This document shows, one piece after another, positions 1-64,000 of a stretch of 64,000 bases of DNA. The notes beneath the pieces are model-generated. The model was not told the origin of the DNA, made no database searches, and was given only the letters and a program-made list of their open reading frames with translations. The position numbers were made by a program, and so were the translations under genes. Source of the stretch: [Mycobacterium] vasticus (GTDB lineage Bacteria; Actinomycetota; Actinomycetes; Mycobacteriales; Mycobacteriaceae); the NCBI RefSeq assembly GCF_020181595.1, contig NZ_CP084028.1, forward strand, positions 760,967 through 824,966. Direction: 5' to 3'. Every line of letters starts with the position of its first letter. Positions within the stretch are counted from its first letter, which is position 1.

Positions 1-904
1 CTTTCTGCTGTACCTGCGGATGTTCTTCGAACCGATGCAGGACATCACGCAGTTCCTCAACACCTTCCAGTCGGCGACCTCCGCGCTGGAGAAGCTGGCC
101 GGAGTGCTCGGCGAAACCCCCGCCGTCACCGACCCGAGCGACCCGGTCAGCCCGGGGCGGGTGCACGGCGAGATCGCCTTGCGCGACGTGCATTTCGGCT
201 ACCGAGCTGACACCCCGGTGCTGGACGGGCTGTCGCTGGTCATTCCGGCAGGCCAGACCGTGGCGCTGGTCGGCAGCACCGGCGCCGGCAAGACCACCAT
301 CGCCAAGCTGATCGCCAGGTTCTACGACCCGGTGTCGGGTACCGTCACTCTCGACGGCGTCGACCTGCGCCGGATTAGCCAGGCCGAGCTGCGCCGGCAC
401 GTGGTGATGGTCACCCAGGAGAACTACCTGTTCTCCGGGACGGTCGCCGACAACGTCCGCTTCGGACGTCCCGACGCGACCGACGCCGAGGTGGCCGCGG
501 CCGCAGCCAGCGTAGGGGCAGAGGCGTTCATCACCGCGCTGCCCGACGGCTATGACACCGACGTCGCCAAACGCGGCGGGCGACTCTCGGCGGGCCAGCG
601 TCAGCTGGTGGCGTTCGCCCGGGCGTTCCTGGCCGACCCGGCGGTGCTGATCCTGGATGAGGCCACCTCGTCACTGGACATCCCCGGGGAGCGGATGGTG
701 CAGCGTGCCCTGCGCGACGTGCTGGCCGGGCGCACCGCGTTGGTGATCGCCCACCGGCTGTCCACGGTGGAGATCGCCGACCGGGTGCTGGTCATCGAGG
801 GCGGGCGCATCGTCGAGGACGGGGCGCCCGCGGAGTTGATCCGCGCCGAGGGTCATTACGCTGCCCTGCACGAGGCGTGGTTACGGGCGATTTCGGCGCG
901 ATAA
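1..904 (+). CDS. ABC transporter ATP-binding/permease protein, C-terminal part (5' truncated by window)
   Basis: The frame is open from base 2, so the gene begins upstream of the window. What is visible is the end of the membrane domain followed by a complete nucleotide-binding domain. Counting from the Met at base 20: Walker A GSTGAGKT (about 85-92), Q-loop Gln133, signature LSAGQ (189-193), Walker B VLILDE (209-214) and H-loop His245. This is the ABCB-like exporter architecture, a half-transporter with fused membrane and ATPase domains; the substrate cannot be told. The last codons and the stop lie within a perfect inverted repeat shared with the convergent accD3 gene. Confidence 0.9.
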
Positions 905-939
905 TCGTCGCTCAGCGCACACTATCGCGCCGAAATCGC
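887..939. terminator. Perfect 17-bp inverted repeat, probable bidirectional terminator
   Basis: GCGATTTCGGCGCGATA (887-903) and its exact reverse complement (923-939) are separated by 19 bases. The hairpin sits between two convergent stops (ABC gene stop at 902-904, accD3 stop at 943-945) and the left arm overlaps the ABC stop codon. There is no T-run, as is common for mycobacterial terminators. Seen directly; the terminator role is inferred. Confidence 0.6.
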
Positions 940-942
940 GGG

Positions 943-2472
943 TCAGGGCAGCCCGATCCGGCGGTAGCGTTCCAGCCGGGCGGCCAGGCGCTGCTCGTCG
1001 GGGATCGCGCGCAGCGCGGCCAGCTCGGCGGCGATCACCCGCGACATCCGCTTGGTGAAGTCGATCGGCTCGTCGGCGGCATCCGGGCGCTCGGCCACGA
1101 TCACGTCGACGATCCCGTTGGCCTTCAGCTCCGCCGACCGGATGCCCTGGGCGGCCGACAGTTGCGGGGCGTGGCCGGTGTCGCGGTACACGATGGCGCT
1201 GGCGCCCTCCGGCGGCAGCGGCGCCAGCCAGCCGTGCAGCGCCGCCACCACCCGATCCGCCGGCACCATCGCCAACGCCGGCCCTCCGCTGCCCTGCCCG
1301 AGCAGCACCGACACCGTCGGGACCTCGCAGGTGACCAGTTCGGCCAGGCACGCCGCGATCTGGCCCGCCAGGCCGTCCTGCTCGGCCTCGGCGGACAGCG
1401 CCGGCCCGGCGGTGTCGATCACCAGCACCAGCGGCAGCCGCAGACCCGCGGCCAGCGCCATCCCGCGCCGGGCCTCCCGCAGCGCCGCGGGCCCGACTAT
1501 TCCGCCGGCCCGGCGCTGCTGGCCCACCACCACCGCCGGCTGACCGCGGAACCGGGCCAGCGCCAGCAGGGTGGTCGCCGCCTCACCGTGGCCGGTGCCC
1601 GAGAGCAGCACCCGCTCGGTGGCGCCGTGCCGCAGCAGAAATCCCGCCCCCGGCCGGTCCGGGCGCCGCGACGCACACACCGAATCCCACGCCGGGACAT
1701 CGGGGATCGGTTCGACCGGCGGCGCCGGGTTCATGCGCCGGTCCCAGCTTCGCCTCTCCTCCGTCGAGCCTCGCTGAACCGCCGGGGGAGCCGCGCCCGG
1801 CTCGTCGAGCATCACCTTCAGCGCCCGCGCGCAGGTGCGCCGCAGCCACTTGACCGGGATCACGCCGTCGATCACGCCGTGCGCCTGCAGGTTCTCGGCG
1901 GTCTGCACACCCGGCGGGAAAGGTTCCCCATAGAGCTGTTCGTAAACCCGGGGACCCAGGAACCCGATCAGCGCACCGGGCTCGGCCAGCGTGATGTGGC
2001 CCAGCGACCCCCAGGAGGCGAACACCCCGCCGGTGGTGGGATGGCGCAGGTAGACCAGATAGGGCAGGTGGGCGCGTTTGTGCAGCTGCACCGCGGCGGC
2101 GATCTTCACCATCTGCAGAAACGCGACGGTGCCCTCCTGCATCCGGGTGCCACCGGAGCTCGGCGAGGCCAGCAGCGGCAGCCGTTCGGCGGTCGCGCGG
2201 CGCACCGCGGCGGTGATCCGCTCGGCGGCGGCCACCCCGATGGAGCCGGCCAGGAAGTCGAAGTCGCTGGCGATCACCGCCACCCGGCGGCCGTTGATCC
2301 GGCCCGCACCGGTGCTGACGGCCTCGTCGCGGCCGGTGGCGGCCCGGGCCGCGGCCAGGTCAGCGGTGTAGGCATCGCTGGTCGGCACGGCCAGCGGCTC
2401 GTCGTCCCAGCTGGTGAACGAGCCGCGGTCCAGTACCGCATCGCGCAGTTCGTCGGCCCCGGTCCGGCTCAC
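943..2472 (-). CDS. accD3: Acetyl/propionyl-CoA carboxylase carboxyltransferase subunit AccD3-like
   Basis: A 509-residue carboxyltransferase with both crotonase-like halves in one chain. The AccD-like half has SSGGTRMQEG (about 105-114) and the oxyanion-hole stretch HPTTGGVFASWGSLG (144-158). The AccA-like half has a glycine-rich GQGSGGPA region near residue 400. It would transfer the carboxyl group from biotin to an acyl-CoA and needs a separate biotinylated AccA partner, not in this window. Start is GTG at 2470-2472. Divergent from echA6, 28 bases apart, the same arrangement as Rv0904c/Rv0905 in M. tuberculosis (there 495 residues). The assignment rests on family motifs plus synteny; the acyl substrate is unknown. 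Confidence 0.88.
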   Translation of the reverse strand: MSRTGADELRDAVLDRGSFTSWDDEPLAVPTSDAYTADLAAARAATGRDEAVSTGAGRINGRRVAVIASDFDFLAGSIGVAAAERITAAVRRATAERLPLLASPSSGGTRMQEGTVAFLQMVKIAAAVQLHKRAHLPYLVYLRHPTTGGVFASWGSLGHITLAEPGALIGFLGPRVYEQLYGEPFPPGVQTAENLQAHGVIDGVIPVKWLRRTCARALKVMLDEPGAAPPAVQRGSTEERRSWDRRMNPAPPVEPIPDVPAWDSVCASRRPDRPGAGFLLRHGATERVLLSGTGHGEAATTLLALARFRGQPAVVVGQQRRAGGIVGPAALREARRGMALAAGLRLPLVLVIDTAGPALSAEAEQDGLAGQIAACLAELVTCEVPTVSVLLGQGSGGPALAMVPADRVVAALHGWLAPLPPEGASAIVYRDTGHAPQLSAAQGIRSAELKANGIVDVIVAERPDAADEPIDFTKRMSRVIAAELAALRAIPDEQRLAARLERYRRIGLP

Positions 2473-2500
2473 CCCGCAAGCCTAATTACCCTGGGATCTC

Positions 2501-3232
2501 ATGATCGGTGTTACTCGCAACGAAGCCGTCACGACCATCGAGATGCAGCGCCCGGAGCGGCGCAACGCACTGAACTCCCAGCTCGTCACCGAACTGCGCG
2601 AGGCGGTTTTGGACGCAGCCACCCACGACGTCCGGGCGATCGTGCTGACCGGGCAGGGCAGCGTGTTCTGCGCCGGTGCCGACCTGTCCGGCGACGCGTT
2701 CGCCGCCGACTACCCCGACAAACTGATCGCCCTGCACCAGAGCATCGCCGACGTGTCGGTGCCGGTGATCGGTGCGATCAACGGGGCCGCGATCGGTGCC
2801 GGCCTGCAGCTGGCGATGGTCTGCGACCTGCGGGTGGTGTCTCCCGAGGCGTTCTTCCAGTTCCCGGTGGCCAAGTACGGGCTGGCGTTGGACAACTGGA
2901 GCATCCGCCGGCTGACTTCGCTGGTCGGCTACGGGCGGGCCAGGGCGATGATGCTGACCGCGGAGAAGCTGACCGCCGATGATGCCCTGCTGACGGGTAT
3001 GGCCAACCGGCTCGGTACCGTCGCCGACGCCCAGGCCTGGGCGCAGGAGATCGCCGGGCTGGCGCCGTTGGCGCTCCAGCACGCCAAGCGGGTGCTCAAC
3101 GACGACGGCGCCTACGAGGACCAGCAGCCCGAGCACAAGGAACTGTTCGACCGGGCCTGGGGCAGCCAGGACGTGGTCGAGGCCCAGGTGGCGCGCATCG
3201 AGAAGCGCCCGCCGAACTTCCAGGGCGCCTAG
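2501..3232 (+). CDS. echA6: EchA6-like crotonase-fold protein, non-catalytic acyl-CoA carrier
   Basis: 243 residues, the same length as M. tuberculosis EchA6. The fold markers AGADL (58-62) and NGAAIGAG (94-101) are present, but both glutamates used by enoyl-CoA hydratases look replaced: Gln103 in GLQLA and Val123 in FPVAKYG. This fits the published role of EchA6 as a catalytically inactive shuttle bringing acyl-CoA from FAS-I to the FAS-II/mycolate machinery, and a target of THPP inhibitors. It is followed 8 bases later by the metallo-hydrolase gene and then ctpE, likely one transcript. Confidence 0.9.
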
Positions 3233-3239
3233 CAGGGGG

Positions 3240-4358
3240 GTGGACATGCTGCGGGGGGCCCTACGGCTGGGGGTCGGAACGGCCACCCTGGCCGCCGGTA
3301 GCTGGATGCTGCGCGCCCTGCGCGGCACGCCGGCCGCCCTGGGTGCGGCGCCGGGTGCGATCCACGCGGTGGCGGTGCGTTCGGCGAACTACCACGACGG
3401 CGTCTTCCACAATCTAGAGCGGGTCTCGATGTTCAGCGCGGATCGCGAGCAGCAGAGTGCGGTGCTGCGGGAACTGATCGCCGACCGCGGCGCCGGACGG
3501 CCGCCTGCCCCGGTTCCGCTGGTGACGCCCGACTTCGGCGGCGCCGCCGAACCGCTGGCGGTCACCTGGCTGGGCCATGCCACCGCACTGGTCGAGGTCG
3601 ACGGGTATCGCGTCCTGACCGACCCGCTGTTCAGTGACCGGTGCTCGCCGTCGGACGCGGTCGGCCCGAGGCGGCTGCATCCGCCGCCGGTGGAACTGTC
3701 GGCGCTGCCCGCGGTGGACGCGATCGTGATCAGCCACGACCACTACGACCACCTCGACATCGATTCGGTGACCGCGCTGGCCCGCAGCCAGCGGGCGCCG
3801 TTCGTCGTCCCGCTGGGGGTGGGAGCGCACCTGCGGTCCTGGGGTGTCCCCTCCGAGCGGGTCGTCGAACTGGACTGGGACGAACACACCACACTCGGCG
3901 AGCTCCGGCTGACCTGCACCCCGGCCCGGCACTTCTCCGGGCGGTTCCTGAGCCGCAACGTCACGCTGTGGGCGTCCTGGGTGATCGCCGGCCCCCGCCA
4001 CCGCGTCTTCTTCGGCGGAGACAGCGGCTACACCACCAGTTTTCGCCAGATCGGTGCCGAGCACGGCCCGTTCGACGCGACCCTGCTGCCGATCGGCGCC
4101 TACAACACCGCCTGGCCGGATGTGCACATGAACCCCGAGGAGGCCGTCCGCACGCATCGGGACCTCAACGGTGCGTCCGCAGGCCTGCTGGTGCCGATTC
4201 ACTGGTGCACCTTCCGGCTGGCCCCGCACCCGTGGGTGGAGCCGGTGGAACGGCTGCTGGACGCCGCCCACGCAGCGCGAGTCGAAGTGGCGGTTCCGCG
4301 TCCCGGCGAGCAGGTCCGGGGCGCAACGCGCGACGCCGAAAAATGGTGGCGCGGGTGA
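3240..4358 (+). CDS. Metallo-beta-lactamase-fold hydrolase, Rv0906-like
   Basis: 372 residues from GTG at 3240. A hydrophobic N-terminal stretch (about 5-35) suggests a membrane anchor or export signal. The HxHxDH zinc motif is clear as SHDHYDH (His166, His168, Asp170, His171), followed by a later metal ligand region (PARHFSGR), FFGGDSGY, and IHWCTF near the C-terminus. The NAPE-PLD/UlaG-like branch is most likely, so a phosphodiester lipid or similar substrate is possible but unproven. The stop overlaps the ctpE start (GTGA). M. tuberculosis has Rv0907 between these genes; it is absent here. Confidence 0.85.
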
Positions 4359-6772
4359 GCGTGTCGCGGACCGCCGCCGGCCTGACCGAAGCCGAGGTCG
4401 CTCAGCGGGTGGCCGAGGGCCAGACCAACGACATCCCGGTCCGTGCCGCACGCAGCGTGCTGGAGATCGTGCGGGCCAACGTCTTCACCCGGATCAACGC
4501 GATCCTGGGGGTGCTGCTGGCCATCGTGGTGACCACCGGCTCACTGATCAACGGCCTGTTCGGTCTGCTGATCGTGTTCAACAGCGTCATTGGCATGGTA
4601 CAGGAGATCCGGGCCAAACAGACGCTGGACAAGCTTGCCATCGTCGGCCAGGCGAAACCGTTGGTGCGCAGGCGATCCGGGACGCGGTCGCTACCGCCCG
4701 GCGAGGTGGTGCTCGGCGACATCATCGAACTCGGTCCGGGTGACCAGATCGTCGTCGATGGCGACATCGTCGAGGAGGCCGATCTCGAGATCGACGAGTC
4801 GCTGCTGACCGGTGAGGCCGACCCGGTCGGCAAAGGCATTGGCGAGCAAGTGATGTCGGGCAGTTTTGTGCTCTCCGGAAGCGGTGCCTACCGGGCGACC
4901 AAGGTGGGGCGCAACGCGTACGCGGCCAAGCTGGCCGAGGAGGCCAGCAAGTTCACCCTGGTGAAATCCGAGCTGCGCAACGGCATCAACCAGATACTGA
5001 AGTTCATCACCTACCTGCTGATCCCGGCCGGACTGCTGATCATCTACACCCAGCTGTTCACCACCGATGTGGGTTGGCGGGCGTCGGTGCTGGCGATGGT
5101 CGGCGCCCTGGTGCCGATGGTTCCCGAGGGCCTGGTGCTGATGACGTCGCTGGCGTTCGCGGTCGGGGTGGTGCGGCTCGGCCGGCGGCAATGCCTGGTG
5201 CAGGAGCTGCCGGCGATCGAGGGCCTGGCCCGCGTCGACGTGGTCTGCGCGGACAAGACGGGCACCCTCACCGAGAACGGCATGCGGGTGTCCGACGTCG
5301 TCGAACTGGCCGCCGCCGAAGGCCTTCCGGTGCATGACGCGCTGGCCGCGCTGGCGGCCGCCGACACCAGGCCCAACGCCAGCATCCAGGCCATCGGCGA
5401 GGCGTTCCCGGAGTCGCCGGGCTGGTCCTCCAGTGCCACGGCGCCGTTCAAATCGGCCACCAAGTGGAGCGGAGTCTCCTTCGGCGAGTACGGCAACTGG
5501 GTGATCGGTGCGCCCGACGTGCTGCTCGAACCGTCCTCGGCGGCCGCCGAGCAGGCCGAGCAGATCGGGGCGCGCGGACTGCGGGTACTGCTGCTGGCTG
5601 CCTGTGACCGCGTCGTGGACGCCACTGATGCGCCCGGTCGGGTCACCCCCGCCGCGCTGGTGGTGTTGGAGCAGAAGCTGCGGGGCGATGCCCGGGGCAC
5701 CTTGGATTATTTTGCCGCCCAGGATGTCTCGGTGAAGGTGATCTCCGGCGACAATGCGGTGTCGGTGGGCGCGGTGGCCGAGGAGCTGGGGCTGACCGGC
5801 AAGGTGTTGGACGCTCGTGAACTGCCGGCCGAGCCGGATCGGCTGGCCGGTGCAATGGAGGAGCACACCGTGTTCGGCCGGGTGCGTCCCGATCAGAAGC
5901 GGGCCATGGTGGCGGCCCTGCAGGCGTGTGGCCACACGGTCGCGATGACCGGCGACGGCGTCAATGACGTACTGGCGCTCAAGGACGCCGACATCGGCGT
6001 CGCGATGGGGGCGGGCAGCCCGGCAGCGCGCTCGGTGGCCCAGATCGTATTGCTGGACAACAAGTTCGCCACCCTGCCCTACGTGGTGGGCGAGGGCCGC
6101 CGGGTGATCGGCAACATCGAGCGGGTGGCGAACCTGTTTTTGACCAAGACGGTGTACTCGGTGCTGCTCGCCCTGCTGGTCGGTTTGGTCGGGCTGGCTT
6201 CGGCGCTGTTCGGCACCAAGCCGCTGCTGTACCCCTTCCAGCCGATCCACGTCACGATCGCCGCCTGGTTCACCATCGGCATCCCGTCGTTCATCCTGTC
6301 GCTGGCGCCGAACAACGAGCGGGCGCACCCCGGTTTCGTCCGGCGGGTGATGACCGGGGCGCTGCCGGCCGGACTGGTGGTGGGCGTCGCCACCTTCTCC
6401 TCTTATCTGATCGCCTACCGCGGCAGCGAAGCCACCCCGGTGCAACAGATCCAGGCCTCCACCACCGCCCTGATCACGCTGCTGGCCACCGCCGGCTGGG
6501 TGCTGGCCGTGGTGGCGCGGCCCTATCAGTGGTGGCGGCTGATGCTGGTGATCTGCTGCGGCCTGGCGTATGTGGGGATCTTCGCGATCCCGCTGGCCCG
6601 AGAGAAGTTCCTGTTGGATCCCTCCAACGTCGCGCTGACGGCGATGGCGCTCGGCATCGGTGTGCTGGGTGCTGCCGTCATCGAGGCGATGTGGTGGGTT
6701 CGCGGCGCCATGCTCGGTGAGCAGCCGAAGTTGTGGCGGGACCCGTCAATGGCCACAATGACCGGGCGATAA
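4355..6772 (+). CDS. ctpE: P-type ATPase CtpE-like, calcium transporter
   Basis: 805 residues if translation starts at the GTG that overlaps the previous stop (GTGA, 4355-4358), which gives a leader about as long as in M. tuberculosis CtpE (797 aa); an in-frame ATG at 4343 is the alternative. Actuator LLTGEADP near residue 150, phosphorylation site [12 protein letters not shown] (Asp near 300), hinge TGDGVND near 533, and clusters of membrane helices around 45-90, 215-270 and from 600 to the end. CtpE has been shown to mediate Ca2+ uptake in mycobacteria; the same role is inferred here. The inner-membrane protein sits at the end of the echA6 transcript. Confidence 0.9.
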
Positions 6773-6785
6773 CGGAAGGAAACTC

Positions 6786-7223
6786 ATGGCCAAGCTCTCC
6801 GGATCCATCAACGTACCGCTGCCCCCCGAGGTGGCCTGGGCGCACGCCTCGGATCTATCGCGCTACAGGGAGTGGTTGACCATCCACCGGGTATGGCGCA
6901 GCGCGCTGCCGGAGGTGCTCGAGAAGGGCACCACGTTGGAGTCGATCGTCGAGGTCAAGGGCATGCCCAACAGCATCCGGTGGACGATCGTGAACTACAA
7001 ACCGCCGACGGGGATGACGCTCAACGGCGACGGCAAGGGCGGGGTGAAGATCAAGCTGCTCGCCAAGGTTGCCCCCGAAGGCGACGGCTCCAAGGTCAGC
7101 TTCGACGTGCACCTGGGCGGTCCGGCGCTGTTCGGACCGATCGGCATGCTGGTGGCCGCCGCCCTCAAGAGCGACATCAACGAGTCGCTGCACAAGTTCG
7201 TCACGGTCTTCGCTCCCGCTTGA
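6786..7223 (+). CDS. SRPBCC-family protein, Rv0910-like (putative toxin homologue)
   Basis: 145 residues with the START/SRPBCC ligand-binding pattern: an N-terminal beta strand (SGSINVPLPPEVAWAHASDL), a central beta sheet and a long C-terminal helix. Length and position downstream of ctpE match M. tuberculosis Rv0910 (144 aa), which has been listed as a toxin paired with antitoxin Rv0909. Here only 13 bases separate it from ctpE, so no Rv0909-type gene is present. RBS GGAAGGA lies just upstream of the ATG. Small-molecule binding is the safe expectation; toxicity is unproven. Confidence 0.8.
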   Translation: MAKLSGSINVPLPPEVAWAHASDLSRYREWLTIHRVWRSALPEVLEKGTTLESIVEVKGMPNSIRWTIVNYKPPTGMTLNGDGKGGVKIKLLAKVAPEGDGSKVSFDVHLGGPALFGPIGMLVAAALKSDINESLHKFVTVFAPA

Positions 7224-7241
7224 GCCGGTTAGTGTCACAAC

Positions 7242-7658
7242 ATGACTCGCGTACACCCGGGCTGGCTCGTCGCACTGTTCGCCGCGATCCTGTCGGTCAG
7301 CGCGTGGCTGCCGTGGCTGACCACATCGGCCAACGGCGGCGGGCGGGCCAGCGCCATCGGGGGGAGCGTCGGAAGTATCGCGCTGCCGCCGCGCTTCGGG
7401 GTCGGCCAGCTGATCGTGCTGTTGGCCGCCGTGCTGCTGGTGGCCGGTGCGATGATCGGCGGTGGCCTGTTCAGTCGGTTGGCATCGGTTGCCGCGCTGG
7501 TGGTTTCGCTGGGGTTGCTGGCGCTGGGTGTCTGGTACTACCGGCTGAACATCGTCGAGCCGATCACCGCGGCCTACGGGCTGTATCTCGGCGGGGTGGC
7601 TGTGGCGGGCGCGTTGGGCGCCTCGGTGTGGGCCGTGATCACCGCAGTGCGGCAATGA
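7242..7658 (+). CDS. Small integral membrane protein, Rv0912-like
   Basis: 138 residues with four hydrophobic segments (about 8-25, 55-75, 80-105, 110-135) and no catalytic motif. Syntenic with M. tuberculosis Rv0912 (149 aa). The 18 bases after the preceding stop suggest co-transcription with the SRPBCC gene. Its 3' end overlaps the convergent LLM oxidoreductase gene by 20 bases. Function unknown. Confidence 0.75.
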   Translation: MTRVHPGWLVALFAAILSVSAWLPWLTTSANGGGRASAIGGSVGSIALPPRFGVGQLIVLLAAVLLVAGAMIGGGLFSRLASVAALVVSLGLLALGVWYYRLNIVEPITAAYGLYLGGVAVAGALGASVWAVITAVRQ

Positions 7659-8466
7659 CTTCGGCGAAGGCTTCGGCGTGATCCTGCTGAACGGTGAAGT
7701 AGCTCACCCCGTAGCGACGGCGATATTCCCGCAGCGTGTCGGCCATGTCGTGAGCTGATCCGGACAGCACTGCAGGCGAGGCCAGCAACTGTTCATCCGA
7801 CAGTGTCGGGGCGAACCGGCGGGTCAGCGACAGGTCTGGTATTCCGGAGCCGTCGGTCGGCACCGCGGTGATGGCCAGGTTCAGTTCAAGGGCGTCGAAT
7901 CGGTCACCGGCGGCTGCGCGGACGAAGGCGATCCGCTCGGCCAAGGGGTCGACGCGGTCTTCCTGGCCGGCCACCCGCGCCCCGGTCAATCCGATGATGT
8001 CGGCGTGGCGGGCCGCCACGGTGAGCAGTCGATCGCCGCTGCCGGCGATCAGGATGGGCACGTCGGGCCGGCGCCTGGTCACATACGTCGTCACGTGTTC
8101 GAGGTAGTCGATGCGGCGGGCCGCGGTCGGGAACGGCAGCTCGGCGGCCTCGAACTCCGCACGGACATAGCCCGCACCCAACCCGACCTCCAGTCGTCCG
8201 CCGGACAGCAGGTCGGTGTCGGCGATGTCGCGGGTCAGCAACGCCGGCTTGTAGAAGCACGCGTTGAGCACATAGGTCCCCAGTCGGATCGTCGAGGTGG
8301 CCGCCGCGGCGGCGACCAGCGCGGGGAAGGGTGCCGGGGCGCCGAGGTGATCGGGCACGTGGAACACATCGAAACCGGACCCCTCGAGGCGCCGCGCGGT
8401 CTCGGCCAGCGCAGCCGCAGACCGGATCGCTTGCACACCCACGCCGAAGCGAAACTCGTTGTCCAC
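7639..8466 (-). CDS. LLM-class (luciferase-like) F420-dependent oxidoreductase
   Basis: 275 residues from the GTG at 8464-8466. This start was chosen because AGGAGG lies six bases upstream; a longer frame to 8514 has no such site. TIM-barrel luciferase-like fold: FHVPDHLGAPAPF near 35-47, TIRLGTYV, GGRLEVGLGAGYVRAEF and RIDYLEH. Family members use F420 (rarely FMN) for hydride transfer to small organic substrates. It is the last gene of a three-gene minus-strand run (lipoprotein, GGCT-PghP fusion, this gene); its RBS overlaps the stop codon of the gene before it. Confidence 0.85.
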   Translation of the reverse strand: MDNEFRFGVGVQAIRSAAALAETARRLEGSGFDVFHVPDHLGAPAPFPALVAAAAATSTIRLGTYVLNACFYKPALLTRDIADTDLLSGGRLEVGLGAGYVRAEFEAAELPFPTAARRIDYLEHVTTYVTRRRPDVPILIAGSGDRLLTVAARHADIIGLTGARVAGQEDRVDPLAERIAFVRAAAGDRFDALELNLAITAVPTDGSGIPDLSLTRRFAPTLSDEQLLASPAVLSGSAHDMADTLREYRRRYGVSYFTVQQDHAEAFAEVIAALR

Positions 8467-8476
8467 CAACCGCCTC

Positions 8477-9541
8477 CTAAACGTCCCAGGTTCTTGCCGC
8501 GATCGCCAGACCACGCACCAATGCCGCCGTGGCCGGAGACAATCCGTCGTCGCCGGGCGGCTGGCTGCGCGGGCTGAGGCCCCTGATCCGTGGCGACAAC
8601 TCCAATTGGGTGCCTCCGCCGCGCGCCCGATTGACCGGATTGTCCGGGTGCAGCCCCCGCAAACCTACCGGGATGGCGCCCAGATCGGTGACGATCTGAT
8701 AACCCGGCACCTCGACGCATCGGGCGAGATGCATTGCCAGGGTGCGGTTCCCGCCACCGGCCAGCAGCTCGGTGCTGCGCCCCATCCGGCCGTAGCCATG
8801 CACCGACACCACCACGTCGACGTGGTCCAGGAATTCGGCGAGGCATACCGACTCCTCAGGCAGGAAGCGGGCCGAGGGCAGGTGGTGGGGATACCCGTCG
8901 GGGTGGCGCAGCAAGTAGACCGACGCGCCGCCGGCCTCGGCGGCTCGTTCGGCGATGACGTCGGTCATCCGCTCCAGACCTCCGCCGTGAATGGCCAGGA
9001 ACCCGAATCGGGACCGCAGCCGACTGACCTCGTCGACGTCGGGGTCGGCCAACAGCTCTGAAAGTGACTGTGGCCCCGAGCCGTTCGTGGTGGGCGGGGA
9101 CAGCGGCCAACAGGCCGGATCCCAGCGACGCAGGAACTCGATCCAGCTCGACGGCAGTGCGTGGTCGGCCGCGGCGCCGATGATGCGTTCCAGATAGCCG
9201 TCGCGCGGTGGGCCGGGCTGCACCCGGTGGTCGACGTACACCCACGCCGGTGCCGGTCCAGCGGCGGTGTGCACGGTCAGCCGGTCGCGGCGATAGCGCT
9301 CTGGCACACCTTCGGCGCGGTCCAGTGCCGCCAGATCGTCATCGGACACCTGCCACAGCACGCCGTGCACGCGTGATCCGGGAAACGGCTCGACGGTGGC
9401 GACGCCCCGTTCGTTGATCAGCCAGTCGTAGTCGGCCAGCGTCGCGGGGATCGGGTCGGATGCGTGTGGGCAGCGGCGCATCATCTGCTGCGTGCACAGG
9501 TTGGACCCGTACGCGAAGTAGGCGTGCCGTGGTGTGGCCAT
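8477..9541 (-). CDS. Fusion of gamma-glutamylcyclotransferase-like and poly-gamma-glutamate hydrolase-like domains
   Basis: 354 residues in two parts. The N-terminal part (about 1-110) carries the GGCT/AIG2 signature YGSNL (11-15) and GVLWQVS. The C-terminal part (about 165-354) resembles phage-type PghP zinc hydrolases, with the metal-binding IHGGGLE and a further His in VVSVHGYG. Both domains act on gamma-glutamyl linkages, so the fusion makes chemical sense: cleavage of gamma-glutamyl polymers or peptides followed by cyclisation to 5-oxoproline. The start is the ATG at 9541, directly abutting the upstream gene's stop at 9542. Substrate not known. Confidence 0.8.
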   Translation of the reverse strand: MATPRHAYFAYGSNLCTQQMMRRCPHASDPIPATLADYDWLINERGVATVEPFPGSRVHGVLWQVSDDDLAALDRAEGVPERYRRDRLTVHTAAGPAPAWVYVDHRVQPGPPRDGYLERIIGAAADHALPSSWIEFLRRWDPACWPLSPPTTNGSGPQSLSELLADPDVDEVSRLRSRFGFLAIHGGGLERMTDVIAERAAEAGGASVYLLRHPDGYPHHLPSARFLPEESVCLAEFLDHVDVVVSVHGYGRMGRSTELLAGGGNRTLAMHLARCVEVPGYQIVTDLGAIPVGLRGLHPDNPVNRARGGGTQLELSPRIRGLSPRSQPPGDDGLSPATAALVRGLAIAARTWDV

Positions 9542-10756
9542 TCAGCGTGGCGGGCGCGCCTGGGTCGTAGACGGAGCCGGAGTGGTCGTAGTCGAAGGTG
9601 CCGGTGTGGTTGAAGGTGCCGGCATGGTCGTCGGAGAAGGCGCCGGGGTGGTCGGGGCGGGTGTCGTGCCCGTCTTGGTGTCGGCCTCATCCGCCCGCGC
9701 GGTGGGGAACATCCACTTCCCGGAAAGGATCTCCGGTTTCGGCTGGTAGAGCCGCACCAGGTAGTTCCACCCCGGGGTGATCGGCAGGCAGTTCGCCACC
9801 TCCGACGAGCAGTCACCGAACTGCACGGTTACCGACCCGTCGGCCGCCTTTGTCGCGGTGATGTCGTTGATGGAGTAGGCATCCTGCGGATTCTCGGTGA
9901 AGTAGCCGTTGCGGTTGTAGACGCTGATCGACCAGAACGCCTTCACCGGAACGTCTTTGACCGTCACGCGGTACACCGTGTCGCCGTCGTTGCGGGACGG
10001 GACGACGTTGAGGTAGAGCGCGTCGTTCTCCGGGTTGCCCCCCCACGCCGCAGCGGCCCCGATCAGGTGACGCACCGGGTCGGTGTCGGCCAGGGTGCCG
10101 AACATGCCGCGGGTGTCGGGGACGGTCTCGGCCAGACTCAGCAACGCATCGGTGACCTTCTTCTGGGTGACCGGATCCCAGCGGGGGACGTCGAAACTGC
10201 CGGCGTCGTCCTGGGCCACCGTGATCGCGTCCTGCAGCTCGTGCGCGGCGGCCATGTCGGCGGTGTCCTTGGGGTTGACCAGGATTCGGATCGCGACCAT
10301 GACGTAGCGGGTGCCGATGTGCTTCTGGTCCAGGGTGTGCTCGCCGGCGCCGTAGAAGACGTCGGTGACGTACTCGTCCTGGTTGATCACCTGCGCGGCC
10401 ATGTAGCGCTCGCCCGGATCGGGCAGCGTGATGGTCACCGGACCGGCCTGCAAGTCGAACACGCCCGCCGAATACAGGGTGTCCCGGTTGGACCGCACCA
10501 CCAGTTGCCGGTCGATCGGGGTGACCTCGCGCAGGTGGAAGAACCTGCCGAAGCCGTTCTCGTTGACGACGTTGGTGAACTCCTGGTCGGTCACCGCGCG
10601 CACGTAGTTGTCCGGCGAGACCAGCACCATGCCGTTCGGGGTACTGCGCGGGCTGGTCAGCGGGTTCGGCCCGGCCTTGGTCACCGTCAGGCCGCATCCC
10701 GCGAGTACCAGGGCCGCTGCCGACGCGCCGAACGCACAAAGCCATCGCTTGGACAT
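9542..10756 (-). CDS. DUF1254/DUF1214 lipoprotein with Pro/Thr-rich tail
   Basis: 404 residues starting at the ATG at 10756, giving a lipoprotein signal with lipobox LAGC (Cys21); a longer upstream extension without signal features was rejected. DUF1254 covers about 35-180 (SPDNYVRAVTDQEF, SNRDTLYSAGVFDL) and DUF1214 about 275-360 (VKAFWSISVYNRNGYF). The last 45 residues are a low-complexity Thr/Pro/Ala/Ser tail that could span or attach to the cell wall. Predicted to be anchored outside the membrane. The molecular function of DUF1254 proteins is not established. First gene of the minus-strand run with the GGCT-PghP gene. Confidence 0.85.
   Translation of the reverse strand: MSKRWLCAFGASAAALVLAGCGLTVTKAGPNPLTSPRSTPNGMVLVSPDNYVRAVTDQEFTNVVNENGFGRFFHLREVTPIDRQLVVRSNRDTLYSAGVFDLQAGPVTITLPDPGERYMAAQVINQDEYVTDVFYGAGEHTLDQKHIGTRYVMVAIRILVNPKDTADMAAAHELQDAITVAQDDAGSFDVPRWDPVTQKKVTDALLSLAETVPDTRGMFGTLADTDPVRHLIGAAAAWGGNPENDALYLNVVPSRNDGDTVYRVTVKDVPVKAFWSISVYNRNGYFTENPQDAYSINDITATKAADGSVTVQFGDCSSEVANCLPITPGWNYLVRLYQPKPEILSGKWMFPTARADEADTKTGTTPAPTTPAPSPTTMPAPSTTPAPSTTTTPAPSTTQARPPR
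9545..9680 (-). repeat. Degenerate in-gene repeat coding the TPAPS/TTPAP tail
   Basis: The DNA for the C-terminal tail repeats units such as ggtgccgg(t/c)(g/a)tggt with variation, coding TTPAPS, TMPAPS, TTPAPST. It is imperfect, so it looks like a low-complexity wall-spanning tail more than a clean VNTR, but copy number could vary among strains. Confidence 0.5.
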
Positions 10757-10895
10757 GCAGCGCAACCTACCTGGCGGTGTGGGCTCATGTCGGCATTGGC
10801 GGGCCTGTTGCGCCTCTTCGGGTACGCCCGTATGGTCCCAAATAAGAATCTGCCGTGAGCAATGAGAGAAATTGGTTAACGAGATCGGGGAGTGC

Positions 10896-12839
10896 GTGAC
10901 CGTGCGCGTCGAATCGAAACGGGCCCGGCGGCTGTTGACCGCGGCGGCAGTTCTGGGCGGTGCGCTGTCGATGATGGTGGGCACCCCGCTGGCCACCGCC
11001 GGTGGCTTGGCGCCCGCGGTGCGGTTGACGGCCGGATATCAAGATGCCCTCGATGACCTGCTCGCCGCGATGAAGCAGGCGCAGGCCAACGATCTGGCGC
11101 TGCCCTATGCCTCACCCGGCGACGCGGACACGCTGATGACGATGATCCAGAACACCAACTACCAGTTGATCACCACCGGGTTGTCGCGGGTGACCGAGCT
11201 GTTCAACGGGGTGTTCTTCCAGTCGCCGGAAGTGGTTGCCGGCAATGTCGCCGACTCGCGCCAGTACTTCGACTACTTCACGCCCGACATCAACTACCAC
11301 GTCACCGCGGGCCTGGCTCCCGGTGCGACCTACGTGCTGAAGGGAACCCTCGGTGGGGCGACCGAGCACATGTCGATCAGCACCATGGCCGTCACCGGTG
11401 CCACGGCCCACACCATCGAGGATCTCGAGCTCAACCACGGCCTGGTGGTGGACGCCAACGGCAACTTCACCATCTACGTCGGGCCGGAACCACCGGCGGG
11501 TGCGGTCAATTTCCTGGATTCCAGCGACGCCACCGTCGGCGGTGCGGCCTCCCTGCTGATCCGCGACATGACCGGCGACTGGGCCAAGGGCCCGGCCAAC
11601 ATCAGCCTGCAATGCGTGGCCGACTGCCCGCCGTTCTTCTCCATCCCCGCCGGCGGATTCTTCCCTACCGATGGCGGTGGAACCGACGTGCCGGCCGAGC
11701 CGGCCAAGATCGGCTCCGTCGACGACGTGCTGAACATGCTGTTCAGCGCGTTCGCTCAGATCGTCGTCCCGTTCAACCAGCGCAGTATCGAAGGTGGGGC
11801 ATCGGTGGGCATGGAGGTGCCCGCCAACACGATGATGAACCTGGCGCCGGAGACCAGCTTCGGAGTCGGTCTGGAGTCCGCGGTGGTCACCGGCGGCAAC
11901 TTCGATCTGGATCCCGGTGAGGCACTGGTCTTGAAGCTACCGACCGTGGATGCGGCCTACAGCGGCATCGAGTTGATGAACGTCTACGGCGGCGCGCTGC
12001 CCTATGTCATGGCGCAGACCACCCTCAACGACACGCAGGCGTTCCACTCCGACGACGGCTACACCTATTACGTTGTGAGCGCGACGAATCCGGGCGTGGC
12101 CAACTGGCTCGACACCGGCGGGCTCACCACAGGTGAGATCTTCGCCCGCTACGAGAACGTCACCGACCGTGCCGACGCGATCGGGCTGGGCGTGGAGGCG
12201 CACGTGGTGTCGATGGACGACTTGGCCAACTGGCTGCCGGATGACACCCCCACCGTCAGCCCGGAGGAGTTCGCCGCTGACATGGCCCGGCGGGTGTTCT
12301 CCTACGACTACGCGATGGACATCTCCCGGATCCATGCCCAGCCCGCCTGGGTGCTGCAGCAGCTGGAGCTCAACGCGCTGTCGGCCGTGATGGGCAGCGA
12401 GAACTTCGAGTCGGTGTTCGGCACTCAGCCGTCCACCCCGATCGAGCTGCGGTTCACCGACGCGTTGAGCCCGGACTGGGATGCCGTGATGCGCAGCGTC
12501 ATGGATCATCCGATGGAGAGCCTGACCTCGGTGTGGAACGCCCTGCCGGTGCTGAGCGCCGACATCACCATGCCGATCAGCCTGGCGCTGGCCCAGGGCG
12601 CCATGTCGCTGCTGTTGCCTCAGATGGCACTGACCGCCATCGACGACGCACTGTTCAACCCGAACACCAGCATCCTGGCCGGGCTGCTCAACGCTCGTGA
12701 TGACTTCGCGACGGTGATCTTGAGCGGCAACAACGACTGGCCGACCGAGCTCAGTGCGCAGGCCGCCCAGCAGTGGGCGAACATGTCTGATCTGATCGCC
12801 TCGACGCCGAGTTTCAGCCTGGTGGATCTGTTCGGCTGA
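10896..12839 (+). CDS. Secreted protein of unknown function (DUF1254/1214-like context)
   Basis: 647 residues from the GTG at 10896; a GTG at 10902 lies better spaced from GGGGAG (10887-10892) and is also possible. A Sec signal is visible (SKRARRLLTAAAVLGGAL followed by small residues to about residue 37). No catalytic motif was recognised. Two halves may exist, joined near a Pro/Gly-rich stretch with a CVADC pair (around 245-275). It is divergent from the DUF1254 lipoprotein and upstream of a secreted phosphoesterase, so this block seems devoted to exported proteins. Confidence 0.7.
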   Translation: MTVRVESKRARRLLTAAAVLGGALSMMVGTPLATAGGLAPAVRLTAGYQDALDDLLAAMKQAQANDLALPYASPGDADTLMTMIQNTNYQLITTGLSRVTELFNGVFFQSPEVVAGNVADSRQYFDYFTPDINYHVTAGLAPGATYVLKGTLGGATEHMSISTMAVTGATAHTIEDLELNHGLVVDANGNFTIYVGPEPPAGAVNFLDSSDATVGGAASLLIRDMTGDWAKGPANISLQCVADCPPFFSIPAGGFFPTDGGGTDVPAEPAKIGSVDDVLNMLFSAFAQIVVPFNQRSIEGGASVGMEVPANTMMNLAPETSFGVGLESAVVTGGNFDLDPGEALVLKLPTVDAAYSGIELMNVYGGALPYVMAQTTLNDTQAFHSDDGYTYYVVSATNPGVANWLDTGGLTTGEIFARYENVTDRADAIGLGVEAHVVSMDDLANWLPDDTPTVSPEEFAADMARRVFSYDYAMDISRIHAQPAWVLQQLELNALSAVMGSENFESVFGTQPSTPIELRFTDALSPDWDAVMRSVMDHPMESLTSVWNALPVLSADITMPISLALAQGAMSLLLPQMALTAIDDALFNPNTSILAGLLNARDDFATVILSGNNDWPTELSAQAAQQWANMSDLIASTPSFSLVDLFG

Positions 12840-12936
12840 TCCCGCGGTCGCGCGAGTCTGTCGAGTTGCTGTGGCTTCGAAATGTATTAGCTGGAGCTTC
12901 TTGACGGCATAGTGACGCCTGAGGATTGTCAAGGCC

Positions 12937-14715
12937 ATGGCTATTCAGCGTCTGAGGATCGGGATGATGGGCGCGGCGGGCGCGTTTGTGGCGCTGGGAC
13001 TGGGCCAGTTGGTGTCTGCGCCCGACGCCCATGCTGACGACTTCGACATGCTCATCGACCAGGTGCTCAATTCGATGACGAGTTTCCTGGAGCTCGACTC
13101 GGTCAGCGCGGTGTTGGGTTCGCAGACGGACACCGAGCTCATCAGCTGGCTCAACAGTCTTGACCCGGTTGGCGCCGCCAGCGTCGACGCGCAGGCGATG
13201 AGCCAGAACCTGTTGGTGAACCCCAGTTTTGAGACGGCCGATCCGTCCGGGTCGGGCTACAGCGGGGTGACCATCCCGGGCTGGACCGAGACGGGCACCC
13301 CGACCGTGATCGCCTACGGCACCCCGATGGGTTACCCGTCGCCGGTGTCGACTCCCATTCCGGCGTGGACGAGCTTTCCGCTGACCGCGCCCCCGGGCGC
13401 CGGTGACAACTTCGCCGGCGGGGGACCGGTCGCCACGTCGAGCATCAGCCAGACCGTCGACGTCGCCGGCGCGGCCGGAACGCCGTATGCGCTGAGTGCG
13501 GATCTCGGCGGCCAGGGCTGGGACCCGTCCTCGGCCGGGGTTCAGGTCACCTTCTACGACGCCAACGGCGCCGTGGTGGGCACCGGGTCGCTCGCGCCGG
13601 TCTCGGTATGGGATCGCTGGGGCTTCACCGGGTTTGAGGACCGCTCCACCACCGGGACGGTTCCCGAGGGCGCCGTCTCCGCACAGGTGACCACGACCTT
13701 CACCGACCGGAACGCGGCCCTGGGCAACTACAACGGCGCCTACGCCGACAATGAGTCGTTCACCGTCGGCGATCCCAGCCTGACCGCCGCGACGTTGGTC
13801 GCGCCGACGTCCGAAGTCGGCCAACTGGACCACGTGTTCGTCATCTACATGGAGAACAAGGGTGCCGCCGACATCGTTGGCAGCCCCAACGCGCCGTACA
13901 TGAACAGCCTGATCAACAAATACGGCTATGACGACAACTACTACGCACTGGGCCACCCCAGCGACCCCAACTACTTCCGGATCCTGGGCGGCTCGGACTT
14001 CGGCATGGACTACAACGCCGGCTTGAACACCATCGACGCGCCGAACCTCATGCAGGAAATGGACCAGGCGGGCGTTTCGTGGGCGGGTTACGCGCAGAGC
14101 ATGCCGACGGCGGGTGACCTGACGGCATCGGGTGACTACTCGCCCGACCAACTGCCCTTTGCCGACTTCAGCTACGTCTACGGCAACACCCCTGATTACC
14201 TGCAGGACCACCTGCTTCCGCTGACGCAGTTGTCCACCGACCTCGCTGACCCGAGCAAGTTCCCCGGATTCACCTGGATCGCCGCCAACGAGGACAACAA
14301 CGGTGAAGGCCCGGTCGACTCGCTCAGCGGCGTTCTGCAGTTCATCGCCACCCAGCTCGGAGACCACCAGTACAACGTCGCGGCCGCTGACCAGTTCGTC
14401 CAGCAGGAGGTCTCCACCATCGAGAGCTCGAAGACGTGGACCGACCCGAACGAGCGGGACGTCATCATCCTGACCACTGACGAGGACAACAACAACCTGT
14501 CACTCGGCTTCGGCAACCAGGGCAATAACGTTCCGATGATCGTCATCCCGAACGCGGGCGCGGTCTCGGCGGGCGGCATGGAATCCGGTCACTTCACCAC
14601 CGACGACTACTACAACGAGTACAGCGTTATGGCCACCATCGAACAGGCCTTGGGTCTGGCCCCGCTCACCGATAACGACGCCTACGCCACACCCATGAAC
14701 GCGTTCTGGAAGTAA
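12937..14715 (+). CDS. Secreted phosphoesterase-family protein (PF04185-like) with N-terminal accessory domain
   Basis: 592 residues. Sec signal ending near VSAPDAHAD (about residue 34). A short helical segment (35-75) is followed by a beta-rich, galactose-binding-like domain (about 90-280; NLLVNPSFE, PGWTETGTP, then YALSADLGGQGW). The C-terminal part (about 298-592) resembles the phosphoesterase/acid phosphatase family: HVFVIYMENKG, then FTWIAANEDNN, DVIILTTDEDNNN, and GHFTTDDYYNEYS. It probably hydrolyses a phosphomonoester or phospholipid outside the cell. The substrate is unknown and the ENRSFD motif of phospholipase C enzymes is altered. Confidence 0.78.
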   Translation: MAIQRLRIGMMGAAGAFVALGLGQLVSAPDAHADDFDMLIDQVLNSMTSFLELDSVSAVLGSQTDTELISWLNSLDPVGAASVDAQAMSQNLLVNPSFETADPSGSGYSGVTIPGWTETGTPTVIAYGTPMGYPSPVSTPIPAWTSFPLTAPPGAGDNFAGGGPVATSSISQTVDVAGAAGTPYALSADLGGQGWDPSSAGVQVTFYDANGAVVGTGSLAPVSVWDRWGFTGFEDRSTTGTVPEGAVSAQVTTTFTDRNAALGNYNGAYADNESFTVGDPSLTAATLVAPTSEVGQLDHVFVIYMENKGAADIVGSPNAPYMNSLINKYGYDDNYYALGHPSDPNYFRILGGSDFGMDYNAGLNTIDAPNLMQEMDQAGVSWAGYAQSMPTAGDLTASGDYSPDQLPFADFSYVYGNTPDYLQDHLLPLTQLSTDLADPSKFPGFTWIAANEDNNGEGPVDSLSGVLQFIATQLGDHQYNVAAADQFVQQEVSTIESSKTWTDPNERDVIILTTDEDNNNLSLGFGNQGNNVPMIVIPNAGAVSAGGMESGHFTTDDYYNEYSVMATIEQALGLAPLTDNDAYATPMNAFWK

Positions 14716-14729
14716 TACAGACGCATTTT

Positions 14730-14805
14730 TGGTGCCCCCGGCAGGATTCGAACCTGCGACACCGGCTTTAGGAGAGCCGTGCTCTATCCCCTGAGCTACG
14801 GGGGC
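14730..14805 (-). tRNA. tRNA-Arg (anticodon CCT)
   Basis: The reverse complement folds as a full cloverleaf: acceptor GCCCCCG pairs with CGGGGGC, D-arm GCTC..GAGC, anticodon stem CGGCT/AGCCG with loop CTCCTAA (anticodon CCT, reading AGG), T-arm GCAGG-TTCGAAT-CCTGC, then discriminator A and an encoded CCA (14730-14732). It lies 15 bases after the phosphoesterase gene, on the opposite strand. Confidence 0.97.
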
Positions 14806-14887
14806 GGGGGACCAGTAGGAATAGGTGTTGAAAACTCTAGTGGATCGCCGCCAAGGCGCGGTGCGCGGTGGCGCGAGCGCCCGGCCG

Positions 14888-15403
14888 TCAGCCCTGAGCC
14901 GGCACCCGTGGGGTGAAGCGCGCAGCAATCTGCGGATTGTCGAGCAGGCGCCGGGGGAATCCGGGACCGGCGTGGGCGTGGGTCTGCTCGGAGGCCACCG
15001 CGGCACCGCAGTGCGCGCACACCACGACGGCCTCCAGATCATGGCCGCACGGCTCATGGCTCAGGATCACCGGCAGTTCTTTGTCCTGATGCATCCATCG
15101 GTCGCCCCAGGTCTTCATCGCGGCCATGACGGGGAAGAAGTCACGACCGGATTCGGTGAGTACGTATTCGTGCCGAACCGGCTCGGTTTGGTATTCCCGG
15201 CGCTCGAGCAGGCCGGCGTCGACGAGTTTGCGCAGCCGGGCGGTCAAGGTGTTGCGGGCAATGCCCAGGGAGGCGATGAGCGCGTCGAACCGGGTTTCGC
15301 CGTAGTAGACCTCGCGCAGGACCAGCAGTGTCCAGGCGTCACCGAGCAGGTCGGCGGTCCGCGCGATGGTGCACGGCCATGCGGCGAATGAGGTCGTTTT
15401 CAC
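14888..15403 (-). CDS. HxlR-family winged-helix transcriptional regulator
   Basis: 171 residues from GTG at 15403. The HxlR pattern is clear: CTIARTADLLGDAWTLLVLRE (about 11-31), FDALIASLGIARNTLTARLRKL recognition helix, then LLERREY and YVLTESGRDFFPV wing. The C-terminal extension has CGHD and CAHCG, a possible zinc-binding pair. HxlR proteins sense quinones, aldehydes or redox-active compounds in several bacteria. Divergent from the molybdopterin oxidoreductase gene, with an inverted repeat between them, so local and autoregulation is likely. Confidence 0.88.
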   Translation of the reverse strand: MKTTSFAAWPCTIARTADLLGDAWTLLVLREVYYGETRFDALIASLGIARNTLTARLRKLVDAGLLERREYQTEPVRHEYVLTESGRDFFPVMAAMKTWGDRWMHQDKELPVILSHEPCGHDLEAVVVCAHCGAAVASEQTHAHAGPGFPRRLLDNPQIAARFTPRVPAQG

Positions 15404-15425
15404 GCCGGCAAGCCTATCAGTCTCG

Positions 15426-15485
15426 TATTAAGACGGACTTGCGCCGCCGAGGACGAATGCACTATCTTCCAGAACAGTCTTAATA
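15426..15485. promoter_or_regulatory. 9-bp inverted repeat in HxlR/oxidoreductase divergent promoter
   Basis: TATTAAGAC (15426-15434) and GTCTTAATA (15477-15485) are exact reverse complements placed 42 bases apart inside the 104-base divergent intergenic region. Each arm also sits in a small dyad of its own (GTCT..AGAC and CAGT..ACTG). This is a good candidate for paired HxlR dimer sites controlling both genes. Confidence 0.5.
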
Positions 15486-15507
15486 TGCAACTGTCTGGGG
15501 GCGCTGG

Positions 15508-17775
<2,268 letters not shown>

Positions 17776-17834
17776 CGCACAGGTTCCGTCAGGCCGTCCA
17801 GGCCGCGGACGTGGCGTTCCGCAACCCGATCGAG

Positions 17835-18287
17835 TCACTCCGGCGATTCTGGCCGCGTCACCGGAACCACTGTCAGTAATTCCTCCAGGCCCCGGAAGTC
17901 CTCGGGGTTCGTAGTGAACAGGGGCAGCCCTTCGGCGACCGCAACCGCCGCGATCATGAGATCGGCCACGCGGCGACGAGGTTTGCGGCCGGCGCTGACA
18001 ACCGCAGCGCAAATTCTCCCGTATATCCGTGCTGCCTCCGCGGTGAAGGGAATCGGGTCGAACTCGTTCTCGGCGCGCTGGAGTACATCCAGTCGGCGAG
18101 CACGCTCGGTGTGTTCGTCGTAGTCGTCTTGCTCGTCGTTTCGGCGCACCTCGTGCGGCCCTGCCGACAGTTCCGCCAGGGTTATCGCGCTGATGGCCAT
18201 CGCTTCCGGAAGCTGCTGTGGATCGATCCACCGTCGCAGAATCATGATGTTGGTGTCGAGCAGGCCTTGCGCGTGGTCAGCGGGCAT
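17835..18287 (-). CDS. VapC-type PIN-domain toxin
   Basis: 150 residues from the ATG at 18287; a longer frame to 18365 lies inside the antitoxin gene. PIN-domain acidic residues are visible: GLLDTNIMI (Asp near 10), LAELSAGP (Glu), VADLMIAAVAVAEGLPLFTTNPEDF (two Asp). It should be an Mg2+-dependent endoribonuclease. The start overlaps the antitoxin stop by 11 bases, the typical arrangement for translational coupling. Confidence 0.9.
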   Translation of the reverse strand: MPADHAQGLLDTNIMILRRWIDPQQLPEAMAISAITLAELSAGPHEVRRNDEQDDYDEHTERARRLDVLQRAENEFDPIPFTAEAARIYGRICAAVVSAGRKPRRRVADLMIAAVAVAEGLPLFTTNPEDFRGLEELLTVVPVTRPESPE

Positions 18288-18546
18288 AGGGATCGTTCGC
18301 AGCCTGGTCGGCCATAGCGTCTTGGTCGGCGCGGAAGGCGGCGATGGACATTTCTGGTGCGCCACGTGACATTGCCGCGAATTCTGTTCTGGACACGAAC
18401 CGCCGCCGCGTGCGCAGCGGAATCAATTCGCCGATCTGGTGTCCGTCCCGCGTGACGGTGAACGCCTGCCCTTGCTGAACGGCGTCCATGATTTCTTTAG
18501 ACCGATTCCGCAGATCGCGTTGGGTGATTTCCGGCTGAGCAACCAT
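18277..18546 (-). CDS. Phd/VapB-type antitoxin
   Basis: 89 residues from ATG at 18546 (an in-frame ATG at 18555 is also possible). The start MVAQPEITQRDLRNRSKEIM and the VTRDGHQIGELIPL beta hairpin are typical of the Phd/YefM DNA-binding fold; the C-terminal half, rich in Ala/Asp/Met, should wrap and inhibit the PIN toxin. Three phased direct repeats lie 20-47 bases upstream, fitting autorepression by the toxin-antitoxin complex. Confidence 0.88.
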   Translation of the reverse strand: MVAQPEITQRDLRNRSKEIMDAVQQGQAFTVTRDGHQIGELIPLRTRRRFVSRTEFAAMSRGAPEMSIAAFRADQDAMADQAANDPYAR

Positions 18547-18566
18547 GCGGCCCATTGTAGGACGGT

Positions 18567-18593
18567 GTGCTACCACGTGCTACTTGGTGCTAC
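18567..18593 (-). promoter_or_regulatory. Three direct repeats with exact 10-bp period upstream of the antitoxin gene
   Basis: GTGCTAC on the plus strand occurs at 18567, 18577 and 18587 (GTAGCAC when read with the operon). The 10-bp spacing puts all three on the same face of the helix. Their position just upstream of the antitoxin start makes them a likely operator for cooperative Phd/VapB binding. No other copy was noticed nearby. Confidence 0.6.
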
Positions 18594-19132
18594 CGCGTAT
18601 TTACCAGCCGCGGGTCGGGTTCGGCCGACATCGCCAACAGCCCGCGTACGCCGCGGATCACCAGCGGCCAGTTCCGCGGGTCGCGCAGGTTGAGCCCGCC
18701 GATGAGCTGCTTGAGCATCGACAACGTGTCGAAGTAGATCCGCTCGGCCACCAGCTTCTCGTCCTCGTCGAACACGAAGTAGGCCGTCATCCGGGTGCGG
18801 TGCCGCGATCCGGTGGCCGGAATACCGCCCAACGGGCCCAAATGTGTTCCGAGCAACCAGAACTCGACGATCACGGCGTCGGCGCTGTGCCGCAGCGCGA
18901 TGATCTCGTGGTCCTGGTCGGGGAACGCGACGCGGGTGTCCTGGTAGTACCGGCGGACCTCGGCGTCCCCGTCGTGCACGGTCAGCGTCGGAATGATCTC
19001 GTAGTGCGGGTGCGGGAATGTGGCCAGCACGTCGTCCCAGTCCTGGCGCACCTCGTCGTGGAAGTGATCGAGCACGAGCTTTTCGCGGGCCCGCAACACA
19101 TCTGCGGGCGGGGTGGCGAAGCGGTCGGTCAT
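18590..19132 (-). CDS. SnoaL-like / NTF2-fold protein
   Basis: 180 residues from ATG at 19132, chosen because GGAGG lies a few bases upstream; the longer frame to 19273 overlaps the next gene without support. The NTF2 pattern is visible: EVRQDWDDVLATFPHPHYEI, FPDQDHEIIALRHSADAVIVEFWLLGTHLG, TAYFVFDEDEKLVAERIYFD. Such proteins are lyases, isomerases or ligand binders acting on small hydrophobic molecules. Its end lies at the edge of the antitoxin operator repeats. Confidence 0.78.
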   Translation of the reverse strand: MTDRFATPPADVLRAREKLVLDHFHDEVRQDWDDVLATFPHPHYEIIPTLTVHDGDAEVRRYYQDTRVAFPDQDHEIIALRHSADAVIVEFWLLGTHLGPLGGIPATGSRHRTRMTAYFVFDEDEKLVAERIYFDTLSMLKQLIGGLNLRDPRNWPLVIRGVRGLLAMSAEPDPRLVNTR

Positions 19133-19176
19133 GAATCCTCCAGGCAACGGCCCACGGTGCGGCGATAACGGGCAGA

Positions 19177-19719
19177 TTAATCCCGATGTGCCCTGGGTTG
19201 AACGGTGGCTTTGTTCCGCTGGTAGTGCCGACGCGCCTTCATCCGGTTGCCGCAGATGGACATCGAGCACCACCGCGCAGTGTTGGGCTTGCTGCGATCA
19301 ATCAGGAACAGCTGGCATTCGGGATTGGCGCATGGCCGAAGGCGCCCGGGGTTGGTGATCCGTAACGCGTCCCAGGCGAGTATCGCCCGGGCGGCGGCCG
19401 GTGAAGTCCCGTGCGTGGTCAGCGTCCAGGTGAGGCCGTCGTCGCTGAACGTGGGGGACAGGCCAACGCCGTCCAGGAACGGTTGTAACGCCTGCGGCGA
19501 GCGGCCCCCGCGCACCACATCTTGCAGGGCGTTCCGGACGTCGATGAGTTCTTGTAGTCGCTGCTCGTTTGCCTGGCCGGCGCCGTGGGAATTCAACCAC
19601 GCTTGCGCCGTCACCGGGTCCCCGAGTTCGTCGCTGGCCACGCCGTCGATCACGGGGGTTGAGTTGAGCAAGTCCAACAGCAGCGCTTCGTCGCCGGGCC
19701 CGGCCGCGACAATATCCAT
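19177..19719 (-). CDS. CGNR zinc-finger (ABATE) regulator
   Basis: 180 residues. The N-terminal ABATE-type stress-sensing domain ends near 120; the C-terminal CGNR zinc finger reads RPCANPECQLFLID, then ARWCSMSICGNRMKARRHYQR, with Cys-Cys / Cys-Cys ligands and the family-defining CGNR. Proteins of this class are predicted DNA-binding regulators. Divergent from the alpha/beta hydrolase gene with 80 bases between starts, so it may control that gene. Confidence 0.88.
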   Translation of the reverse strand: MDIVAAGPGDEALLLDLLNSTPVIDGVASDELGDPVTAQAWLNSHGAGQANEQRLQELIDVRNALQDVVRGGRSPQALQPFLDGVGLSPTFSDDGLTWTLTTHGTSPAAARAILAWDALRITNPGRLRPCANPECQLFLIDRSKPNTARWCSMSICGNRMKARRHYQRNKATVQPRAHRD

Positions 19720-19737
19720 ATAACCTCCAAACGTCTA

Positions 19738-19743
19738 TTGACA
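19738..19743 (+). promoter_or_regulatory. Consensus -35 hexamer TTGACA before the alpha/beta hydrolase gene
   Basis: An exact TTGACA in the AT-richer 80-base divergent region between the CGNR gene and the hydrolase gene. No convincing -10 hexamer at 17 bases; the AT-rich stretch ACTATCAAAATAACTTTAAG further down may hold the start region. Confidence 0.3.
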
Positions 19744-19799
19744 GGTTACACGAGAGGTGTTTGACTCCTAACTATCAAAATAACTTTAAGGAGTTAGTC

Positions 19800-20672
19800 A
19801 TGATGACTTCGGTGCGGCACCACTACGCCACCGTCGACGGGCGACGGCTGTTCTACCGGGAGGCGGGGAGCGCCGACGCGCCCGCGATCGTGCTGCTGCA
19901 CGGCTTTCCGACAAGCTCTTACATGTTCCGGGACCTCATCAGTCGCCTGGCCGACGAGTACCACGTCATCGCCCCAGATCTTCTCGGCTTCGGCTACTCG
20001 GACATGCCTTTGGTGACCGAGTTCGACTACACCTTCGACAAACTCGCGGACCTCACCCAGCGCCTGTTGGACCAGTTCGGGCTGACCCGCTACGCGATCT
20101 ACGTCCAGGATTACGGCGCGCCGATCGGCTGGCGACTGGCGCTGAACCGGCCCGGAACCATCAGTGCGATCATCACGCAGAACGGCAATGGCTACGACGA
20201 GGGCTTCATCGAGGGCTTCTGGAAAACCGTCTGGGACTACCAGCGTGAGCAGACCGTCGAGACGGAGGCGGCCATACGCACGGCGCTGGATGCCGAGTCG
20301 GTCAGATGGCAGTATCTGACCGGCGCACCCGATGAGTCCTTGGTCAGCCCCGATACGTGGACCCTGGACAGCGCCCTGTTGTCTCGGCCGGGCAATGACG
20401 CGATTCAGCTCAAGCTGTTCCGGGACTATGCCACCAATTCACCGATGTATCCCGCACTGCACGACTACCTGCGCACCAGCGGAGTCCCGGTGCTGGCCGT
20501 CTGGGGTCGAGGGGACCCGATCTTCGGCCCGGACGGTGCCCGGGCGTTCGACCGGGACGCCCGCGATGCCGAAATCCATCTGCTCGACGGCGGCCATTTC
20601 CTGCTGGAGACCGCCGCCGAGGAAGTCGTGCAGTTGGTCAAGGACTTCTTGCACCGGGTCGTCGGGCGGTAA
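19800..20672 (+). CDS. Alpha/beta hydrolase with Asp nucleophile (haloalkane dehalogenase/epoxide hydrolase-like)
   Basis: 290 residues from ATG at 19800, which follows AAGGAG by seven bases; a frame from 19761 lacks an RBS. Oxyanion motif HGFPTSSYMFR (34-44). The nucleophile elbow is YVQDYGAPIG with Asp104 instead of Ser, and the catalytic His is in GGHFLLE. Asp nucleophiles define haloalkane dehalogenases, epoxide hydrolases and fluoroacetate dehalogenases. The Trp that follows Asp in many dehalogenases is Tyr here, and the residue after HG is Phe, so halide chemistry is not assured. It is followed by a broken haloacid dehalogenase-like gene. Confidence 0.82.
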   Translation: MMTSVRHHYATVDGRRLFYREAGSADAPAIVLLHGFPTSSYMFRDLISRLADEYHVIAPDLLGFGYSDMPLVTEFDYTFDKLADLTQRLLDQFGLTRYAIYVQDYGAPIGWRLALNRPGTISAIITQNGNGYDEGFIEGFWKTVWDYQREQTVETEAAIRTALDAESVRWQYLTGAPDESLVSPDTWTLDSALLSRPGNDAIQLKLFRDYATNSPMYPALHDYLRTSGVPVLAVWGRGDPIFGPDGARAFDRDARDAEIHLLDGGHFLLETAAEEVVQLVKDFLHRVVGR

Positions 20673-20677
20673 CTGTT

Positions 20678-20794
20678 ATGGCTACCGTGGCCCGACCTGC
20701 GGTCCTGGTCTTCGACGTCATCGAGACCCTCATCGACATCGAGGTGCTAGAGCCCTATCTCGCGCGGCAACTGGCCCAGAAATTTGAGAAATGA
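20678..20794 (+). pseudogene. Remnant of a HAD-superfamily (haloacid dehalogenase type II) gene
   Basis: A 38-codon frame reading MATVARPAVLVFDVIETL then IDIEVLEPYLARQLAQKFEK and stop. The FDVxETLxD block is motif I of HAD haloacid dehalogenases, where the first Asp is the nucleophile. A full-length enzyme needs about 220 residues, so motifs II-IV are gone. It sits five bases after the alpha/beta hydrolase gene and its last bases overlap the leader of the alcohol dehydrogenase gene, as if an internal deletion removed the rest. Confidence 0.55.
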
Positions 20795-20828
20795 GACACC
20801 ACAACGATATTCAGAGGAGAGGGAAGAC

Positions 20829-21875
20829 ATGGCTACGACACCCACACCGGTGACCCTGACCGAACCCACGGTGGTGCGAGAAGCCGCAGGCGGCCCGACC
20901 ATGAACGCCATTGTTCTCGACGGCTTCGGCGGACTGGACGCCTTGACCTACACCGAGATCCCCAAGCCGCTGCCCAAGCAGGGCGAGGTGGTGATCAGGG
21001 TGAAGGGATTCGGAATCAACCACGCGGAGATGCACATGCGCCGGGGGGAGTGGGCCGAGGCCGCCGAAGTCAGCGGCATCGAATGCGTCGGCATCGTCGA
21101 TGCGTGCCCAGGCGGAGAATTCCCGGTCGGCGCCAAAGTCGCGGCGCTGATGGGCGGACTGGGCCGCACTATCAACGGCAGCTACGCGCAATTCACCCGG
21201 GTGCGCGTCGAGAATGTCGCGCTGATCGAATCGGAGCTGTCGTGGGATCAGCTCGCTGCACTGCCGGAAACCTATGCCACCGCGTGGACGTGCCTGTTCC
21301 GCAACCTCAACCTCACCGCGGGCCAGACCATCGTGATCCGAGGGGCGACATCGTCTTTCGGTCAGGCGGCGGTGAAACTGGCCGTGGACGCCAAAGCGCA
21401 CGTGATCGCGACCACGCGTAACCGGGAACGGTTCGGCTTGCTGACCGCGCTCGGCGCGGAACGGGCCGAGCTGGAGACTCCCGAGTTGGGTACCCACATT
21501 GCCGAAGCCAAGCAGGTCGATGCCGTTCTCGATCTCGTGGGCAACAGCACGATTCTCGACTCCCTGGACATGCTGCGCCGGGGCGGTACGGCATGTTTGG
21601 CCGGCTGGCTCGGCGGGCTGGACCCGATCGCCGACTTCAATCCGCTGCTGCAGATGGCCAGCGGGGTCAATCTCAGCTTCTTCGGCAGCTTCGCCTTCGG
21701 CACCCCGGGGTTTGCGCTGTCGGACGTCCCGCTGCAGGACATCGCCGAAAAGGTCCGCGACGGCCGCCTGCAGGCCGCCCCCTCCCGCATCTTCTCCTTC
21801 GACCAGATCCGCGAGGCGCATCGGGTCATGGAAGCAGGGGAAGCCGGCGGCAAAATGGTGGTGGTTCTCGACTGA
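20829..21875 (+). CDS. Quinone oxidoreductase-like MDR-family NADPH dehydrogenase
   Basis: 348 residues from ATG at 20829, preceded by GGAGAGGGAAG. MDR fold: N-terminal GroES-like domain (ALTYTEIPKPLPKQGEVVIRVKGFGINHAEMHMRRG), then the Rossmann motif as GATSSFGQAAVKLA (about 178-191). The zinc ligands of classical alcohol dehydrogenases are not present, so a zinc-free quinone/enone reductase is more likely. The C-terminal FSFDQIREAHRVMEAGEAGGKMVVV is typical. Confidence 0.85.
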   Translation: MATTPTPVTLTEPTVVREAAGGPTMNAIVLDGFGGLDALTYTEIPKPLPKQGEVVIRVKGFGINHAEMHMRRGEWAEAAEVSGIECVGIVDACPGGEFPVGAKVAALMGGLGRTINGSYAQFTRVRVENVALIESELSWDQLAALPETYATAWTCLFRNLNLTAGQTIVIRGATSSFGQAAVKLAVDAKAHVIATTRNRERFGLLTALGAERAELETPELGTHIAEAKQVDAVLDLVGNSTILDSLDMLRRGGTACLAGWLGGLDPIADFNPLLQMASGVNLSFFGSFAFGTPGFALSDVPLQDIAEKVRDGRLQAAPSRIFSFDQIREAHRVMEAGEAGGKMVVVLD

Positions 21876-21982
21876 GGTCTGGTGTGCGTCGGTCATGGCA
21901 TCCTCCGGACAAGATCCCACGGGGCGGCAACAATGGGCAGATTGATCGTGGTCGGAGACGTGCCTTCCGGAAGGAGACGCGC

Positions 21983-22456
21983 ATGAAGGTCGCCGTGTCA
22001 CAAAGTCGCGCGCTGCGTCGTCAACCGGGCATGAGCCCCCTCGTGCATCGCGTATGCCTGACATTGCTGACGCTCGTCGCGCTCAGCCTGGGAGTGTGGG
22101 CCTACTTCGCTCCGCTGAATTGGTACAACACGTTTCCCGGCATGGGCATGCGCTGGTTGCCGGTGCTCGGCCCCTACAACGAGCACTTCGTGAAGGACGT
22201 CGGCTCCCTGTTCTTCGGGCTCGCGGTGCTGAGCGCCCTGGCGCTGTACTACCTGCGCAACCGCCCCGTCGTCGTGATCACGGCGGTCAGCTGGTCGGTC
22301 TTCAATGTTCTGCACCTGATCTACCACGTCGGCATGCTGCACATGTACGGCCGGCGTGACGCGGTACTGAACGTCGTCAGCCTCGGCCTGCTGCTGGTGT
22401 TGTCGCTTATCCTGCTCGTCCCCGCACGTAGCCACGCCACCGAGGACCTCGCATGA
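21983..22456 (+). CDS. Four-helix integral membrane protein
   Basis: 157 residues from ATG at 21983 with AAGGAG upstream. Four hydrophobic segments (about 25-45, 70-88, 92-112, 125-147) and conserved-looking polar spots (GPYNEHFVKDVG, HLIYHVGMLHMYG), with several His near the membrane that could bind a metal or heme. The stop overlaps the GMC oxidoreductase start (ATGA), so the two are translationally coupled. Function unknown. Confidence 0.72.
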   Translation: MKVAVSQSRALRRQPGMSPLVHRVCLTLLTLVALSLGVWAYFAPLNWYNTFPGMGMRWLPVLGPYNEHFVKDVGSLFFGLAVLSALALYYLRNRPVVVITAVSWSVFNVLHLIYHVGMLHMYGRRDAVLNVVSLGLLLVLSLILLVPARSHATEDLA

Positions 22457-24126
22457 CATACGACTACGACGTTGTGGTGATCGGCTCGGGATTCGGCGGC
22501 AGCGTCGCGGCGCTGCGGCTGACCGAGAAGGGCTATCGGGTGGGCGTGCTGGACATGGGCCGGCGCTGGGCGCTCACCGACTTCCCGCCCAACAACTGGC
22601 ATGTCCGCAAGGCCATGTGGGCGCCGAAACTGGGCTGCTACGGCCCGCAACGACTGACCGTGCTGGGCAAGACGTTCATCGCCAGCGCGGTCGGCGTCGG
22701 CGGCGGATCACTGATCTACGGCAACACCCTCTACGAGCCGCTGGAGCGCTTCTACACCGACCCGCAGTGGGCCCACATCACCGACTGGAAGTCCGAGCTC
22801 GCACCGTATTACGAGCAGGCCCGCCGGATGCTCGGGGTGACGCCCACCCCGCACACCACCCCGGCCGACGAGGTGTTGCTGGCGGTGGCCCGCGATCTCG
22901 GCGTCGAGCACACCTACCACCCCACCAACGTCGGGGTGTTCTTCGGTGACGAGCCCGGCAAGACCGTCCCGGACCCGTTCTTCGGCGGCTCCGGCCCGGA
23001 TCGCGCCGGCTGCATCGGATGCGCGCAGTGCTTCACCGGCTGCCCGCACAACGCCAAGAACACCACCGAGACCAACTACCTGTATCTGGCCGAACATGCC
23101 GGAGCCGAAATCCATCCGCTGACCATGGTCACCGATGTGCGGCCCGACGGCGATGGCTATGTGGTGAGCACGGTGCGCACCGGCCGGTGGCTGCGTAAGC
23201 ACAAGCGGGACATCACCGCCGGCCAGGTGGTGTTCGCCGCGGCGTCGCTGGGCACCCAGCGGCTGCTGCACAAGCTGCGCGACACCGGATCACTGCCGCA
23301 TCTCTCACCGCGGCTGGGGGAGCTGACCCGCACCAACTCCGAAGAGGTACCGGTGGTTCTGGCGCCCGACCGTGACGATTTCGCCCAGGGCGTGGCGATC
23401 ACCTCCTCGATCCACCCGGAGGCCAACACCCATGTCGAGGTGTGCCGCTACGGCAAGGGTTCCAACCTGTTGTCGATGATGGGCACCCATCTGATCGACG
23501 GTGGCCCTTGGCGTTTCGCGCGGCTGCTGCTGACGATCCTGAGGCACCCGGGGCTGCTGCTGCGCAGCCTGTTTCCGCGCGGCGCCTCGGAGCATTCGAT
23601 CATCATCCTGGTGATGCAGTCGCTGGACAATTCGCTGACCACCTACCTCAAACGCGGCCTGTTCGGCACCCGGATGACCACGAAACAGGGTGCGGGGGAA
23701 CCCAATCCGGACTGGATCCCGATCGCCCACGACGTGGCGCGCCGGATGGCGGAAAAGATCGGCGGTTTCGCCGGCGGCACCTACCTCGACGCGCTGAACA
23801 TTCCGTTGACCGCGCACTTCATCGGCGGCTGCCCGATCGGTGACTCCGCCGACGCCGGCGTCATCGACCCGTATCAGCGGGCCTTCGGGCATCCCGGAAT
23901 CCACGTCGTGGACGGCTCGGCGATCACCGCCAACCTGGGCGTCAACCCGTCGTTCACCATCACCGCGCAGGCCGAACGCGCCATGGCGTTCTGGCCCAAC
24001 GTCGGTGAACCGGATTCCCGTCCGCCGCTCGGCGAGCCCTATCGGCGCATCCCACCGGTGGCTCCGCAGCACCCGACGGTCCCCGACAGCGCGCCCGGCG
24101 CGCTGCGGTTGCCGCAGGCACCATGA
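22453..24126 (+). CDS. GMC-family flavin oxidoreductase, cholesterol oxidase (ChoD)-like, with ferredoxin-type cysteines
   Basis: 557 residues. N-terminal FAD-binding Rossmann motif VVVIGSGFGGSVAALRLTE (7-25) with no signal peptide, so it is probably cytoplasmic. The middle has CIGCAQCFTGCPHNAKN (about 179-195), matching the CxxCxxCxxxCP pattern of [4Fe-4S] ferredoxins. The end has GGTYLDALNIPLTAHFIGGCPIG and HVVDGSAITANLGVNPSFTITAQAER-type FAD contacts. It resembles M. tuberculosis ChoD along its length. Coupled by ATGA overlaps both to the upstream membrane protein and the downstream F420 oxidoreductase. Confidence 0.85.
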   Translation: MTYDYDVVVIGSGFGGSVAALRLTEKGYRVGVLDMGRRWALTDFPPNNWHVRKAMWAPKLGCYGPQRLTVLGKTFIASAVGVGGGSLIYGNTLYEPLERFYTDPQWAHITDWKSELAPYYEQARRMLGVTPTPHTTPADEVLLAVARDLGVEHTYHPTNVGVFFGDEPGKTVPDPFFGGSGPDRAGCIGCAQCFTGCPHNAKNTTETNYLYLAEHAGAEIHPLTMVTDVRPDGDGYVVSTVRTGRWLRKHKRDITAGQVVFAAASLGTQRLLHKLRDTGSLPHLSPRLGELTRTNSEEVPVVLAPDRDDFAQGVAITSSIHPEANTHVEVCRYGKGSNLLSMMGTHLIDGGPWRFARLLLTILRHPGLLLRSLFPRGASEHSIIILVMQSLDNSLTTYLKRGLFGTRMTTKQGAGEPNPDWIPIAHDVARRMAEKIGGFAGGTYLDALNIPLTAHFIGGCPIGDSADAGVIDPYQRAFGHPGIHVVDGSAITANLGVNPSFTITAQAERAMAFWPNVGEPDSRPPLGEPYRRIPPVAPQHPTVPDSAPGALRLPQAP

Positions 24127-24554
24127 CGCCCCATGCGCCGTCGACCCTGCGCCGCTATCCTGGCGCCGTGCCGACGTTCTCCGAGGTGTCCCATGAGAAA
24201 TATCTGCTGCTGACCACGTTCACCAAGGACGGCAGGGCCAAGCCGACCGCGGTGTGGGGAGCGCCCGACGGCGACAAACTCCTGGTGATCACCGACGACG
24301 GTTCCTGGAAGACCAAGCGGATCCGCAACACCCCGCGGGTGACCATCCAGAAATGCGGCGCGCTGGGCGCCCCGAAGGGCGAGCCGGTCGAAGCGGTCGC
24401 CAGAGTCTTGCCCAAGAGCGAGACCCGGCGGGTTTACGACGCGGTGGTCAAGCGCTACTGGTGGCATGCCTGGTGGTTCGTGCCGCACTCGATCGTGCGC
24501 GGTGGCATCGACAAGGTTCACATCGGCCTGGAGATCACTCCCGCCGCTTCCTAG
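24123..24554 (+). CDS. PPOX-class F420-dependent oxidoreductase (split-barrel)
   Basis: 143 residues from ATG at 24123, which overlaps the GMC stop; a GTG at 24168 would trim 15 residues and fits the family's usual start. The split-barrel pattern is seen: FSEVSHEKYLLLTTFTKDGRAKPTAVWGAPDGDKLLVIT, then SWKTKRIRNTPRVTIQ. Members bind F420 or FMN, and many mycobacterial ones reduce or protect against small electrophiles. Third gene of the membrane protein-GMC-PPOX operon. Confidence 0.82.
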   Translation: MTPHAPSTLRRYPGAVPTFSEVSHEKYLLLTTFTKDGRAKPTAVWGAPDGDKLLVITDDGSWKTKRIRNTPRVTIQKCGALGAPKGEPVEAVARVLPKSETRRVYDAVVKRYWWHAWWFVPHSIVRGGIDKVHIGLEITPAAS

Positions 24555-24578
24555 CCCACGTGCAGGCAGGATGGTCAG

Positions 24579-25919
24579 ATGCCGACCTTGCTGTGGTTTC
24601 GCCGCGACCTGCGCGTCGGTGATCTGCCGGCACTGTCGGCTGCGGTGGCCGATGACCCCGAAGTCCTGGCCTGTTTCGTGCTGGATCCACGGCTGGAGGC
24701 GTCATCGGGTCAACGCCGACTGCAGTTCCTCGGTGACTGCCTGCGGCAACTGCGTGCTGATCTCGGTGGCCGGCTGCTGATCACCCGCGGGCCGGCGCAT
24801 CAGCGGATCCCGCAGCTCGCCCGGGAGATCGCCGCCTCGGCTGTGCACGTGTCGGGTGACTTCAGCCCGTTCGGGCGGCGGCGTGACCAGCAGGTGCAGA
24901 TTGCCCTCGGCGGCGTGCCGCTGGTGTCCACCGGTTCGCCCTACCTGGTCTCGCCCGGGCGCGTCGTGAAAGACGACGGCAGCCCGTATCGCGTGTTCAC
25001 CCCGTTCTTTCGGCGGTGGCGCGAACATGGTTGGCGCCCGCCCGCTTCCACCGGCCCCGAAGTCGCGCGGTGGATCGATCCCTCAGAACTGCCCGGTGCC
25101 GATCCGGTGGACGCCCCCGACCTCGGTGTCGACCTCGAACTGCCCGCCGGGGAGCTCGCAGCACTGCAGCACTGGCGGGTTTTTGTGGAGGAGCGATCGG
25201 ACCGCTACGAGTCGGACCGTGACCGGCCAGATCGCGATGGCGGCAGCCGGATGTCGGCCTACCTGAAATTCGGCAACATCCATCCGCGCACCATGGCAGT
25301 CGACCTTGATGCGCAGCGTCGCGGGCGGGCAGCGTACTTGCGGCAGTTGGCTTTCCGGGACTTCTATGCCGCGGTGCTGTATCACTGGCCGCGCAGTGCC
25401 TGGACCAATTGGAATCAGGATTTCGACTCGATCCAGACCGATACCGATGCCGAGGCGACACGTCGGTTCGAGCGGTGGAAGACCGGGCAGACCGGCTTTC
25501 CGATCGTCGATGCGGGGATGCGTGAACTGGGCGCCACCGGATTCATGCACAACCGAGTGCGGATGATCGCGGCGTCGTTTCTCGTCAAAGACCTGCACCT
25601 GCCCTGGCAGTGGGGAGCGGGCTGGTTCTTGGACCAGTTGGTCGACGGGGATATGGCCAACAATCAGCATGGCTGGCAGTGGTCCGCGGGATGCGGCACC
25701 GACGCGGCGCCCTACTTCCGCGTCTTCAACCCGACGCTGCAGGGCGCCAAGTTCGACCCCGACGGCGGTTACGTGCGCCGCTGGGTGCCGGAGTTGGCCG
25801 ATACAGAAGACCCCCACCTGGCGAAAGGGCCTCGGCCACCGGACTACCCGGCGCCGATCGTGGATCACCGCGAAGAGCGTGAAGAGGCGCTGCGCCGGTA
25901 CTTTTCAATGAACGAATGA
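24579..25919 (+). CDS. phr: Deoxyribodipyrimidine photolyase (CPD photolyase)
   Basis: 446 residues. N-terminal antenna domain (LLWFRRDLRVGDLPAL, 4-19) and C-terminal FAD domain with TGFPIVDAGMREL, FMHNRVRMIAASFLVKDL, and NNQHGWQWSAGCGTDAAPYFRVFNP-type residues that contact FAD and DNA. It uses blue light to split pyrimidine dimers. The stop overlaps or touches the TspO gene start, so both are one transcript. Confidence 0.93.
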   Translation: MPTLLWFRRDLRVGDLPALSAAVADDPEVLACFVLDPRLEASSGQRRLQFLGDCLRQLRADLGGRLLITRGPAHQRIPQLAREIAASAVHVSGDFSPFGRRRDQQVQIALGGVPLVSTGSPYLVSPGRVVKDDGSPYRVFTPFFRRWREHGWRPPASTGPEVARWIDPSELPGADPVDAPDLGVDLELPAGELAALQHWRVFVEERSDRYESDRDRPDRDGGSRMSAYLKFGNIHPRTMAVDLDAQRRGRAAYLRQLAFRDFYAAVLYHWPRSAWTNWNQDFDSIQTDTDAEATRRFERWKTGQTGFPIVDAGMRELGATGFMHNRVRMIAASFLVKDLHLPWQWGAGWFLDQLVDGDMANNQHGWQWSAGCGTDAAPYFRVFNPTLQGAKFDPDGGYVRRWVPELADTEDPHLAKGPRPPDYPAPIVDHREEREEALRRYFSMNE

Positions 25920-25930
25920 AAGGGGAGAAC

Positions 25931-26419
25931 GTGCGTCTATCCACTCTGCTCGGCACCGGTGCCGCAGTCGCCGTCACGGCGGTCATCGGGGCCGCCGCAA
26001 CCACACCTGAGATCGAACGCGACTGGTATCAGCAGCTGCGAAAGCCTCCGTATCAACCGCCCCGCCAAGTCTTCCCGGTGGTCTGGCCGGCGCTCTACGC
26101 CGACGTCGCCGTCGTATCGGCTTCCACCATCGAGCGATTGGACGCCCAAGGCGAGCACAAGAAGCGCGCGACGTATCAGGCCGCGCTGTTGATCAACCTT
26201 GCGCTCAACGCCGGCTGGTCGTGGCTGTTCTTCAACCGGCGCCGCTTCGGGCCGGCGACGCTGGTCAGTGCGGCTCTGGCCGCGAGCAGCGCTGACCTGA
26301 CGCGCCGGGCGGTCGCCGTGGGAGGCGGGCGCGCCCTGCCGCTGGCGCTCTATCCGATGTGGTGCACCTTCGCCACCGTGCTGTGCGGGCACATCGCGGT
26401 ACTCAATCGCCGGCGGTAG
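25931..26419 (+). CDS. TspO/MBR-family membrane protein
   Basis: 162 residues from the GTG at 25931, chosen because AAAGGGGAG lies directly upstream; an ATG at 25916 overlapping the photolyase stop would add five residues. The family hallmark WYQQLRKPPYQPP (near 33-45) and five hydrophobic helices are seen, with aromatic residues typical of the porphyrin-binding cavity (LNAGWSWLFF). TspO proteins bind tetrapyrroles and take part in light/oxygen responses; its linkage with photolyase is consistent with a light or photo-oxidative stress role. Confidence 0.88.
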   Translation: MRLSTLLGTGAAVAVTAVIGAAATTPEIERDWYQQLRKPPYQPPRQVFPVVWPALYADVAVVSASTIERLDAQGEHKKRATYQAALLINLALNAGWSWLFFNRRRFGPATLVSAALAASSADLTRRAVAVGGGRALPLALYPMWCTFATVLCGHIAVLNRRR

Positions 26420-26433
26420 TGCCCAGCAGGGGC

Positions 26434-27963
26434 TCAGCCGTACGTCTTGCGTAACTGGTGCTTGACCACTTTGCCGCTGGCGTTGCGGGGCAGATCATCC
26501 ACCAGCACAAGCTCTTTCGGGTGTTTGTAGCGGGCCAGCCGGTCATTGAGGAACGGTTCGAGGTCGCCCAGCGTCAGCGGCGTCTCGCCGCTGACGGCAG
26601 CAACGATGGCCACCGGAACCTCGCCCCACCGGTCGTCGGGTCGCCCGATCACCGCCGCCTCGCGGATCATCGGATGCTCGAAGAGCGCGTTCTCCACCTC
26701 GGCGCAGTAGATGTTCTCGCCGCCGGAGATGATCATGTCTTTCTTGCGGTCGACGACGTAGACGAATCCCTCGTCGTCGACGCGCACCAGGTCACCGGAG
26801 TGGAACCAGCCGCCGGCGAACGCTTCCGCGGTGGCGTCCGGCTTGTTCCAGTAGCCCTGCATCATGGTGGGCCCGCGGTAGACGATCTCGCCGATCTCGC
26901 CGGGCGTCACGTCGTTCATGTTCTCGTCGACCACCCGTGCGGCGATGGTCGGGATCACCTTGCCCACCGACCCGAGTTTGCGGAGCGCGTCGGTGCCGTC
27001 GAGCACGCAGGTGATCGGCGACATCTCGGTCTGGCCGAACACCGCGACGTTGAGCGCATCCGGGAACGTCTCAGCCATGGCGCGCAGCACCGTGTCCGAC
27101 GCGGGAGCCGCACCCCAGCTGATCACCTCCAGCGCCAGATCACGTTGCCGCACAGTCGGGTCCGCGCAGATCACCTGCCACTGCGCCGGCACCAGGAACA
27201 CCGAGGTGGCCCGCTCGGCCTCCCAGGCGTCGAGCGTGTCGGTGGCGTTGAACGCTCCGAGCGGGTGGATGACGGTCTTGGTGCCCAGCAGCAGGTTGGG
27301 TGCGATGCTGCCCAGCCCGGCGATGTGGAACATCGGTGCGGCGCAGAAGTACACGCTGTCCGGGCTGGTCTGCAGGGCCTGGATGCAGGTCAGCGACTGG
27401 GCGTGCAGATTCGAGTGGGACAGGATGGCGCCCTTGGGACTTCCCGTCGTCCCGGAGGTGTACATGATCAGCGCCGGGGTGTCCTCGGGGACGTCGGCAC
27501 CCGGATGCGCCACCCCGGACTCGGCGATCAGCGACTCGTAGTCATCGCCGAGCACCACGGCGACATCGAGCCCGGGCGAGTTCTTGCGGACCGCATCGAT
27601 CAGCGGCGCCAGCAGTGCGTCGGTGATGACGCCCTTGGCGCCGCTGTCGGAGACGATGTAGCGGATCTCGGGGTCGGTCAGCCGGAAGTTGACCGGCACG
27701 GCGATGGCGCCCAGCGCGTTGATCGCCAGCGTCGCCTCGATGTACTCGGTGTGGTTGAGCATCACGATCAGCACGCGGTCACCGAAGCCGATCCCGCGGC
27801 GGAACAGTGCCGACGCCAGGTGCTGTGAGCGATCGTGCAGCTGGCGCCAGGTGGTGTCGGTGCCGCGGCAGCGGAAGGCGACGGCGTCGGGACGCATCTC
27901 GGCGTGGATCGCCACCTGGTTCATCCAGTGGTTGCGACGCGAACGCAGTGGTTGTGCGGTCAT
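26434..27963 (-). CDS. Acyl-CoA synthetase, FadD5-like
   Basis: 509 residues from ATG at 27963. AMP-binding signature YTSGTTGSPKGA (about 169-180), SWGAAPASD, GYWNKPDATAEAF, GWFHSGDLVRVDDEG, DRKKDMIISGGENIYCAEVE, and the catalytic Lys region RNASGKVVKHQLR at the end. It activates a carboxylic acid to acyl-CoA via an acyl-adenylate. Overall sequence order is close to M. tuberculosis FadD5, but substrate is not predicted. The start overlaps the echA stop (ATGA), and the pair is divergent from the double TetR gene. Confidence 0.9.
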   Translation of the reverse strand: MTAQPLRSRRNHWMNQVAIHAEMRPDAVAFRCRGTDTTWRQLHDRSQHLASALFRRGIGFGDRVLIVMLNHTEYIEATLAINALGAIAVPVNFRLTDPEIRYIVSDSGAKGVITDALLAPLIDAVRKNSPGLDVAVVLGDDYESLIAESGVAHPGADVPEDTPALIMYTSGTTGSPKGAILSHSNLHAQSLTCIQALQTSPDSVYFCAAPMFHIAGLGSIAPNLLLGTKTVIHPLGAFNATDTLDAWEAERATSVFLVPAQWQVICADPTVRQRDLALEVISWGAAPASDTVLRAMAETFPDALNVAVFGQTEMSPITCVLDGTDALRKLGSVGKVIPTIAARVVDENMNDVTPGEIGEIVYRGPTMMQGYWNKPDATAEAFAGGWFHSGDLVRVDDEGFVYVVDRKKDMIISGGENIYCAEVENALFEHPMIREAAVIGRPDDRWGEVPVAIVAAVSGETPLTLGDLEPFLNDRLARYKHPKELVLVDDLPRNASGKVVKHQLRKTYG

Positions 27964-28742
27964 CCGGAGAACACCGCCTTGCGCTTCTGCAGCATCGCCG
28001 CCGCACCTTCGAAGAAGTCCGGGGAGCCCAGCAACTCCACCTGGCCGGCCTTCTCGCGGGCCAGAGCGGCGTCGAGCGCGGCGAGGTTGGTGGCGTTGAG
28101 CGCCCGCTTGGTCAGCTCGATCGCCCGCCGGGGCCCGTGCGCCAGCTTCTCGGCTGCCGCATCGACCTGCGCGTCCAGCTCGGCGTCGGTGAGCACCGCG
28201 TTGATCAGACCGGCGTCCCGGGCGGCTGTGGCCGGCAGGCGTTCGCCGAGCAGTGCCATCTCGTTGGCCACGGCGCGCCCTGCAGCGGCGGCGATCAGCG
28301 CGGTGGTGCCGCCGTCGGGCATCAGGCCGATGTTGGTGAACGACAACAGGAAATAGGCGCTCTCGGCGGCGTAGATCAGGTCGGCGGCCAGGGCGATACC
28401 GACCCCGACGCCGGCGGCCGGTCCGTTGATCCGCGCGATCACCGGTACCGGGGCCTGTGCGATCGCGGTGACCAGCCGGCTGGCGCAGTCCATCACCTCT
28501 TCGGGGCCGACGCCGCCGGACATGGCCGACAGGTCGGCGCCGGTGCAGAACGCCTTGCCTTCGCCGGTGATCACGATGGCCCGCACGTCCGCGTCGTCGG
28601 CCGCTGCGGTGACGGTGTCGCCGAGGCCCGCCATGGTGGCGTAGTCGATCGCGTTGAGCCGGGCGGGATTGGTCAGCGTCACCCGCAGTATGCGACCGTC
28701 GCGGGTCGCGGTGAACTTTTCGGGCCCAGTGTCTGTGGCCAT
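27960..28742 (-). CDS. Enoyl-CoA hydratase/isomerase family protein
   Basis: 260 residues from ATG at 28742. Crotonase markers FCTGADLSAM (near 65-74) and INGPAAGVGVGIALAADL (about 104-121), then FTNIGLMPDGGTTALI, where an Asp stands in the place used by PaaG-type isomerases. It would hydrate or isomerise an unsaturated acyl-CoA. Upstream of and coupled to the fadD5-like gene. The 76-base gap to the divergent TetR gene holds TAAATTGTGGTTAACATTA (28769-28787), AT-rich and weakly dyad-symmetric, a possible operator. Confidence 0.87.
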   Translation of the reverse strand: MATDTGPEKFTATRDGRILRVTLTNPARLNAIDYATMAGLGDTVTAAADDADVRAIVITGEGKAFCTGADLSAMSGGVGPEEVMDCASRLVTAIAQAPVPVIARINGPAAGVGVGIALAADLIYAAESAYFLLSFTNIGLMPDGGTTALIAAAAGRAVANEMALLGERLPATAARDAGLINAVLTDAELDAQVDAAAEKLAHGPRRAIELTKRALNATNLAALDAALAREKAGQVELLGSPDFFEGAAAMLQKRKAVFSG

Positions 28743-28818
28743 GGCCAGCCTCCGATGATCTGAAACGTAAATTGTGGTTAACATTAGGGCGTCGTAGCGA
28801 GCTGTCAACTCCCAGGGG

Positions 28819-30018
28819 GTGAAGGTGGCCAGCCGCCCCAAGGACCGCAAGGCCCAGATCGTGCGGGCCGCGGCTCGGGCGTTCAGTGAGCGCGGCTATC
28901 ACGCGGTCGGTGTCGACGAGATCGCCGCCGAGGTCGGTATCTCCGGGCCTGCGCTCTACCGGCATTTCGCGAACAAGTACGCGCTGCTGGTCGCCACCGC
29001 GGAGTACACGGTGGAGGCGCTGGTGACCGCGGCCCGCGCCGCCGACGACCCGGCCCGGCCGGCGCCCGAACGCCTGCGTGCCATCACCGACGCACTGATC
29101 GAGACCACCATCGGCAAGCGCGGCGAGGGTGCCTTCTATCGGTGGGAGCGGCGGTATCTGCAGCCGCCGGATCGACGGCGTATCCGCACAAGTTATGACG
29201 CGCTGAACGCCGCCATCGCCGAACCGCTGGCCGCACTACGGCCCGGGCTGCCCGCTGCCGACACGGCGACCCTGGCCGCCGCCACACTGAGCGTCATCGG
29301 CAGCATCTCCGCGCACCGAACCCGGCTGTCCGCCGCCGCACTTGCCGAGCTGCTCGGCCAGCTGTGCTGGTCGGTGCTGCACGCCGAACTGCCGGCGCCC
29401 CCGTCCGGTCCGGTGCTGCGGCGGCCGCAGCGCGGGTTGCCGAGCACCTCCAAGCGTGAACGACTGCTGGCCGAGGCGATCCGGATGTTCGGGCAGCGGG
29501 GCTTCTACGAGGTGAGCATGGAGGAGATCGGTACCGCCGCGGGGCTGACCGGCTCCAGCGCCTACCGCTACTACCCGAGCAAGGCCGCGCTGCTGGCCGC
29601 GGCCTTTCATCGGGCCGGCGACCGGGTGCTGCACGCCATCACCGATGCGCTGGCCGAGTCGAGCAGCCCACGTCAGGCGGCCGTCGGCATCGCCGAACGC
29701 TATACCGCGCTGTCGTTCGCGGCGCCCGACCTGATCAACATCTACTTCGCCGAGTTCGCCAACCTGCCCGAACGCGACCGCACCGAGTTGCGCGGGCTGC
29801 AGCGCCAGAACGTCGACGAGTGGGCGCACCTGGTCACCCAGGTCGGATCAGCTCAGACCGAAGCGGTGTTCCGCGTCCACGCGGCCCTGGCACTCGTCGT
29901 CGATATCGGGCGTCTGGTCAACTTCGACGACACCGACGAACAGCGGTCCCGGATCCTCGCACTGATGGAGGCGGTGCTGTTCGGCTCAGCCGAGGTGGAA
30001 GATCACCTCAAGGGCTAG
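28819..30018 (+). CDS. Double TetR-family regulator (two fused repressor units)
   Basis: 399 residues with two complete TetR N-terminal helix-turn-helix domains: first at about 10-55 (IVRAAARAFSERGYHAVGVD, EVGISGPALYRHFANKYALL) and second at about 210-258 (LLAEAIRMFGQRGFYEVSME, AAGLTGSSAYRYYPSKAALL). Each is followed by a helical ligand domain. One chain thus carries the DNA-binding equipment of a dimer. GTG at 28819 follows AGGGGG. Divergent from echA-fadD, so it should repress that fatty-acid activation pair in response to an acyl-CoA. Confidence 0.9.
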   Translation: MKVASRPKDRKAQIVRAAARAFSERGYHAVGVDEIAAEVGISGPALYRHFANKYALLVATAEYTVEALVTAARAADDPARPAPERLRAITDALIETTIGKRGEGAFYRWERRYLQPPDRRRIRTSYDALNAAIAEPLAALRPGLPAADTATLAAATLSVIGSISAHRTRLSAAALAELLGQLCWSVLHAELPAPPSGPVLRRPQRGLPSTSKRERLLAEAIRMFGQRGFYEVSMEEIGTAAGLTGSSAYRYYPSKAALLAAAFHRAGDRVLHAITDALAESSSPRQAAVGIAERYTALSFAAPDLINIYFAEFANLPERDRTELRGLQRQNVDEWAHLVTQVGSAQTEAVFRVHAALALVVDIGRLVNFDDTDEQRSRILALMEAVLFGSAEVEDHLKG

Positions 30019-30084
30019 GAATCCGAAGACGAGCATTCCGATGATCGTCGCGACGGCGGGCAGTACCAACACGGGGTCTTTCAT
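29986..30084 (-). CDS. Possible 32-residue single-helix membrane peptide
   Basis: ATG at 30084, stop at 29986; the peptide reads MKDPVLVLPAVATIIGMLVF followed by GFLALEVIFHLG, a clean transmembrane helix with a charged N-end. It overlaps the 3' end of the double TetR gene on the opposite strand by 33 bases and has no clear RBS. It could equally be chance, since the region is short. Confidence 0.25.
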   Translation of the reverse strand: MKDPVLVLPAVATIIGMLVFGFLALEVIFHLG

Positions 30085-30201
30085 AGCTGCAGACCGTAAT
30101 CCAATCGCGGGTTGTGAAAACCCGAGAAGTGTTGGCGATCACTGCATCTGGGGACTTTGGTCCGTGAGCGGCAGCACGTACGGTCGAGCATGTGACCGCG
30201 G

Positions 30202-30555
30202 TCACGGATCCGGCGCCAGGCTGCCGTCCGGGGCGATGTGGGCGAAGATCTGCGCCAGCAGCGTCACGATGTGCGGGTCGTCCACCGTGTAGATGTGGTG
30301 GCGGCCTTCCTTGCGTGCGCTGACCAATCCGGCCAGCCGCAGTTTGGTCAGGTGCTGGCTCATGGTGGCGATATTGATGCCGGCGCGCTCGGCCAGCGTG
30401 GTCACGTCGTAGCTGCCCTGGGCGGCCAGCCACATGACGTGCAGGCGAGCCGGACTGCTCAGCAGCCCGAACGTGCTGGCAGCCGAGGAGAGTTGGGGGC
30501 GGGTGGGTTCATCTTCGGGTAGCCGTTCTTCTGGTTTCGCCATCTCGCCATTCAT
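30202..30555 (-). CDS. ArsR/SmtB-family metal-sensing repressor
   Basis: 117 residues from ATG at 30555, preceded by GAGGGTGGG. Winged helix about 30-92 (DVTTLAERAGINIATMSQHLTKLRLAGLV, then KEGRHHIYTV). In the C-terminal helix alpha-5 the residues Asp93, His95, His106 and Asp110 reproduce the D-x-H ... H pattern of the SmtB/CzrA zinc site; there are no cysteines, so alpha-3N-type cadmium/lead sensing is unlikely. Zn2+, Ni2+ or Co2+ is the expected signal. Divergent from a large P-type ATPase gene it probably represses. Confidence 0.88.
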   Translation of the reverse strand: MNGEMAKPEERLPEDEPTRPQLSSAASTFGLLSSPARLHVMWLAAQGSYDVTTLAERAGINIATMSQHLTKLRLAGLVSARKEGRHHIYTVDDPHIVTLLAQIFAHIAPDGSLAPDP

Positions 30556-30594
30556 TTTGACCCACCCTCGACGACAGGATTCGGCGAACAACAC

Positions 30595-30613
30595 ATTCGC
30601 ATAGTTGCGTAAT
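30595..30613. promoter_or_regulatory. Imperfect palindrome in ArsR/ATPase divergent promoter
   Basis: ATTCGCA (30595-30601), TAGT spacer, TGCGTAAT (30606-30613): the CGCA/TGCG arms match exactly and the outer ATT/AAT match with one bulged base. The site lies 40 bases upstream of the ArsR start and about 80 upstream of the ATPase start. Plausible ArsR operator. Confidence 0.45.
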
Positions 30614-30694
30614 CATCAAAGTATCGGTCAGAATTGCAGCTTCCGCCGTGCAGGTCCACCACCCTGCCGCCAGATCGCACGATTGGTAGCTGTC

Positions 30695-33600
30695 TTGAAC
30701 CCGATATCGCTGATGCTCCGAGGCGCCCGGCTGCTCTCCGGTGAGGCCACCACCGCGTCGCTGACCCGGCGCTGCTGGCGCGGCGAAGACCGCGCATGGA
30801 TAGAGGTGCGTGGGCTGGCCGACGCCGACGGCACCGAGCTCGGGCAGCGCGTCCTCGATGCACTGCTCGCCCAGCCCGGGGTGCTCAAGGTGCGTATCAA
30901 CCGGCAGCTGTCGCGGGTCGTGGTGGAGCTGACCGACGACACCACCCTCAAGGACCTGTGCGGCCTGATCGACGACACCGAACGTCTGCACCGTCGTGGC
31001 GGCGGCAGCGCACCGGTCAGCCTGCCCGGCGACGGCCTGATGCTGCTCGCCAGGGGCATGATGGTCGGCGCTCACGCCGCCGGGCTGGCCGTCGCGGTCG
31101 TCGGCTGGACGCTGCGGCTGCCGCAGGCGCCGATGGCCGTCGACGCGGTGGCGACCTTCGCCAACTACCAGCCGTGGCTGCGCCGCGGGCTGGCCGAGCG
31201 GATCGGTACCGGGCCGGCCGACACGGTGCTGTCGCTGATCTCCGTCGGCGCGCGCATCGCCATGCTGTCACCGGCGAACCTGGCGGTGGACTTAGCGCTG
31301 CAGGGCGTCAAAGCCGCCGAAGCCGAGGCCGCGGAGCAGGCCTGGAGCCGTCACGAGCCGCTGCTGGCCCGGCATGCCGGCCAACCCGACCTGCACCTGC
31401 CGTCGCGCCCGGTGCCGATGCCCGAGGGGTCGGCCGCCCGGCACGGCAGGCGGATGGCTTACGCGCAGCTGCTCGGCGCCGGCGTGGTGGGCGTCATCAC
31501 CCGCAACGTCACGATGGCCGCGACCGCGACCGTGGTGACCGCCCCAAAGGCCATGCGCATCACCACCGAATCGTTCGCCGCGACATTGAGCCGATCGTTG
31601 GTCGAGCAGCACTCGGCGTTGCCGCTGAACTCCGAGGGACTGCGCCGGCTGGACCGCATCGATGCGGTGCTGCTCGACCCGCGGCTGTTCTGCCAGGCCG
31701 GCGCGCACCACCCGCTGGCGGCCGCCCTGCTCGGGGAGGCCAGGGCGTCCGGCGTGCAACTGATCACGCTGGACGTCCCCGAGCTCGGTGAGCTGCGCCC
31801 GGCGTTCGAGGAACTCGCGCCCGTCGATCAAGACCGCGAAGACTTCGACGACGCGCTGGCCGCCGCCCTGACCGGCCTGCAACAGGCCGGCCGCACGGTG
31901 GCGGTGGTGTCGTCGACCGCCGCGCAAGCACTGTGCTCGGCCGACGTCGGCGTGGGCGTGCTGGCCGAAGACACCGTCCCTCCTTTCACTGCCGACCTGC
32001 TGCTGCCCGACCTGGCCGGCGTCTGGCGGGTGCTGCACGCCCTGCCGAGGGCCCGCGCGGCCACCGAACGCGGCATCTCGATCTCCACCGGCGCATCGGC
32101 GCTCGGTGCCCTGCTGATGGTTCCCGGTGTCCGGGGCTTCCGGGGCGGACCAGTAGTCCGGGGCAATGGAAGCACCGGCCCGATCACCGCCGGCGCCGCC
32201 GCCGGACTCGTGTCGGGATACCTGCTGGCCCGGCAGGTGGCCCGCACCCCGCAACCACGCCCCGCGCCGAACCACGACTGGCACGCCATGCCGATCGAGG
32301 CGGTCCGCGAGATGCTGCCGGCCCCTGACCTCGGTGCGATGGCCGCCGAGGCAGAGGCGCCGCCGAGCATGGTGTGGCAGTTCGCCAAGGCCGTGCGCGC
32401 CGAACTGTCCGATCCGCTGATGCCGGTGCTCGCGCTGTGCTCGACGGCCACCGCGATGCTGGGCTCGCCGATCGACGCGCTGATGGTCAGCACCGTGCTG
32501 GTGGGCAACTGCATGCTTGCGGCCGGTCAACAGTTGCAGGCCGAGAACCGGCTCAACCGGCTGCTGGCCCAGCAGACCCCGCCGGCGCGCACCGTCGCCG
32601 CCGGGTCCTACGTGGACGTCGTCGCCGACCGGTTGCTGCCCGGCACGCTGATCGAGATCCGCAGCAATGAGGTGGTGCCGGCCGACGCCCGGCTGATCGA
32701 GGCCACCGATCTGGAAGTCGACGAGTCTTCGCTCACCGGTGAGTCCCTGTCGGTGGACAAGCAGATTGAGGCCGTGGCGCCCGGCGCCGAACTCGCCGAC
32801 CGCAGTTGCATGCTCTACGCGGGTACGACGGTCGTCGCCGGTACCGCGGTCGCGGTGGTCACCGCCGTCGGTGCCGACTCCCAGGCCCGCCGGGCCGCCG
32901 AACTGGCCGCCGGGGATCTGCCGGTGGTGGGCCTGCAGCACCAGCTGAGCCGGCTGATGGCCCGCGCATTCCCGGCCAGCGCGGCCGGCGGAGCGATGGT
33001 GGGGGTGCTGGGCATGCTGCGCGGCGGCGGCCTGAAGCTGGCGCTGGGCAACGCGATCGCCGTTGCGGTGGCCGCCGTCCCCGAGGGCATGCCGTTGATG
33101 GCGACCCTGGCCCAGCACGCCTCGGCGCAACGCCTCACCGACACCGGCGCGCTGGTCCGCATTCCGCGGTCGGTGGAGGCGCTCGGTCGCGTCGAAGTGG
33201 TCTGCTTCGACAAGACCGGCACGCTCAGTGAGAACCGGCTTCGGGTCACCCGGGTGCATCCGGTGGCGGGGCACGCCGACGACGACGTGCTGCGCGCCGC
33301 GGCCAACGCCGCCCCCGCGCCAGAAGGCGTAGTGCAGGCGCACGCCACCGACCAGGCCGTCACCGAAGCTGCCGCCGGCATCTCCGGCGGCCAACCGCTG
33401 TGGACGACGACGGATGCGCACCTGCCGTTCCGTTCCGGCCGGGCGTTCTCGGCGTCGGTCTCGGGCAACGACCTGATGGTCAAGGGCGCCCCGGAAGTGG
33501 TGTTGGCAGCCTGCAAGGGCCTGGGCCCGGACATCACCGAGACGGTGGCCGAACTCGCCGCCGGTGGACTGCGGGTGATCGCGGTGGCGCAGCGCCGGCT

Positions 33601-34867
33601 CACCGCCGCCCAGGCCGCGGCGATCAAGACCGACCCGGACGGCATCACCGCACTGTGCGCCGCCGGGTTGTCGCTGACCGGTTTCCTCGGCATCGCCGAC
33701 ACCCCGCGCGCCGAGGCGCCGCAACTGCTGGCCGAGCTGGCCGAGCGCGGCGTCGGCATCCGGCTGATCACCGGGGATCACCCCGTCACCGCAACCGCCA
33801 TCGCCGCCGAACTGGGCGTGCCGGTCCGGCCCGACCAGGTCATCACCGGCGCGGAATGGAACGCGTGCTCGCGCAAGCAGCAGGAGCGGGCGGTGGCCGA
33901 GCGGGTGATCTTCGCCCGGATGTCACCGGAGAACAAGGTTCAGGTGGTGCAGACCCTGGAGCGCAGCGGAACGGTGTGCGCCATGGTCGGCGACGGCGCC
34001 AACGACGCGGCGGCGATCCGGGCGGCCAGCGTGGGACTCGGCGTTGTCGCCCGCGGCAGCGACTCCGCGCACACGACCGCCGACATCGTGCTGACCGACG
34101 GCCGGATCGGCGCCCTGGTGGACGCCATCGACGAGGGCCGGCGACTGTGGCGCGGGGTGCAGCTGGCGGTCACCGGACTGCTCGGCGGGAACGTCGGCGA
34201 GGTGATCTTCGGCGTCATCGGCACCGCGTTGACCGGCAGTTCGCCGTTGAACAACCGCCAGTTGCTGCTGATGAACATGCTGACCGACGCGCTGCCGGCC
34301 ACCGCCGTCGCGGTCAGCACTCCGGCCGGCCCGGCGCAGCGGGTGGTGCACGGTATCGACGAACGCAGCCTGATGCGCGCGGTCGTGGTGCGTGGCGCCA
34401 TCACCGGGGCGGCGGCCAGTGCGGCGTGGGGGATGGCCCGCATGACCGGTCTGATGGGCGGCCCGCAGCGCGCGGCGACGGTCGCACTGATCACGCTGGT
34501 GACCACCGAGCTGGCTCAGACCCTGGTGGACTCACACGCACCACTGGTGTGGCTCACCGCGGCCGGGTCGTTCGCGGCCTTCGCGGCGATGATCAGTGTG
34601 CCCGGGATCAGCCAGTTCCTTGGTTGTGTCCCGATCGGCCCGCTGGGTTGGATGCAGGCGCTCGGCGCGACCGGCGCCGCGGTCCTGGGGATCGCGGTGG
34701 CCCCGCAGCTGCTGCCGGAGACGTGGCTCGTCGTGGAGCCCGAGGCCGACGGACCGACTGACGAGGGACCGACTGCCGCCGTGCAGGTGCTGCGCCCGGT
34801 GCCGGATCTGGTTTCGGTTGCTGCGGCCGGTGATGCGTCTACGGTATTGGCCAGCAACTCACACTGA
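30695..34867 (+). CDS. Large cation-transporting P-type ATPase, CtpH/CtpI-like
   Basis: About 1390 residues; the start is uncertain (TTG at 30695 chosen, with TTG 30605, TTG 30683 and ATG 30713 as alternatives). The N-terminal 330 residues hold a degenerate HMA-like segment (GVLKVRINRQLSRVVVELTD) and extra helices. The pump core follows: LTGESLSVD near 680, phosphorylation site CFDKTGTLSENR (Asp near 839), hinge GDGANDAAAI near 1099, and C-terminal helices. The total length is close to mycobacterial CtpH/CtpI (about 1540-1630 aa). The exported or imported metal is unknown; the divergent ArsR with an alpha-5 metal site points to a transition metal. Confidence 0.85.
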   Translation: MNPISLMLRGARLLSGEATTASLTRRCWRGEDRAWIEVRGLADADGTELGQRVLDALLAQPGVLKVRINRQLSRVVVELTDDTTLKDLCGLIDDTERLHRRGGGSAPVSLPGDGLMLLARGMMVGAHAAGLAVAVVGWTLRLPQAPMAVDAVATFANYQPWLRRGLAERIGTGPADTVLSLISVGARIAMLSPANLAVDLALQGVKAAEAEAAEQAWSRHEPLLARHAGQPDLHLPSRPVPMPEGSAARHGRRMAYAQLLGAGVVGVITRNVTMAATATVVTAPKAMRITTESFAATLSRSLVEQHSALPLNSEGLRRLDRIDAVLLDPRLFCQAGAHHPLAAALLGEARASGVQLITLDVPELGELRPAFEELAPVDQDREDFDDALAAALTGLQQAGRTVAVVSSTAAQALCSADVGVGVLAEDTVPPFTADLLLPDLAGVWRVLHALPRARAATERGISISTGASALGALLMVPGVRGFRGGPVVRGNGSTGPITAGAAAGLVSGYLLARQVARTPQPRPAPNHDWHAMPIEAVREMLPAPDLGAMAAEAEAPPSMVWQFAKAVRAELSDPLMPVLALCSTATAMLGSPIDALMVSTVLVGNCMLAAGQQLQAENRLNRLLAQQTPPARTVAAGSYVDVVADRLLPGTLIEIRSNEVVPADARLIEATDLEVDESSLTGESLSVDKQIEAVAPGAELADRSCMLYAGTTVVAGTAVAVVTAVGADSQARRAAELAAGDLPVVGLQHQLSRLMARAFPASAAGGAMVGVLGMLRGGGLKLALGNAIAVAVAAVPEGMPLMATLAQHASAQRLTDTGALVRIPRSVEALGRVEVVCFDKTGTLSENRLRVTRVHPVAGHADDDVLRAAANAAPAPEGVVQAHATDQAVTEAAAGISGGQPLWTTTDAHLPFRSGRAFSASVSGNDLMVKGAPEVVLAACKGLGPDITETVAELAAGGLRVIAVAQRRLTAAQAAAIKTDPDGITALCAAGLSLTGFLGIADTPRAEAPQLLAELAERGVGIRLITGDHPVTATAIAAELGVPVRPDQVITGAEWNACSRKQQERAVAERVIFARMSPENKVQVVQTLERSGTVCAMVGDGANDAAAIRAASVGLGVVARGSDSAHTTADIVLTDGRIGALVDAIDEGRRLWRGVQLAVTGLLGGNVGEVIFGVIGTALTGSSPLNNRQLLLMNMLTDALPATAVAVSTPAGPAQRVVHGIDERSLMRAVVVRGAITGAAASAAWGMARMTGLMGGPQRAATVALITLVTTELAQTLVDSHAPLVWLTAAGSFAAFAAMISVPGISQFLGCVPIGPLGWMQALGATGAAVLGIAVAPQLLPETWLVVEPEADGPTDEGPTAAVQVLRPVPDLVSVAAAGDASTVLASNSH

Positions 34868-34892
34868 CCCAGCTGACCCGCGGAGGCGTCAC

Positions 34893-35294
34893 ATGCACCC
34901 GTTCCGGCAAGCCGTCGAAGCCCGCGATACCGCGGCCATGGAGGCCCTGCTCTCCGAGGATGTGGTGTTCACCAGCCCGGTGGCGTTCAAGCCGTATCAG
35001 GGCAAGGCGATCACCGCGGCGATCCTTCGCGGTGTGATGCGGGTATTCGAGGACTTCCGGTACATCCGGGAGATCGGCGACGACGCTGCGGCCGACCACG
35101 CCCTGGTGTTCGAGGCCACGGTGGCCGGAAAGCGGCTCACCGGATGCGATTTCCTGCACATCGACGCCGACGGCAAGATCGATGACCTGATGGTGATGGT
35201 GCGGCCGCTGTCGGCGGCCACCGCGCTCGCCGAGGCGATGGGGGCGCAGTTCGAGCAGATCACCCGCGAGGCCGCGTCAGCCGGCCGCCGGTGA
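34893..35294 (+). CDS. SnoaL-like NTF2-fold protein
   Basis: 133 residues from ATG at 34893, with CGGAGG upstream. NTF2 pattern: [34 protein letters not shown] then [39 protein letters not shown] small ligand-binding or isomerase fold of unknown substrate. It follows the ATPase gene by 26 bases, so co-transcription is possible, and its end overlaps the convergent PPE gene by 18 bases. Confidence 0.8.
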
Positions 35295-36287
35295 TCGGGG
35301 TATGACGCTGGGCCGGCGCAGTTTCGCCGCCGCGGTGTTGGCGCCGCGCCCGGCCAGGGTGCCCAGCATCGCTTCGCCGAACACACCCGGCGGCAGCGGA
35401 GAGGCCATCGCCGGCGCGGTCATCGGGCTGCCGGTACTCGCCAGGACGGCCCGGTTGGGTGTCGGCGCGGCCTCGACTGCCGCCCAGCCCGGCGGTACCG
35501 ACAGCGCGCCGGCCAGGCTGGCCCGGCCGGTCAACGCCGCAGCCACCGGGCCGGCCGTGCCCGCGAGGAACGGCCCGATGCCCTGGTGCTCGTCGCGCAT
35601 CGCATTGACCGCCAGCGCGTGGTTGGTGGTATGGATGGAGAGCCCCGAGAACGACGAACTCGTCGTCGACGCCGCCGCGCTGGTCAGCGACGGGACATCC
35701 AGCGCGATCGAGAGCAGCGTGGACGGATCCAGCGCTGCGGCCGGAGCGGGTGCCGTCACGGTGGGCGCCGCGGTGAACGGCGCCAAGGTCGAGGCGCTCG
35801 ACGCCGACGCGGCGTAGCTGTGCATCGCGACGGCGTCCTGGGCCCACATCCGCTCGTAGTCGGCTTCGGTGGCCGCGATCGCCGGACTGTTCTGCCCGAA
35901 GAAGTTGGTGGCGACCAGCGTCGTCAACCGCAGCCGGTTGGCCGCTATCAGCGGCGGCGAGACGGTGGCCGCCCACGCGGTCTGATACGCCGTCGCCGCG
36001 GCCCGGACCTGCACGGCGGTCTGTTCGGCCTGCCCGGCGGTCGCGTGCAGCCAGTCGACGTACCGACCGGCGGCGCCGGCCATCGTCGCCGATGACGGGC
36101 CGCGCCAGCTGTCGGTGGACAGTCCGGCGACCACCGAGCGGTAGGCCGCCGCGGACGTGCTCAGCTCGCGGGCCAGCTGATCCCAGCCGGTGGCTGCCGC
36201 CAGCAGCGGCCCACTGCCCGGTCCGGCGTACATCCGGCCCGAGTTGATCTCCGGTGGCACGGCACCGAAATCCATATCGAAGTTCAT
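35277..36287 (-). CDS. PPE-family protein (SVP subfamily)
   Basis: 336 residues from ATG at 36287. The PPE domain (about 1-180) starts [20 protein letters not shown], with the WxG-like turn SWRGPSS and [21 protein letters not shown]. The C-terminal part has GALSVPPGW (the GxxSVPxxW subfamily marker) and ends in [14 protein letters not shown] proteins are exported by ESX systems, usually with a PE partner. No PE or ESX gene is here. It follows a second PPE gene 41 bases upstream, likely the same transcript. Confidence 0.93.
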
Positions 36288-36328
36288 GGCGCGGGCATCC
36301 TTTCCTGATCGATTCCGGGTTATGCGCG

Positions 36329-37324
36329 TCAGCCGGCGGCCGGGGAGCGCACGATGATCGGTTTGCTCTTGGCACGCGAAGGCGGGGGACCGTCGCGGGA
36401 CAGCGTTCCCAGCACGGACTGGCTGAACACGCTGCCGCAACCGGCGGGGTCGGCCGGGGCGGCGCTGAGGACCGGGCCCGGCAGTGTTGATCCGGTCGGC
36501 CGCAGCTCGGGTGCGGCGGAAAACCACGACGGTGGCGCCGAGAGCTTGCCGACCAACCCGGCTCGGCCCCACGCGGCGGAGACCCAGGCGCCGACCGCGG
36601 CCAGGCGGGCGCCCGACGGAAACGATGTGCCTGGTTCGGCGGCTTCCTGGGCGGCGAGCCGCATGTTGACGGTGTAGATTCCCCGACCCGAGGTGACGGC
36701 GTTCGCCGAGGACAGCGCGGAGTTCGTCACGTTCGGGACGTGTTCGAGGATCTGCGCCAGTGGCGAGGACAACACTGTTTGAAGCTGCGACGAGGCCGGA
36801 TCAGCGGCCTGCGGTGGCTGATGGAACGCGGGCAACACCGATGCAAGCGACGATGATTCGGCATAGAGGTACATCGCGGTGGCGTCCTGCAGCCACATCT
36901 GCGCGTAGTGCGCCTCGGCTGCGGCGATGGCCGCGGCGTTCTGCCCGAAGAAGTTGGTGGCGACCAGGGCCGCCAACAGGCTGCGGTTGGCCGCGATCAC
37001 CGGCGGTGGAACCGTCATCGCGAAGGCCAGCTCGAAGGCGGTAGCCGCAGCTCGGGCCTGCCCGGCGATCTCAGCGGCGCCCGTGGCCGTGCCATGCAGC
37101 CATGCCACGAACGGTGTCACCGCCGCCGTCATCGCCACCGAGGTCGGCCCCAACCAGGAATTCGTGGCCAACTCCGAGGTGACTGCCGCGTATCCGTTTG
37201 CGGCAGTGGATAATTCCGCGGACAGAACGTCCCATGCCGCCGCGGCGGTCAGCAATGGCCCAGCGCCCGGTCCGAGATACATTCGCCCGGAGTTGATTTC
37301 CGGTGGCAGCGCGCCAAAGTCCAT
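36329..37324 (-). CDS. PPE-family protein (SVP-like subfamily)
   Basis: 331 residues from ATG at 37324, with GGAAGG upstream. PPE domain: [61 protein letters not shown]. The C-terminal subfamily marker reads GKLSAPPSW (SAP instead of SVP), and the end [11 protein letters not shown] parallels its neighbour. The two are tandem paralogues. The 175-base region upstream to the next gene holds no other gene. Confidence 0.92.
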
Positions 37325-37500
37325 CCGGCACCGCCTTCCACCACGAATCAATCGGGGTAGAAGCTATTAGCCCCGATACGGCGGTCAAAGGCGAGCTTCA
37401 TCGCCTGGTGAAATCGATCCTACCCCCGGGGCGGGTGAAACGGCAGTGATCCGGGTGCCACAATCGAACCGGCTATCCGACCACCGCTCCAGGAGAGACC

Positions 37501-38712
37501 ATGACGTTCTCGATAGATCTCAGCGACGATGTGATCGAGGTTCGGGACTGGGTGCACCAGTTCGCCGCCGACGTCGTCCGCCCCGCCGCCGCCGAGTGGG
37601 ACGAGCGCGAGGAGACCCCGTGGCCGATCATCGCCGAGGCCGCCAAGGTCGGCCTGTACTCGCCCGAGCTGTTCGTCACCCAGGCCGCCGAGCCCAGCGG
37701 GATCGGCATGCTGACGGTGTTCGAGGAGTTGTTCTGGGGTGACGCCGGTATCGCGCTGTCCATTCTGGGCACCGGATTGGCGGCAGCGGCCCTGGCGGGC
37801 AACGGAACCCCCGAACAGCTGGGCCAGTGGCTGCCGCAGATGTTCGGCACCGCCGATGACCCCAAGCTCGGCGCCTTCTGTTCCTCGGAGCCGGACGCCG
37901 GCTCGGATGTCGGCGCGATCCGGACCCGTGCCCGCTTCGACGAGGCGACCCGCGAATGGGTGCTCAACGGCACCAAGACCTGGGCCACCAACGGCGGAAT
38001 CGCCAATGTGCACATCGTGGTGGCCTCGGTCTACCCCGAGCTCGGCTCCCGCGGGCAGGCCAGTTTCGTCATCCCACCCGGGATGCCGGGTATGTCGCAG
38101 GGCCAGAAGTTCAAGAAGCACGGCATCCGGGCCTCGCACACCGCCGAGATCGTCCTGGACAACGTGCGGCTGCCCGAGGAGATGATCCTCGGCGGCCGGG
38201 AGAAGTTCGAGGACCGCGTCGCCCGGGTGAAGTCCGGCGCGTCGGCCGGCGGGCAGGCGGCGATGAAGACCTTCGAGCGCACCCGCCCGACCGTCGGCGC
38301 GATGGCCGTCGGGGTGGCCCGCGCCGCCTACGAGTACGCCCTCGAATACGCCTGCCAGCGTGAGCAGTTCGGCCGCAAGATCGGCGAGTTCCAGGCCGTG
38401 GCGTTCAAGCTGGCCAACATGAAGAGCCGCATCGACGCCGCCCGGCTGCTGGTGTGGCGGGCCGGCTGGATGGGCCGCAACAACAAGGCCTTCGACAACG
38501 CCGAGGGCTCGATGGCCAAGCTGTTCGCCAGCGAGACCGCGGTCTACGTCACCGATGAGGCGATCCAGATCCTCGGCGGTAACGGCTACACCCGCGACTA
38601 CCCGGTCGAACGGATGCACCGCGACGCGAAGATCTTCACCATCTTCGAGGGCACCAGCGAAATCCAGCGGCTGGTGATCGCCCGCGCCCTGACGGGCCTG
38701 CCGCTGCGTTAG
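37501..38712 (+). CDS. Acyl-CoA dehydrogenase (FadE-type)
   Basis: 403 residues, ATG preceded by AGGAG. Canonical motifs: [17 protein letters not shown] (FAD/substrate), [33 protein letters not shown], and the C-terminal [17 protein letters not shown] with the catalytic-base Glu region of medium/short-chain enzymes. Forms the trans-2 double bond in an acyl-CoA. It ends 4 bases into the convergent DUF1348 gene. Confidence 0.9.
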
Positions 38713-39143
38713 TGCAGCGGGATGTCCTGCCCGCGTTCTGATTCGGGCCGGGGACCGAAGTAACGGCGGTCTGCGACATCGATGGGGACGTCGTTGATGC
38801 TGGCTTCGCGGCGGCGCATCAGACCGTGGTCGTCGAACTCCCAGAGTTCGTTGCCGTAGCTGCGGTACCACTGTCCGGCGGCATCGTGGGATTCGTATTG
38901 GAACCGGACGGCGATGCGGTTGTCGCGAAAGCCCCACAGGCTCTTGCGCAACGCGTAGTCGAGTTCGCGTTCCCACTTGGCCGTCAGGAATTCCACGATC
39001 GCCGCACGCCCGGTGATGAACTGATCGCGGTTGCGCCACACCGAATCCGGCGTGTAGGCCAGGCTGACCCGGTGCGGGTCACGGGTGTTCCAGGCGTCCT
39101 CGGCCGCCTGGACCTTCTGTAGCGCGCCGTCCAGGTCGAACAT
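38709..39143 (-). CDS. DUF1348 / NTF2-like protein
   Basis: 144 residues. The DUF1348 pattern is clear: [59 protein letters not shown], and [12 protein letters not shown] small cupin/NTF2-sized protein, function unknown. Twelve bases downstream of the SDR gene stop on the same strand, so probably the second gene of that unit. Confidence 0.85.
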
Positions 39144-39155
39144 GGGCGTCTCCTC

Positions 39156-39896
39156 TTACCCGGCCGTCTTGCCGTTGTCGGTCATGTACACCGCGCCGTG
39201 CACCGCGGCCGCGGCGTCGCTGGCCAGGAACGCGATCACCTCCGCGACGTCGCTCGGCTGGCTCATGCCGCGCAGTGCGGCGATGCGCATGATCAGTTTG
39301 ACGTCGGCGCCCTCGGGCAATTGGAAGTTCGTCACCTGCGGGGTCAGCATCCCGCCCGGGCACACGGCGTTGACCCGCAACTTCTCCGCGGTGAACTCGA
39401 CGGCCAATGCCCGGGTCAGCCCGATCAGGCCGTGCTTGGCGGCACAGTAGCCCGCCGAATAGGCCTGGCCCTCCACCCCGGCGATCGAGGCGACGTTGAC
39501 GATGTTGCCGGCCGTCTCCAGCAGGTGCGGCAGCGCGGCGCGGCACAGATAGAACGGGCCGTTGAGGTTGACCGCCAGGTCGTGTTCCCATTCGTCATCG
39601 GTGACGGCCAGGGTGTGGCGCATCTGGTGAGCGCCGGCGACGTTGGCCAGGACGTCGAGCCGGCCGAACTTCTCGACGCACTGCTGCACGGCCGTCGCAC
39701 ACGCCTCGGCCGTGCCGATGTCGGTGGGGGTGTAGTGGCCGCCGGGCACGTCGGCGAAGACCGTGGCCAGTCGCTCGGCGTCGCGGGCCAGCCCGAACAC
39801 CGTCGCCCCGCGCCGGGCGAACAGCTGGGCCACGGCGGCGCCCAGCCCCGATGACGCACCGGTCACCAGCGCCACTTTGCCCGTCAGATCGGTCAT
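39156..39896 (-). CDS. Short-chain dehydrogenase/reductase
   Basis: 246 residues from ATG at 39896 (GAGGAATC upstream). SDR motifs: TGASSGLGAAVA (cofactor), NVAGAH, NVASIAGVEG, and the active-site YSAGYCAAKHG (Tyr-x3-Lys). The Arg residues after the first glycine motif (LARDAERL) fit NADPH use. Substrate is an unknown alcohol/ketone. Divergent from another SDR gene, 60 bases apart. Confidence 0.88.
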   Translation of the reverse strand: MTDLTGKVALVTGASSGLGAAVAQLFARRGATVFGLARDAERLATVFADVPGGHYTPTDIGTAEACATAVQQCVEKFGRLDVLANVAGAHQMRHTLAVTDDEWEHDLAVNLNGPFYLCRAALPHLLETAGNIVNVASIAGVEGQAYSAGYCAAKHGLIGLTRALAVEFTAEKLRVNAVCPGGMLTPQVTNFQLPEGADVKLIMRIAALRGMSQPSDVAEVIAFLASDAAAAVHGAVYMTDNGKTAG

Positions 39897-39956
39897 GTCG
39901 ATTCCTCGTCTCACCCGGTAAGCCCGCGCGGCAACGCGGCCGTATACGGTCCAGTG

Positions 39957-40796
39957 ATGGCTTCAGTATCGGTGATCACCGGCGGTGCGGGCGGCATGGG
40001 TCTGGCGACGGCCAAGGTCATCGGACGCGATCACCCGGTGGTGTTGTGCGATGTCCGCAAGGATCGGCTCGACTCGGCGCAGGCCGAGCTCAAAGACCTC
40101 GGCATCACCTCGATCGTCGTCAACTGCGACGTCACTGACCGCGACGCGGTGACCGAGCTGTTCGAGGTCGCCGCCGGTGTCGGGACGCTGACGTCGGTGT
40201 TTCACACTGCGGGCGTCGGCCCGAGCACGGGCGACGCCGAATTCGTCATGCGGACCAACGCCTACGGCACGATCGTCGTCGACGAAGCGTTCTACGCCGT
40301 CGCTGGTGAAGGCGCGGTGATTGTCAACGTGGCATCGATGTCGGCGTACCTGCTGCCCGACAAGATCATCCCCACCGCGCAGTTCCCGCTGGCGTGCAGC
40401 GACGCCGACGCCTTCGTGGCCGCGATGACGGCGCACTGCAACCACGCCCCCGAAAAGATGCGGTCGGGTTTCTCCTACACCGTCAGCAAGGCGTTCGTGA
40501 AGTGGTATACCGAGTCGCAGTCCGAACGATTCGGCAGTCGCGGCCTGCGCATCGTCTCGGTGTCACCGGGCAATATCGACACAGAACTGGGCCGGCGCGA
40601 AGCGGAGGCCGGGGTGGGCGCGATGATGCCCGACGCGGTGATCCCGCGATGGGGCACCGCCGAGGAGATGGCTGAGCTGTTCGCCTTCTGCGCCGGCGAT
40701 AAGTGCAGTTACCTGCACGGGGCGGACATTCTGGCCGACGGGGGAGTGGTCGCCTCGATGCGCGAACGCGCGCGGACGGCCGCCGCCGGCGACTAA
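39957..40796 (+). CDS. Short-chain dehydrogenase/reductase with insertion
   Basis: 279 residues from ATG at 39957 (GTG at 39954 is in frame just before). Cofactor motif TGGAGGMGLATAK, and the acidic residue in VVLCDVRKDR suggests NAD. Active site SYTVSKAFVKW. An extra stretch (about 125-160; LLPDKIIPTAQFPLACSDAD) before the catalytic Tyr resembles 3-alpha-hydroxysteroid-dehydrogenase-like members. Substrate unknown. Confidence 0.82.
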   Translation: MASVSVITGGAGGMGLATAKVIGRDHPVVLCDVRKDRLDSAQAELKDLGITSIVVNCDVTDRDAVTELFEVAAGVGTLTSVFHTAGVGPSTGDAEFVMRTNAYGTIVVDEAFYAVAGEGAVIVNVASMSAYLLPDKIIPTAQFPLACSDADAFVAAMTAHCNHAPEKMRSGFSYTVSKAFVKWYTESQSERFGSRGLRIVSVSPGNIDTELGRREAEAGVGAMMPDAVIPRWGTAEEMAELFAFCAGDKCSYLHGADILADGGVVASMRERARTAAAGD

Positions 40797-40817
40797 GCGT
40801 CGAGGGGCGAACCCGCA

Positions 40818-41411
40818 TCACCGCAGGAGATAGTCGACCAATTCGGTGGCGTAGGCCTCCATGGCGGCAGCAAGGGCAGCACGTTTGGACGGCGGTGTTG
40901 CCACCACGTGGTTCATCGCACCGCCGACCAGGCAGTCGAGCAGCAGATTGACTGGTGTGTCGGCGGGGATCTCGCCGCGGGCAATACCGCGGCGCACAAC
41001 GCCGCGTGCGGCCTTGAACTGCGAGCGGCGCAGCGCTTGGTACTGCGCCGAGAGCGTCGGCGTGGCTGGGGCTTCATGGGCGAGGCGTTGTGCGGCGCGT
41101 CCCGCCTCTCCCAGATACAGACGTAGTAGTTGGCATGCCAAAGCGATCAAATCGTCACGTAGGCAACCGGTGTCGACGCCGGCCAGATGCTCCAGATGCG
41201 TCCGCAGCGCGCAAGCCAACAGCACATCTTTATCCGGCCATCGGCGGTAGATCGATGCCTTTCCCACCCCGGCCAGCCGCGCGACCGCGTCGATCGTAAA
41301 ACCCGACCAGCCCTCCTCGCCGAAAACTCGTGCTGCCGCACTCAACGTGCGTTGGTCAACATCGGGATCGCGTGGGCGACCCATCACTGTCGCCTGGGAC
41401 GAACTGGACAT
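40818..41411 (-). CDS. TetR-family regulator
   Basis: 197 residues from ATG at 41411, with AAGGGG upstream. HTH: TLSAAARVFGEEGWSGFTIDAVARLAGVGKASIYRRWPDKDVLL (about 22-65). The C-terminal domain ends with VGGAMNHVVATPP, of the TetR_C type. Divergent from a two-gene acyl-CoA dehydrogenase unit; a perfect 7+1+7 bp palindrome lies between. Likely local repressor responding to an acyl-CoA. Confidence 0.88.
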   Translation of the reverse strand: MSSSSQATVMGRPRDPDVDQRTLSAAARVFGEEGWSGFTIDAVARLAGVGKASIYRRWPDKDVLLACALRTHLEHLAGVDTGCLRDDLIALACQLLRLYLGEAGRAAQRLAHEAPATPTLSAQYQALRRSQFKAARGVVRRGIARGEIPADTPVNLLLDCLVGGAMNHVVATPPSKRAALAAAMEAYATELVDYLLR

Positions 41412-41461
41412 ACACACCCCTTGCGGACGAACTTCGTTCAGTATAACGTTCGGCACTAACG

Positions 41462-41476
41462 GGACGACAGTCGTCC
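41462..41476. promoter_or_regulatory. Perfect palindrome GGACGAC-A-GTCGTCC, TetR operator candidate
   Basis: Seven-base arms with a single central A, 58 bases from the acyl-CoA dehydrogenase start and 51 from the TetR start. A second, shorter dyad GAAC-TTC-GTTC (about 41428-41438) and a TATACT hexamer for the TetR gene lie beside it. Positioned to control both divergent units. Confidence 0.6.
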
Positions 41477-41533
41477 TAAATTGATGTGGGCACACTGTCA
41501 GCGACCCCGACGACGTGATGAATCGAGGAACAT

Positions 41534-42751
41534 ATGAGCACGACCGCCGACCATTCGGCGTCGGTGCGCGCCGAGGCGCGCGCCTGGATCGGTGAGCACT
41601 GGACCGGCACCGACGACAACACGTGGCGAACTGCGCTGGTTGAGGCCGGCTGGGCCGCGCCGACCTGGAACGTTGATACCTACGGGCGCGGGTTGTCTCG
41701 TGCGGACGCGCAGGCGATCGCAGAGGAATTCGCCGCTGCCGGAGCCCCTGGCGCGGCGCTGGAGCTGCGGACCTTCCGCGCGGCGCCCTGGCTGCACCTG
41801 CTGGGTGATCCGCTCAAGGCCTTCGGGTCCGCGACACTGCAGGCCGAGCTGCTTCCCAAACTGTTGAGCGAGGAATTGTCGATCGGCTGCCTGCTGTACA
41901 GCGAACCGGGTGCCGGCTCTGACTTGGCGGGCCTGCAGACGCGCGCCGAACTCGACGGCGATCATTACGTGGTCAACGGTCAGAAGATCTGGACCACCCT
42001 CGGTCATGAAGCGCAGTTCGCGTTGTTGATCGCCCGCACCGACTGGGATGTCGTCAAGCATGCCGGGCTGAGCTTCTTCGTGCTGGACATGGACTCCCCG
42101 GGCATCGAAGTGCGTCCCATCAAGCAGATCACCGGTGACACCGAATTCAATGAAGTGTTCCTGACCGACGTGCGGGTGCCCGCTTCGCGGATAATCGGAA
42201 ACCCCGGTGACGGCTGGAAAGTCATCCAAACTGCGCTGGCCGCCGAACGCGCCGGGATGGGCGGCGAGGCGCTGGCACCGAAAGGCGACGGAACGCTCGC
42301 CGGTGCGGCCAAAGATCTCGTCGAGGCCGCACGCGCGGCCGGACGCCACAACGATCCTGTTGTCCGCCAACAGATTGTCAAAATTCTCTCGTGGCGTCTG
42401 AGCAACACCTGGACCGGGCAGCGGGCGCTCGTCGAGGCCTTCCGGGGATCCTTGGCTCTGGCCAACGTCGGAAAACTGGCCATGTCGCGCATCCTGCACA
42501 GCGCCGCCGACCTCGAATACCGACTGCAGGGCCGAAAGTCCCTGATCTACGACTACAGCCGCCCGCAGGATTACCCCGTCGATCACGCTCTGATGTTTGC
42601 GTTCATCAATTCCATCGGCGGTGGCTCCGACCAGATCCAACGCAACATCATCAGCGAGCGAGTCCTTGGACTGCCTAAGGGGTTTGAACCCGACAAGGGT
42701 GTCCCGTTCCGCGAAATCCGCAAGGGCGGCACCGCCCAGAGCGCACACTGA
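41534..42751 (+). CDS. Acyl-CoA dehydrogenase, first of a pair
   Basis: 405 residues. Motifs: LLYSEPGAGSDLAGLQTRA, VNGQKIWTTLGHEAQ, FNEVFLTDVRVPASRIIG, and the C-terminal GGGSDQIQRNIISERVLGLP. In this last block the position of the catalytic-base Glu of many family members (TEIQRN) looks like Gln. With the next gene it resembles mycobacterial heteromeric (alpha2-beta2) ACAD pairs such as those of cholesterol side-chain degradation. Sixteen bases separate it from its partner. Confidence 0.88.
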   Translation: MSTTADHSASVRAEARAWIGEHWTGTDDNTWRTALVEAGWAAPTWNVDTYGRGLSRADAQAIAEEFAAAGAPGAALELRTFRAAPWLHLLGDPLKAFGSATLQAELLPKLLSEELSIGCLLYSEPGAGSDLAGLQTRAELDGDHYVVNGQKIWTTLGHEAQFALLIARTDWDVVKHAGLSFFVLDMDSPGIEVRPIKQITGDTEFNEVFLTDVRVPASRIIGNPGDGWKVIQTALAAERAGMGGEALAPKGDGTLAGAAKDLVEAARAAGRHNDPVVRQQIVKILSWRLSNTWTGQRALVEAFRGSLALANVGKLAMSRILHSAADLEYRLQGRKSLIYDYSRPQDYPVDHALMFAFINSIGGGSDQIQRNIISERVLGLPKGFEPDKGVPFREIRKGGTAQSAH

Positions 42752-42767
42752 TCCCAGGAAAGACACG

Positions 42768-43859
42768 ATGATCAAAGACTTCACCGACGAACAGCGCGAA
42801 CTGCGTAACACCGTCCGCCGTTATCTCGACGAGCACTCCACCGAAGCCGATGTCCGCGCGCACATGGACACCGAACGGGGCTACGACCCACAAGTATGGA
42901 GCACTCTCGCCGCTCAGCTCGGTGTGCACGGACTGGCCATTCCCGAGCAATACGGCGGTCAAGGTTTCAGCTGGATCGAACTGGGAATCGTCATCGAAGA
43001 AATGGGCCGGGCTCTGCTGTGCGCACCCTTCTTCTCGTCGATTGTCCTCGCCGCCACGGTGATCCTCGAATGCGGCGACCACGAGGCCAAGCGACGTCTG
43101 CTTCCCGGCATCGCCGACGGCTCGACGATCGCCACCGTAGCGCTGCCCGGTGAGGGCACCGCCGTTGAAGCCGCCCGGAAGGGAGACACGTGGTCGCTGA
43201 CCGGCAACGCCGCCCTCGTGCTTGACGGACATGTGGCCGACCTGATCCTCATACCCGCCACCACCAGCGACGGGTTGCGACTGTTCACCGTCGATGGCTC
43301 CGCCGCTGGGTGCACTGCCACCGCTGTGCCGACGTTGGATCAGACCCGCAAGCTCGCTGACCTGACCTTAGAGGCTGTCCAAGCAACGCCACTGGGTGAC
43401 GGACCGGCCGAGCCCGTGCTGGCCCGTGCCGGCGACTTCGCAGTTGTTGCTCTGGCTCTTGAACAGGTCGGCGGAGCGCATGCGGCGCTGGATATTTCGG
43501 TTGACTACCTCAAGACCCGGGTGCAGTTCGGGCAGCCCATCGGCTCGTTCCAGGCCCTCAAGCACATGGCAGCCGACGTCTTCGTCGAGGTCGAAACTGC
43601 ACGCTCAGCGGCGTATTACGCGCTGTTTGCCTTGGCTGAAGGCAACGAGGAGATACCGGCTGCCGCTGCGCTAGCCGCTGCCTACTGCAGCGACGCATTC
43701 GTCTCCACCGCCCACCAGATGATCCAATTCCACGGCGGCATGGGCTTTACCTGGGAACTGCCGGCACACCTGTACTTCAAACGTGCCCGATCCAGTCAAC
43801 TGCTGCTCGGGGATCCCGACCAACACCGTGAGCGGCTGGCCCAACTCATCGGACTCTGA
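42768..43859 (+). CDS. Acyl-CoA dehydrogenase, second of a pair
   Basis: 363 residues from ATG at 42768 with AGGAAAG upstream. N-terminal helical domain (DFTDEQRELRNTVRRYL, HGLAIPEQYGGQGFSWIELG); the middle beta domain is short and lacks the SEPGAGSD loop. C-terminal YLKTRVQFGQPIGSFQALKHMAAD and QFHGGMGFTWELPAHLYFKRA. This is the usual composition of the beta-type subunit that needs a partner for a full FAD site. Flanked on both sides by TetR genes. Confidence 0.87.
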   Translation: MIKDFTDEQRELRNTVRRYLDEHSTEADVRAHMDTERGYDPQVWSTLAAQLGVHGLAIPEQYGGQGFSWIELGIVIEEMGRALLCAPFFSSIVLAATVILECGDHEAKRRLLPGIADGSTIATVALPGEGTAVEAARKGDTWSLTGNAALVLDGHVADLILIPATTSDGLRLFTVDGSAAGCTATAVPTLDQTRKLADLTLEAVQATPLGDGPAEPVLARAGDFAVVALALEQVGGAHAALDISVDYLKTRVQFGQPIGSFQALKHMAADVFVEVETARSAAYYALFALAEGNEEIPAAAALAAAYCSDAFVSTAHQMIQFHGGMGFTWELPAHLYFKRARSSQLLLGDPDQHRERLAQLIGL

Positions 43860-43898
43860 CAAACCCGAGCGCAGGTGAATCGCCAGCTGTCGCTGCGG

Positions 43899-44564
43899 TC
43901 AGTCGGGTGTGAGGGCAGGTAAGCCCGAAGCCGGTACCTGGACTCCAAAGGACCGGCCGATGAACGGGACGACCGATCGCGCGAGGTACGTGCGGACCAT
44001 GCTCGGCTCAGTCTCGGGCCCGTCAAAAACGGAGACTCCGATCAAGCCCTGGACAATCCGCGCGTCGTCAACAGGGTTATCGGTCGCGATAACGCCCAGA
44101 CGGCGTCCTTCCTTGAGAATCTCGACCAAGGGTGCGGTAATCGCTACCATGCATCGTTCGAACTGCTCGGCATGCGAGGTGCGTAAATTGCGCACTGTCG
44201 AAGCGAACAACGCTGCTGATTTGGCGAAGTCATCATCGAAGCTCCACGCAACCAACGCATTGACGTATTGCCAGAAGCGATCCTCGACCGGCGCAGCCAC
44301 GTCGATGATTCTGTCTACCTCGTTCGCAATCCGCAGCAGGTCCCGCTCTAACAACGCCGCGAGCAAATCGTCCTTCGTCTCGAACTGACGGTAGAAACTA
44401 CGGGTCGACAAGCGTGCTTGGCGGAGCACGCTTTCGACCTTGAATCCCCACCATCCGCTACGCGCTAACACCTCCGCCGCAGCAGTGATGAGAGCATCGC
44501 GTTCGAGCTCGGCCTGTTGGCCCGGGGCCTCGATTTCTGCGTCGACCTGCGGCCCGTCGTTCAT
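43899..44564 (-). CDS. TetR-family regulator
   Basis: 221 residues from ATG at 44564. HTH: LITAAAEVLARSGWWGFKVESVLRQARLSTRSFYRQFETKDDLLAALLE (about 25-75). The C-terminal domain is long and helical. Divergent from the acyl-ACP desaturase gene with 258 bases between starts, which include a 9+9 bp palindrome nearer the desaturase. Could regulate the desaturase, the ACAD pair, or itself. Confidence 0.86.
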   Translation of the reverse strand: MNDGPQVDAEIEAPGQQAELERDALITAAAEVLARSGWWGFKVESVLRQARLSTRSFYRQFETKDDLLAALLERDLLRIANEVDRIIDVAAPVEDRFWQYVNALVAWSFDDDFAKSAALFASTVRNLRTSHAEQFERCMVAITAPLVEILKEGRRLGVIATDNPVDDARIVQGLIGVSVFDGPETEPSMVRTYLARSVVPFIGRSFGVQVPASGLPALTPD

Positions 44565-44717
44565 TGGATCCAAGCCGTTGCACCACCCTATCCAGCCATC
44601 GTGGCCTGGATCACTGTAGTGGTTGCAGCTGGGTGGCCGTGTCCAACGCGATGTCGACATGGAGGTCGACGGCCTAAATCGGCAATCTGAACACCTCGCG
44701 GCGACCTCACGGCACTA

Positions 44718-44723
44718 TTGACA
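44718..44723 (+). promoter_or_regulatory. TTGACA -35 element of the desaturase promoter
   Basis: Exact TTGACA followed after 17 bases by TTACCG/TTTACC as a weak -10, placing transcription start just before or within the 20-bp palindrome. Supports a promoter reading toward the desaturase and repression by occlusion. Confidence 0.4.
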
Positions 44724-44753
44724 GGCGGCAAGTTCCGCGTTTACCGTGGGGCA

Positions 44754-44773
44754 AACCTACGGGACCGTAGGTT
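44754..44773. promoter_or_regulatory. 20-bp perfect palindrome AACCTACGG-GA-CCGTAGGTT
   Basis: Nine-base exact arms with two central bases, 50 bases upstream of the desaturase ATG and downstream of the -35 element. The size and symmetry fit a TetR dimer site. Acyl desaturases in mycobacteria are known to be repressed by TetR-family regulators; which one binds here is not known. Nearest candidate: the divergent TetR at 43899-44564. Confidence 0.65.
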
Positions 44774-44822
44774 ATGGCGGGGGGCCAATCGACGCCCACG
44801 TCGATCCGGGATGGAGCAAAGC

Positions 44823-45743
44823 ATGACCAATGTCCAGACGGCGCTGCTGCATGAGCTGGAGCCGATCGTCGAGCAGAACCTGAACCGCCACCTCAAGGCG
44901 GCCAAGCCGTGGCTCCCGCACGACTACGTGCCGTGGAGCAAGGGCCGCGACTTCGCCTTCCTGGGCGGGGAGGACTGGGTACCCGAGGACTCGCCGCTGG
45001 ACCCGGTCGCCAAGGCCGCCATGCTGGTCAACCTCCTGACCGAGGACAACCTGCCGTCCTACCACCGGGAGATCGCCACCACGTTCAGCCGGGACGGTGC
45101 CTGGGGCACCTGGGTGGGCACGTGGACCGCCGAGGAAGGCCGCCACGCCATCGCGATGCGCGACTACCTGATCGTCACCCGCGGCATCGACCCGGTGAAC
45201 CTCGAGCAGATGCGGATGCAGCACACCATCGCCGGCTACGACGCCGGCGGCAAGTCGGCGTTGCGGGTGTTGGCGTACGTCTCTTTCCAGGAGCTCGCCA
45301 CCCGGGTGTCGCACCGCAACACCGGTAAGGCGTCGGGCTGCCCCATCGCCGACCAGTTGCTGGCGCGGGTAGCCCTTGACGAGAACCTGCACATGGTGTT
45401 CTACCGCAACCTGATGCAGGCCGCGCTGGACATCTCGCCCGACGACGCGATGTGCGCGATCCGTGACGAGGTGCTCGGCTTCGCGATGCCCGGCATGGGT
45501 ATGCCCGGCTTCCAGGAGAACGCCCTCTTGATCGCCAAGGCTGGCATCTACGACCTGCGCATCCACCACGACGACGTCATCCAGCCGGTGCTGCGGTTCT
45601 GGAAGATCAACGAGCGCAACGACTTCGGCCCCAAGGGTGAAGAGGCGCGTGAGCAGGTCATCGGCTTCATGAAGATGGTCGACGAGCGGGCCAAGTACTA
45701 CGAGGAGAAGGCCAAGGCGCGCGAGAGCGTGCTGAGCTCCTAA
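44823..45743 (+). CDS. Acyl-[acyl-carrier-protein] desaturase (DesA family)
   Basis: 306 residues from ATG at 44823 (an in-frame ATG at 44811 would add four). Di-iron ligands: EDNLPSYHRE (first E..H set), TAEEGRHAIAMRDYL (EExxH), and DENLHMVFYR (DExxH). It would insert a double bond into an acyl-ACP chain using O2 and reduced ferredoxin. Closer in order to M. tuberculosis DesA1 than DesA2 (YVSFQELATRVSHRNTGKA). It ends overlapping the mntH stop by 4 bases. Soluble enzyme. Confidence 0.9.
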   Translation: MTNVQTALLHELEPIVEQNLNRHLKAAKPWLPHDYVPWSKGRDFAFLGGEDWVPEDSPLDPVAKAAMLVNLLTEDNLPSYHREIATTFSRDGAWGTWVGTWTAEEGRHAIAMRDYLIVTRGIDPVNLEQMRMQHTIAGYDAGGKSALRVLAYVSFQELATRVSHRNTGKASGCPIADQLLARVALDENLHMVFYRNLMQAALDISPDDAMCAIRDEVLGFAMPGMGMPGFQENALLIAKAGIYDLRIHHDDVIQPVLRFWKINERNDFGPKGEEAREQVIGFMKMVDERAKYYEEKAKARESVLSS

Positions 45744-46960
45744 CTCACCGTCAGGTAGATCAGGACGGCGTTCAGCGCCGCGATGACGATCGTGACGGTC
45801 CAGCCGAGCGCTGTGGTCAGCGGCCGGTTGGCGTCGTCACCCATCAGTTCCCGGTTGCCGGTCAGATGGACCAGCGGCACCAGCGCGAACGGGATGCCGA
45901 ACGACAGCACCACTTGGGAGATCACCAGTGCCCGGGTGGGGTCGATACCGGTCGCCAGGATCGCCAACGCCGGAAGCAGGGTGATCAGCCGGCGCGTCAG
46001 CATCGGGACCGACACCCGCAGTAGGCCTGCCATGATCATTGCGCCGGCGTGGGCACCCACCGAGGTCGAGGCCAGGCCGGAGGCCAGTAGACCGATCGCG
46101 AACAGCAGTGCGATGGTCGGACCCAATGCATCGCCGATCGCCGCGTGTGCGCCCTCGATCGAGTCGGTGCCGTCGTGGCCGGCCAGGTGCGCCGCGGCCA
46201 CCACCAGCATGGACAGGTTCACCGCACCGGCCACCAGCATGGCCAGACCGACGTCCCAGCGGGTCACCCGCAGCAGCCGGTTCAGGGCCGGGCCGGGCGT
46301 GGGTCGCCCGTGGCGGTCTCGGGCCAGGCCGGAGTGCAGGTACACCGCGTGCGGCATGACGGTGGCACCCAGGATCGCCGTGGTCAGCAGCACACTCTCG
46401 GCGCCGTCGAACCGCGGCAGCAGGCCGCCGGCGACGTGGGCGATTGGCGGTGGCTCGACCACCAGGCTGGCCAGGAACCCGATCGCGATGATCGCCAGCA
46501 GGCCGGTCGCGGTCCGCTCGAAGGCCCGCGGCCCGCGGCGGTCGCCGATCAGCAACAGGCCGATCGACACCACCCCGGTGATGAGCCCGCCGAGCACCAG
46601 GGGCAGGCCGAAGATCAGCCTCAAGGCGATGGCACCGCCCACCACCTCGGCGAGATCGGTTGCCACAGCCACCAATTCAGCTTGCAGCCAGTAGGCGATC
46701 CGGGTCGGCCGGTGGGTCCTGGCGCCGACCACCTCGGGCAGCGACAACCCCGTCACCAGGCCCAGCTTGGCGGCGAGGTACTGCACCAGGCCGGCCATCA
46801 CGTTGGCGCCGACGATCACCCAGACCAGCAGGTAGCCGAACTTGGCACCGGCGCTGACGTTGGCGGCGACATTGCCCGGGTCGACGTAGGCGATGGCGGC
46901 GACGAATGCGGGGCCGAGCAGATACCAGCCGCGCCTACCCGACGTGTCCCCGTGTGTCAT
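45740..46960 (-). CDS. mntH: Nramp-family divalent metal transporter
   Basis: 406 residues from ATG at 46960, about 11 membrane helices. Metal-site motifs DPGNVAANVSAGAKFGY (helix 1) and MPHAVYLHSGL (helix 6) are intact, so H+-coupled uptake of Mn2+ or Fe2+ is expected. The start overlaps the stop of the oxidoreductase gene before it (ATGA), an unexpected operon partner. No MntR box was recognised upstream. Confidence 0.93.
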   Translation of the reverse strand: MTHGDTSGRRGWYLLGPAFVAAIAYVDPGNVAANVSAGAKFGYLLVWVIVGANVMAGLVQYLAAKLGLVTGLSLPEVVGARTHRPTRIAYWLQAELVAVATDLAEVVGGAIALRLIFGLPLVLGGLITGVVSIGLLLIGDRRGPRAFERTATGLLAIIAIGFLASLVVEPPPIAHVAGGLLPRFDGAESVLLTTAILGATVMPHAVYLHSGLARDRHGRPTPGPALNRLLRVTRWDVGLAMLVAGAVNLSMLVVAAAHLAGHDGTDSIEGAHAAIGDALGPTIALLFAIGLLASGLASTSVGAHAGAMIMAGLLRVSVPMLTRRLITLLPALAILATGIDPTRALVISQVVLSFGIPFALVPLVHLTGNRELMGDDANRPLTTALGWTVTIVIAALNAVLIYLTVS

Positions 46961-48036
46961 CGGGGTCGAGCGTAAAGCCCCCGCCCGGTGATCAGCGGCA
47001 GGTCCAGGGTGGTCCGGATACCGGGTTGTGCCGCGACGACCGCCGGAATCGCGTTGACCACCCGCATCGCGGTGGCCACCAGGCCGGCATGGTTGTGGTC
47101 GCCGTTCGGGCTCGACAGGCGCAGGTCCAGCGAATACGACGGTTCGCCGGTCACCACGACCCGGTAGGAGCCGCCGGGCTGGGCCGGTTGCGGCCACTCG
47201 GGGCACAGGTCGTCACGAAGTCGGGTCACGTGTTCGAGCACCACGGCCGGTTGCCCGTCGAGCATGCCGCGCACCTCGAAATGCAGTGCCGCGGCAGTGC
47301 CTTCGGGGATGTGGCCGGACGCGATGTCGAAGTCCTCGGGCGCCGGCTCGCGCTCGTAGATCTCGACGACCTCGTCCAACTCGATGCCCAGCCCGGCCGC
47401 CAGTTGGCGCACCACCGAGCCCCAGGCCAGGCTGAGCACGCCGGGCTGCAGCAGCATCGGGATCTCGTCGATGGGCTTGCCGAACCCCATCACGTCGAAC
47501 ATGACGGCCGCGCTGTCATAGGTGGCGTAGTCGACGATCTCCATGCAGCGGATCTGCTGGATGCTCTGGCAGTTGCCGGCCAAGGCCAGCGGCAACAGGT
47601 CGTTGGCGAAGCCCGGGTCGATGCCATTGATGAATAAGCTTGAACGGCCCTCCCGTGCAGCATCTTCGATCGGGGACAGCATTTCCGGCGGGAGCACCTG
47701 CCACGGGTATTGCAGGAACACCGCGCTGCTGCCGACCACGTTGACGCCGGCGGCCAGGATGCGCCGGAAATCCTCCAGCGCCTCCATCAGCCGGTTGTCG
47801 GCCAGGGTGGTGTAGACCACGCAGTCGGGCTGGGTTGCCAGCACCGCATCCAGGTCGGTCGTGGCCGTTATTCCGGTCGAGACGTCAAGCCCGGCAAGCT
47901 GTCCGGCGTCCTTGCCGGCCTTGGCGTCCGAGGACACCCACACGGCGGTGAGTTCGTAGTCGGGGTTGGTGATCAGCGCCTTGAGGGCGTGGACGCCGAC
48001 GTTTCCGGTACCGATCTGGGCGACGCGAATTGCCAT
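46957..48036 (-). CDS. Dihydrodipicolinate reductase-like NAD(P)-binding protein
   Basis: 359 residues from ATG at 48036 (AAAGGACACC upstream). Rossmann start IRVAQIGTGNVGVHALKAL (3-21), then LDAVLATQPDCVVYTTL and GIDPGFANDLLPL. This is the DapB-N-like amine dehydrogenase/dihydrodipicolinate reductase family that is expanded in mycobacteria next to lipid-degradation genes. Reaction unknown. Coupled to mntH downstream and 8 bases after the SDR gene. Confidence 0.82.
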   Translation of the reverse strand: MAIRVAQIGTGNVGVHALKALITNPDYELTAVWVSSDAKAGKDAGQLAGLDVSTGITATTDLDAVLATQPDCVVYTTLADNRLMEALEDFRRILAAGVNVVGSSAVFLQYPWQVLPPEMLSPIEDAAREGRSSLFINGIDPGFANDLLPLALAGNCQSIQQIRCMEIVDYATYDSAAVMFDVMGFGKPIDEIPMLLQPGVLSLAWGSVVRQLAAGLGIELDEVVEIYEREPAPEDFDIASGHIPEGTAAALHFEVRGMLDGQPAVVLEHVTRLRDDLCPEWPQPAQPGGSYRVVVTGEPSYSLDLRLSSPNGDHNHAGLVATAMRVVNAIPAVVAAQPGIRTTLDLPLITGRGLYARPR

Positions 48037-48044
48037 GGTGTCCT

Positions 48045-48836
48045 TTACAGGTCGGGGATGGGCAGATCGAGATTCGGGAACGTGATGCCCCCGTCGACTT
48101 CGAGTACCTTGCCGGTCAGGTAGCTGCCGGCCGGTGAGGCCAAATAGACTGCCGCGGCGGCGATGTCGTCCGGCTCGCCGAGCCGGCGCAGCGGAGTCAC
48201 CTTCTCCATGGGGGCGCGCAGTTCGTCGTTGGACGCCACCACATCGAGCGCTGAGGTGAGGATGGATCCCGGCGCGATCGCGTTGACCCGGATTCGCGGG
48301 CACAGGTCCATCGCGGCGAGTCGGGTGTAGTGGGCGAGTGCGCCTTTGGCGGTGCCGTAGGCGGCGAATCCGCGCCCGGCCAGGCGTCCCATGGTCGAGG
48401 TGATGTTGATGATCGAGCCGCCACCGGAGTGCTCCAGCATCAACGGCACCGCGGCGGTGGTCAGTGCGTGCGCGGTACCGACGTTGAAGGTGAATGCGTC
48501 TTTGAGGTCTTTGGTCGAGGTGGTCAGCAGCGTGTTGGGCATGGTGCCGCCGACGTTGTTGACGACGATGTCGAGCCTGCCGAACGCGTCGACGGCCTCT
48601 TGTGCCAGCTTGGCGGTCTCTTCGGGATGGGCCAGATCGGCGACGACGATGTGGGCGCGTCGCCCGGCGGCTTCGACCTGTTCGGCGACGGTCTCTAGTT
48701 GGGATCGGGTGCGCGCGGCGATGACGACGTCGGCGCCGGCTTCGGCGAATGCCACCGCGGTTGCTGCGCCCAGGCCACGGCCTGCGCCGGTGACGACGGC
48801 GACGGAGTTGTCGAGTCGGAATTTATCGAGGATCAC
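48045..48836 (-). CDS. Short-chain dehydrogenase/reductase
   Basis: 263 residues from GTG at 48836. Motifs [36 protein letters not shown], and [14 protein letters not shown] (catalytic Tyr-x3-Lys), ending with [13 protein letters not shown]. The Arg in IAARTRSQL favours NADPH. First gene of the SDR - oxidoreductase - mntH run. Confidence 0.88.
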
Positions 48837-48915
48837 CGCGTCACCGTAACGTGATGATCCTTCGTTGTTAAGTGTCGACCGTCCGTACCTTCGGGCGGGT
48901 TACCGGCGGTGCGAG

Positions 48916-50391
48916 CTAGAGCTTCATCACCACGCTCTTGGTCTCGGTGTATGCGTGAGCGGCGGACTCTCCGAACTCGCGGCCCAGGCCGGACTGCTTG
49001 AATCCGCCGAAGGGTACCGAGTCGGCCATGTCCCCATAGGTGTTGACCCAGACGACACCACTGCGTATGGCTTCGGCCACCCGGTGTGCCCTGCTGACGT
49101 CGCGCGTCCAAATCCCTGCGCCCAGACCGTAATCGCTGTCGTTGGCCTGCTTCAGCGCGTCGCGCTCGTCGTCGAACGGGATAACCGTGATGACCGGGCC
49201 GAAAATCTCGTCCCGTGCGATCGTCATCGCGTTGGTGGCACCGCTGAATACGGTGGGCGGCACGAAATAGCCGCGCTCGCCCAACCGTGCGCCGCCGATC
49301 GCAAGCTCGGCGCCCTCGGCCTGTCCGCGTTCGATGTAATTGAGTACCCGGGCCAGTTGTTCATCGGAAACCAGCGGTCCGAGTTGGACGGCGGGATCGA
49401 AGCCGCTGCCCACCGTCATCTGTTGAGAGGCACCTACCAGCGCATCGACGACGGTGTCATGGATGGGGCGTTCGACGAACAGCCGGGTGCCCGCGAAGCA
49501 GATCTGCCCGGAGTTCGAGAACGCGCCCAGCAGGGCCCCCGGAATAGCCGCCTCCAGGTCGGCGTCGGCAAAAATGAGATTGGGACTCTTGCCGCCGAGC
49601 TCCAGTGTTACCCGCTTGAGCGTCTCGGCCGCTTTGGCTTGGATCCGTTTCCCCGTTGCGGTGGATCCGGTGAAGGCAATCTTGTCCACTTCGGGATGGG
49701 CTACCAGGGCTGCTCCTACGTCCCCCGGCCCGTGAATGATGTTGACGACTCCGTCCGGAATCCCCGCTTCCAAACACAGTTCGGCGATCAGTGCGCCCGC
49801 CAACGGAGTCTGCTCGGCGGGTTTGATGACGACCGTATTGCCGAACGCCAGAGCCGGAGCGATCTTGACGATCGGATTGGCGACCGGGGCGTTCCACGGT
49901 GTTATCCCCGCACACACCCCGATCGGTTGACGCAACGAGTAGCTGAACAGCGGCGGCGCCACCGGATTGACCTGTCCGTACAACTTGGTGGGCCAGCCGG
50001 CGAAATAGCGGAGCACACCTTCGGCTTTCGCCAGCTCCCACTCTGCGAAAGGCAGTGGCATGCCGTTCTCAAGCACATCCTGGTTGATGAAGTCTTGGGC
50101 ATGGGCCGCGATCAGGTCGGCAAGCTTGTGGAGGGACGCTTCGCGCTGTGCGGGGGCCAACGTGCTCCAGCGGCCGTCATCGAAGGCGCGTCGGGCTGCG
50201 CTGACGGCGGCGTCGACTTCGTACTGACCCGCCTTTGCCACCGATCCGACGCACTCCTCGGTCGCCGGATTCAACACGTCGAAGGTCTCGCCGCTCGCTG
50301 ACGCCACCAACTCGCCGCCAATGAGGTGCCGACCCGGCTGTTGGAGATATTTGGTTGTCGTGGGCGTTGAGGTCATCGTTGTGGTCATCAC
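48916..50391 (-). CDS. Aldehyde dehydrogenase
   Basis: 491 residues from ATG at 50391 (GGAGGAG upstream). Motifs: ITPWNAPVANPIVKIAPALAFGN, KPAEQTPL, FTGSTATGKRIQ, LELGGKSPN (catalytic Glu), SNSGQICFAGTR (catalytic Cys), and FGGFKQSGLGREFG. Oxidises an aldehyde to the acid with NAD(P). Its start is 22 bases from a degenerate copy of the island operator, so it probably belongs to the same regulon although on the other strand. Confidence 0.93.
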   Translation of the reverse strand: MMTTTMTSTPTTTKYLQQPGRHLIGGELVASASGETFDVLNPATEECVGSVAKAGQYEVDAAVSAARRAFDDGRWSTLAPAQREASLHKLADLIAAHAQDFINQDVLENGMPLPFAEWELAKAEGVLRYFAGWPTKLYGQVNPVAPPLFSYSLRQPIGVCAGITPWNAPVANPIVKIAPALAFGNTVVIKPAEQTPLAGALIAELCLEAGIPDGVVNIIHGPGDVGAALVAHPEVDKIAFTGSTATGKRIQAKAAETLKRVTLELGGKSPNLIFADADLEAAIPGALLGAFSNSGQICFAGTRLFVERPIHDTVVDALVGASQQMTVGSGFDPAVQLGPLVSDEQLARVLNYIERGQAEGAELAIGGARLGERGYFVPPTVFSGATNAMTIARDEIFGPVITVIPFDDERDALKQANDSDYGLGAGIWTRDVSRAHRVAEAIRSGVVWVNTYGDMADSVPFGGFKQSGLGREFGESAAHAYTETKSVVMKL

Positions 50392-50412
50392 TGCACTCCT
50401 CCGCGAAAACTA

Positions 50413-50430
50413 AGTAGGGGATACTCTACA
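50413..50430. promoter_or_regulatory. Island operator, degenerate copy (ALDH/echA divergent promoter)
   Basis: AGTAGGGGATACTCTACA matches AGTACAGGATACTGTACT at 14 of 18 positions and keeps the GTA...TAC dyad (GTAGGGGATACTCTAC). It lies between the divergent aldehyde dehydrogenase and enoyl-CoA hydratase genes. Confidence 0.55.
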
Positions 50431-50491
50431 TTGGTTGGGGTTGTTCGGGGACGAATGACCGGAATCCTTTGTCTGGCTTCGGGAGGTATCT

Positions 50492-51316
50492 GTGATCGGC
50501 GGAATCGGCACGGCCGTCAGTGACGAGACCAGCGATCCGGCGGTACTGCTGGAGCGACATAGCAACGTATTGGTGATCACTCTCAACCGTCCGGAGGCGC
50601 GCAATGCGGTCAACGGTGCGGTGAGCGCGGCCGTCGGTGACGCATTGCAGAGTGCGCAGCGCGACCTCGAGATCCGAGCGGTGGTCATCACCGGCAGCGG
50701 GGAGCGGTCCTTCTGCGCGGGCGCCGACCTGAAGGCCATTGCCCGCGGGGAGAACCTGTTGCATCCGGAGCATCCGGAATGGAGCTTCGCCGGGTATGTC
50801 AATCACTTCATCGACAAGCCGACTATTGCCGCCGTCAACGGCACGGCATTGGGTGGCGGCACTGAACTGGTCCTGGCCAGCGATTTAGCTATCGCCGATG
50901 AGCGTGCGACCTTCGGCCTACCCGAGGTCAAACGGGGTCTCATCGCCGGCGCCGGCGGAGCATTCCGCATCGTGGATCAACTGCCCCGCAAGGTCGCGTT
51001 GGCCGCGTTGTACACCGGCGAGCCGATGTCCGCGCAGGCTGCTGCCGAGTGGGGCCTGATCAACCAGGTGGTGCCCAACGGGACCGCCCTGCAGGCCGCA
51101 TTGGCACTTGCCGCACGGATCGGGGGGAATGCGCCGTTGGCGGTCCGTGCCAGCAAACGAATCGCGTATGGAGCTGATGACGGTCGGGTCGCCGACGAGC
51201 AGCCATCCTGGGAGCGCACCGCGAGTGAGTCCGCTCGGGTGCGGGCCTCCGAGGACGCCAAGGAAGGGCCGCGGGCATTCGCCGAGAAGCGACCACCCGT
51301 GTGGCGCGCCAGGTAA
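50492..51316 (+). CDS. Enoyl-CoA hydratase/isomerase family protein
   Basis: 274 residues from GTG at 50492 (GGAGG upstream). Crotonase markers: SFCAGADLKAI (oxyanion), NGTALGGGTELVLASDL with Glu, and FGLPEVKRGLIAGAGGAFRI where the second catalytic Glu position is present (PEV). Should be an active hydratase for an enoyl-CoA. First plus-strand gene of the catabolic island; the thiolase follows 33 bases on, with an operator copy in the gap. Confidence 0.9.
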   Translation: MIGGIGTAVSDETSDPAVLLERHSNVLVITLNRPEARNAVNGAVSAAVGDALQSAQRDLEIRAVVITGSGERSFCAGADLKAIARGENLLHPEHPEWSFAGYVNHFIDKPTIAAVNGTALGGGTELVLASDLAIADERATFGLPEVKRGLIAGAGGAFRIVDQLPRKVALAALYTGEPMSAQAAAEWGLINQVVPNGTALQAALALAARIGGNAPLAVRASKRIAYGADDGRVADEQPSWERTASESARVRASEDAKEGPRAFAEKRPPVWRAR

Positions 51317-51332
51317 TGCGGGATACTGTACG
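51315..51332. promoter_or_regulatory. Island operator, half-conserved copy before the thiolase gene
   Basis: AATGCGGGATACTGTACG; the right half GGATACTGTAC is exact, the left arm degenerate (14 of 18 matches to the consensus). It sits between the stop of the hydratase and the thiolase start. Confidence 0.45.
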
Positions 51333-51349
51333 GCGATGAGGAGGTACTC

Positions 51350-52528
51350 GTGGAAAAAGCTGTGATTGTCAGCGCGGCGCGCACCCCGATTGCGACCGCC
51401 CGTAAGGGCGCGCTGGCCGAGACGCCGGCGTACGAACTGGCGCAGGCGATTCTGGGCGCGTGTGTGGAGCGTGCGACTGTCGATCCCGCGCTCGTCGAGG
51501 ATGTCATCTTTGCTGAATCGGAGTGGGGCGGAGGTGACCTCGCCCGCTACGCGGCGGTGGCTGCCGGGCTGACGGGCGCAGGAGGGCAGGCCGTCAACCG
51601 CCACTGCGCCGGAAGCCTGGCCGCCGTCGGCAATGCCGCGGCGTCGGTGCGGGCCGGAATGGATCGGATCGTCGTCGCCGGTGGGGTTCAGTCGACTTCG
51701 ACCGCTCCGATCATGACGTGGCGGGTCCCGGGAACCGTTGATGATTACATCGAGGGTTGGCATCCCCCCGGTCACCCCGACCGTCCCGATGCACCCAACC
51801 GTGACATGACGATCACGGTCGGCTGGAACACCGCGCAGGAAGCGGGTATCAGTCGGGAGATGATGGACACCTGGTCGTTGCGTTCACACCAGCGTGCCGT
51901 CGCAGCGATTGACGCGGGGCGGTTCGCGGACGAGATCGTGACTGTCGACGCGCGGCAAAGGGACGGCAGTACAGTTCCTTTCGCGATCGACGAGCATCCT
52001 CGGCGGGAGAGCAGCTACGAAAAGCTGGCTGCGTTGAAACCGTTGCATCCGGAGATTCCCGGCTTTTCGATCACGGCCGGAAATTCCAGTGGTGTCAACG
52101 ACGCCGCATCGGCTTTGATGATCGCGGCGTCCAGTGCGGTCCGCGATCACGGCCTCACACCGCTGGCGACGGTTCGGTCCTGGGCGGCGGTGGGTGTCGA
52201 TCCGGCCCGAACCGGTCTGTCGGTGCTGGACGCGATTCCGAAGGCCCTGGATCGTGCCGGGATCAACATCGACGACGTCGCCCTGTGGGAGATCAACGAA
52301 GCGTTCGCGTCTGTTCCGATCGCCGCCGTGCATAAGTTCGACCTCGACGAGGACAACGTCAATATTTACGGAAGTGGTTGCAGTCTGGGGCATCCCGTTG
52401 CGGCCACCGGAACTCGGATGTTGAGCACGCTCATCTATGAACTGCGGCGACGTAACGGCGGGATCGGGGTTGCGACGATGTGCGCCGGCGGCGGGCAGGG
52501 TGGCGCTGTCGTCATTGAGGTGGCGTGA
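51350..52528 (+). CDS. Acetyl-CoA acetyltransferase (thiolase)
   Basis: 392 residues from GTG at 51350 (AGGAGG six bases upstream). Catalytic residues: nucleophile Cys86 in NRHCAGSLAA, WEINEAFASVP, GCSLGHPVAATGTR (His), and C-terminal CAGGGQGGAVV (Cys). Cleaves 3-ketoacyl-CoA in the last step of a beta-oxidation round. Its 3' end overlaps the convergent alpha/beta hydrolase gene by 17 bases. Confidence 0.94.
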   Translation: MEKAVIVSAARTPIATARKGALAETPAYELAQAILGACVERATVDPALVEDVIFAESEWGGGDLARYAAVAAGLTGAGGQAVNRHCAGSLAAVGNAAASVRAGMDRIVVAGGVQSTSTAPIMTWRVPGTVDDYIEGWHPPGHPDRPDAPNRDMTITVGWNTAQEAGISREMMDTWSLRSHQRAVAAIDAGRFADEIVTVDARQRDGSTVPFAIDEHPRRESSYEKLAALKPLHPEIPGFSITAGNSSGVNDAASALMIAASSAVRDHGLTPLATVRSWAAVGVDPARTGLSVLDAIPKALDRAGINIDDVALWEINEAFASVPIAAVHKFDLDEDNVNIYGSGCSLGHPVAATGTRMLSTLIYELRRRNGGIGVATMCAGGGQGGAVVIEVA

Positions 52529-53423
52529 TCTCCCACTGCGCCAGCACGGTTCGGAGCGCGGTCACCAGGGACAGTGGCTGGTCCAGCATCGGATGATGAC
52601 CGGTGTCGGGAAGGTCCACGACCGGCCCGCGATGGCCCAGCAGCGCTTTCACCTCCTCGCGCATCGTGACAGGGACCAGTCCCTGTTCGGCGCGTAGGAA
52701 GGCTACCCGGCCGCTGATGTGTGGTAGGTGATCGGCAAGGGTGAGTTCTTCCGGCCAACCCTCGTCAAAGAACGAATCATCGAAGAGCGCCGGGTCGAAT
52801 TTCCACTGCCAACCATCGTCGGTCTGACGAATCGACTCCGCGGCGACGTGTTCGGCGATGTAGGGCAGCAGCACCGCCTGCTCGGGAACCGTGGTGAACC
52901 GAGACAGGATGGTTTCGCGAGACTCATACACTGACGCTCGACCCCGGCCGCGAAATCGTGACCGCTCATCCGGTTCGTCGCGCAACGTCGAATCGATGAT
53001 GACGATCCCCGCCAGTTGATCCCCGAAATGCAATGCCGTCGTGGCCGTGACCCAGCCACCCATGCTGTGCCCGATCACGGTGGGTTTCCCTGAGATCCCT
53101 GCGGCGGCCGCGGCGCCCAGTACTTCTGCCGCCCACGCCGTGAGGCCGTACCGGGGCCGACGGTCGCTGTCGCCATGTCCGGTCAGATCCAAGGCGACGA
53201 CGCGATAGGAGCCGGCGAGCAGCGGGGCGATGTGGTCCCACCAGCCGGAGTGTGCGCTACCTCCGTGGACCAAGACCAGTCCTGGGTTCTCAACCCGGCC
53301 CCAACAGCGCAGATGTATCCGATGGCCGTCAACTACAGCATCGCGGTGCTCGGGTGTGTCGTTGAGCGCTGAGTGGAACCACGCCGGAGCAGCAGCACAC
53401 GTACAGGATGCTGATGACGCCAC
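52512..53423 (-). CDS. Alpha/beta hydrolase (Ser nucleophile)
   Basis: 303 residues from GTG at 53423, the only good start; the first 20 residues may be non-native. Motifs: HGGSAHSGWWDH (oxyanion), DLTGHGDSDRRP, VIGHSMGGW (nucleophile Ser), and TGHHPML (His). Possibly an ester, lactone or thioester hydrolase within the island. Divergent from the CoA-transferase gene with a perfect operator between. Confidence 0.85.
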   Translation of the reverse strand: MASSASCTCAAAPAWFHSALNDTPEHRDAVVDGHRIHLRCWGRVENPGLVLVHGGSAHSGWWDHIAPLLAGSYRVVALDLTGHGDSDRRPRYGLTAWAAEVLGAAAAAGISGKPTVIGHSMGGWVTATTALHFGDQLAGIVIIDSTLRDEPDERSRFRGRGRASVYESRETILSRFTTVPEQAVLLPYIAEHVAAESIRQTDDGWQWKFDPALFDDSFFDEGWPEELTLADHLPHISGRVAFLRAEQGLVPVTMREEVKALLGHRGPVVDLPDTGHHPMLDQPLSLVTALRTVLAQWEITPPQ

Positions 53424-53463
53424 AAGTCGGCCCCTTTCCCCGATGAAATCAACCGAGTTCTAT

Positions 53464-53481
53464 AGTACAGTATCCTGTACT
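53464..53481. promoter_or_regulatory. Island operator, perfect copy 1
   Basis: AGTACAG (53464-53470), TATC, CTGTACT (53475-53481): exact 7-base arms. A TATAGT -10-like hexamer (53461-53466) overlaps the left arm. It is 45 bases before the CaiB start and 40 bases from the divergent hydrolase start; a further weak match, CGTACAGGATGCTGATGA, lies at 53400-53417. Confidence 0.75.
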
Positions 53482-53526
53482 CGCACGTCGCGCTTTATCG
53501 ATCGTGTATCCGGAGAGGGGAAGGCT

Positions 53527-56013
53527 ATGCCAGTGAATGGTGTGGGCGACGCCGGCCATGTCGTCGGCTTGACCGGGTCCTGCCCGTTGGATGGCCTGTT
53601 CGTGGTTGACCTGTCCGCGGGTATCGCGGGCGGTTACGCCACCAAGCTCCTTGCCGATGCGGGCGCGGAAGTACTCAAGGTGGAGCCGGATTCCGGTGAC
53701 CCGCTGCGGAGGTGGTCGGTGGGTGGTGGCCGCCAGGACGGAGACGACGGCGCACTCTTTCAGTTTCTGGCAGCCTCCAAGCGCAGCGCCGTGGTCGATC
53801 TCGACTATCCGGCTGACCGGGAGTTTCTGCGCAGCTTGGTGATGGCTGCCGATGCGGTCGTGTGGAGTCCCGACGGAGTAGCCGGAGTGACTGCGGAATT
53901 TCAGCCGACCGCTCTTGCCGAGATAGCCCCTCACGCACCGATCGTCAGTATCACCCCGTTCGGTCTCAACGGTCCGTGGTCGCAGCGCTGCGCATCCGAT
54001 GCCACCCTGCAGGCGTTGTCGGGTGGACTCGGTGTGCGCGGTACACCGTCGCGGGCGCCGGTACTGGTCGGGGGACGGCCGAGCGAATGGATCACCGGAA
54101 TGTTCGCGGCGTTTGGGCTGCTCGCTTCTCGCTATCGCAGTGAGCGCACCGGTGTCGGTGAACTGGTCGATATTTCGGCGCTGGAAGCGATGACCCTGTC
54201 GTCAACGCCGTACGCATTCAGCTACAACGAAATCGCGGGTCGCCCCTGGCGGACGGAACGGACCGCAAACCTTCCTGATATCCACGCCACCGCGGACGGG
54301 TTCGTTGGCTTCATGGTGGTCACCGGACAACAGTGGCTGGACTTCGCCACCATGGTTGGGCGCGACGACTGGGCTGAGGATGCTTCATTGGGCCTGTTGG
54401 TCAATCGCCGTGCCCGCGCCGAGGAACTGCTCGCTCACATCGACAGCTGGACACGCGAGCGCACCACGGCCGAGATCGTGGAATTCGCCGGCCTGCTGCG
54501 AATTCCGGTCGCTGAAGTCGGCGATGGGCAGTCGGTACCCACACTCGAACACTTTGCGGAGCAAGGCTTCTACCGGCGTGATCCGAGCGGGAGCTTTCTA
54601 CAGCCGGAGGTGCCCTACCGGCTGGGCGGCCGAGCGCAGCAACGCCTCCCCGAACCGGCCCCCGTCCTGGGCGAGGCGACGTACCACTATCTGGACCGCA
54701 TCGCCAATGGCGAGTTGCCCCCCAAAACAGCTCCCGCGACTACCAGTGACGGTGGGCTGCCGTTCGAGGGGCTTCGGGTGGCCGACTTCACCGCTTTCTG
54801 GGCCGGACCGATCGCGGGACAGTGCCTGGCGATGTTGGGGGCGGACGTGATTCACGTCGAGTCCACGCAACGTCCGGACGGGATGCGTTTCAATACCGTG
54901 AAGTTGCTGCACGATGACGACTGGTGGGAATGGGCACCGTTGTTCGCCGGGCCCAATACCAACAAGCGCGACGTGACTGTGGACATGTCTGTTGAGAGCG
55001 GTCGCGACTTGGCCCGTCGGCTGATCGCTCGCTGCGACGTCGTCGTGGAGAACTACAGCCCGCGGGTTTTCGACCAGTGGGGTTTTGATGAAGCGAGCCT
55101 GTTGGAGCTGCGGCCCGACCTGGTGGTGGTGCGAATGCCCGCATTCGGGCTCACCGGACCGTCGCGCGAGCGGGTCGGCTTCGCGCAAACCATGGAGCAA
55201 CTGTCCGGGCTGGCCTTCGTCACCGGCTACGAGGACGGGCCGCCGGAGACGCCCAACGGGATCTGCGACCCGATCGCCGGGGTGCACGCGGCGATCGCGG
55301 TGCTGCTGGGTCTGGAACACCGGCGCCGTACCGGCAGTGGCCTGCAGATCGAATCGATCATGATCGGCGGGGCGCTCAATGTGGCCGCCGAGCAGGTCAT
55401 CGAATACTCCGCGTACGGCAATCTGGTGCAACGACAGGGCAACCGGTCGCCGTGGGCGGCACCGCAAGGCGTCTACCTGGCAGCCGATGTGGGCGTCGAC
55501 GGGTCACGCGACTCCTGGGTGGTGATCGCCGCGGAATCCGATGCACAGTGGCGCGCATTGTTGACAGTGGTCGGAGCACCCGCTGAAGCGGGCATCAACT
55601 GGCTCGACTCCGACGCGGCGAGCCGGAGCCGAGTTCACGATCTGCTCGACCAGCACCTGGCGGATTGGTGCGCAGTCCGGTCCGCCGATGAGATCGTCAA
55701 CAAACTGTGGTTGCGCGGAGTTCCCGCCGCCCCGGTGTTGCTTCCGCATGAACTGGACCGCGTCGACCAATTTGCCGCGCGCGAATTCATCGAAGAGGTG
55801 GCGCATCCGATCACCGGCACCAATCGTCACATCGGGTTCCCGGCCCGGTTCTCCGCGGGTCCCCGCCGGATTCATCGCCATCCCGCCCCGACACTCGGCC
55901 AACACAACCGCGACGTGCTCTGCGGTCTCCTCGGGCTCAGCGATGACGACTACGCCAAGCTCGTCGACACCGCCGTGGTCGGCGCTCGCCCCGCCGGTGG
56001 GCGGGGCTGGTAA
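53527..56013 (+). CDS. Double-length CaiB/BaiF (class III) CoA-transferase
   Basis: 828 residues from ATG at 53527, about twice the usual 400. Half 1 begins LDGLFVVDLSAGIAGGYATK (about 20); half 2 begins FEGLRVADFTAFWAGPIAGQ (about 410). The nucleophile Asp of this family appears in half 2 (ICDPIAGVHAA), while in half 1 the equivalent place reads RPSEWITGMFAA, so Asp seems replaced. One half may be structural, building the interlocked dimer in one chain. It would move CoA from a donor such as an acyl-CoA to the pathway acid. RBS GGAGAGGGGAAGG upstream. Confidence 0.85.
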   Translation: MPVNGVGDAGHVVGLTGSCPLDGLFVVDLSAGIAGGYATKLLADAGAEVLKVEPDSGDPLRRWSVGGGRQDGDDGALFQFLAASKRSAVVDLDYPADREFLRSLVMAADAVVWSPDGVAGVTAEFQPTALAEIAPHAPIVSITPFGLNGPWSQRCASDATLQALSGGLGVRGTPSRAPVLVGGRPSEWITGMFAAFGLLASRYRSERTGVGELVDISALEAMTLSSTPYAFSYNEIAGRPWRTERTANLPDIHATADGFVGFMVVTGQQWLDFATMVGRDDWAEDASLGLLVNRRARAEELLAHIDSWTRERTTAEIVEFAGLLRIPVAEVGDGQSVPTLEHFAEQGFYRRDPSGSFLQPEVPYRLGGRAQQRLPEPAPVLGEATYHYLDRIANGELPPKTAPATTSDGGLPFEGLRVADFTAFWAGPIAGQCLAMLGADVIHVESTQRPDGMRFNTVKLLHDDDWWEWAPLFAGPNTNKRDVTVDMSVESGRDLARRLIARCDVVVENYSPRVFDQWGFDEASLLELRPDLVVVRMPAFGLTGPSRERVGFAQTMEQLSGLAFVTGYEDGPPETPNGICDPIAGVHAAIAVLLGLEHRRRTGSGLQIESIMIGGALNVAAEQVIEYSAYGNLVQRQGNRSPWAAPQGVYLAADVGVDGSRDSWVVIAAESDAQWRALLTVVGAPAEAGINWLDSDAASRSRVHDLLDQHLADWCAVRSADEIVNKLWLRGVPAAPVLLPHELDRVDQFAAREFIEEVAHPITGTNRHIGFPARFSAGPRRIHRHPAPTLGQHNRDVLCGLLGLSDDDYAKLVDTAVVGARPAGGRGW

Positions 56014-56047
56014 ATCAACCGCTCGCCGACTCCACAGGAGGAACTGC

Positions 56048-58189
56048 ATGGCACTGGCTATCACCGACGAACACGAGGCGCTGACCGAGGTCGTCCAGTC
56101 GTTCGTCGCCAAACACGACACACGTGCGGTCGCGCGACAACTGCTTGACGCCCCATCTGAGACTTGCCCGGACTTCTGGCCGGACATCGTCAACCTCGGC
56201 TGGTTGGGCCTACATCTGCCGGAAGATTGCGGCGGGCAGGGCTTCGGTCTGCCTGAGTTGGCGGTAATCCTCGAACAGCTGGCCCGATCGGTCACCCCCG
56301 GGCCCTACCTGCCGACGGTGCTGGCCAGCGCAGTGCTGGCGCAACTGGGTGCGGCGCCGGAGCTGGTCGGCAAGTTGGCAGATGGAACCTGCACTGCCGC
56401 AGTTGGATTCGGTGATGGGCTGCGTCGATCAGAGTCGTCGGTGAGTGGTACGGTGCCCGCGGTACTCGGCGCGGAATTGGCGGATGTGCTGCTGTTGGTG
56501 GTCGGTGACGACGCGGTGGTCGTCGAGGCCGGCGCCAAGGGTGTGGTGATCTGTCACGGCACGGACCTTGATCCGACCCGGCGAGCTCCCGCGGTGTCGT
56601 TGGCCGAGGTTCCGGTCGATGTCCTGCTGTCGGGCGGGGCGCGTCACGTGATTACCGTGGCGCGCTTGCTGTTAGCGGCGGAAGCAACCGGCCTTGCGTC
56701 TGCGTGCACCGACATGGCAGTGCAATATGCCAAGCAGCGAGAGCAGTTCGGACGTGTCATCGGATCGTTCCAAGCCATCAAACACCTTGCCGCCGACATG
56801 TTGGTGAGCACTGAGATGGCTACCGCAGCGGTGTGGGACGCCGTGCGATGCGACCCCACGGAGCCGGCAATGGAACTGGCCGCCGCGGTCGCGGCCGTGC
56901 AGGCGATGCCCGCCGCTGTCGTCAACGCCCAGCGTTGCATCCAGGTGCACGGCGGAATCGGCTTCACCTGGGAACACGATGCCGGGCTGTACCTGCGACG
57001 GGCGTCGGCATTATCAGCACTGCTGTCAGCGCTCGGCGACGCCGAGATGGAAGTGGCCGAACGCACCGCCGACGGTGTCACCCGGCACTACGGGATCGAG
57101 TTGCCCGAGGACGCCGAACGGTTCCGCGCCGAGGCCGCCGAGGCCGCCGCTCATGTGGCTGGGCTCCCGATCACTGAGCGGCGGCGGTACCTCGCCGAAA
57201 CCGGATACCTCAGCCCGCACTGGCCATCGCCGTGGGGGCGGGGAGCCGACCCGGCCGAACAGCTGGTCATCGAGGATGAGTTCCGCGGTGTTGAGGTTCC
57301 GAATTTGGGGATCACCGGGTGGAACATCCTGACCGTCATCCAGGCGGGTACCGACGAACAGCAGAACCGATGGGTGCCGGCGGCCTTGGCCGGCACCGAG
57401 AAGTGGTGCCAGCTGTTTTCGGAACCGGGCGCCGGTTCTGACGCCGCCGCGATCAAGACGAAGGGAATCCGTGCCGACGGCGGTTGGCTGGTGACCGGCC
57501 AGAAGGTGTGGACCAGCGGTGCGAAGGACTGCCGCTGGGGATTCGCCACCGTGCGTACCGACTCCTCCGGGTCGAAACACTCCGGCGTCACCATGATGAC
57601 CATCGACATGACCGGTCCCGGCGTAGAAATTCGGCCGCTGCGCGAGCTGACCGGAGAGTCGCTGTTCAATGAGGTGTTCCTGGACGAGGTGTTTGTGCCG
57701 GACGCCGATGTGGTCGGACCGGTCGGTGAGGGCTGGGCGGTGGCCCGCGCCGTACTGGGAAATGAACGGATTTCGATCGGCGGTGGGGCGTCGCGGGTCG
57801 GCTTCACCGCTGATCAACTGCCCCCCCTGTTGTCCGTGCTCGGTCGCGATGACTCAGGAAGTCTGCGTACCGCAGGAGAATTGATCTCCGAGCAGCAAAC
57901 TCTGCAGCTGCTCAACCTCCGCCAGGCCGCCCGCGCGGTCACCGGGGAGGGGCCGGGGCCCGAAGGCAACATCACCAAGTTGGTCAACGGTTTGCACATT
58001 CAGCGTGTCACTGAATTCGCGATGAAGGTGATCGGTGTCGAGGCGATCAACGGTGGTGACTTCACAGATCTGGTGCACGCTTACCTGCTGGGCCGGTGTT
58101 ACACGATCGCCGGCGGCACCACGGAGATCGTACGCAATCAGATCGCGGAGCGGCTCCTGCGGCTGCCACGTGAGTCGTTGTCGTCGTAA
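56048..58189 (+). CDS. Double-length acyl-CoA dehydrogenase (FadE34-like)
   Basis: 713 residues from ATG at 56048 (AGGAGG upstream), close to the 711 of M. tuberculosis FadE34. Half 1 (about 1-370) is a beta-type ACAD (YAKQREQFGRVIGSFQAIKH, VHGGIGFTWEHDAGLYLRRA). Half 2 (about 375-713) has LFSEPGAGSDAAAIKT, VWTSGAKD, FNEVFLDEVFVPDADVVG, and IAGGTTEIVRNQIAERLL with the catalytic Glu. So one chain holds the heterodimer seen split elsewhere. 34 bases after the CoA-transferase. Confidence 0.9.
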   Translation: MALAITDEHEALTEVVQSFVAKHDTRAVARQLLDAPSETCPDFWPDIVNLGWLGLHLPEDCGGQGFGLPELAVILEQLARSVTPGPYLPTVLASAVLAQLGAAPELVGKLADGTCTAAVGFGDGLRRSESSVSGTVPAVLGAELADVLLLVVGDDAVVVEAGAKGVVICHGTDLDPTRRAPAVSLAEVPVDVLLSGGARHVITVARLLLAAEATGLASACTDMAVQYAKQREQFGRVIGSFQAIKHLAADMLVSTEMATAAVWDAVRCDPTEPAMELAAAVAAVQAMPAAVVNAQRCIQVHGGIGFTWEHDAGLYLRRASALSALLSALGDAEMEVAERTADGVTRHYGIELPEDAERFRAEAAEAAAHVAGLPITERRRYLAETGYLSPHWPSPWGRGADPAEQLVIEDEFRGVEVPNLGITGWNILTVIQAGTDEQQNRWVPAALAGTEKWCQLFSEPGAGSDAAAIKTKGIRADGGWLVTGQKVWTSGAKDCRWGFATVRTDSSGSKHSGVTMMTIDMTGPGVEIRPLRELTGESLFNEVFLDEVFVPDADVVGPVGEGWAVARAVLGNERISIGGGASRVGFTADQLPPLLSVLGRDDSGSLRTAGELISEQQTLQLLNLRQAARAVTGEGPGPEGNITKLVNGLHIQRVTEFAMKVIGVEAINGGDFTDLVHAYLLGRCYTIAGGTTEIVRNQIAERLLRLPRESLSS

Positions 58190-58224
58190 TTCATTTCCCC
58201 AGAACCGGATTCAAGGAGGAAGTT

Positions 58225-59373
58225 ATGTCCGTCGCCGAAACTGCGCACCAACCCAAGTGGGTCACCAACACCCGCCATGGTGAGATCCATCCGCTGCGTG
58301 TCGGCTTGGTGCAGGACTGGGCGCTGGGTCTGCAACCCACCCAGGACTACTACGACGCGGTCCGGCTCGGCCTCGACGAAGCCGTCGAGGACGGTTTGTT
58401 GGAACGCCCGGTCGAGCTGGAGATCAAAGAGGCGTGGGGACTACCCAACGGCACCGCCCACGACGTCCATCAGGCGTGGCGGGAGCTGGTGGATTCCGGG
58501 GTGCTGGCCGTCATCGGACCCAGCATGAGTGAAGACTCGGTGTCGTTGCGCGACACCATCGAAACACTCAAAGTACCCACTCTGACCTTGAGCGCCACTT
58601 TTGGATTCGGTGGCGAGTACTGCTTCCAAACCCCCAACGGCACCTTCGCCGACGAGACCCAAGTCGGCGTGGACTATCTGCGTCATATCGGAGTGTCCTC
58701 GATGGGTCTGGTCTACGACATGAACTTCATCGGCGAAGAGTACGGACGCTCGGCGTTGCACGCAGCACGTCGACGCAAGCTCACCGTCAGCAGTAGTCAG
58801 ATGGTGCCGTCCTTTGCGACGCACGACATGCTGGTGGACTCACTGGGCAAGATTCGGCACTCCGGTGCGGAGGCCTTGATGTATGTCGGTGTGGGCGCCC
58901 TGCATCTTCAGTTGGCCAGTGCCTTGGCCGAACTCGACTGGAACCCGCCGAAGGTGACCGGCACCAGCTTCATCGGCAGTATCGAAGGGTTTGAGCGCAA
59001 ACAGGACTTCGAGGGCTGGGTGGGCGTGGAACAGTTCGACGAACGCAACCCGGTGTTCGTAAAGTTGATGGATTCCTTCGAGCGCCGGTTCGGCAGACGG
59101 CCCGCCCACGGTTACACCGCGGTGGGTTACGACCAGGGCCGGCTGCTGGCCGAAGGTCTTGCCAACGCCAAGCCGACTTCACCTTCCGGGGTCAAGGCCG
59201 GGCTGGAGATGGTGCGGATGCTGCCCGCCGCAGCCGGCGCTCCGGGCACCGTGATGAGCCTGGCCCCGTACGACCACCGCGCCTACAAGGGCGACTATTT
59301 CGTGCTGCGGACCATCAAGAACGGGGAAAACGTGCTCGTCGGCAGTGCGACCGACTTCCTTCCCCGCGAGTGA
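58225..59373 (+). CDS. Periplasmic-binding-fold (LivK-type) protein without signal peptide
   Basis: 382 residues from ATG at 58225 (AAGGAGGAAG upstream). Type I substrate-binding fold (Peripla_BP_6): PLRVGLVQDWALGLQPTQDYYDAVRLGLDEA, GVLAVIGPSMSEDSVSLRDTIE, GLVYDMNFIGEEYGRSALHAARRR, EALMYVGVGALHLQL, HGYTAVGYDQGRLLAEGLANA. The N-terminus MSVAETAHQPKWVTNTRHGE is polar: no signal peptide or lipobox, and no ABC permease or ATPase genes lie nearby. Perhaps a cytoplasmic ligand sensor or binder. Confidence 0.8.
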   Translation: MSVAETAHQPKWVTNTRHGEIHPLRVGLVQDWALGLQPTQDYYDAVRLGLDEAVEDGLLERPVELEIKEAWGLPNGTAHDVHQAWRELVDSGVLAVIGPSMSEDSVSLRDTIETLKVPTLTLSATFGFGGEYCFQTPNGTFADETQVGVDYLRHIGVSSMGLVYDMNFIGEEYGRSALHAARRRKLTVSSSQMVPSFATHDMLVDSLGKIRHSGAEALMYVGVGALHLQLASALAELDWNPPKVTGTSFIGSIEGFERKQDFEGWVGVEQFDERNPVFVKLMDSFERRFGRRPAHGYTAVGYDQGRLLAEGLANAKPTSPSGVKAGLEMVRMLPAAAGAPGTVMSLAPYDHRAYKGDYFVLRTIKNGENVLVGSATDFLPRE

Positions 59374-59460
59374 CGAACCGTCGAAACCGAATATCGAGTT
59401 AAGAGCACTGCACAACCGCAACTCCGAGGATAGCCCGAGGACAGACTTGCGGTAAACCCT

Positions 59461-59478
59461 AGTACAGGATACTGTACT
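59461..59478. promoter_or_regulatory. Island operator, perfect copy 2
   Basis: AGTACAG (59461-59467), GATA, CTGTACT (59472-59478). Same arms as copy 1, with the central four bases inverted (GATA for TATC), so the two sites are the same sequence on opposite strands. Lies in a 129-base gap before the amidohydrolase gene, 25 bases upstream of its ATG, and marks a new transcription unit. Confidence 0.75.
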
Positions 59479-59502
59479 CATACCACGGAGAAGGAGTAAC
59501 GA

Positions 59503-60627
59503 ATGACTTCCGAGCACGAATTCGATCTCATCAGCGTCGATGACCACATCATCGAGCCGGCTCACCTCTGGGTGGACCGGCTGCCGGCGAAATACCGCGA
59601 GATCGGCCCGCACGTCGAGGTCGAGGGGGACCGCGAGTACTGGGTGTACGAGGGGCGCCGCGGCGAGACGATGGGCCTCAACGCCGTGGCCGGCAAGGAG
59701 CGCACCGAGTACAGCCAGGAGCCGGCGCGGTTTTCGGACATGATCCCGGGCTGCTATGACCCCAAGGAGCGGGTTAAAGACATGGACCGCGATGGAGTCC
59801 GTGGCAGCCTGAGCTTCCCGAGCTACCCGCAGTTCTGCGGCCAGAAGTTCATGAAGGGCAAGGACAAGGTTCTCTCCGACCTTTGCGTGAAAGCCTGGAA
59901 CGACTTCATCCTCGACGAGTGGTGCGCTGCCGGTCCGGACCGCTTCATCCCGATGATCATCGGCCAGTTGTGGGACCCCGAAATGTTTGCTGAGGAGGTT
60001 CGGCGCTGCGCGGCGAAGGGCGCCAAGGCGATCTCATTCAGTGAGAATCCGCACCTGCTGCGGCTGCCCTCGCTACACAGCGATCACTGGGATCCAGTGT
60101 GGCGCGCTGCCGTCGAGACCGACATGCCGATCTGCATGCACATCGGGTCGTCATCGACCGAACAGCACACCGCGCCCGATGCTCCATGGAGCATCGCCGC
60201 CGCACTGCAACCGCTCAACGCCCACATGGCGGCCACCGACATCATGTGGAGCCCGATCACGCACAAGTTCCCGGCCATCAAGTTCGTGATGTCCGAGGGT
60301 GGTATCGGGTGGCTTCCGTTCGCGCTTGAGCGTGCGGACTGGATCTGGGAGAAGCATGGCCACTGGGACAACCTGTCCGACACCCCACCGTCAGAGATCT
60401 TCAAACGCAACATCTGGGGCTGCTTCACCGGCGACCGCAGCGGAGTCGAGGCGCGTTACGCGATCGGGGTCGACAAAATCATGTGGGAGTCCGACTATCC
60501 GCACGTCGACTCCAGTTGGCCGAACAGTCAAGAGCACGTGCGCAAGAACATGGAAGGCGTGCCCAAAGACGAGGTTGACCTGATGACACACGGTAACGCA
60601 GAACGGGTATTCAACTTCCCCGGCTGA
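59503..60627 (+). CDS. Amidohydrolase family protein (ACMSD/Amidohydro_2 type)
   Basis: 374 residues from ATG at 59503 (AGAAGGAG upstream). Family pattern: LISVDDHIIEPAHLWVDRLP (the HxH of zinc enzymes reads DDH), CMHIGSSS, KFVMSEGGIGWLPFALERADWIWEKH, and MWESDYPHVDSSWPNS with the metal-binding Asp. Zinc-dependent hydrolases or decarboxylases of cyclic or aromatic acids fall here. Substrate unknown. Heads the amidohydrolase-ALDH-P450-ACAD unit. Confidence 0.88.
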   Translation: MTSEHEFDLISVDDHIIEPAHLWVDRLPAKYREIGPHVEVEGDREYWVYEGRRGETMGLNAVAGKERTEYSQEPARFSDMIPGCYDPKERVKDMDRDGVRGSLSFPSYPQFCGQKFMKGKDKVLSDLCVKAWNDFILDEWCAAGPDRFIPMIIGQLWDPEMFAEEVRRCAAKGAKAISFSENPHLLRLPSLHSDHWDPVWRAAVETDMPICMHIGSSSTEQHTAPDAPWSIAAALQPLNAHMAATDIMWSPITHKFPAIKFVMSEGGIGWLPFALERADWIWEKHGHWDNLSDTPPSEIFKRNIWGCFTGDRSGVEARYAIGVDKIMWESDYPHVDSSWPNSQEHVRKNMEGVPKDEVDLMTHGNAERVFNFPG

Positions 60628-60628
60628 G

Positions 60629-62119
60629 ATGATCTCCCAGCCCACGGTCGACTGGAAAGTGCAGCCCATGGCATCCGCCGGATTACCACATATTCGACAC
60701 CTGCTCGGCTCGGAATGGACAACCACCGGGCCGGAGCTACTCGAACACATCTCTCCCTCGACGGGCCAAGTGCAGGCACGCTTCAGCGGCGCCGGTGCGG
60801 ACGAGGTCGACCGCGCGGTGGCCGCCGCGCGGTCGGCTTTCGTCGAGTGGCGCAAGGTCGCTCCCGCCAAGCGGCGGCAGCTCCTGGAACGGCTGAGCGC
60901 ACTGATCTTGGCCGCTCGCGACGAGCTGCGCGACATCGGTGTCGCTGAATGCGGAACGCCGGTGCGGCAAGGCGGCGGAGCGGTACTCGCGGCCCGCTAC
61001 ACCGCGTATTTCGCCGGGTGGGCCGACAAACTTGACGGCTTGGTCGCCCCGGTCGGTCACAACGCGTTGGACTATGTGCTGCCGCAGCCCTACGGCGTGG
61101 TAGCGGCGCTGATTCCGTGGAACGCCCCGGTGCCATCGCTGGGCATGAAACTCAGCCCCGCTTTGGCGATGGGCAACTGCGTCGTCCTGAAACCATCTCC
61201 GCTGGCACCCTTCGCCACCGTTCGATTCGTGGAACTGTGCCAGGAGGCCGGGTTTCCGCCCGGGGTGGTCAACCTGGTTCATGGTGGTGCCGATGCCGGC
61301 GAGCTGCTGGTCGGCCACCCCGGGGTGGACAAGATCACGTTCACCGGCGGTGTCGCCACAGGCCGGGCCGTAATGCGCACTGCGGCAGCTAATCTCACGC
61401 CGGTTACCCTCGAGCTCGGTGGCAAGGGGGCCCTGGTCGCGTTCGACGACGTCGATGCGGATCGGGTCGCGAGCGACGCGGTCGGCTACAGCGTCGGAAC
61501 CCTGGCGGGCCAGGCATGCGCCCTGCCGACTCGGGTGATCGTGGAGCAGAGCAGGTACGAAGAAGTGGCTTCCGCGGTGGCGAAGCGGTTCGCCGAACTT
61601 CGGATGGGCGATCCCGCCGATGAGAGCGCCGATGTCGGGCCGCTGATCTCGGCCGATGCCCAGCGGCGCGTGGTCGGGATCATTGAGCATGCCCGAGAGC
61701 ACGACAACGCCACGATCCTGATCGGGGGTGGCGCCGACGGCGGACCGTCGGGTAACGGCTTCTGGGTGGAACCGACCCTGGTCGCCGACGTCGCACCGGA
61801 CGCTGCGGTGGTGCAGGGTGAGGTCTTCGGGCCGGTCGTCACCATCCAATCGTTCACCGACGAGGCCGAAGCGGTCGCGTTGGCCAACGGGACCGATTAC
61901 GGGCTGTCGGCGTTTGTCTACACCGAGGATCTCAAGCGTGCCCATCGGGTCGCACGGGATCTCGAGGCGGGCTACGTCTCGGTCAACGGATTCGCCTACC
62001 TGCCACCGGAAACCCCCTTCGGAGGGTGGAAGTCGAGCGGATTCGGTCGCGAAGGTGGCCGAGCCGGTGTGGAGGACTTTGTGCAGACCAAAAACGTCTA
62101 TATACCGATTGGGAATTGA
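60629..62119 (+). CDS. Aldehyde dehydrogenase
   Basis: 496 residues from ATG at 60629, one base after the amidohydrolase stop; an in-frame ATG at 60668 is a possible later start. Motifs: IPWNAPVPSLGMKLSPALAMGN, KPSPLAPF, FTGGVATGRAVM, LELGGKGALVAF (Glu), GTLAGQACALPTR (Cys), and FGGWKSSGFGREGG. Second ALDH of the region, probably following the P450/alcohol step. Confidence 0.93.
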   Translation: MISQPTVDWKVQPMASAGLPHIRHLLGSEWTTTGPELLEHISPSTGQVQARFSGAGADEVDRAVAAARSAFVEWRKVAPAKRRQLLERLSALILAARDELRDIGVAECGTPVRQGGGAVLAARYTAYFAGWADKLDGLVAPVGHNALDYVLPQPYGVVAALIPWNAPVPSLGMKLSPALAMGNCVVLKPSPLAPFATVRFVELCQEAGFPPGVVNLVHGGADAGELLVGHPGVDKITFTGGVATGRAVMRTAAANLTPVTLELGGKGALVAFDDVDADRVASDAVGYSVGTLAGQACALPTRVIVEQSRYEEVASAVAKRFAELRMGDPADESADVGPLISADAQRRVVGIIEHAREHDNATILIGGGADGGPSGNGFWVEPTLVADVAPDAAVVQGEVFGPVVTIQSFTDEAEAVALANGTDYGLSAFVYTEDLKRAHRVARDLEAGYVSVNGFAYLPPETPFGGWKSSGFGREGGRAGVEDFVQTKNVYIPIGN

Positions 62120-62121
62120 CG

Positions 62122-63351
62122 ATGAGCAAGCCAGAAGTGCTAGTTGCCACCGACCGTTCTCCGGTCGTCCAATTCGACCACCATGATCCGGCATTGGTGC
62201 ATGACCCGTGGCCGACTTACGCCAAGCTCCGAGAGGTCGGGCCGGTGACGTGGAGTGATGCGCACGGCGGCTTCTGGGCGGTGGCGGGATACGACGAGGT
62301 CTATACGGCGGCGCGCGACGATGAGACGTTCTGCTCCGGCGACGGTGTCACGATCCCACCGGAGCAGGCGGCCAAGGTCATTCCGATCACGGCGGACCCA
62401 CCGGACCTCAGGGCCTACCGCGACATCCTCAGTCCGCTGTTCTCACCGGGTGCCGCCAAAGTGCGGAGAGACGAGATTTCCGCCCTGGTGCTCGAACGGA
62501 TCAGAGCCGTCGGCGCGCAGGGCGGATGCGACCTGGTCGAGGACATCGCTACGCCCGTGCCGTCGATCATCACCATGCGTTTGCTCGGCATTCCGCAGGA
62601 CGGCTGGCGTGACTACATGCACTGGTATCACGACAACAGCACCCGGCTTATGGTGATGAGCCCGGAGGAGAAGCGAGCTCATATTCAGACATTCTTCGTC
62701 CTCCGGTCCCAGATCGAGGAGGTTATCGCCGCACGTCGTTCCACGTCGAGCGAGGATTTGATCTCCGTTCTTGTCCGAGCTGAGTTTGATGGGCGCCTTC
62801 TGACCGATGAAGAGATCATCAATACCGTGTCCTTGGTTCTCGCCGGTGGCCTGGACACCACTGCCACCGCTATCGTGAACGCCCTGCTCTTTCTGGATGA
62901 ACATCCCGAGGGTCGGGAGCGCTACGTGACGGATGACCAAGCACTCGACACTTTCCTGGAGGAGATGCTGCGATATGAGCCGCCCGTGCACTCGTTGGCG
63001 CGTCGTGCGACTTGCGACGTCGAACTGGGCGGGGCGCAGATCCGTGCGGGCGATCGTCTGCTGCTGCTCTGGGCGTCGGCCAACCGAGACGCCAAGGTGT
63101 TCGAAGATCCTGATGTCATGATCGCGGACCGCTTCCCGAACCGGCACATGGCATTTGGCATCGGTCAGCACCGTTGCATCGGCTCCAATCTGGCGCGTTT
63201 GCAGACTCGTCTGGTGGTCCAGGAGTTCTTGCGGCACTTCCCGGACTACCGGGTGAGTCGCGACGGGCTCGAACGTGCTGCGACGTTGAGCGTGGTTCGC
63301 GGATACCTTCGGGCGCCGGTGACCTTCACCCCGATCGGGATCACCTCTTGA
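62122..63351 (+). CDS. Cytochrome P450
   Basis: 409 residues from ATG at 62122, two bases after the ALDH stop. Heme-binding loop AFGIGQHRCIGSNLAR (Cys near 354), I-helix AGGLDTTATAI, and ExxR as EEMLR. Soluble bacterial class I P450, needing ferredoxin and reductase encoded elsewhere. Hydroxylates an unknown hydrophobic substrate. Its stop overlaps the next gene's TTG start (TTGA). Confidence 0.95.
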   Translation: MSKPEVLVATDRSPVVQFDHHDPALVHDPWPTYAKLREVGPVTWSDAHGGFWAVAGYDEVYTAARDDETFCSGDGVTIPPEQAAKVIPITADPPDLRAYRDILSPLFSPGAAKVRRDEISALVLERIRAVGAQGGCDLVEDIATPVPSIITMRLLGIPQDGWRDYMHWYHDNSTRLMVMSPEEKRAHIQTFFVLRSQIEEVIAARRSTSSEDLISVLVRAEFDGRLLTDEEIINTVSLVLAGGLDTTATAIVNALLFLDEHPEGRERYVTDDQALDTFLEEMLRYEPPVHSLARRATCDVELGGAQIRAGDRLLLLWASANRDAKVFEDPDVMIADRFPNRHMAFGIGQHRCIGSNLARLQTRLVVQEFLRHFPDYRVSRDGLERAATLSVVRGYLRAPVTFTPIGITS

Positions 63352-64000
63352 ACCGTACCGATGCCGAACGCGCTGCCCTGCGCGACGAGATCCGAACGTG
63401 GCTGGCCGAACACGTGCCTCGCGATTGGCGTGCCCGGATGCAGGGCGCATCGCGTGAGGATTACGTTGCGTTCCAAAAGACTTGGTTCGCCGCGCTGCGT
63501 GAACGGGGTTGGGCCGCGCCGCATTGGCCGGTTGAGGACGGCGGAGCGGGTTTCGACGTGCGCGACCAGGCCGCGTTCTACGCCGAGCTCGCCCACGTTG
63601 ACGCGCCCAGGCTGTCGTTGTACTTCGTGGCGCTCAACCATGTCGCGGCGTCGCTGCGGTATGCCGGCACCGAGGAGCAACGACACCGCTTTCTGCCCGC
63701 CATCCTGGACGGGCAGGTGTGGTGTCAGGGCTTCTCCGAGCCGGAGGCGGGTTCGGATCTGGTGTCGTTGCGCACTCGGGCGGTCCGACGGGGCGACGAA
63801 TATGTGGTGAACGGGCACAAGATCTGGTCGAGCCGCGCCGACAGTGCCGACTGGTGCCTGCTGCTGGCCCGGACCGATCCAGATGCCAAACCCCGCAACG
63901 GGCTGACGTATCTGCTGATGGACATGACGTCGCCCGGCATCACTGTTCGACCGATTCGCCAAAGCAGCGGCAGCGATGAGTTCTGTGAGATGTTCCTCGA
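63348..64000 (+). CDS. Acyl-CoA dehydrogenase, 5' part (truncated by window end)
   Basis: 217 codons visible from the TTG at 63348 that overlaps the P450 stop. Typical ACAD N-terminus (ERAALRDEIRTWLAEHVPRDW, LRERGWAAPHWPVEDGG) and GFSEPEAGSDLVSLRTRAV, NGHKIWSSRADSADWCLLLARTD. It continues beyond base 64000, so the island extends further downstream. Start is by overlap and homology; no ATG is available in frame near the beginning. Confidence 0.88.
   Translation, partial: MNRTDAERAALRDEIRTWLAEHVPRDWRARMQGASREDYVAFQKTWFAALRERGWAAPHWPVEDGGAGFDVRDQAAFYAELAHVDAPRLSLYFVALNHVAASLRYAGTEEQRHRFLPAILDGQVWCQGFSEPEAGSDLVSLRTRAVRRGDEYVVNGHKIWSSRADSADWCLLLARTDPDAKPRNGLTYLLMDMTSPGITVRPIRQSSGSDEFCEMFL

Follow-up and report, generated by a model that had tools for sequence, protein, structure and literature searches.

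An 18-bp signal repeated through a catabolic gene block of [Mycobacterium] vasticus is very probably the operator of a FadR-type GntR regulator

An 18-bp signal recurs through a gene block that begins in the window, by which we mean the whole 64,000-nucleotide stretch analysed (C1:760967-824966), and continues past its end. This signal is very probably the operator of GntR A, a GntR regulator of the FadR (FCD) subfamily encoded beyond the window end. Judged by the domains of the encoded proteins, the block with the sites is made up of genes for CoA-thioester metabolism (Table 1). An earlier note on this DNA had proposed a single TetR- or GntR-like regulator. A palindrome found at homologues of GntR A, the rank that a matrix of this palindrome gives to the sites described here, and a set of plasmid loci together support one GntR-like regulator, and between the two types the choice falls on GntR.

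Table 1. Operator sites and genes of the block, with positions counted from the first letter of the window (window equivalents where they lie past its end)
Feature	Position	Strand	Remarks
Operator copy AGTAGGGGATACTCTACA	50413..50430	+	Between divergent aldehyde dehydrogenase (-) and enoyl-CoA hydratase (+); family-matrix score 16.4, rank 4
Operator copy AATGCGGGATACTGTACG	51315..51332	+	17 bp upstream of thiolase start; family-matrix score 10.0, rank 12
Perfect operator AGTACAGGATACTGTACT (minus-strand reading)	53464..53481	-	Between alpha/beta-hydrolase (-) and double CoA-transferase (+); family-matrix score 20.9, rank 3
Perfect operator AGTACAGGATACTGTACT	59461..59478	+	24 bp upstream of amidohydrolase start; family-matrix score 20.9, rank 2
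DapB_N / DAP_DH_C ORF	46957..48303	-	Pfam; domains from near residue 91, true start probably later; end of the aldehyde dehydrogenase-SDR unit; NCBIfam matches below cut-off
SDR oxidoreductase	48045..48836	-	Pfam; NCBIfam NF005873 above cut-off
Aldehyde dehydrogenase	48916..50391	-	Pfam
Enoyl-CoA hydratase/isomerase family protein	50492..51316	+	Pfam
Thiolase	51350..52528	+	Pfam; TIGR01930 above cut-off
Alpha/beta hydrolase	52512..53423	-	Pfam
Double family III CoA-transferase, 828 aa	53527..56013	+	Pfam, two CoA_transf_3 stretches
ORF with two acyl-CoA dehydrogenase N- and C-domain stretches	55688..58189	+	Pfam; start uncertain, overlaps preceding ORF
Peripla_BP_6 ligand-binding-type protein	58225..59373	+	Pfam
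Amidohydrolase (Amidohydro_2)	59503..60627	+	Pfam
Aldehyde dehydrogenase	60629..62119	+	Pfam
Cytochrome P450 ORF	62026..63351	+	Pfam; start uncertain; NCBIfam run with later start
GntR A, FadR-type (FCD) GntR	73823-74599	-	9.8 kb beyond window end
Two further TetR genes	88795-89397 and 90437-91054		Farther beyond window end

The two perfect sites reported earlier, AGTACAGTATCCTGTACT at 53464 and AGTACAGGATACTGTACT at 59461, are present and are reverse complements of each other. Their recurrence was said to be very unlikely by chance, and the counts bear this out: the 18-bp consensus of the earlier note has four window matches at up to three mismatches against 0.40 expected, and at least four were reached in none of 100 shuffles. 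The remaining two of these matches (38711 and 40702) have three mismatches each. The two weak copies at 50413 and 51315 are also where they had been placed, each with four mismatches to the arms by hand count, and both carry GGATACTnTAC, which is common to seven of the eight sites described below. The description of all four as intergenic is not strictly correct, as the 51315 copy overlaps the end of the hydratase ORF by two bases. A supposed fifth weak match at 53400 is a half-site only (GTACAGGATGCT), located where the alpha/beta-hydrolase ORF begins, and is not a match at three mismatches.

Because the weak and perfect sites, once aligned, all have GGATAC and TAC, we used GTAnnGGATACTnTAC as a refined search pattern. 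Eight copies with 0-2 mismatches lie within about 35 kb, from window position 50414 to 85903; those at 73811, 74681, 85755 and 85888 are past the window end and the other four inside it. The copy at 51316 in the register of GTAnnGGATACTnTAC has two mismatches.

The genome searched is one contig of 4,546,962 bases, and all five exact matches to GTAnnGGATACTnTAC in these 4.55 Mb fall in the cluster. Allowing one mismatch adds three places, and seven of the resulting eight are in the 35-kb cluster (50414, 53465, 59462, 73811, 74681, 85755 and 85888); the eighth, C1:2942867, is within a long reading frame. At up to two mismatches the whole genome shows no excess, with 20 strand hits against 39 for the reversed pattern. 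The consensus of the earlier note fared similarly when scanned genome-wide: its yield at two mismatches is noise (10 places against 11 reversed), whereas all three of its matches at 0-1 mismatch are in the cluster. As the two-mismatch totals do not rise above the reversed control, we gave weight only to matches at 0-1 mismatch. Twenty stretches taken at set places of the same genome (400 kb) contained no match to GTAnnGGATACTnTAC at up to two mismatches. Three distant sites, rather than every two-mismatch place outside the cluster, were weighed as extra targets: C1:2942867 (one mismatch), C1:1154689 and C1:860197 (two mismatches each). All three were dropped because frame scoring puts them in long reading frames. 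The decision is least certain for C1:1154689, which falls in the 5' part of a TTG-initiated frame for an acyl-CoA ligase.

The regulator gene probably lies outside the window; the earlier note had called it not obvious there. Past the window end the candidates are GntR A, a TetR gene at 73143-73784 and GntR B, a second FCD-type GntR gene of the cluster at 87022-87840 on the minus strand. GntR A has an N-terminal GntR winged helix (PF00392, E 1.2e-08) and a C-terminal FCD domain (PF07729, E 5.1e-22), both above cut-off. The earlier note had advised looking for a regulator with the site in its own promoter, and GntR A has one: the copy at 74681-74696 is 81 bp upstream of its ATG, in a divergent promoter.

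We consider it unlikely that the neighbouring TetR protein (TetR_N and TetR_C_11 domains) is the regulator. Its gene adjoins that of GntR A, the site at 73811 starts 26 bp after its stop codon, and an 18-bp inverted repeat would fit a TetR dimer. However, the promoter of its own unit (u337, an epimerase/PEP-utiliser and TetR) carries another inverted repeat, TAATTAACTGCA-N5-TGCAGATAATTA, and lacks the site at up to three mismatches. Of the 78 homologue loci described below, just 4 have a TetR homologue (E up to 1e-20). GntR B is a very unlikely candidate, although it too is of the FadR type with an FCD domain, and the sites at 85755 and 85888 are 1.1-1.3 kb from the 3' end of its gene. It belongs to a different branch, being 29% identical to GntR A and having the wing RQGAAGGVFVT, and its promoter has no copy within three mismatches; another palindrome-like place there, TTAACGAGTTAACTGAATGT at 87915 (9.4 with the family matrix introduced below), could be the site of GntR B itself. 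From these sequence features we rank both proteins below GntR A as the regulator.

A protein search with GntR A gave 128 matches. Among the 120 listed, two are close relatives, P0002 (86% identical) and P0003 (83%), and none of the rest exceeds 50% identity. Species genomes, scanned in the same way for homologous proteins, yielded 361 relatives, the best 80 of which were kept and gave 78 loci with homologues 39-50% identical to GntR A, the [Mycobacterium] vasticus genome not being included. The motif of the cluster is not enriched in these loci (0, 0, 8 and 86 matches at 0, 1, 2 and 3 mismatches, against 0, 1, 10 and 133 for the control), and we therefore searched them for motifs de novo, by k-mer enrichment followed by an iterated matrix with a threshold of 14 bits. 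The result was a palindrome, aAWWnAGTrtACTnWWTt, that exceeds 14 bits at 267 sites; 70 of the 78 loci have at least one of them. Four related seeds, one of them the motif of the cluster, led to the same palindrome; a further k-mer seed, TTGGCGTA, was dropped because it yielded an unspecific matrix. The family matrix scored 535 strand hits, compared with 8 when reversed. Listing the homologue loci by a near-exact core recovered few sites because the central bases are variable.

The family sites are concentrated at the homologue loci: the 1.47 Mb of training loci contain 267, whereas two control sets, made up of stretches from relatives and from the [Mycobacterium] vasticus genome where no homologue of GntR A turned up, have 4 and 3 per 400 kb. 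In the training loci the 400 bp upstream of the regulator match contain 34 sites, compared with an expectation of 5.6. That such upstream sites occur in just 26 of the 78 training loci was counted against the GntR A reading, as was the absence of any above-threshold site from 8 of the 78. The plasmid test set lay outside the training and took in five of seven plasmid records with a homologue, one unannotated record and one with match figures identical to a taken one being left out. All five loci have an above-14 site directly upstream of the regulator gene, and in total they have 13 sites, compared with 1 for the reversed matrix. Of the five, the two from Streptomyces have training-like sites and are not fully independent, and the three from Rhodococcus are more nearly so.

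The matrix applied to the [Mycobacterium] vasticus genome was seeded from a k-mer of the homologue loci and had not seen that genome. Over 124 kb around the window, its four top-scoring places are sites of the cluster, at 74679 (21.0), 59460 (20.9), 53463 (20.9) and 50412 (16.4), against a maximum of 13.0 for the reversed matrix. The remaining four sites score 12.9, 10.5, 10.0 and 9.2 (ranks 7, 10, 12 and 16). Two places that are not copies, 103399 (14.2) and 69386 (13.9), outscore these weaker sites, which was also counted against GntR A. Aligned on GATACT, the operator core of the sites is in register with the family palindrome. The genome also encodes a paralogue, L111, that is 40% identical to GntR A and has the wing MRMGRSGGL; the family-matrix maximum in its surroundings (3.7 kb) is 6.4, so that L111 neither supports nor breaks the rule.

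With transcripts grouped presumptively by gene order and spacing, the sites stand in front of the following units. Site 50414 precedes the genes for aldehyde dehydrogenase, SDR and DapB-like protein on the minus strand and enoyl-CoA hydratase on the plus strand, and site 51316 precedes that for thiolase. Site 53465 stands before the alpha/beta-hydrolase gene (-) and before the genes for double CoA-transferase, acyl-CoA dehydrogenases and Peripla_BP_6 protein (+), and site 59462 before those for amidohydrolase, aldehyde dehydrogenase, P450 and acyl-CoA dehydrogenases. Past the window end, site 74681 precedes GntR A (-) and, on the plus strand, genes for an alpha/beta-hydrolase, a CoA-transferase, two AMP ligases, a second DapB-like protein and an alcohol dehydrogenase; site 85755 precedes an SDR gene (-), and site 85888 precedes u336 (+). 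For the products of u334, u336 and u337 Pfam gives nothing above cut-off, and among 10 proteins of the block run against NCBIfam only 2 have an above-cut-off match. The proposal that one regulator controls all units is supported by the sequence for units with sites, but the divergent pair 66755-69247 / 69420-73784 is without a clear copy, the family matrix giving an AT-rich place there, 69386, just under the threshold.

The operator probably covers the -10 region in the manner of a repressor site. A GntR A dimer bound there would block transcription of the units, that of its own gene included. Acyl-CoA is the releasing ligand of FadR. For GntR A, release might follow when an acid or acyl-CoA of the pathway binds the FCD domain, as the class of this domain suggests. 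The ligands given for the FCD class in the part of Suvorova et al. (PMC4494728) used here are carboxylic acids. The element GGATACTGTAC is directed at the nearest gene start at 51316, 59462, 85755 and 85888, and TTGC[CG][GT] is found 17 bp upstream of TAC[TC]GT at three of the eight sites (59462, 74681 and 85888), in the 59461 site as TTGCGG before TACTGT. By TTGACA score the placing of the promoters is weak: a score of 4 of 6 is reached at one of the eight sites in the listed orientation (two of three in the other), against 12.5% of random places. Site 73811 lies between the converging 3' ends of the TetR and GntR A genes and overlaps the GntR A stop codon, where simple promoter blocking would make no sense; this too was counted against the GntR A reading.

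The same promoter-like features, namely the -10-like hexamers within GGATACTGTAC, their direction and the TTGC[CG][GT] spacing, would be expected if the repeats were shared promoter (-10) elements or a small repeat and not an operator. We regard this as extremely unlikely, as conservation extends into the arms beyond the -10 hexamer, with TAC on one side in all eight sites; the perfect sites are palindromic at eight of nine half-positions (the weakest two at four of nine); and a related palindrome follows a GntR family across genera.

The regulator and its operator appear to be rare. GntR A (E up to 1e-60) was found in none of 395 other genomes of the same genus, with up to 6 first-look candidates scored per genome, and (E up to 1e-45) in none of 200 others in a family-level draw that included some of the same genomes, with the best 6 to 17 candidates scored per genome across the genome searches. 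No close orthologue with DNA was found in species-genome contigs (best 50% identity) or plasmids (best 45%). The exact motif is absent from 147 genomes of the same genus, in which the reversed pattern has 10 matches, and at order level it occurs in one of 396 other genomes, as a lone match with relatives of the cluster's proteins (E up to 1e-5) absent within about 10 kb on either side. Regulator and operator may have been acquired together.

The sites of the cluster differ from the family operator in their arms, GTA...TAC as against AWW...WWT, which is one base pair per arm: the outer arm position is G:C in 15 of 16 half-sites, compared with 16% in the family. A binomial estimate for this contrast assumes that half-sites are independent and gives no more than a rough indication. 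The left core half is GG in all eight sites and mostly GT in the family (T 71%, G 26%). The base preceding it is G in five of the eight and A in 86% of the family, a difference counted against GntR A as the regulator. Of the 78 locus homologues, 33 have exactly the recognition helix of GntR A, VSRAVLRE, and 17 more have VSRAVFRE. The wing is M-G-K-G-P-S in GntR A, P0002 and P0003 as against mostly M-R-R-G-P-G. Of the 119 proteins that could be aligned, 116 have R, K or Q at the first position of this stretch, and the other three, GntR A and its two close relatives, have G; among the 78 locus homologues this position is R in 77, K in one and G in none. Set beside the wing of the actinobacterial sub-branch (M-R/K-R/K-G-P-x-G-G-L), GntR A retains GPxGGL and has GK in place of RR. 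In E. coli FadR the corresponding wing stretch contacts DNA, according to the relevant part of PMC4494728, the wing positions of the two proteins having been matched in this analysis.

The recognition helix would read a core common to the family, and the altered wing would pair with the altered arms. A joint change of wing and arms is hypothesised from one clade, in which the comparison of the close relatives covered their proteins. A broader version is possible, although we would sooner doubt it than rely on it: an actinobacterial FadR/FCD branch may share the one undescribed operator code given above for CoA-type catabolic clusters, and in the clade of this strain the change of the wing arginine to glycine, with that of the outermost arm pair from A:T to G:C, may have created a private operator insulated from regulators with the same helix. 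The wing and arm difference would offer a clean, small test case for specificity change in FadR-type proteins. A family-wide operator would allow regulons to be read from sequence for many FadR-type regulators, so far uncharacterised, of mycobacteria, rhodococci, streptomycetes and relatives, and linking regulator and operator to a catabolic block of about 40 kb would give a direct route to its substrate, through the compound that releases GntR A.

In design this is an ordinary FadR-type regulon; its operator belongs to a class that we did not find described, of which it is an apparently private variant. The FadR subfamily, in the sections of Suvorova et al. 2015 (PMC4494728) drawn on here, combines a winged helix with an FCD domain and a palindromic operator, like GntR A, and the same source describes divergent promoters served by one central site, as seen here. 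The consensus in those sections has TKGT/ACMA boxes, whereas the GntR A family has nAGT-rt-ACTn with A/T arms. Set against the published TKGT-N2/3-ACMA, the family matrix reads AGTrtACT, in which the GT of GT-N2-AC is preceded by A, and the sites of the cluster keep AC on one half, with GG on the other and GTA/TAC arms. The search for descriptions covered one open-access library, in which no paper was recognised as describing either operator. FadR-like regulators of M. smegmatis (PMC2018728, in part) belong to the same subfamily and have predicted sites upstream of the regulator genes; the predicted operators in the part of Table 3 compared are of the GT/AC type, and none of those is AGTATACT or GTACAGGATACTGTAC.

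The nearest solved sequences in a profile search are NanR (PDB 6on4, 6wfq and 6wg7), PdhR (9jpj) and the LldR-type 2di3, all GntR/FCD-type regulators like GntR A and all remote (E 8e-21 to 1e-20). In the parts of the two articles used here, 2di3 is named LldR (PMC4494728) and the NanR operator is a (GGTATA)3 repeat (PMC8012715).

The block carries two double family III CoA-transferases that are 29% identical to each other, together with two DapB-like proteins that are 28% identical. The presence of both pairs in one block suggests a pathway with two parallel branches. The block's three related proteins of 334-337 aa have mutual identities of 40% and 25%, and none gave a Pfam match above cut-off. 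Judged by eye, GGTACCGTACGG looks like the operator's right half lacking one base; the operator is the repeated palindrome predicted to bind the FadR-type regulator GntR A.

The promoter region of the u337-epimerase/PEP-utiliser-TetR unit contains an inverted repeat unlike the operator. This repeat possibly serves as operator for the TetR encoded at the end of the unit, and it may mark a second sub-regulon.

Features of the block; coordinates are window equivalents, with positions in L028 (own-genome DNA beyond the window end) in brackets
Feature	Position	Context
Double CoA-transferase, first	53527-56013 (in window)	
Double CoA-transferase, second	66755-69247, minus	
GGTACCGTACGG	69271-69282 (near 5270)	Ahead of second double CoA-transferase gene
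TAATTAACTGCA-N5-TGCAGATAATTA	69373-69401 (5373-5401)	Ahead of u337-epimerase/PEP-utiliser-TetR unit
Three related proteins	69420-70433, 82107-83111, 85973-86983	
Unusual 877-aa protein	70473-73106 (6473-9106)	NAD-dependent epimerase domain at start, PEP-utiliser mobile domain at end
Operator copy	73811-73826 (9811-9826)	Between the TetR and GntR A genes, whose 3' ends converge
TTAACGAGTTAACTGAATGT	87915-87934	Upstream of GntR B, at about 75 bp

The operator copy between TetR and GntR A overlaps the GntR A stop codon and lies 870 bp from the copy in the GntR A promoter; this arrangement might allow a loop or a roadblock. Upstream of GntR B, the second FCD regulator, TTAACGAGTTAACTGAATGT scores 9.4 with the family matrix (threshold 14) and may be the regulator's own site.

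FCD regulators homologous to GntR A, each with a predicted family operator upstream, are also encoded on five Rhodococcus and Streptomyces plasmids (L116-L120, loci outside the matrix training set), including R. jostii RHA1 pRHL2 and R. opacus pR1CP1. They lie close to adenylate-forming, acyl-CoA dehydrogenase or amidohydrolase genes.
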